From the IMG/VR virus record IMGVR_UViG_3300023184_000481, positions 1 through 25,331 of that record: a stretch of DNA of 25,331 nt; one strand, written 5' to 3'. The position numbers and the translations under genes were made by a program. Source of the stretch: a virus. How positions within the stretch are numbered: the stretch's first letter is position 1; each line of letters starts with the position of its first letter. Below, one piece after another: positions 1-25,331 of the stretch. The notes under the pieces are model-generated. The model saw nothing but the letters and a program-made list of their open reading frames with translations, was not told where the DNA came from and ran no database searches.

Positions 1-2345
1 TTCTCTTCACGCCACTGGGCAGCGGCTTCAACAAACTTGTTGTAGTCGTTGTCAACAAAATCGTCGACAGTTTTGTAGCCAGCCTCTTCAGCTTTTTGCT
101 GGAGGAACACGGCCTGGCGTGCAGCGTCGTCCGCAATTTGGACAATCTCTTCGCGCTTACTAAACGCAAAAGGGGCACCGGTTATATCGACGTCCTCGCT
201 GTAGGTAGCGTTCTTGGCCAAGACCAAGGGGCCGATCTGGATCACCTCATCAGCACGAACGATTGGCTGCATGGTGTCGCGGTTGTAGAAGTAGCTGTGG
301 CGGAATGGGTCCATACCAACCTGCACCCAGGCTGGGTCCGTCATCGCGGCCTTTGCGCGGACCGTGGCGGCTGCATTGCTGATCGGCTTCCACTTACCCA
401 GCACCGTGGCGATCGTGCCCTTGGCTGAGCCTGTAGCGATCTTGGCTGCGGCCTTCTGGTTCATGCCAAAGGTAACGTCAGTCAAAGCACCGACTGATTC
501 ATAGCCGACCACCGGGCCAGCATCGTATGCGGCCTGGACTTCACGGTTGGTTGACTTCGGTGTGTGCACGCTGACCACCCATGCGTCATGCAATTGGTAG
601 GACGGAATATCCAGGCGCAGCTGCGCCCAATCTCCGGTCTTGAGGGTCTTGGATGGCAAACTGTATTTGGCTGCCTTCTCGGGGCTCTGGCCCTTGCCCG
701 TGGCCAAGGCATAGCGTGCCTCGGATGCTGTCGTCAGCTTGGGCATTTCCTTGTATGGATAGACCGGGCGCACCTGGTCAACCATGCGGTTGTATTCGGT
801 GCGTGTGATCTTGCCTTCTTGCAAATCAGCGACGGCTTGCTGGAGTTGCTCGGTCCGTTTGAAGCGATCGGCAGATGTATCAGATACGCGACTGGCTGCC
901 GCGTTCTTTTGCTCAGCCCGGGTTACCGGCACTATGACTTTGCGTGCCACGATGCCCTGGCCAACGTCTCGCTCGGTTGCGTAACGCACGGGGTTTTCCA
1001 GGGGGTACAAATACTTAACACCACCTGGGGCGATGTCGAACTTGGAATCCTTGGGCACCAAGGTTTGGTCACGATATTTATCAAATTCTTTTTGGGTAGT
1101 GACTTTGATGGGTTCGCCAATCGTCACTGCGCCAATTGCCTTGGCCGGACCTTCGCCAGTGCGGACGATTGCCACGCGCTTGCCAACATAGGGGCGCAAC
1201 GAATCCGATGCCCTGGTTTCCAGTGTCTTTTTTCCGTCAATGATTTTGTCGGCGTACTTATTGTTTCCGTCCTGATTTACGTTGATACCAATGCTTTCAG
1301 GTATACTTGGTGACATGGACTTCGACTTCAAATCCTTACCGCCCGGCACCATGTTCTTTGACTGGAACGAAGTGCCTGTGACAGTGGCTCCCAACTGGGA
1401 CTCTGCCACCGCCTGGTTGCCAGCGCCTGAGCCGCGCAACCCTTCGGACGTGCGGGAAAAAGGAGACCCAGTCGACAAGGCTGAGTTTGAACGAGTCTTC
1501 AAAGCATTTGCTTCACGCGCCAAATAACCGTTGTAGCCCTCAGAATAAATCTGCTTTTGCAGGTCAACCATCTTGGTCTTGACAGGGCTCTTCGGCATCT
1601 CCCGCTCAAACGCATAAATAGCATGGCCCAAATTCTTGGCTGCCAACATCTCGGGCGTGCTAATCTGAATCTCTGCAACCGACCCATCTTCCAAGGTCAC
1701 GTTTGTAAGAATGTCTTGATACCCGGTTGGCAAGGGAGCACCCTCAAGCACAGCACCATCAGGGCTTGTCAGATCAACCGCCAAGCGGTTTTTAATTCGG
1801 TCGAATGAATACACCTTGCCAATTTGATTGATCGCTTCCTGGGCTTCCTGGAAGGTATTGACCACGATCGTTCCGCGCAACAAGTCTTTCATGGTTGTCG
1901 GGTCGTTGCCGTTCTCAGTGATCAGCTTGGTCACCGCTCTGGCCACGCTTTTAATTCCAGGCTTCTTGGCGTATCCGCCCAGGCCCTCGGCGATCTGGTC
2001 CAGGGTAGTGTCAAAGTCTGCCTTGTTGCGCGTGGCCGCATCAAACAAGGGCTGAAGCGTAGCCGCGCCATCAGCGCGTTGCTTGGCTGTAAGGGTATCG
2101 GGTGCCTCGGCTTTTTTGTACTTGGCAATTGCGGCCTCAGCGGCTGCCAGTGTGCTTGGCTTGAGTACGTCTTTGGGTTCTAGCTTGGGCACGGCTTGGC
2201 GCTTACTCAGCGCAGGCGCGATGACTGTACCGGGCAGCAAGTGCTCCAGGCCCCCGCTGGCCAGGTACGCTTTGAACGCGGCTTGGCCTTCGATGACGCG
2301 CTCTTTGCCGTTTGCGTCGGTGAACCGATACGTGCAGTTGGCCAT
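1..2345 (-). CDS. Polyvalent phage protein with RelA/SpoT-like and ASCH domains (partial, 3' end off window)
   Basis: An open frame starts at ATG 2345, four bases after the ferritin stop, and stays open to the left edge, giving at least 781 residues with no stop seen. Residues about 150-245 read as a RelA/SpoT-type nucleotidyltransferase: DLLRGTIVV at 154-162, DRIKNRL at 182-188, GYQ at 208-210, EIQIST at 225-230 and H241, matching the family's R-G-x-I, GY-x-S and E-x-Q-I-x-T signatures. Residues about 350-465 carry an ASCH (RNA-binding-like) signature, GKKTLETR at 371-378. Residues about 560-715 (LRLDIPSY, WVVSVH, VGMDPFRH) form a third module that I recall from other giant phage proteins but cannot name. 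Family knowledge: such mixed-domain proteins are usually packaged in the virion and ejected into the host. The order of domains and the strict open frame make the gene certain; enzymatic activity is inferred. The remaining C-terminal part lies outside the window. Confidence 0.85.
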   Translation of the reverse strand, partial: MANCTYRFTDANGKERVIEGQAAFKAYLASGGLEHLLPGTVIAPALSKRQAVPKLEPKDVLKPSTLAAAEAAIAKYKKAEAPDTLTAKQRADGAATLQPLFDAATRNKADFDTTLDQIAEGLGGYAKKPGIKSVARAVTKLITENGNDPTTMKDLLRGTIVVNTFQEAQEAINQIGKVYSFDRIKNRLAVDLTSPDGAVLEGAPLPTGYQDILTNVTLEDGSVAEIQISTPEMLAAKNLGHAIYAFEREMPKSPVKTKMVDLQKQIYSEGYNGYLAREANALKTRSNSALSTGSPFSRTSEGLRGSGAGNQAVAESQLGATVTGTSFQSKNMVPGGKDLKSKSMSPSIPESIGINVNQDGNNKYADKIIDGKKTLETRASDSLRPYVGKRVAIVRTGEGPAKAIGAVTIGEPIKVTTQKEFDKYRDQTLVPKDSKFDIAPGGVKYLYPLENPVRYATERDVGQGIVARKVIVPVTRAEQKNAAASRVSDTSADRFKRTEQLQQAVADLQEGKITRTEYNRMVDQVRPVYPYKEMPKLTTASEARYALATGKGQSPEKAAKYSLPSKTLKTGDWAQLRLDIPSYQLHDAWVVSVHTPKSTNREVQAAYDAGPVVGYESVGALTDVTFGMNQKAAAKIATGSAKGTIATVLGKWKPISNAAATVRAKAAMTDPAWVQVGMDPFRHSYFYNRDTMQPIVRADEVIQIGPLVLAKNATYSEDVDITGAPFAFSKREEIVQIADDAARQAVFLQQKAEEAGYKTVDDFVDNDYNKFVEAAAQWREE

Positions 2346-2349
2346 GTGA

Positions 2350-2841
2350 TTAAACGCCCAGTTCTTGGTCGATTAAGAGCATGCCCGCTTTGTCGCCGTC
2401 CACAAGTTGAATGCGTGCCAACAAGTCGCCGTACTCACCAACACTGGTGCGTTGAATTTCCAGGAACTGAAGCAAGAACTGTTGGACCACAGGATCATCC
2501 GATGCCTGGCCGTACCACTTCTTGTAGTCGTTGTACAGCTGGAGCTCGGTTTCATACCCGGTTTCGATTGCATCGCTCAATGTCTTGATCGGCTCATCCA
2601 TCGCTTCGATCATCGGCACCTTGGCCACAGTGCCAACATCGTTTTGAAACTCGACGTGCAACTGGTAGTGCTTGAGCTCGTCTTTGCTTTCCTTCAAAAA
2701 GAATTTAGCCGTGCCTAAGTAACCCAGACGCTGCACCTCATTGGCAATGTGCTTGTACAGATTTGATGCGTAAAGTTCTGAGTGGACCGCGTCGTCCAGC
2801 ATGTCTTTGCATTCTTGGGAGATGATCATCTTGGGTGTCAT
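2350..2841 (-). CDS. Ferritin-like (FtnA-type) iron-storage protein
   Basis: This 163-aa protein aligns by eye along its whole length with bacterial ferritin FtnA (about 165 aa), including the LIDQEL tail that matches FtnA's FIDKEL. Ferritins form 24-subunit shells that oxidise Fe(II) at a di-iron centre and store the mineral. The A-site ligands are present as E22, E55 and H58 (motif DELKH), and B-site equivalents as E99 and Q130. The residues that would match FtnA E126 and E130 (third, C site) appear to be I129 and S133, so that site looks lost. The start has a good ribosome site (GAGGACC, then AAC and ATG) and follows the giant polyvalent gene by eight bases. It lies between two polyvalent genes, so it is likely expressed late with virion proteins. 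Whether it enters the virion or acts in the host cell cannot be told from sequence. A Dps or rubrerythrin identity is less likely because length and motifs fit Ftn. Confidence 0.88.
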   Translation of the reverse strand: MTPKMIISQECKDMLDDAVHSELYASNLYKHIANEVQRLGYLGTAKFFLKESKDELKHYQLHVEFQNDVGTVAKVPMIEAMDEPIKTLSDAIETGYETELQLYNDYKKWYGQASDDPVVQQFLLQFLEIQRTSVGEYGDLLARIQLVDGDKAGMLLIDQELGV

Positions 2842-2849
2842 GTTGGTCC

Positions 2850-5800
2850 TCAGTCGCAGTTGATCTTAACCAGGTCGGAGTCTTCCAACTCAGACAGGAT
2901 GTCGAGAAAATTCTCTTGTACGTATTTGATTTGTGCGCCGTCTGGTCTGGCAGTATATGCAGCCTCGGCGCGGGTCTTGGCCAGGCCGCGTTTGTTTAAT
3001 CCGTCGAAGATGGTTTCGAGGTTTGATTGTTGCTTGCTAAAGCTGATTGATCCCGAGTTGCCCCAGTCGTATTTTTTGCTGTATTCGTCAAAGACGGATT
3101 GGACTCTAGGCGCGAGAACAGTTCTGGCCCAGTCAAGAACATCGGATCGTCCGGCGGCACTGAGCCTTTGTACGTAGCCTTCCCCATTCGGGTTCTCCTT
3201 CCAGTTGTTGGTGGGCATATCTCCGCTTGACGCAAAGATACGGTAATCAAAGTCCGGCAACACGGACTCAGCCACTTTTACAATTTCAGATTGCAAAGTG
3301 GGGTTGTCGATGATACCGAAACTTACCAGGCGAATGCCACTTGGCGAGCTGATCATGGCAAAAGAATCTTGCCAATTGGCTTTTCTGTTGTCAGCCATCC
3401 ACACGCCGAGGGCCTGCTCCAGGTCAGCGGCTTCGGCTGGGTTGATCACCCGGCCCAGGTCGATGTCCAAACCGTTTGCATCGCGCTTCGTGCTGGCGTA
3501 GAAGGCACGGTGCCAGCCCACCCCCTCTTGCCGCGCAACAAGCCCGGCCACGGCAGCGTACAGATTGAGCGCCTCCGCTTGAGCTGGATCGACTGCAATT
3601 TGGCCAGCCGGGCCTTTGGCCGGGGCCATAGCCACCAGCTTTTGTGAGCTGGGCGAAACCTCACCCTGCCACACGCCTGGGGCCAACACGTTGTGCGTGT
3701 CAACCAGCAAGCCAAGCAACTGAGCCAACCGATCAGCGCCGGTCTCGTCCAGGAACGCGGCTTGCACGGCTTGTTGAAATTCAATTTGCTGGGCGTAGGG
3801 TGCGTTATGAATGCCAGGCAGAACGCCCGTGCTGCGGCCAGGGCGGGCTTCAAATGAGATTTGTCCGATGTGGCGCTTGAGGCCATCACCAAAATCAAAT
3901 TTGGCCATCTGCGTGTCTTCGGTAGACGGGTCGTGATCGAATGAATGCTGGAGCCAGTTGTCGCGATGGGCCTTCTCATCCAGGATCACGCGGACCTTTG
4001 ACTTCTTGCCGGTCTGCGGGTCGACCTTATTGTCAAAACGAATCCAACCGTTCTTTGCGCTGCTGGCCTCGGTGTCTTTTTTCACACCGGCGTTTTCCAT
4101 GCGGGCTTTCATTGCCACCCAGATAGCAGCCTGGACCTGTTGCGGCTCCCAACCCAGCGCCTGAGCCAAGCGGTTGGTCTCGTTTTCCATGAACGCGTAT
4201 TGCGTAGATGTGGGGGCGTCGGTGTCGTACTGCCCGGCTCGCATCATCCACATGTCAATGGTTGCGCCTTGCTTGCCCTTTGTTGATGGGTCAATTTCGC
4301 GCAACAGGTTGAAGAAGAAGTTGCCCGTCTTTTCGCCAGACCAGAATTCGTCGACGTTGTCCAAAGCCTTCTTGGCTTTTTCGTCCATCACGCCAGTCTT
4401 CACGCTGATAGGCTGCCCGGCCTTGTATTGAGCCCATGCGCGTAGGGCAAACGTCGAGTTGGCATCCACCTTAGCCTGCGGAGAATAGATGGCCAGAAGG
4501 GCTACAAACTTGCGTGCCTCTTGCACGTCGCCGCCCACCATTTTCAACACTTCTCGGCTGCTATTCTCATACCAATAGCGACCAGGTGCGCCTTCGTTTG
4601 CCAACTGGCGTAACCAGCGACGCAGAGTGGTGATCTTTGCAGGCGTGTTGAACTTCTCAGGTGCACCCAAGTATTTGCCGTCTTTGACGGGCAATCGTTC
4701 AAGCACTGTGCCGCCACGGCTGTATGCCAGCTTGCGGCCTTCAAGAGCGGCACGCACGCGCGGGGCGTTGGCGTTGGTAAACGCAACACCGTCTGGCAAC
4801 ACGCGGCCAGTCACGCCCTCGGGCATGAGAGCGCGAATCTCTTCCGGGTTACCGGTTACTTTGATCGATCCGTCTTTTTCGGTGGTGACCTGGTATGCGC
4901 CAACCGCTTTATCTTTTTGCTTTGTGCTGAAACGCACATCGCTGCCAATGCGCTCCAGCTCAGCGTTGGCTGCTGCGGTTTGTTCAGCTGGAATCTCCAG
5001 GCTTCCCATGCGCATCTTGGCACCTGGGATTTTGGACACGTCGATTGCGTTGGCCTCGCGCGAGAGCAGGCCCTTTTTCAACGTGGTGGGTGCGGCTGCC
5101 TGGGGTAGCGGGGCTGATGCCGGCTGGCCGATCTGTGCAACCGGCACGGCTTTGTGCTTTTGGCCAAGCAACACAACCGCTGCCTGGTTGTTTCCGAAGG
5201 GTGCAATGTACCCGTCGAATCCAGCATTGATTACTGCGGACTCAAATCCATTGAGGTCGGCTTGGGGTCTGATAGTCCCAGTCTGTGGATCGTAGATGTT
5301 GTCCAGTTTGACTTCGTGTGCATAGCCACCCACGCCAGACTCGGGTCTAATACCGGACCCTTGGTCGACGTAGAAGTAGATGCGGTTTTTAAGGCGCGGA
5401 TCAGTGCTACTGTCCAAGCGATTACGTTCTGCCCCTTTAAGTCCTCGGCCATAGTAAGCTCCGCTTAGAGATTGTTGGGGAGACGACGAGTAATGACGTC
5501 CGATAACTGAGATTGCGCCCGGTCTGCCTGTGCCGTAGCTTGGGACCTCAGCACGCCCAGCTTGATTAGATTCTGGTCGAGCTGATGTTGCAACTCCTGG
5601 TACGTTTTGATTTCCGGCAACGGCATTGTTGGCTGGTCCATTGGTGGCTCCTTCAAATTGCTGGAGTGTACCCTTGCGATATGCAACCAGTGCATCGCGG
5701 GCAGTCATCTTGGCGCGGTTCAAATCTTGAACGTATTTGTCAACCCGTGCTGATTCGTATTTGCCTTGCTTTGATGTGCCGCGCAAACGATCAAGCAAGC

Positions 5801-8660
5801 CGTCAATGATCTTCAACCACTTGTCGACAAAGCCTTTGAACCCTTGAGGATCAGCCTTGGCCACATCGGCCCAAAACTTCTTATCGGTGGCGCGGTTGCC
5901 CAGGAAATCGGCAGTCATCTCTGACCGGGTCAACGGCGCGGTCATGTACTGTTGAATGCGTGCTTCGCGCGCAGCCGGGTCTGTGATACCGGCCAAGTCC
6001 TCTTTGTGCAAGAAGTTTTCGATGTAGGCGCGTTTGCCTTCATCGGTCATGTCATCAAAGATGCTGTCAATTTGAGACGTGAATTGCTGAGCCGGGGTGT
6101 TGGTCAAACCGGCGTCGGCCTCAGCCTTTGCAATCTGTTCAATCGTGTGCTTGAACTCATGCAGTGACGTGCGGCCCACGTTGATGGCGACGCTGCCCGT
6201 GTTGACAAATCCCGTGCCGGCAATTGCCACACCGTTGGGCGCAGACGGGTTTGTGTCGTGATACGCAAACAGGCGCGCGCCAAACTGGCTGTTCAACGCC
6301 TGGCCAATCTGGCTTACGGCTGAAGTTTCTTCTGGGGGTGCTGCGTTGAATTGGATTGGAGAAGCCACGCCCTGGGAGGTCGCCCAGCGATCAATAGATC
6401 GTTGAGCATTCGCTCGCGCTGTATCGGCTCCAGGGAGCTCGCTAACCGGTGCAGGAGCGCCGTTCCGCACTGGGGTTGACCCAAGGGTGCCGGTGACGTC
6501 CGGGATGGTCTCTGTGGTGGCTGCTGGTGCATTGGGTGCTTGTTCAGATTGACGGGCCTTCAGCTCAACCTCTGCGCTTCTGCGCGTGATGGCTGAGACG
6601 TTCGAGTCGGCAATGGTCGCTGACAGCTCATCGTCTGTCAAGCTGGAAGCGGGTTTACCCTGGATGCTTTGTGGGCGTGGCGCATTCATGCGCAACTTGT
6701 CCAAGCCAAACTGTTGTTCCGTTTCCACGTTGACATCTGGACCGGGGGTCAGGGCCAGGGGTTCATTGGTCAATGTGGGCTCAATGCGGCCAGGTGCCAG
6801 GGGTGGCAGCTCGTTGGTCAGTGCGGGCTCGCTGGGCGTACCCTTCAACTCACCGATCAACGCCTCCATTTCGTTTCTATCGGCAGGAGTCATCTGGTCA
6901 AAAGGCACGGCTATCAACTCATTAAGCCTTACTCGACGCGGATCAGGCGCGGGCGTGACCGCGTTCTCCGGCACCAGCATCTCGTTGAGATTACCGGCCA
7001 GCTCATTGGCCGCGCCCGTCATGTCGTCGACGTTGGTCGCTTGGCTCAGATTAGATTGCGCCCGATTGACACGCGCTGTCTGTGTGGGGCTGATGATGTT
7101 GGCGTCGTATGACTGGACATCAAAGGCGCGGCGGGCTAGGGCCTCGTTGATTGCCGGGTTGAATTGCGTATTTGCAACGCCTTGGTCCAAGGCTTTGGAC
7201 AGAATGCCTTCAGGGCTTGTGGGTTCCGTCAACCTACGCACGACTGGCGCGGCAACCTTACCAGCGCCGCCCATGACCAGGGTCTGAGCAGTTGTTTGAT
7301 AGAACGTGTCACCGACCGCTTGCAGGTAGTCGGCCAAGGTGGCGTTAGGCGTAATGCCAAAAGATGCCCACTTATCGGTGCCAAAGTTAAGCGCGGTTGT
7401 AACTTGTTCGGCTACGTTTTCTTTGGCCAAGTACTTGGCAAACGCAGGCAGAATTTGCTCGACGGGTAAGCCTTTGACCAAGTCCCTAAAACCTTTCATC
7501 AGCGGAGCCGGTAAGCTGGCCATCTCACCAATCAATTCACTGGTGCCCAAAGCGGTTGCACGAGCAAACGCGTTGCCCCCAGACAAGCCAGCAGCCCGAC
7601 CATTTCCATACTCATCGGTCACGACTTGGCCAACCATGGCCGACAAAGCTAAGGTCGGACCAACTACAAAGTAGGGCGCGACGTTGGTGATTGCGCCAGA
7701 CACGCCCTCTTCGACGAACGCCAGGGCTGCGTTTGGATTGGTGCCGATAGCCTCAAGTTTTTGCTTGGCTTCTTTTTGCAGAATCGCATTGCCGCCAGCC
7801 AGCCGTCTACCAAAATCAGTAACACCTTCGGTGCCCGTGACTTCGCCTACGGTTGATGTCAAATCACCAATTAATTGCCATGCGCCAGCGGTGCTAGAAC
7901 CAAATTGATTTACGACTTTGCCGTATGCCGCTTTTCCGGCAGAAGTCAACTCATCCAAGCCGCTGGGTTTAATTGTGCGGGCAGTGATCAAGCCCCCGGT
8001 TTCTTCCTGGACAAGTTTATTTTCCGGCCTGGCAAATTTGGCTTTAGTTTCAAAATCAAAAGTTGAAGGCTTAGCTTGCGCCAGGGGCTCAGATACTCCC
8101 CCTTGGCCAGCTTCTTTAGTGGCCAACGCGTCTGCGCTTTTTGCCTCCATACCCTGATCAATTAAACGGTCTCGACGTGCCTCACGTCGTGTATCAAAGA
8201 CTTTAGCCGTAGGCGTTTTTTCTATGGAGGTATCGAGCTTTTTATATTGATCGGCAATCGTTTTAAAAACTGTGCCATTCACGCCAGAAGATTTAAGCAA
8301 AGCCTCACGCTCATCCGGGGTGGCTGCGTCGTATGCTTTTTTAAGTTGGTTGAACCTGTCTTCTGAAACAGGCGCACCGCGTTGCTCGATCAGCGGCGCA
8401 GGCTTTTCAACTACGCGGCCCGTCAACACACTGGACGCGCGGTTGACCTCAGTGGCGGCACTTGGGTTTTGCGCCATGATGGCCGCACCAAAATCATCGC
8501 CCATGGCGCTGCTTGTGTCGGCTTCCGCTACGGACGCACGCGTAGTCTTGACCGGGCTGGCCGCTGGCTCGCGCTTGGCTTCAACCTCAAGCGGGACAAA
8601 ACTGTAAGGCTTGCTATCCTCTTCAGTGTCTTGCGTCAGCGGTACAAATTCGTATGCCAT
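2850..8660 (-). CDS. Giant polyvalent protein: zincin, ADP-ribosyltransferase-like and helical C-terminal regions
   Basis: A 1936-aa protein, the largest in the window. Residues 2-8 and 18-24 carry a doubled Y-x-F-V-P-L peptide. Hydrophobic helices at about 315-350 could help cross a membrane. A long proline- and Asn-rich linker follows. HEFKH at 834-838 is a zincin metalloprotease signature (HExxH), with a possible third ligand in SEMTADFLG further on. Residues about 1055-1165 resemble the ART-like domain of polyvalent proteins: RHYSS with H1056, YYGRGLKGAER, YFYV at 1095-1098 and a final AAVVLLG strand. Residues about 1330-1480 (YSPQ ending at Q1395, TIDMW with D1469) recall phage helix-hairpin-helix glycosylase-like domains, but only weakly. 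By family knowledge such proteins are ejected with the DNA to counter host defences. The start, three bases after the preceding stop, has a weak ribosome site, which suggests translational coupling. Confidence 0.85.
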   Translation of the reverse strand: MAYEFVPLTQDTEEDSKPYSFVPLEVEAKREPAASPVKTTRASVAEADTSSAMGDDFGAAIMAQNPSAATEVNRASSVLTGRVVEKPAPLIEQRGAPVSEDRFNQLKKAYDAATPDEREALLKSSGVNGTVFKTIADQYKKLDTSIEKTPTAKVFDTRREARRDRLIDQGMEAKSADALATKEAGQGGVSEPLAQAKPSTFDFETKAKFARPENKLVQEETGGLITARTIKPSGLDELTSAGKAAYGKVVNQFGSSTAGAWQLIGDLTSTVGEVTGTEGVTDFGRRLAGGNAILQKEAKQKLEAIGTNPNAALAFVEEGVSGAITNVAPYFVVGPTLALSAMVGQVVTDEYGNGRAAGLSGGNAFARATALGTSELIGEMASLPAPLMKGFRDLVKGLPVEQILPAFAKYLAKENVAEQVTTALNFGTDKWASFGITPNATLADYLQAVGDTFYQTTAQTLVMGGAGKVAAPVVRRLTEPTSPEGILSKALDQGVANTQFNPAINEALARRAFDVQSYDANIISPTQTARVNRAQSNLSQATNVDDMTGAANELAGNLNEMLVPENAVTPAPDPRRVRLNELIAVPFDQMTPADRNEMEALIGELKGTPSEPALTNELPPLAPGRIEPTLTNEPLALTPGPDVNVETEQQFGLDKLRMNAPRPQSIQGKPASSLTDDELSATIADSNVSAITRRSAEVELKARQSEQAPNAPAATTETIPDVTGTLGSTPVRNGAPAPVSELPGADTARANAQRSIDRWATSQGVASPIQFNAAPPEETSAVSQIGQALNSQFGARLFAYHDTNPSAPNGVAIAGTGFVNTGSVAINVGRTSLHEFKHTIEQIAKAEADAGLTNTPAQQFTSQIDSIFDDMTDEGKRAYIENFLHKEDLAGITDPAAREARIQQYMTAPLTRSEMTADFLGNRATDKKFWADVAKADPQGFKGFVDKWLKIIDGLLDRLRGTSKQGKYESARVDKYVQDLNRAKMTARDALVAYRKGTLQQFEGATNGPANNAVAGNQNVPGVATSARPESNQAGRAEVPSYGTGRPGAISVIGRHYSSSPQQSLSGAYYGRGLKGAERNRLDSSTDPRLKNRIYFYVDQGSGIRPESGVGGYAHEVKLDNIYDPQTGTIRPQADLNGFESAVINAGFDGYIAPFGNNQAAVVLLGQKHKAVPVAQIGQPASAPLPQAAAPTTLKKGLLSREANAIDVSKIPGAKMRMGSLEIPAEQTAAANAELERIGSDVRFSTKQKDKAVGAYQVTTEKDGSIKVTGNPEEIRALMPEGVTGRVLPDGVAFTNANAPRVRAALEGRKLAYSRGGTVLERLPVKDGKYLGAPEKFNTPAKITTLRRWLRQLANEGAPGRYWYENSSREVLKMVGGDVQEARKFVALLAIYSPQAKVDANSTFALRAWAQYKAGQPISVKTGVMDEKAKKALDNVDEFWSGEKTGNFFFNLLREIDPSTKGKQGATIDMWMMRAGQYDTDAPTSTQYAFMENETNRLAQALGWEPQQVQAAIWVAMKARMENAGVKKDTEASSAKNGWIRFDNKVDPQTGKKSKVRVILDEKAHRDNWLQHSFDHDPSTEDTQMAKFDFGDGLKRHIGQISFEARPGRSTGVLPGIHNAPYAQQIEFQQAVQAAFLDETGADRLAQLLGLLVDTHNVLAPGVWQGEVSPSSQKLVAMAPAKGPAGQIAVDPAQAEALNLYAAVAGLVARQEGVGWHRAFYASTKRDANGLDIDLGRVINPAEAADLEQALGVWMADNRKANWQDSFAMISSPSGIRLVSFGIIDNPTLQSEIVKVAESVLPDFDYRIFASSGDMPTNNWKENPNGEGYVQRLSAAGRSDVLDWARTVLAPRVQSVFDEYSKKYDWGNSGSISFSKQQSNLETIFDGLNKRGLAKTRAEAAYTARPDGAQIKYVQENFLDILSELEDSDLVKINCD

Positions 8661-8663
8661 GAG

Positions 8664-9905
8664 TTACTTATTGCCTCGAACGTAGCCAAGAAGTTTGCCC
8701 GATTTGTCTTTCATCTCCCAACCCTTTGCAGTCTTTACACCGATTGAAGCTCCAGGCGGTGCACCTTTCACCTCGGCAATTGACGGAGCTTTTTCTTCAG
8801 CGTCACCCACTTTAGGTGCGGCGTCTGTCTTGGCCGCAGGCGCAGCCTCTGACATCTTGCCAGTCAGTCTTTCTTGAGCTCGCTGTCTCTTTTCTGTTTC
8901 AGACAACTTCTTAAACGTAGAGCTCTCTTCTTCCATCTTGGCGATGGTCCTAGCAACTTCTTTGTTAAACGCCGCGCTTTGCATAGGCTTGCCGTCTGCC
9001 TCCAGCAGGGGCTTGCTTGTGCCGTCGCTCATGATCAAAACCATGTTGCCATTGGAATCTTCTTTGGTACTCTGAACGCGAGGAGCCTTTGCACCGCCAG
9101 CATCTTTGGCTTTGACAGCCTGGGCATTGTTCTCATTGATTTGAGATTTGCCCAAGGGTGTAGTTGAACTGTCGCCAGTAAAGACGTTGAGCTTCTCGCC
9201 GCCTTCAACCTTCATGCGCTCTTTGGCCAAGGACGCGCCAACGGCTTCGCTGCCAGCACCTGGCTTAATGTTGCCAGCCAATACGCCTTCACCAACGCCA
9301 GTTTGTAATCCTTGCTGACGACCTTTCATTACATCGTCGTAATGACCACCCAAGGCATAAGACTCTTGAAGGTCGCCCAGCTTTTTCATCTTGGCCTTGT
9401 ACTCAGCCTCAAAGCCCGGAGGCACATCCATCTTTGTTTCGGCAGATACCTGCTCTGCTGTTTGGCCTTGATACGCGCCCATGCCAGGCGCGGCCTGGGT
9501 AGTGACTTTTTGCAAGAACGCGCTTTTGTCGCCAGTCTTTAGTGAGTTGTAAAACCTGGTGTACTCAGGGACTGTCATATCCATCTTGGCCGCAGCCCAC
9601 ACTTCTTGACTGCCGCCTGGCTTGATGTCTTCCATGTTGATGCCGCCGCCTTTGCCGCCGCTGGAGCTACCGCTCTTACCGCCGCCAGCGTCCAGCTTCA
9701 TTTCAAGCAGTTCGCGCTTCAGATCGTTATTCTCTGTGCGCGCGTCTTGACGATCTTGCAGCCTGGCCATCCACTCTTCTTTTCGCGCGGCTATGCGCGC
9801 GTCACGGTCGGCCTCATCCCCGATGCTTTTGAACATCAGGTTTCCGATGTTTGCGCCAAAGCCGCTGATGGCCTGGCCAACATTGCTCATTACAAGTCCG
9901 GCCAT
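8664..9905 (-). CDS. Probable internal virion / ejection-associated protein
   Basis: A 413-aa hydrophilic protein of unknown family. A short N-terminal segment rich in Gly, Ala and Ser (residues 1-30) is followed by a strongly charged helix at about 30-70, probably a coiled coil (DEADRDARIAARKEEW and following), then a Gly/Ser/Lys-rich linker at about 73-92. The rest is Lys- and Ala-rich and looks loosely structured. The last 30 residues (GVKTAKGWEMKDKSGKLLGY) resemble a small tail motif that I have seen at the ends of other phage ejection-type proteins; this is from memory. A good ribosome site (GGGAG) overlaps the end of the preceding gene, two bases away, and the giant polyvalent gene follows after three bases. 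The place between putative internal proteins and a polyvalent protein suggests a virion or ejection role; the exact function is unknown. Confidence 0.7.
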   Translation of the reverse strand: MAGLVMSNVGQAISGFGANIGNLMFKSIGDEADRDARIAARKEEWMARLQDRQDARTENNDLKRELLEMKLDAGGGKSGSSSGGKGGGINMEDIKPGGSQEVWAAAKMDMTVPEYTRFYNSLKTGDKSAFLQKVTTQAAPGMGAYQGQTAEQVSAETKMDVPPGFEAEYKAKMKKLGDLQESYALGGHYDDVMKGRQQGLQTGVGEGVLAGNIKPGAGSEAVGASLAKERMKVEGGEKLNVFTGDSSTTPLGKSQINENNAQAVKAKDAGGAKAPRVQSTKEDSNGNMVLIMSDGTSKPLLEADGKPMQSAAFNKEVARTIAKMEEESSTFKKLSETEKRQRAQERLTGKMSEAAPAAKTDAAPKVGDAEEKAPSIAEVKGAPPGASIGVKTAKGWEMKDKSGKLLGYVRGNK

Positions 9906-9907
9906 GA

Positions 9908-10357
9908 TTAAGCTCCCTGCTGTTGCTCAAACACCTTCGGATCAATCTTATCCATAGACTGCTGGAGCTGAGATGTGTCCACGCCATTTTCGCCAAGATA
10001 GCGCAACAGCATTTGTTTAAAAGCGTCTGCCGCATCTTTTGGCGTGATGCCCAGCTTCAGGGCTTCGGCAATGTCAACAACTTCTTTCAGAATTGCCATA
10101 CCCAACAACGCAATCAATTCACGCGGCACTTGGCCTTGTGTCTTTTCATCGACTGTGGTGGTGAGGTCATAGGCAATGTTGGACAAAGCGTCTACCTTGT
10201 CTTGGCCAGAGCTTAATTGTTTAGCCACATCGTCGGCTGCGTCTTTTTCATACAAAACGCTCATGGCAAATTTCAACGCCTGAACAAAGGCCGGATTGTT
10301 TTCATCCACGCCTTCAGGTTCTGGCGCACTCATCTTTTGTTTAATTAGTCCAGCCAT
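9908..10357 (-). CDS. Small helical phage protein, probable virion component
   Basis: A 149-aa acidic, helix-rich protein with no family that I recognise. A stretch at about 80-95 (PRELIALLGMAILKEVV) is amphipathic to hydrophobic but not a clear membrane span, and the C-terminus is rich in Gln and Asp (residues 128-149). The ATG at 10357 has a good ribosome site (AAAGGAATTACC) right after the stop of the previous gene. It overlaps no other gene and sits in the ejection-protein block, directly before the 413-aa protein, so a structural or scaffold-like role inside the capsid is the simplest guess. There is no catalytic signature. Confidence 0.65.
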   Translation of the reverse strand: MAGLIKQKMSAPEPEGVDENNPAFVQALKFAMSVLYEKDAADDVAKQLSSGQDKVDALSNIAYDLTTTVDEKTQGQVPRELIALLGMAILKEVVDIAEALKLGITPKDAADAFKQMLLRYLGENGVDTSQLQQSMDKIDPKVFEQQQGA

Positions 10358-10367
10358 GGTAATTCCT

Positions 10368-11417
10368 TTAGGCGGTTGTGGGGGTCATGTATTTTGCAGC
10401 CAAGCCGGTTTGCGCGGGCGCATACGCTTGGGTCGCGCGTGCGCGAGCCTCAGCATACGGGTCCCAAGCCTGGTTTTGAGATTGATAGATTGGTTCTTGC
10501 GCGTTAGGGTCCCACAGCTGAGAACCCACGTTGGTGTTGTAACGAGAGCGGGCTTCCTCAGCCATGCGCTGTTCGTATTCGCGCTGTTCTCTCAATGCTT
10601 TCTCTTGAGCTTGGCCTTGAATGTAAGCACCGCCAACTTGCATGCCCCCGCTGATCAAAGCAGGCGCGGTGTATGGGCTGTTCCAAATACTGCTCATCAC
10701 TCCAGGTGAATAGGGGGTGTACAGCGAGTTGGCATAATTAACGCCGTTTATACCGGTGCCGCTTGTGTATCCAGCACTTTGGTAAACCCCGGTTGGCGCA
10801 GTAACACCGCCACTTGATACATTTGAACCTAAAGAGTACTGATTGGTTGGGGTGCTAAGGTCCGTTATAAATCGACTATCGTTTGCCCCCTTAGCTATGA
10901 CATCGCCCGAAGAAGCTGGATTAAGCGGCGCAGTTTCAACCGAAGCCCCTGAATTTACTGGGGCTGTAACAGATTCGGGAGCCACCGAAGCTGGCGCGTT
11001 TGCACCTTCAGCCAACGACACAGTCGGCTGACTTAAAGCAGCCGCATATCCAGGGCTGGTTGCCGCGCCAGCCTGAGCGGCAGTTGACCAAGAGCTTCCA
11101 AGCGTAGAACCAGCTTCAGCAAAGTTACCGGCCATGGCGGAGGTCCAAGCACTGGAGAGGCTGGATGCCGCACTCGACACTCCAGCCCCCATCCCCGTAA
11201 AGAACGATCCTCCCCCTGCGGCAGAACTGTAGCCGCCTGCTATGGCGGCCCCTCCAAAGTAAATTGCACCGGCAATCAGAATCGCTTTGCCAATGTTTGA
11301 GCTGCCAATGTCTTTAACAACGCGGCCTATGCCGTTGCCAACATCTTTAACAAGATTGACCGCGCCCTTAAGGACGCCGCCGATAGCGTTACCAACGCCT
11401 GAAACTGCTTTACTCAT
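10368..11417 (-). CDS. Probable internal virion protein with hydrophobic N-terminus
   Basis: A 349-aa protein. Residues 1-40 form a Gly/Val/Lys amphipathic repeat (SKAVSGVGNAIGGVLKGAV and onward), followed by a hydrophobic span at about 43-63 (GKAILIAGAIYFGGAAIAGG) that could insert in a membrane. A low-complexity Ala/Ser/Gly middle follows, and near 265-295 a charged helix (QAQEKALREQREYEQRMAEE) that may be a coiled coil. Tyr- and Pro-rich segments end the protein. This layout of a membrane-active N-terminus, disordered centre and coiled coil is common in phage ejection or pilot proteins, but I recognise no named family. It overlaps the preceding GNAT gene by ATGA, so the two are probably translationally coupled. 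Confidence 0.7.
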   Translation of the reverse strand: MSKAVSGVGNAIGGVLKGAVNLVKDVGNGIGRVVKDIGSSNIGKAILIAGAIYFGGAAIAGGYSSAAGGGSFFTGMGAGVSSAASSLSSAWTSAMAGNFAEAGSTLGSSWSTAAQAGAATSPGYAAALSQPTVSLAEGANAPASVAPESVTAPVNSGASVETAPLNPASSGDVIAKGANDSRFITDLSTPTNQYSLGSNVSSGGVTAPTGVYQSAGYTSGTGINGVNYANSLYTPYSPGVMSSIWNSPYTAPALISGGMQVGGAYIQGQAQEKALREQREYEQRMAEEARSRYNTNVGSQLWDPNAQEPIYQSQNQAWDPYAEARARATQAYAPAQTGLAAKYMTPTTA

Positions 11418-11860
11418 ATTGATACCTCTCGAACGTAAGTTAAGTTGAGAGACTCTCGCGAGAACCCAACGCGTTTGAAAAACTTCACCAGGCGCACATC
11501 TACACCTGGCTCCAATGAAATGATGGCCAACTTAATGCCTGATCTGCTCTTGACCCACTTGGCAAACTCGCGGATCAACTGAATGCCCGCGCCTTTGACG
11601 GTGGTGTAGAACAGCAAAACTGAACACTGCATGCGCTCAAACCAAAAACTCTTTTGAACACATGCAGCAAACGCGGCAACGATCTTGCCGTCTTCGTCTT
11701 CGGCAACCCATGCAAAGTGCGCCGGGTTTAACAAAACTTTGCCCGTCGTTTCCATTGCTTCCCTGTCGATCTTGACTGGCAGCGGATCGTTTGACACAGA
11801 GATAATGGCCAGCTCGATGACAGCTGGAAGGTCTTGTAGTTTGGCTTTTCGATAGATCAT
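11414..11860 (-). CDS. GNAT-family N-acetyltransferase
   Basis: A 148-aa protein with the GNAT layout. It opens with an N-terminal RKAKLQDLPAVIEL helix; the strands FAWVAEDEDGKIVAAFAAC (about 49-67) and MQCSVLLFYTTVKGAG (about 77-92) lead into the acetyl-CoA pyrophosphate loop. The loop reads KGAG at 89-92, without the usual Arg or Gln two residues before the first Gly of the R-x-x-G-x-G pattern. The C-terminal part (VRLVKFFKRVGF, about 122-133) matches the usual family ending. Family members acetylate amines on proteins, small molecules or tRNA; the substrate here is unknown. ATGA overlaps link it to the genes on both sides, so it is made together with ejection proteins. A modifier of a virion protein or a host target is possible. 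Confidence 0.85.
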   Translation of the reverse strand: MIYRKAKLQDLPAVIELAIISVSNDPLPVKIDREAMETTGKVLLNPAHFAWVAEDEDGKIVAAFAACVQKSFWFERMQCSVLLFYTTVKGAGIQLIREFAKWVKSRSGIKLAIISLEPGVDVRLVKFFKRVGFSRESLNLTYVREVSI

Positions 11861-12864
11861 TTGGGTTGTGTGATGGGCGGAATGGCTGCACTATAAAACT
11901 TATTTGCCCAGTCTACTTGCGCATTTGCATAGGTGATCAGGTTAGTGATGGCTGCCTTTTTGGTATCCGCCGTCATCGTGCCATCGGACATGATCGCATT
12001 GACCCCGGACATGGTGGTGTTGGATATATTGGCCGCAAACGCGGTTGGGATGTTTTGCAAGTCGGCCTTGGCTTTAAACCCAATCTGCTCCAAGGCAGCC
12101 GCTTGCTGGTCATCTTGCAAAGCTGTTTTCTGTGCCCGGTCAAGAGCAGCTTGCTGGCTGACAAAAGTCTCTTGACCCGTTTGCAACGCTGTTTGTTGAG
12201 CTCGGTCCAGACCGGCTTGAGCGCCAGCAAAGTCTTGTTGCGCTTTTTGCAAGGCCGCTTGAGCCGTGATGCTTTTGTCGGTAAGGGCGACTTGTTGTGC
12301 GCGGTCCAACGCGGATTGGGCACCGGTAAATGTCTGTTGTGCAACTTGCAGCTTGGATTGCTGTTCGCGTTCCAGGCCAGCTTGGCCAGCGGTAAATCCT
12401 TGTTGACTGGCCAACTGTTCGGCCTGGAATGTCTGGGCACCTTTTTGCAAGCCAAACGTGTTTTGCTGACCGACGTTGAATTGACCGCCGGTGTTGGCCG
12501 CTTGCTGATTGGTCAAGCCCTGGTTAAAGTAAGTGTTGGCATCAGCTGCTGCAATTGGTGTGGCCTTCTCCAACATGGCCGAGACGCCTGCGCCTTGGGC
12601 CATAGAGCTGTTTAAAAGTCCCCGTGCTGCCATACCCTGCTTGGCTTGCGCGCGGGCCTGCTGCATGAGCGGGCTGTCCTCAGAGATGATGCGCTGCAAT
12701 TGGCCAGACGTGGTGTCCTGTGCGGCGTTTACTTGGCGCTGCACCGGGTCAAACTGGGCAGCAGTGGTGTCTGTCCCAGGCGTGAGCGTGCCGCCTGTGG
12801 TGCCGGACGCGTTGGTCGTGGCTGCCCCGGTCTGAATGTCAAAGGGATTTGCTGCTGTTGCCAT
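11857..12864 (-). CDS. Hendecad-repeat coiled-coil protein, probable virion component
   Basis: A 335-aa Gln/Ala/Thr-rich protein. From about residue 150 to 255 it carries 22-residue units built from 11-residue (hendecad) repeats; typical units read FTGAQSALDRAQQVAL, FAGAQAGLDRAQQTAL and FVSQQAALDRAQKTAL, with one 11-residue half unit in the middle. Hendecads predict a long, nearly straight coiled coil. The N-terminal 90 residues are low complexity; residues 265-335 are helical with no motif that I recognise. It opens a new gene group after the lysis cassette: its ribosome site GGAG follows the T-run of a terminator directly, five bases before ATG 12864. By position and composition it is likely an internal or tail protein; no enzyme signature is visible. 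Confidence 0.7.
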   Translation of the reverse strand: MATAANPFDIQTGAATTNASGTTGGTLTPGTDTTAAQFDPVQRQVNAAQDTTSGQLQRIISEDSPLMQQARAQAKQGMAARGLLNSSMAQGAGVSAMLEKATPIAAADANTYFNQGLTNQQAANTGGQFNVGQQNTFGLQKGAQTFQAEQLASQQGFTAGQAGLEREQQSKLQVAQQTFTGAQSALDRAQQVALTDKSITAQAALQKAQQDFAGAQAGLDRAQQTALQTGQETFVSQQAALDRAQKTALQDDQQAAALEQIGFKAKADLQNIPTAFAANISNTTMSGVNAIMSDGTMTADTKKAAITNLITYANAQVDWANKFYSAAIPPITQPK

Positions 12865-12873
12865 GTAAGCTCC

Positions 12874-12902
12874 AAAAGAAAAAGCCGCTAAGAAGCGGCT
12901 TT
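12874..12902 (-). terminator. Intrinsic terminator after the lysis cassette
   Basis: On the minus strand AAAGCCGCT, loop TCTT and AGCGGCTTT form a nine-base-pair stem (12902 to 12881) followed by TTCTTTT (12880-12874). It lies 55 bases after the endolysin stop. The T-run touches the Shine-Dalgarno sequence of the next gene, so there is no room for a promoter between them, which suggests that it reduces rather than stops transcription into the next genes. Confidence 0.8.
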
Positions 12903-12957
12903 CTGCGGACGTGAGGTCCCTACAACGATTTTATGCCATAGGGATGGTGGGCGCAAG

Positions 12958-13422
12958 TTACGCTTGCAATCCTGGTAAATACTGAGTCTTGCCAGCTACC
13001 TTGACTGCGGTCAGCTCTTGCTTTTTCAGATTGTCTGGGTCATACGAAGCGTGAACCCAGCCGCTGTCGGGTATACCCTGTGTATAAAACTCAAGGATCA
13101 ATTGCGTGTAATCGCAGTTGTCCATGATCCACTGTGCAAGATCAGCATTGGCCACGCCAGGAATTTCAATATCGGCTGCCTGGCCTTTGCAATGATCACT
13201 GGTCTTCGATCCTCCGACTGCGGCATTGGACTCAGGGCTGCGGTAGCCGCTATTCACGGTCACTGATTTGCCAAAGTGATCGCGCACGGGCTGAAGCACT
13301 TTTTCACACAGCAGTCGCAGGCTTTCGATTTCGGCTTCGCCGGGGGTGTTGTCCAGGCCCAGGCGTGTGGCCGTGTCTGACTTCGTGAGTTCTTTCAAGG
13401 TGAAGTTGGCTGATAAGTTCAT
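12958..13422 (-). CDS. Endolysin, peptidase M15 (L,D/D,D-peptidase type)
   Basis: A 154-aa protein with the M15 zinc-peptidase layout. SDHCKGQAAD supplies ligands H77 and D84, and WVHASY supplies H124; E111 in LILEF is the likely catalytic acid, and VNSGYRSPESN (about 56-66) is the usual substrate-pocket segment. These enzymes cut peptide bonds in peptidoglycan, and phages use them to open the host wall at the end of infection. There is no signal peptide, so it needs a holin to reach the wall. It overlaps the Rz stop by ATGA and is the last gene before a terminator. Length and motifs fit single-domain M15 endolysins of phages of Gram-negative bacteria. Confidence 0.93.
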   Translation of the reverse strand: MNLSANFTLKELTKSDTATRLGLDNTPGEAEIESLRLLCEKVLQPVRDHFGKSVTVNSGYRSPESNAAVGGSKTSDHCKGQAADIEIPGVANADLAQWIMDNCDYTQLILEFYTQGIPDSGWVHASYDPDNLKKQELTAVKVAGKTQYLPGLQA

Positions 13423-13889
13423 TTCATGTTCCTTAAGGTTTCGTAAGTTTGGATGCAGGTGTTGAGCTTGCGGATGGCTGCGTCTCCGTCGGCTGCGATC
13501 TGGAGAAGATCGGCAGCGACATTAGCCGATCCACCAGGTTCGGCTCCTGCTTCTCCGCTGTTACTTCCAGTGGCAGAGGCGGTATCTGAGGAGGGGCATA
13601 CGCTACCTTGGGTGGGGATTGACAGGCGCAAATTGCTAGTGGCAATATCAGCACGCAGCTTTGTCTCTTTAGTCTTTGCAACATTTTGAGATTTCCTCAG
13701 TGTTTCCGAATACGTTCGAGCAACTTCGCCCATGCGCTGCTCAGTCTGTCGAGCTTCAGCATTGAGACGAGCAACTTCAATTTGATTGCGATTTGATTCA
13801 TCATGTTTTCCTTTGTAATAGCCGCCACCAAAACTGGTGAGAACGGCGGTGATGATGCCTAGCAGCACCCAGGGGTTGAAGATACTCAT
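13419..13889 (-). CDS. Rz: i-spanin (Rz-like inner-membrane lysis protein)
   Basis: A 156-aa protein with an N-terminal membrane span (WVLLGIITAVLTSFGGGYY, about 7-25) and a charged periplasmic coiled coil (about 30-85), then Ser/Gly-rich sequence and a C-terminal helix with one Cys. This is the Rz layout: it spans the periplasm and, with the outer-membrane lipoprotein Rz1, fuses the two membranes in the last step of lysis. A lipoprotein frame with the Rz1 layout lies nested in the +1 frame of this gene, which strongly supports the call. ATGA overlaps join it to the two-helix membrane protein before it and to the endolysin after it. Confidence 0.9.
   Translation of the reverse strand: MSIFNPWVLLGIITAVLTSFGGGYYKGKHDESNRNQIEVARLNAEARQTEQRMGEVARTYSETLRKSQNVAKTKETKLRADIATSNLRLSIPTQGSVCPSSDTASATGSNSGEAGAEPGGSANVAADLLQIAADGDAAIRKLNTCIQTYETLRNMK
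13433..13684 (-). CDS. Rz1: o-spanin (Rz1-like outer-membrane lipoprotein), nested in Rz
   Basis: An 83-aa frame lies completely inside the Rz gene in the +1 frame. It starts MLQRLKRQSCVLILPLAICAC: basic residues, a hydrophobic core and a lipobox ICAC (mature Cys 21). The mature part is proline-rich (PPKVAYAPPQIPPLPLE), as in Rz1. Such lipoproteins sit in the outer membrane and bind the Rz coiled coil. The nested arrangement is the classic Rz/Rz1 overlap of lambda-like phages. The mature part is longer than that of lambda Rz1. Confidence 0.88.
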   Translation of the reverse strand: MLQRLKRQSCVLILPLAICACQSPPKVAYAPPQIPPLPLEVTAEKQEPNLVDRLMSLPIFSRSQPTETQPSASSTPASKLTKP

Positions 13890-14206
13890 GGCTTAGGTGG
13901 CTCATCGTTGTCGTTTGCCTCGGCCTTGGCAATGGCACTGGCCACCGCCTTAGAGCCTGAACGACCGGCAACGCCACCCAGCACGCCGGTGATGAACACC
14001 ATGATGGTGGAGATTTGCTGCGTGTACACCTTGTCGATGGGTGCCATGCCTGCCATAGGTTGGGTTACGAAGCTGACGCTGTAAAGAAACATGGCCACCG
14101 AACCTAAAAGAATCAGCATCAAAGCCGTGATCACGAACGCCCAAACACGGACTTCGATCTCTTCAACGCTTAGGCGTTGCTTTGAATTCATTACGACTGT
14201 TGGCAT
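13886..14206 (-). CDS. Two-helix membrane protein, holin candidate
   Basis: A 106-aa protein with two predicted membrane spans: VWAFVITALMLILLGSVAMF (about 21-40) and, after a short loop, ISTIMVFITGVLGGVAG (about 65-81). The C-terminal tail is charged (KAEANDNDEPPKP). This size and layout, just before Rz/Rz1 and the endolysin, fit a class II-type holin, which makes the lesions through which the endolysin leaves the cytoplasm. It starts in a TAATG overlap with the lipoprotein before it and ends in an ATGA overlap with Rz. I do not recognise the family; another membrane protein in this cassette could be the holin instead. Confidence 0.7.
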   Translation of the reverse strand: MPTVVMNSKQRLSVEEIEVRVWAFVITALMLILLGSVAMFLYSVSFVTQPMAGMAPIDKVYTQQISTIMVFITGVLGGVAGRSGSKAVASAIAKAEANDNDEPPKP

Positions 14207-14391
14207 TACTTCTTCTCCTGTTCAGGTTTAATAAGCTGTTCGGGGCAGGTGCCGGTGGCTGTGCAAATAGGGGGCTTGCATTCAGCGGTTGCCCAGTTCT
14301 TGGGGTCTTGGCATGGGTAGCGAAAACGCTCTTCGCATGCAGTTGCCAGCACCAACATAACCGACAAAATCCATATCTCAAAAATGTTCAC
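14206..14391 (-). CDS. Small lipoprotein, lysis-cassette member
   Basis: A 61-aa protein. I chose the GTG at 14391, because from there it reads NIFEIWILSVMLVLATAC: a short signal peptide with lipobox ATAC (mature Cys 19). A longer open frame upstream would put the signal peptide inside the protein. The mature part has four more cysteines (PCQDP, ECKPPIC, TGTC) and a charged tail. I recall similar Cys-rich phage lipoproteins near lysis genes but know no function. It overlaps the preceding single-span gene by 14 bases and the following holin candidate by TAATG. Confidence 0.72.
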   Translation of the reverse strand: MNIFEIWILSVMLVLATACEERFRYPCQDPKNWATAECKPPICTATGTCPEQLIKPEQEKK

Positions 14392-14608
14392 GTTTACTCC
14401 TTCGGTCAAACAGTGGGTTGTCAGAAAACTCAACTGGCTTTCGATTGTCGCGTTGTTGTTTTTCAATTTCGCGTCGAAGTTTCTGGACCTGTTCCAGTTG
14501 AACCTTGCTTTCGTGTTTCACTTCAAGGATGTCCAGGTACAGGAATGCAAGCAAGGGCAGCAAGAACGCTACGAGAATCACGGCAAGAACCCATCCCAGT
14601 ACACCCAT
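14378..14608 (-). CDS. Single-span membrane protein with charged coiled-coil tail
   Basis: A 76-aa protein starting at ATG 14608, which overlaps the stop of the preceding 233-aa gene as TAATG; a longer start at 14731 would overlap that gene by 124 bases and is unlikely. Residues 2-26 are a membrane span (GVLGWVLAVILVAFLLPLLAF), followed by a Lys/Glu/Gln-rich helix at about 29-56 with coiled-coil character and a basic C-terminus. The N-terminal span plus charged helix resembles a small i-spanin, but the basic tail could equally stay in the cytoplasm. Function unknown; it travels with lysis genes. Confidence 0.7.
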   Translation of the reverse strand: MGVLGWVLAVILVAFLLPLLAFLYLDILEVKHESKVQLEQVQKLRREIEKQQRDNRKPVEFSDNPLFDRRSKREHF

Positions 14609-15309
14609 TAAAGTATCCTCGCTTGTTTCAGCCACAGGAGCCACATCCACAGGTATCCGATAAGAGCCAAAGTCAGGAGGCTGGCTCCTATTTTTAGGTT
14701 GAGGTCCGCCTCTCTTTGCTGACGTTGCCATCGTTTCCTTTTCGCAATTGATTCTTGCGCCAGCCTGGCAGCCTCTTGTTCAGCACCAACAATTTCTCTC
14801 ATCTCGAACACCTTGGTGTACAGGGCCCCAAGCTCCGCCGGAGCGTTCCAGGTCATCGCCTCTCTTATGGTGACAACGAGCTGGTCCATCTGGTCTTGCG
14901 CCCTGACGCGCTTGATCGCGGCCTCCATGAGGTTGGCGCTTGGGTCGTACACGGTCCGAGACTTTTCCTCTTCCTCGCGTATGTGAGCCGCGAGCTGTTC
15001 CTGGATGTGGAAGAACTCGATGAGCCTGGCCACGACATCGTTCAAAATCTGCTGCTCATCGACGTCGACGAGTTTTTCTTTTTTCTTTGCCGCGACTTTA
15101 GTCGGGGTGACAGTCTTTGCCGGTGCCGGATTAAAGAACTGCACCAGCTTGGCAAAGAAGCCCTTGGCTTCCTTGCCGATCGCTATGACTTCGTCTGCTG
15201 TTTTCTTTACCTGGATGAACTGGGTTTTCGCCTCACGGTACAGGTCGCACCCAGCCTGGATTTGCTTAACTAGCCCGGCGGCAAGAAGGCACAGCGATAT
15301 GGGGTCCAC
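14608..15309 (-). CDS. C-terminally membrane-anchored helical protein
   Basis: A 233-aa protein starting at GTG 15309. It is mainly long charged helices, with a Pro- and Lys-rich linker at about 62-78 (NPAPAKTVTPTKVAAKKKEK), and ends with a membrane span at about 207-226 (IGASLLTLALIGYLWMWLLW) just before the C-terminus. No family is recognised. It sits at the start of the lysis cassette between two small membrane proteins. Its shape of a cytoplasmic helical body tail-anchored in the inner membrane would suit a regulator of lysis timing or superinfection, but no motif proves either. Confidence 0.7.
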   Translation of the reverse strand: MDPISLCLLAAGLVKQIQAGCDLYREAKTQFIQVKKTADEVIAIGKEAKGFFAKLVQFFNPAPAKTVTPTKVAAKKKEKLVDVDEQQILNDVVARLIEFFHIQEQLAAHIREEEEKSRTVYDPSANLMEAAIKRVRAQDQMDQLVVTIREAMTWNAPAELGALYTKVFEMREIVGAEQEAARLAQESIAKRKRWQRQQREADLNLKIGASLLTLALIGYLWMWLLWLKQARIL

Positions 15310-15313
15310 ATCG

Positions 15314-15511
15314 TTACAGCCCCAGGATTTTCTTTACGAAATCAGCAGCCACACCTGGGCCAAAGAGTACGGCAGCAATCACGATGTAGAGCTGTATCTC
15401 GATGGTGCGCATGCGAATCTTGCCCCGGTCCATGGCTTCTTCGATGTTGCGATACCGTTCAGTGCAAACAGCTTCATGCACAGCGAGTCTCGTTTCTGTA
15501 GTAGTTTCCAT
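15314..15511 (-). CDS. Small membrane protein, XhlA/holin-like
   Basis: A 65-aa protein: an amphipathic charged helix (residues 1-38: ETRLAVHEAVCTERYRNIEE and on) followed by one membrane span at about 39-56 (IQLYIVIAAVLFGPGVAA) and a short basic end. This layout resembles haemolysin XhlA-type holin partners. It starts three bases after the stop of the 47-aa gene and ends four bases before the next start. Role in lysis is inferred from size, topology and position. Confidence 0.65.
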   Translation of the reverse strand: METTTETRLAVHEAVCTERYRNIEEAMDRGKIRMRTIEIQLYIVIAAVLFGPGVAADFVKKILGL

Positions 15512-15514
15512 CGT

Positions 15515-15658
15515 TCATTCCGCAATTGGCGCTTCGGCTTGTTCTTTGGCTTCCTTTTGGATAGCCTCTATGACCTGAAAGACTTCAGTGTATGGGCGTG
15601 TTCCAAGGTATTGCAGGATGGCATTTACCAAGTTGGTTGAGAGTTTGATGTCGTTCAT
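15515..15658 (-). CDS. 47-aa conserved-looking small phage protein
   Basis: A short frame begins at ATG 15658 in an ATGA overlap with the stop of the preceding fibre gene and ends at TGA 15515, three bases before the next start. It reads MNDIKLSTNLVNAILQYLG, then a helical segment TRPYTEVFQVIEAIQKEAKE. It fills exactly the only hole between the fibre genes and the lysis genes. I recall similar short proteins (MNDIKLS-type) at this place in other phages. Function is unknown. Confidence 0.75.
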   Translation of the reverse strand: MNDIKLSTNLVNAILQYLGTRPYTEVFQVIEAIQKEAKEQAEAPIAE

Positions 15659-16569
15659 GGTGTTTCCAGTGCTGTGATTCGTGCTGTCAGGGCTGTAATG
15701 AGGGCTTGTTGCTCCTGAATTGCGGCGGTCAAAGTGGCGACCAAGAATGATGTGTCAACGCCTTGATATTTTGGATTTCCGTCAGCATCTACCGCATCTT
15801 TTTGACCTGTCACCGCATTGGGACAAACTTCTGCAAGTTCGTGCGCTATAAAGCCCTCACCATAATCAGCGTATGTTTTCCATGTCCAATTGCATGGTTT
15901 GAGTGCCATGACTTTTGTAAGACCATTTGCTAATGGAGTTACATTTTCTTTTAGTCTGTAATCAGATGATGTGTTGTATGCAACAGTTGTACTGGTTGCT
16001 TGTGTAATACTACCAATTGCACTACCGCCAGAATTATAAAAACCTACAAATACACTTCCGTTAGTAGTTGAATAAGTCGTTTTAATATTTATTCCAAATT
16101 GAACTGACCCATCAAAAAATACACTTTGTTTACCAAGTCCCAATACGCTTGTTGTGTTCAACATCAAATTACCGCTGGAGTCGATACGCATACGTTCTGA
16201 AGCAGACGTATACATAGACAGGTATCCAGCTTCTCTATTGATAAACTGTGCATTCAATCCTGACATCAAAATATCAAATCCATCACCAGAAGTAGTTCCT
16301 GATGTTGTATTTGTCATGTGAATCATCGTATCGCTTGATGAATTTATATTTAAATTTATAGTTCCATAACCAGTAGGCGAAGCAGTACCAATCCCCACAT
16401 TACCGCTTGCATCTTTCACAATGCCTGTTACGCCAACAGTCAGCGTGTCTGATGTGGCATCTCCAAGGGTGGTGTTACCCGTGGTGGTCAGGTTGACAAT
16501 GGTTTCTGTGCCTGTGTTGGTGAGGCCGGGGGTCGTGATGCCCGTTGTGCCGTCTAGCGTGATTGCCAT
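15655..16569 (-). CDS. Tail fibre/spike protein with C-terminal S74 chaperone (I)
   Basis: A 304-aa protein. The N-terminal two thirds is a Thr/Ser/Asn/Gly-rich beta-structured fibre with phrases typical of such proteins (GNVGIGTASP, ERMRIDSSGNLMLN). From about residue 195 it carries the intramolecular chaperone domain of peptidase family S74: SDYRLKENV with S202 and K207 as the expected cleavage dyad, then GFIAHELAEVCP and a final helix EQQALITALTARITALE. The domain helps the trimeric fibre fold and then cuts itself off. The coding DNA is visibly AT-rich (17 of 60 G+C at 16081-16140). The fibre presumably binds the host surface; receptor unknown. Confidence 0.85.
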   Translation of the reverse strand: MAITLDGTTGITTPGLTNTGTETIVNLTTTGNTTLGDATSDTLTVGVTGIVKDASGNVGIGTASPTGYGTINLNINSSSDTMIHMTNTTSGTTSGDGFDILMSGLNAQFINREAGYLSMYTSASERMRIDSSGNLMLNTTSVLGLGKQSVFFDGSVQFGINIKTTYSTTNGSVFVGFYNSGGSAIGSITQATSTTVAYNTSSDYRLKENVTPLANGLTKVMALKPCNWTWKTYADYGEGFIAHELAEVCPNAVTGQKDAVDADGNPKYQGVDTSFLVATLTAAIQEQQALITALTARITALETP

Positions 16570-16571
16570 GT

Positions 16572-17867
16572 TTATGCTCCTTTGAGTGCCGCTACGTCAG
16601 CTTGCAATTGGGTGATGAGGGCTTGTTGTTCCTTGATAGCGTTAATCATGTGCCATGTGATGTTGTCTTGGTTTACAGACATTACGCCTGTTGACTCTTC
16701 TTTTACGCAGTCTGGACATACCTGTTGAAGTTCTTGAGCGATTACACCGAGTTGAACGCCTTGCTTGTCAATTGCTTGATTTGCTGGCAATTCTGTAACT
16801 TCTTCTGCCGTGCGGTACTCAAAGTTACGAACACGAATCTGACTAATAATGTCTAAGCCTTCTGTGTTATCAACAATGTTCTTTTTAAGGCGCTGGTCAG
16901 AAGTGACAGACCATGTTGATGTATTGTTGCCTTGGTATACGCCGCCGCCGTTTGGAGAAATAAATCCTGTTGAGTTACCTTTACCTGTTTGATTTCCAGT
17001 ACATATTAATATTTCACTACCCGCACCTGCGGCACTTGCGGTATTGCTACCACTGCCAATATAAATATTGCTACCACCAGTTGTTAAAACTCCTCCAGAC
17101 CCAAAACCTAAACATAAATTAGCGCCACCTGTTGTAATTCCTGACCCTGCGGTTGCCCCAAGAAGAGTGTTTTGATTTCCCGTGGTGCTAAAGCCAGCTT
17201 GATTACCAACTAGTGTATTACTTGACCCAGTGCTATTTGTATAACCAGCTTGCCAACCTATACCAGTGTTGCTTGCTCCTGATAAATTGAGACCAAGTGC
17301 TTGTTGCCCTATGGCAGTATTGCTACCACCAGTGGTGTTGGTACTTAGTGCTAAGTAGCCAATAGCAATAATACCTGTGCCAGTTGTGTTTGCATACCCA
17401 GCCTGATACCCGACTGCTACGTTATTAGATGATGTTGTGCTAGATTGAAGCGCTTGAGCGCCAAACGCAGTGTTATTAGCTCCTGTCGAGTTGACGTTCA
17501 TGGCGTTATAGCCAACAGCCGTGTTACTAGATGCTGTACTGGTATTTAAGAGCGCATTAGTACCAACAGCGGTATTGTTAGTCCCCGTACTATTGGCGGC
17601 TAGTGCCGCATAACCAACGGCAACAAGGGCCGACCCACTTGTATTTACATTAAGGGCCGTATATCCAAACGCAGTATTGCTGGAAACAGCACCAGCACCT
17701 CGTCCTACGGTGATACTGTTTACAGTTGCGTCATTGGTAACAGCAACAACCTGACTTGCACTTATAGATACCGCCGTTGTCCCCGCAGTTTGAAGCGCCA
17801 ACACGCCGCTGGTGTCAGCAGTCTGGACTAAACCCGCACTGGTGCTGGCATTGATTGTTGTGGTCAT
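16572..17867 (-). CDS. Tail fibre with YadA-head-like repeats and S74 chaperone (II)
   Basis: A 431-aa fibre. Residues about 66-250 are built of 17-residue units (such as AVGYNAMNVNSTGANNT and AIGQQALGLNLSGASNT), the pattern of left-handed beta-roll heads of YadA-like trimeric adhesins. The C-terminal domain is an S74 intramolecular chaperone: SDQRLKK with S323 and K328, then GVIAQELQQVCP and the closing helix EQQALITQLQADVAALK. It is a second fibre of the same kind as its neighbour but with its own shaft. It overlaps the 69-aa gene by ATGA and lies two bases before the next fibre gene. Confidence 0.87.
   Translation of the reverse strand: MTTTINASTSAGLVQTADTSGVLALQTAGTTAVSISASQVVAVTNDATVNSITVGRGAGAVSSNTAFGYTALNVNTSGSALVAVGYAALAANSTGTNNTAVGTNALLNTSTASSNTAVGYNAMNVNSTGANNTAFGAQALQSSTTSSNNVAVGYQAGYANTTGTGIIAIGYLALSTNTTGGSNTAIGQQALGLNLSGASNTGIGWQAGYTNSTGSSNTLVGNQAGFSTTGNQNTLLGATAGSGITTGGANLCLGFGSGGVLTTGGSNIYIGSGSNTASAAGAGSEILICTGNQTGKGNSTGFISPNGGGVYQGNNTSTWSVTSDQRLKKNIVDNTEGLDIISQIRVRNFEYRTAEEVTELPANQAIDKQGVQLGVIAQELQQVCPDCVKEESTGVMSVNQDNITWHMINAIKEQQALITQLQADVAALKGA
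17166..17672 (-). repeat. 51-bp (17-residue) tandem coding repeats of fibre II
   Basis: About ten diverged units of 17 residues (51 bp) begin at residues 66, 83, 100, 117, 134, 151, 168, 185, 202 and 219 of the 431-aa fibre, each with [A/G/L]-[V/I/F]-G and a T-G or S-G turn. The spacing of 17 is exact for ten units; the following ones shift by a residue. Confidence 0.85.
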
Positions 17868-18073
17868 GCTTGTGTTCCTTCAGGAAAAACTAATGGCACT
17901 GGTGGATTGGGGTCAGTAAAGACACCGTTGGCGTAAGTCCAACCAACCGAAGCCCAGAGTTCTGGAATTGCCATTGAGCCTTCTTCAAAAGCGGGGGGTG
18001 TACCTATTGGTTGTTCTAAGTATTCCACAGCATTCAAAACAACGCCGTCTTTAACAATTGCATATCGTTGCAT
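17864..18073 (-). CDS. Small tail-fibre-associated protein
   Basis: A 69-aa protein that begins MQRYAIVKDGVVLNAVEYLE, the opening of many short phage proteins found beside fibre genes, and contains WASVGWTYANGVFTDPNPP, a phrase also seen in tail fibre assembly-like proteins. It has a strong ribosome site (TAAGGAG, seven bases before ATG) and overlaps the next fibre gene by ATGA. It may help assemble or cap a fibre; the role is inferred from context only. Confidence 0.75.
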   Translation of the reverse strand: MQRYAIVKDGVVLNAVEYLEQPIGTPPAFEEGSMAIPELWASVGWTYANGVFTDPNPPVPLVFPEGTQA

Positions 18074-18082
18074 GATTACTCC

Positions 18083-18895
18083 TTAGAAAAATGCTGTGAT
18101 ATAAATAACACCAGAACCACCAGCGCCACCAGCATATCCATTTGTACCGCCCGCACCCGCTGTTCCCGCCGCGCCAACAGCGTATGAATAAGTTGATGCC
18201 AATGTTGTAATATACGCATCAATATATCCACCTGCTCCGCCACCTGCTCCGCAAACAGCGCCAACGATTGTGGTTGTCATGCCGCCTGACCCACCGCCGC
18301 CGGTATTTGTTGCGCCAGCCGTACCTGTTGTATTTGATGGGCCGCCACCAGCGCCGCCACCAAACGCGGATTGACCGCCGGGAGAAGTGGATGTGTATTG
18401 AGTTGCGGCGGCGTTACTTTGATTGCCTGTTCCAATACCACCACTTAATGCAATGCCAGAAGCACCTGCGCCAATAGTTGCAGTTCCACCAGCGCCGCCT
18501 GAACCACCCCCAGCAACACCACCGCCACTACCACCATTAGCCGTTAATAATGAAGTGCCAAAAGTAGTAGCTCCACCCGCAGTGCCTGCTGTGGCATTAC
18601 CAGCAGAACTGCCACCGCCACCGCCACCGCCGCCGCCAACCATGCGAACTTGCAAATATCTTGCATTTGTTGGAACAGTGTATGTGCCAGAACTGCTTGT
18701 ATACGTAGTAACTTGCGGTGCGCTTCCTGTAATTACGGGAGAAGTTAATGTTTTGTTTGTCAACGTCTGAGTTGCGGCAATGCCAGCCAACGTATCCGTG
18801 ACCGCTGGTAGCGTCAATACACTACTTCCCGAAACCGCTGGTGCAGATAGCGTAACCGAACCGCTTGTATCACCGTTGATGACTATGCTTGACAT
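18083..18895 (-). CDS. Glycine-rich fibre tip / adhesin
   Basis: A 270-aa protein. Residues 1-60 match the repeated stem of the neighbouring 448-aa fibre (QTLTNKTLTSPVITG). Then TYTVPTNARYLQVRMVG leads into a run of nine glycines and a domain of GGxGG-type motifs up to the end (SGVIYITAFF). This is the layout of glycine-rich receptor-binding domains with polyglycine-II type packing seen in phage adhesins. It may be the changeable receptor-binding tip. The ribosome site is weak (GGATTTGAT before ATG). It ends two bases inside the ribosome site of the 69-aa gene. Confidence 0.8.
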   Translation of the reverse strand: MSSIVINGDTSGSVTLSAPAVSGSSVLTLPAVTDTLAGIAATQTLTNKTLTSPVITGSAPQVTTYTSSSGTYTVPTNARYLQVRMVGGGGGGGGGSSAGNATAGTAGGATTFGTSLLTANGGSGGGVAGGGSGGAGGTATIGAGASGIALSGGIGTGNQSNAAATQYTSTSPGGQSAFGGGAGGGPSNTTGTAGATNTGGGGSGGMTTTIVGAVCGAGGGAGGYIDAYITTLASTYSYAVGAAGTAGAGGTNGYAGGAGGSGVIYITAFF

Positions 18896-18904
18896 ATCAA
18901 ATCC

Positions 18905-20251
18905 TTATTGAACGACCCAGCGTGAGCCAGATGTAACTGTGACAACCACACCGCCACTCAAGGTAATCGGGCCCGCCGACATTGCCGAGTACCCCGAACC
19001 AATCGTGTAGCTTGTAGCGACTGTTTGACTGTTCACCACAATACCATTGCCGGCAGTCAATATCGATGACGTGAACTCACCGGTGCTTGGCTTGTACAGC
19101 AACTTGGCATTGCCTGTGTAAACAGTCAGAGCCGTTCCGCTGGTTGCGTTTGCAAACAACGGGTACACGTTGGTCGATGTGCTGGTGTCGTTGCTGATTG
19201 CAGCGCCACCAACGGAGGACCAGGCTGTGCCGTTGTAGCCTTCAAACTGTGTGGTCGTTGTGTTAAACCGCAAATAGCCAGCAACGCCTGTTGGCTGTTG
19301 GGCCGTAGTTCCTGCTGGTAGCAAAATCGCATCTGTTGCGCTGATAGCCAAACTGACCGCTGGAGATGCTGTGCCAAGGCCCACCTTGCCGGTTGCGTCT
19401 TTGTAAATTTGATTTGTGCCAATCGCAATAACGCCGGTGCCGCCTGTCAATGTAGACGTATAGGCAAGCGTAGTAAATGCTCCAGTCGATGCCGTTGTTG
19501 CGCCAACTGAGGCGTTGTTAATCGTACCGCCGCTAATCGCGGGGCTGGTCAAAGTCTTATTGGTCAACGTGTCAGTAGTCGCGCGGCCAACCAGGGTATC
19601 GGTCGATGTGGGCAACGTCAACGTGCCAGTGTTGACAATAGTGCCAATGACCGGAGACGTCAGAGTCTTGTTGGTCAGCGTGTCGGTAGTGGCCCGGCCA
19701 ACCACCGTGTCGGTCGATGTGGGCAAGGTTAATGTGCCGGTGTTGACAATGGTAGCAATGACTGGCGCAGTCAGCGTTTTGTTGGTCAGCGTGTCAGTAG
19801 TCGCCCGGCCAACCAGGGTGTCGGTCGACGTAGGCAACGTCAACGTGCCAGTGTTGACAATCGTTGCAATGACTGGCGCAGTCAGCGTCTTGTTGGTCAG
19901 GGTTTGTGTAACGCCAATACCAACCAGGGTCGTGCTTGCATCCGGCATCGTGTAGATGCGCAAAGTGCCCGCAGTGATGCTGCTGGCCAAGAACTGAAAA
20001 GTCTTGGTGTTGTCAGTAGTGTTCTGAACAGTGAACGTGGTGTCTGACACCGTGGCCGTAGGCAGCGTGCTGGTGGCGGTTAACGCCGTGGCCGCACTGT
20101 TAACAACAATAAACTTGTTTGCGTTGCTTGTCAGAGTTGGCAGTTTGTCAAAGCCAGCGGTGATGAGGTCCAGCTCAGCCCGCATAGACGAAGATGTCGC
20201 CGCCGCACCGGTGGATGGAAACGACCCGTGTGTGTAAAAGTTATTGCTCAT
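18905..20251 (-). CDS. Tail fibre protein with 37-residue repeats
   Basis: A 448-aa protein. The N-terminus (NNFYTHGSFPSTGAAATSSSMRAELDLI) is typical of a phage fibre base that docks on the tail. The shaft (about residues 117-227) has 37-residue repeats containing TLTNKTLTAPVI and TGTLTLPTSTDTLVGRATTD. A globular part from about 270 includes GKVGLGTASP and TAWSSVGGA and ends with GSRWVVQ. It overlaps the nozzle gene by ATGA and is the first of the fibre genes, so it is the likely proximal fibre to which the others add. Confidence 0.82.
   Translation of the reverse strand: MSNNFYTHGSFPSTGAAATSSSMRAELDLITAGFDKLPTLTSNANKFIVVNSAATALTATSTLPTATVSDTTFTVQNTTDNTKTFQFLASSITAGTLRIYTMPDASTTLVGIGVTQTLTNKTLTAPVIATIVNTGTLTLPTSTDTLVGRATTDTLTNKTLTAPVIATIVNTGTLTLPTSTDTVVGRATTDTLTNKTLTSPVIGTIVNTGTLTLPTSTDTLVGRATTDTLTNKTLTSPAISGGTINNASVGATTASTGAFTTLAYTSTLTGGTGVIAIGTNQIYKDATGKVGLGTASPAVSLAISATDAILLPAGTTAQQPTGVAGYLRFNTTTTQFEGYNGTAWSSVGGAAISNDTSTSTNVYPLFANATSGTALTVYTGNAKLLYKPSTGEFTSSILTAGNGIVVNSQTVATSYTIGSGYSAMSAGPITLSGGVVVTVTSGSRWVVQ
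19571..19903 (-). repeat. Three 111-bp tandem coding repeats in the fibre shaft
   Basis: Three units of 111 bp start at 19571, 19682 and 19793 in plus coordinates, with a related partial unit on each side. They encode nearly the same 37 residues and differ mainly at third positions, which suggests recent or homogenised duplication. Confidence 0.88.
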
Positions 20252-22287
20252 CGAAGTCCTCTTCGCGGTGTGTAGTGAAGGATTGCGCTGTTGATGGTGA
20301 ATGGCTGGAAGTAAGGCGAGTTAGATGCAATCTTCAATGCAATGTTTTCTCCCGTACCGTTCACCTCAACCTCAGAGGGCGCAAGGGTGCGGTCATCCCA
20401 CACAAAAAAGTCCCAATAGGACGTGTCCCAATAGCTTGAAACTAAACTGCTTGCATACAAAGTTTGCCCTGCTTGGCCAATGTCCGTGGTTGCATAAGCT
20501 AAATCGTAGTTGAAATAAAAGTCAGCATAGCTGGTGCCGGTGATCTCCAACGATGCTTTGCGGAATCGTTTCAACAAACGCGGGCTGCCAATTGCGTTAA
20601 ACACCAAAGTCATGTTGGCTGCAATCTCAAACCCATCAAATGACGTTCCTGCATCCAAGCGGTACACGTAGCCGTTGGTCGAGCCAAAGAACGCAGTCTC
20701 GGTTCCGTCAGCACGCTGGCCTTCGCACATGCAAGCCACTGCGTTTGGAAACTGTACAGGCATGGCACCCATGAAACTACCGTTGGCCAAGGTGACATAC
20801 AAGCCATAGCCGTCGCTAAAGAAGACCCGGTACTGACCCTTCTCCCGGCTTACGCCACTGGCCGTGGCCAGGTTGCGCCGGTCGGCGATAAAGGGCCGCA
20901 AGTTCAAAGTCAAAGACGCGGAATCAAAGTTGCCAAAGTTCAACGTGGTGGCCATGTTGATAACACCACGGTCATCAAACGAATAGCTGACGTTGATGTT
21001 CTGGCAACTGTAAGCCTTGGCACCCGTACCCACGTTGTATGAGACAAGCTGGAAGTTGGCCAAACTACTGCCATACAGGATCGAAGTGTTGTCGTCTGAG
21101 TAGATGGCCATTGCGCCGGTTGACTGGTCGCCTGGTTGGACCAAGAACGCAGTCACGTTTCCATTTAGCGCAATCTCGCCCGCGCCCACAACCGGGCTCC
21201 AGGTGTACGGGTCGGCGATCCCTGAGAACTGGACCGACGCACCAAAGCTGAAAAACAAATGCGCCTTGTGAACGACAACATGGGTAGGTGTGTCGGTTGT
21301 CATGCCTGTGCGAATTCGCACATAAACCGTGCCGTCAAACTCAAACCCGTAGTTAACACCATCCGCGCCGTATATTCTGGACGCACCGTTAATATTGTCA
21401 ATTGCCGTCTCAACTCGGCCAGTAGGGTTTAAGGTAATAGCGGCTTGCGCACCGCCCGCAAGGGCGTATGTGGTTGCGCCAATGCGCAAATTCTCGCCTG
21501 ATTGGAACGTGCCAGTCACTGACGCAAACGTAAGATAACCAGCCGCTGTGCCAGCCGCCCAAGTGCCGGAACTCAGAACTACGCGAGTAATGGTGCCAGT
21601 TGCTCCGCTTGTTTGGCCAACAATTACATTGCCATCGTTAAGCTGGGTTGTGCCAGTATTAAAGGCTAACTCAAAACCCAACGGCACCAGGGCCCAGCCG
21701 CTGGTAGTTGATTTGTAAATAGCCATGGCCGTCTCACCGACGTTGTTGCGCCAGGCATACACCGTGCTGCCGTAGTAGACAACACCACGTATGGGGCCCG
21801 CTCCCGGCACCGTAGTAATGACCGCCCGATAAACTTCAGCGGCTAGGTACGTGTATTGGCTGGACAACAAACTGGTTATGGTAGCGGTTGCGCCCAGAAC
21901 CGTGACAGTCGCTTTAAGAATGCCGCCCACATAAAGGCCATCTGCAACGGCAAACGTGCCCACAGCCATGGTGTAGATTACCGTGGTGTCGTTGATGGCG
22001 ACGATGTAGCCCGACGACGTGGTCGCTAAATTGGTGAACGTGTTACCAACGGCCAGGTTGCTGGCGCTTGCAACAGTGATCGCGCCGTAGACGGCATCCG
22101 ACGGATTAGGCTGCCCATCAAAGCGTTCATACCCGGCAATGCGGGTATACCCGCCCGTGATCGCTACTTCAAAATTGACAGCCGTGCGCGCGATGCCGGG
22201 CGGCAGCGACAGCGTGGGCGTGACCAGGTCGAGCCCGCCCTGGAGCTGGATCAGACTGTATTTGACGGGAGGCATTCCTGTGGCCAT
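20248..22287 (-). CDS. Tail nozzle / tube-like structural protein
   Basis: A 679-aa beta-rich protein. The N-terminus (QGGLDLVTPTLSLPPGIART, then GYTRIAGYERFDG) is a phrase I recognise from large structural proteins encoded next to N4-gp56 capsid genes in podoviruses. Repeated short strands with aromatic and Gly turns suggest beta-propeller-like parts, as in podovirus nozzle proteins that close the tail below the adaptor. Two bases separate it from the adaptor gene. It is more likely a nozzle than a fibre because it has no repeat shaft. The detailed name is inferred. Confidence 0.75.
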   Translation of the reverse strand: MATGMPPVKYSLIQLQGGLDLVTPTLSLPPGIARTAVNFEVAITGGYTRIAGYERFDGQPNPSDAVYGAITVASASNLAVGNTFTNLATTSSGYIVAINDTTVIYTMAVGTFAVADGLYVGGILKATVTVLGATATITSLLSSQYTYLAAEVYRAVITTVPGAGPIRGVVYYGSTVYAWRNNVGETAMAIYKSTTSGWALVPLGFELAFNTGTTQLNDGNVIVGQTSGATGTITRVVLSSGTWAAGTAAGYLTFASVTGTFQSGENLRIGATTYALAGGAQAAITLNPTGRVETAIDNINGASRIYGADGVNYGFEFDGTVYVRIRTGMTTDTPTHVVVHKAHLFFSFGASVQFSGIADPYTWSPVVGAGEIALNGNVTAFLVQPGDQSTGAMAIYSDDNTSILYGSSLANFQLVSYNVGTGAKAYSCQNINVSYSFDDRGVINMATTLNFGNFDSASLTLNLRPFIADRRNLATASGVSREKGQYRVFFSDGYGLYVTLANGSFMGAMPVQFPNAVACMCEGQRADGTETAFFGSTNGYVYRLDAGTSFDGFEIAANMTLVFNAIGSPRLLKRFRKASLEITGTSYADFYFNYDLAYATTDIGQAGQTLYASSLVSSYWDTSYWDFFVWDDRTLAPSEVEVNGTGENIALKIASNSPYFQPFTINSAILHYTPRRGLR

Positions 22288-22289
22288 GA

Positions 22290-22967
22290 TTACGCCAAAG
22301 GTGGTCCGCTGACAATAGTCGGCAGCTGGTCGATCTCCATTCGCGAGTACAAACGTCGGTACTCGAAGTCACCTCGCGACAGGACTTCAGGGGCTGCCTC
22401 ATACCCAGCGTAGTACATCATGGCCCGGTAGACGATGGCCATTTGAAATCGATCCGGTATACCGGGAGTGTCAGCGTCAGCCGTGAGACTGACAGGTTGT
22501 GTGTAGTATTCGCCATCGATCACGTAGGCTATGTCAGGGGTCGAGCCAAAGGCCAGGTCCTTCTCAGGCGTGATAGACACGACGACTGGGCGCGCGGTCG
22601 TGTTGCGCATGTTGGCATAACGATACAGATTCCTGTACGTTGTCCAGTCCATGTAGTTCATCAACTGTTCGTCTTTGTAGCTTTGGCCAACACTGGAACA
22701 CCGAAAGCTGTCCCGCTTCCAATTGCCAAAGTCGGTAAGACCGGCATCAGTGGATGTGTATTGCCACTGAGCCGCAACCGTGTTGAAAGTAAAAGGGCTT
22801 CGCAAAAACAACCAATCTTCTTTGCTGGTCTGGATGTCGATCCAAGCCTGCTGCACCCAAGAGACGATTCGAGCTGATTCGCCGGTCTGGTTTAGCGCGG
22901 TAGTCAGCGCAGGACCAGACACGCCGCACTCGACGCGCGCTTGGTTGACAAGTTGAAGGAGGTTCAT
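22290..22967 (-). CDS. Head-tail adaptor protein (SU10-type)
   Basis: A 225-aa helical protein beginning MNLLQLVNQARVECGVSGP, with ARIVSWVQQAWIDIQTSKEDW at about 32-52, the pattern of adaptor proteins of SU10-like podoviruses, which form a ring below the portal. The middle (MDWTTYRNLYRYANM) and the C-terminal ILA-type helices (RFQMAIVYRAMMYYAGYE) also fit. It is followed by the nozzle candidate after two bases, the usual adaptor-nozzle order. It starts 12 bases after the stop of the 141-aa gene. Confidence 0.82.
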   Translation of the reverse strand: MNLLQLVNQARVECGVSGPALTTALNQTGESARIVSWVQQAWIDIQTSKEDWLFLRSPFTFNTVAAQWQYTSTDAGLTDFGNWKRDSFRCSSVGQSYKDEQLMNYMDWTTYRNLYRYANMRNTTARPVVVSITPEKDLAFGSTPDIAYVIDGEYYTQPVSLTADADTPGIPDRFQMAIVYRAMMYYAGYEAAPEVLSRGDFEYRRLYSRMEIDQLPTIVSGPPLA

Positions 22968-22979
22968 GCAAAGACCCTA

Positions 22980-23405
22980 TTAGGCTTGTTCAGCCAGGAC
23001 GTTTTGCAGCCATGCACGGCCACGCGGGTTCTTGTCTTCCACCAAGTCAAATGGGTAGCTCAAACCGTGGCGTGCAACCATGTCGATCTGGTCAGGTGCA
23101 GCGGGATTACGCGTCAACTGGGTGTACTTGGTTTCCTTCATGCGGGCCAAGATTTCGACATACTTGCGCTTTACGGTTGTGGGCACGCCCCTGATCAAGG
23201 GTTGGTTCATGCCGTTGCAATTGACAACGACATGGTTGGGTTGATTTTCATCAGTGGTCGAATGGACCATGACGGTTACCAGCTCGTTCATGAAAGCCTC
23301 ATCGGATGCGAGCTTGCTGAAATCACGCGACTCGGCCACGGTTTCAATAACCGGTTCGTCGTCGATGATTTCCATTCCTTGGACGGTGTTTTTCTTACTT
23401 GCCAT
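22980..23405 (-). CDS. Uncharacterised structural-module protein
   Basis: A 141-aa protein with acidic N-terminus and a mixed alpha/beta core (VMVHSTTDENQPNHVVVNCN, then GVPTTVKRKYVEILARMKE). The C-terminal half is basic to neutral helix with RAWLQNVLAEQ. I do not recognise the family, but its place between the capsid genes and the adaptor is common for a small virion or assembly protein. The ATG has a ribosome site GGAG eight bases upstream, just after a terminator. Confidence 0.7.
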   Translation of the reverse strand: MASKKNTVQGMEIIDDEPVIETVAESRDFSKLASDEAFMNELVTVMVHSTTDENQPNHVVVNCNGMNQPLIRGVPTTVKRKYVEILARMKETKYTQLTRNPAAPDQIDMVARHGLSYPFDLVEDKNPRGRAWLQNVLAEQA

Positions 23406-23432
23406 CTTTATTCTCCAGGGGGTTAAAAATCC

Positions 23433-23461
23433 AAAAAGCAGACCACCCGAAGGCGGTCTGC
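23433..23461 (-). terminator. Intrinsic terminator after the capsid genes
   Basis: On the minus strand GCAGACCGCC, loop TTCG and GGTGGTCTGC make a ten-base-pair stem (23461 to 23438, one G-U pair) capped by a stable UUCG tetraloop, followed by TTTTT and, two bases on, ATTTTT. It lies 29 bases after the stop of the 145-aa gene and only about 30 bases before the next start, so it likely limits transcription from the highly expressed capsid genes into the tail genes. Confidence 0.9.
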
Positions 23462-23490
23462 ATAAACTCTTCTAGGAAGAGGATGACAAC

Positions 23491-23928
23491 TTACTGGGCA
23501 GTGCCGGGCATCAAAGCGACGTCATAGAACGTGTAAGTCACGCCGGTGACGCCGGTAAGAGCCGTGGTGTTAGGCACAAACGCGACCGTAGAACTAATTT
23601 TCAAAAGTCCGATCAAGGTTGTATTAGCCGTTGCTTGTGCAGGCACTGGGCAAGGATCGCCCGCAGCAACGATAGGACCTTGAGTGGTCGACGCTGTTCC
23701 ACCAGCGGTGAGCCAAAGCGCAAACAAGCAGCTTTGATTTGCGGCCAACGAGGTGTGGCCAGAGCTGAAGGCGACTTCGGCTGTGGTGTAAGACTTCAGA
23801 ATACCGTTGTTTACATAGGTAACGGTGTTTGCAGTCTTGAGCTTCAGGTTGGAGACGGAGCCATAGGTAAGGCCGCCCGCAGTCAGGGCCATATAGCCAC
23901 TATTGGCTTGTTCAATGTTGTATGACAT
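23491..23928 (-). CDS. Small beta-rich structural protein
   Basis: A 145-aa protein rich in Thr, Ala, Ser, Val and Gly, with alternating strands (GGLTYGSVSNLKLKTANTVT, then LFALWLTAGGT). It lacks catalytic motifs and membrane spans. It is the third gene of the capsid group and the last before the terminator; a head decoration or head-fibre role is likely but not proven. It has a good ribosome site (AAAGGAATCTC) and starts 21 bases after the previous stop. Confidence 0.72.
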   Translation of the reverse strand: MSYNIEQANSGYMALTAGGLTYGSVSNLKLKTANTVTYVNNGILKSYTTAEVAFSSGHTSLAANQSCLFALWLTAGGTASTTQGPIVAAGDPCPVPAQATANTTLIGLLKISSTVAFVPNTTALTGVTGVTYTFYDVALMPGTAQ

Positions 23929-23949
23929 GGTGAGATTCCTTTACAAAGA

Positions 23950-24450
23950 TTAAGAGACAGTTGCCGAGAACGGAGTTGCTTCCGTACCAGTCGCAGCGGT
24001 GAGGACGCGCACGCCAAATTTGCCCGCGATCGCGTCGACGATCTCGATGTGATCGCCGATAAGACCGCCCAAGGTTGTGCCGTTGAGTGTGATGGTGTCA
24101 TCAGTAGAGGCCGTGGCATAACCCAAGACTGCTGCTGAGTTATCACTAATCACAAACGCCCGGCCCGTCATCACGTCGGTAGCGTTAGCTACCTTAATGG
24201 TTGTCGTGTTGGACGTTATTGATGCGCCAATAATGAAGCGATAGATTGAACCCGTGCCAGTAGCAGCAGGCAGCGTTACCGCACACCCCGCCGCAGCACT
24301 GATCACAATCGTGCGCCCAGCATGCACATCCTTCGTGCAAGTAAGCGTCGCGCCGGTGGCGCTGATTGGCGTTGTGGACAGCACTGCGCCGTTCATGTTG
24401 CCAAGCAGCACGCCGTCATTGACGAGGCTATATAAAGCTGAATTGCTCAT
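23950..24450 (-). CDS. Capsid-associated beta-rich protein (decoration candidate)
   Basis: A 166-aa protein directly after the capsid gene. It is a beta-rich, Thr/Ala/Gly-rich protein (TIVISAAAGCAVTLPAATG, then IYRFIIGASI, TIKVANATDVMTG and DDTITLNGTTLGG), the composition of small trimeric decoration or fibre-like proteins. No family is recognised with confidence. A ribosome site AAAGGAATACACC precedes the ATG. Its level is probably high, since it follows the capsid gene without a terminator. Confidence 0.7.
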   Translation of the reverse strand: MSNSALYSLVNDGVLLGNMNGAVLSTTPISATGATLTCTKDVHAGRTIVISAAAGCAVTLPAATGTGSIYRFIIGASITSNTTTIKVANATDVMTGRAFVISDNSAAVLGYATASTDDTITLNGTTLGGLIGDHIEIVDAIAGKFGVRVLTAATGTEATPFSATVS

Positions 24451-24471
24451 GGTGTATTCCTTTGGTTAGAC

Positions 24472-24493
24472 GAGGCTAAGTTGCCCTAGCCCC
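24472..24493 (-). other. Small hairpin between capsid and decoration genes
   Basis: On the minus strand GGGGCTA and TAGCCTC can pair over seven bases (one G-U) around an eight-base loop. There is no T-run after it, so it is not a clear terminator; it could be an mRNA stabilising or processing stem, or chance. Confidence 0.3.
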
Positions 24494-24499
24494 TGGTCA

Positions 24500-25331
24500 T
24501 TACAGAGCGGTCACACCGGCTTCGATACGAGCCATCCAGGCGTCGTTCAAACGCACGGTAGCAAACCAGGTCGAAGCACCCACGTAGCCGAATTGGCCCA
24601 ATGGGTTAGCGTGGTTGGTCTGAGATGCTTTCAACACCACAGGCTTGATGGCAGACATGCCCTTCAATGCGACTTGGCCCCATGCGTCTTCACCAATAAC
24701 GATGAAGGGGTACACGTCGACGTTAACAGCGCTAACAGACAACATGCCGCTTGAACCAATAGCTGCACCGGCAGCCAAGAAAGACTTCAACAGCGGAGAG
24801 CTGATAAAGCGGAAGTCTTCACATGCACCGATCTCGCGATCGTGAATAGGCTTGAATGAACCGTACTCTTCCACGCGGGTGAAGCCTGGCAGGTTACGAA
24901 TGTCACTCACTGCGTCAGTGTGGCAAAACACCACATAGGCAGGTTGCACAGCGCGTGTACCGAAATTCACGCCAGGAGCCAAGCGGCTAGTGACGCGGCG
25001 GCAACGGTTTGATTCCAAGGTACGGGCAGCTTTACGGATTGAGTTCAAACTGATCGCTGTGTTGATCGCGGCACGGCTAGAGCCGTTCGTGTAGATCACA
25101 GTAGAGCCAGCTTTCAACACGCCGTAGCGAACCAATTCCATCACCTCGGCCAGGGTCTCGCCAGTCAGCTTGACCATCTCGCCGGGGATGTCGTCTTCGT
25201 ACAACTGCTCAGTCTTTGAGCTGTACTTGAACAACACACCGTACTGCTGGAGCTGAACGGTCACGTCCTGGAACGTGATGGTGTTGGAGTTAGGAGTCAC
25301 GCCTTCAGCCAACACAAAGTTGGATGCGGTG
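24500..25331 (-). CDS. Major capsid protein, N4-gp56 family (partial, 5' end off window)
   Basis: The frame is open to the right edge, so the N-terminus is missing; 277 residues are visible. The sequence from FVLAEGVTPNSNTITFQDV through QYGVLFKYSSKTEQLYEDD and GETLAEVMELVRYG is the typical N-terminal half of N4-gp56 family major capsid proteins (HK97 fold). The middle has DAVSDIRNLPGF and the C-terminal part FIVIGEDAWGQVALKG, then the end ARIEAGVTAL. This protein builds the icosahedral shell. The internal GTG codon near 25315 is unlikely to be the true start, because the conserved sequence continues upstream of it. Confidence 0.92.
   Translation of the reverse strand, partial: TASNFVLAEGVTPNSNTITFQDVTVQLQQYGVLFKYSSKTEQLYEDDIPGEMVKLTGETLAEVMELVRYGVLKAGSTVIYTNGSSRAAINTAISLNSIRKAARTLESNRCRRVTSRLAPGVNFGTRAVQPAYVVFCHTDAVSDIRNLPGFTRVEEYGSFKPIHDREIGACEDFRFISSPLLKSFLAAGAAIGSSGMLSVSAVNVDVYPFIVIGEDAWGQVALKGMSAIKPVVLKASQTNHANPLGQFGYVGASTWFATVRLNDAWMARIEAGVTAL

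Follow-up and report, generated by a model that had tools for sequence, protein, structure and literature searches.

What does a ferritin gene do in the late operon of a phage, between two genes coding for giant proteins? The question is raised by a virus record, 25,331 bases long, the whole of which was analyzed here and is hereafter referred to as the window. The features discussed below are collected in Table 1.

Table 1. Features of the ferritin locus and of the adjoining late genes (window coordinates)
Feature	Position	Strand	Basis
Ferritin, 163 aa, best called H-type, with a two-iron ferroxidase centre (E22, E55, H58, E99, Q130)	2350..2841	-	ORF, Pfam, AlphaFold2, alignment
Ribosome-binding-like TGAGGA, which overlaps the upstream giant's stop codon and stands 5 nt ahead of the ferritin ATG	2847..2852	-
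Upstream giant, 1936 aa, putative N-terminal half of an ejected protein that is split; single Cys at residue 1935	2850..8660	-	ORF, family-wide split and Cys pattern
C-terminal tail of the upstream giant, last 28 aa, ending KINCD; Cys codon 2856-2858	2853..2936	-	Conservation
Downstream giant, running past the end of the window (781 aa inside it); putative C-terminal half; only Cys inside the window is residue 4	3..2345	-	PF18760 in a homologue, Cys pattern
N-terminal head of the downstream giant, 36 aa, M-x-x-C-x-Y; Cys4 codon 2334-2336	2238..2345	-	Conservation, structure prediction
Three Cys-free genes, read as ejection proteins (8664-9905, 9908-10357, 10368-11417)	8664..11417	-	Cys count
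Further Cys-free gene of the same operon	11857..12864	-	Cys count

The ferritin and its class

A complete ferritin open reading frame is located on the minus strand of the window, running from position 2841 to position 2350. The 163-amino-acid product matches Pfam PF00210 (E 1.9e-16, 60.7 bits, cut-off 24.5), and solved ferritins also match it. Among all sequences covering each ligand, E22, E55, H58 and E99 are invariant in 138 of 138 and Q130 in 139 of 139. These are the ligands named in the original prediction of a complete phage ferritin, which is upheld and to which the minus strand, unstated there, is now added. An AlphaFold2 monomer prediction, made from an alignment of 35 phage relatives, has a mean pLDDT of 95 and consists of five helices, a four-helix bundle and a short helix E (residues 151-162). 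Foldseek superimposed the model on E. coli FtnA (1eum) with TMq 0.93 and TMt 0.95; the overlay on FtnA that had been proposed as a check thus gave the expected result. Based on the ligands and the modelled fold, the protein would be expected to have ferroxidase activity and to assemble into a cage.

The model falls on bacterial and archaeal 24-mer ferritins in general (E. coli FtnA 1eum, Thermotoga 1vlg and Archaeoglobus 1s3q; TM ~0.93), with which the window protein shares the fold with helix E and the E, E, H, E, Q diiron ligands. Unlike them, it has only ~20% identity in structural alignments, has lost the third-site glutamates of FtnA, is encoded in virion modules and belongs to a separate group on the ferritin tree. 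The designation 'FtnA-like' fails at the level of the equivalog: the score against the NCBIfam FtnA equivalog NF007638 is 32.1 bits, compared to a curated cut-off of 178, and E126, E129 and E130, the third iron site glutamates of FtnA, correspond to I129, T132 and S133. Position 133 is S or A in 137 of 138 aligned ferritin rows. Bacterioferritins are marked by a heme-binding Met after the bridging Glu and by E/H in the second-site positions; in the window protein E55 is followed by L56, and Q130 stands at the place of the bacterioferritin ligand. A Dps protein is not indicated either, as the ferroxidase site is complete within one subunit and helix E is present. Since both the third-site glutamates and the bacterioferritin heme Met are absent, the protein is best called, from its sequence, an H-type ferritin with a two-metal centre rather than strictly FtnA-like.

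Fusions of the ferritin to a giant protein or portal were looked for and none was found; no open frame exceeds 200 aa except for an upstream extension in one relative (L189). Another relative (L032:6001-6471) lacks seven helix B residues around KFFLKE and keeps all five ligands; this is either a genuine variant or an assembly error. In BFVD, two proteins of uncultured Caudovirales named prohead protease (A0A6J7WIS1 and A0A6J7WPK9) show a weak similarity to the ferritin model (E 0.02-0.12), a hint that ferritin-like domains may be joined to a head-maturation protein.

Distribution and conservation of the ferritin gene

Scans of IMG/VR and of one genome collection for this ferritin subfamily yielded 138 distinct loci, all metagenomic and nearly all on environmental viral contigs. 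The set includes a remote fecal scaffold whose ferritin is without phage-type neighbours (L035) and a few contigs from binned bacterial assemblies, which look phage-like (three matches in the genome collection). A tblastn search of 50,697 phage records revealed no close ferritin, only remote matches of 22% identity on unannotated fecal scaffolds, and no cultured phage carrying the same gene was found in a search of phage records. The claim that ferritins are rare in phages thus holds for cultured phages; among environmental virus contigs, in contrast, well over 100 carry the gene.

Loci were also collected by means of the conserved C-terminal tail of the upstream giant or the conserved N-terminal head of the downstream giant. 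Where the contig extends toward the ferritin, the gene was present in 108 of 108 such loci (43 found by the head and 65 by the tail); at the sole locus without it the contig ends there. The ferritin is a fixed, dedicated core gene of the lineage of the window. Its median dN/dS against relatives is ~0.1, which indicates purifying selection. On the ferritin tree the phage sequences form one group on a long branch away from pseudomonadotal FtnA, with the depth of this group provisional, the bacterial ferritins on the tree being from the single phylum Pseudomonadota. Counts across loci given throughout ignore kinship and are not phylogenetically independent, and genes were called by a simple script. 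Weak hints of hosts come from bins of Burkholderiales, Rhodoferax and Methylobacter, and from relatives of the portals, which infect Flavobacterium and Cellulophaga.

Genomic neighbourhood of the ferritin gene

The neighbours of the ferritin gene were annotated with PHROGs and by clustering, and an upstream neighbour could be read at 130 loci. At 94 loci this neighbour is, like that of the window, a giant ORF. At 27 loci the upstream neighbour is a portal of the phrog_6547 type, with scaffold-sized and capsid-sized genes following. A phrog_21 portal precedes the ferritin at two loci and a MuF-like gene, itself located after a phrog_113 portal, at two more; at three others it follows a phrog_12082 portal, either immediately or with one gene in between. 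At the remaining two loci it lies just upstream of a giant (L233) or beside a virion structural protein (L147). The ferritin gene is thus placed inside a head or ejection module.

The neighbourhood types are intermixed on the ferritin tree, and the phrog_6547 portal is common to phages with giant-adjacent and with portal-adjacent ferritin; therefore, the gene moved between virion loci. Judged from sequence, its carriers are a broad range of aquatic phages belonging to several unrelated types. The 'Ferrojan Horse' role offered in the original prediction, an idea that reportedly concerns iron in phage tail fibres, is not supported by these data: the genes with which the ferritin is associated are those of portals, MuF-like proteins and ejection proteins rather than those of fibres.

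The late operon of the window

In the window the ferritin gene lies in a minus-strand late operon between two giant ORFs, as had been claimed. The flanking proteins have the size of polyvalent, ejected giants (1936 aa and at least 781 aa), and the G002 homologue of the downstream giant contains PF18760, the ART-PolyVal domain (41.6 bits, cut-off 31.2), which bears out the term 'polyvalent' of the original prediction. Weak RelA_SpoT and ASCH matches were also obtained with the downstream giant. A Pfam search found only DUF7178 in the upstream giant of the window and no domain in that of G002.

The arrangement of the TGAGGA element is repeated in relatives, with a start/stop overlap taking its place in a distant group; from this layout, the ferritin appears to be translationally coupled to the upstream giant. 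The 28-aa tail of the upstream giant has a mean identity of 62% across 48 relatives, compared to 17% in the preceding stretch. For the head of the downstream giant a beta-beta-alpha cap is predicted with a pLDDT of 74, a moderate value to which we attach little weight. The sequence AACTGC occurs both at the tail of the upstream giant (KINC) and at the head of the downstream giant (MANC), forming a short direct repeat around the ferritin (2334-2858) that may be a coincidence or the trace of an insertion.

The gene at 10368-11417 has a weak tape-measure match. A GNAT acetyltransferase (11414-11860) is situated inside the Cys-free part of the operon and has a normal Cys content (2.0% in 18 homologues). 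It probably stays behind at ejection, as the ferritin probably does, and the ejected proteins might be its substrates.

One giant protein in two pieces

Phages whose ferritin gene lies at the portal have uncut giants (3557 aa in G012, 2543 aa in G014 and 1787 aa in G018), and in G013 an uncut giant of 2088 aa is followed by the ferritin. Upstream giants align to the N-terminal part and downstream giants to the C-terminal part of the uncut proteins. The halves meet at 1036/1057 in G013, at 1511/1562 in G014 and at ~2509-2526 in G012, and they are colinear in 20 of 20 phages where both match the same uncut giant. Support from the clade of the window itself is thinner, with a single relative mapped on the uncut giant of CF418P1 and a single one on that of MW202426. 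By these alignments, the flanking giants are two halves of one ejected protein, with the ferritin gene at the break. The change between the uncut and the two-piece giant may have been a split or a fusion, in either direction.

The two halves are marked by their cysteines. The 67 complete upstream and 75 complete downstream giants contain zero internal Cys in 220,766 residues, compared to ~0.7-1.0% Cys in whole phage proteomes. A Cys is, however, present within the last eight residues of the upstream giant in 64 of 67 cases and within the first ten residues of the downstream giant in all 75. The three exceptions at the C-terminus (L094-L096) are those with an unsplit giant. The window obeys the pattern, with Cys1935 of 1936 residues upstream and Cys4 downstream. 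Uncut giants have no terminal Cys, including those of phages with portal-located ferritin, and giants without any Cys were found in every cultured or named relative checked (elemo, Y3, CF418P1, MW202426 and StenR_269). Since ferritin also occurs together with uncut giants that bear no such tag, the Cys pair is a feature of the split rather than of the ferritin as such. The upstream giant of L233 (1246-5760), several genes away from the ferritin, has its only Cys at residues 1500-1501 of 1504, and the downstream giant (10850-18046) at residue 3; the pair is kept at a distance, and therefore tracks the split rather than adjacency to the ferritin.

Two other explanations of the tags were rejected. 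A ferritin-docking signal is ruled out by the untagged giants of phages with portal-located ferritin and by the non-adjacent pair of L233, and a DNA-level motif by the use of both TGC and TGT. Because each cut end bears the only Cys of its half, we propose that the two halves are probably rejoined through these residues by a disulfide or metal-thiolate staple. Neither the Cys pair nor the relation of the giants as halves of one protein had been noticed in the original prediction.

Lack of Cys was taken as a mark of vRNAP-like proteins, i.e., injected giants of the N4 kind, in the study of StenR_269 (PMC10747016), and we read the Cys-free gene set as ejected proteins. The ferritin does not avoid Cys (0.86%, compared to 0-0.05% in its operon neighbours and 0.77% in bacterial FtnA). 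Since its Cys content is ordinary, unlike that of the ejected set, the ferritin probably does not accompany the giants when these are threaded across the periplasm; we read it as a protein of the capsid or the cytoplasm that is produced along with the ejected set.

Possible roles of the ferritin

We hold it somewhat probable that the ferritin, with its intact ferroxidase centre, works late in infection with or beside the assembling virion head and ejection core. It would be made late, translationally coupled to head and ejection genes, would oxidize and sequester Fe(II) where the head and the ejection core form, and would possibly be packaged in the head. The break in which its gene sits would divide the giant ejected protein into two polypeptides, to be linked again via their terminal Cys. 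Work at the assembling head is our best guess because the ferritin repeatedly associates with portal, MuF-like and ejected-giant genes, and association with the virion is suggested by this gene position. Against it, the cultured relatives Y3 and elemo live without ferritin. The likelihoods attached to this and the following readings overlap in part and need not sum to one.

A tenable, if less probable, reading is that the ferritin manages iron only in the infected cell and is not part of the particle. It would reduce free Fe(II) and Fenton damage, or withhold iron during assembly, and its place in the operon would provide late expression only. The ferritin has a normal Cys content, as does the cytosolic-type GNAT of the same operon, and the Dps and Mn-catalase of gut phages and the Dps of Lactobacillus phages were interpreted as aids against oxidative stress (PMC8008677, PMC6669764). 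Yet any site in the late region would give late expression, while in phages that are unrelated the ferritin recurs beside genes for portals, MuF-like proteins or ejected giants.

It is doubtful that work at the assembling head goes as far as a packaged ferritin acting together with the split ejection protein, in which case a disulfide or iron-thiolate staple between the terminal Cys would be supplied or oxidized by the ferritin, and iron or redox state would control assembly or ordered ejection. We consider it quite unlikely that the ferritin is itself ejected cargo, its packaged subunits being threaded along with the giants into the next cell, where they would reassemble and handle iron or peroxide as infection begins. 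The loci are those of known injected effectors, with polyvalent, MuF and portal contexts (Iyer et al. 2017, PMC5512222), but the ejected set avoids Cys almost wholly and the ferritin does not. Moreover, a folded 24-mer cage, ~12 nm in size, would be too large for a podovirus tail channel. Finally, chance or recent capture of an ordinary bacterial ferritin as a passenger, conceivable given how common ferritins are in bacteria (as in our controls), is very improbable and already largely refuted by the fixed presence and purifying selection, by the single phage group on a long branch from the sampled bacterial FtnA and by the lack of a close bacterial relative, the three genome-collection matches being on phage-like contigs.

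Relation to known systems

Members of the ferritin superfamily were already known in phages: a Dps and a Mn-catalase in the gut 'Gratiaviridae' (PMC8008677) and a Dps-like protein of Lactobacillus phages, whose gene is near DNA-metabolism genes (PMC6669764). These are of the Dps or catalase type, whereas the protein of the window is a full ferritin, and its gene is associated with those for portal and ejection proteins. BFVD contains entries for further ferritin-superfamily proteins in phages. Ferritin and Dps have zero occurrences in Iyer et al. (PMC5512222), and cysteine and disulfide are both unmentioned in a review of ejection proteins. Our literature search found no description of the ferritin gene of the window or of the terminal Cys pair; with respect to the literature searched, it thus appears to be new that a full ferritin is fixed in a virion module and is encoded where an ejection protein is broken into two pieces, each with a terminal Cys. 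A true ferritin is fixed in an environmental phage lineage and tied to its portal and ejection machinery, not an occasional metabolic gene, and the question of iron handling by phage particles gains a concrete, testable subject.

The giants of the window resemble polyvalent and N4-type giants (PMC5512222; StenR_269, PMC10747016) in being very large, Cys-free proteins of a late operon, with ART-PolyVal in the G002 homologue. They differ in being made in two pieces around a ferritin, with a Cys at each facing end. A split giant with one Cys per cut end and otherwise free of Cys would be a natural experiment on how enormous proteins are threaded across the periplasm and rejoined.

The operon order of the window, i.e., GNAT, three small genes, giant 1 and giant 2, is also that of Pseudoalteromonas phage vB_Pun_Y3 (OR779980, PMC11654794), where giant 2 is annotated as an ADP-ribosyltransferase. 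Unlike in the window, there is no ferritin between the giants and no Cys in either: in vB_Pun_Y3 (L410:24147-37521) giants of 3421 and 1027 aa, with zero Cys in both, are directly adjacent.
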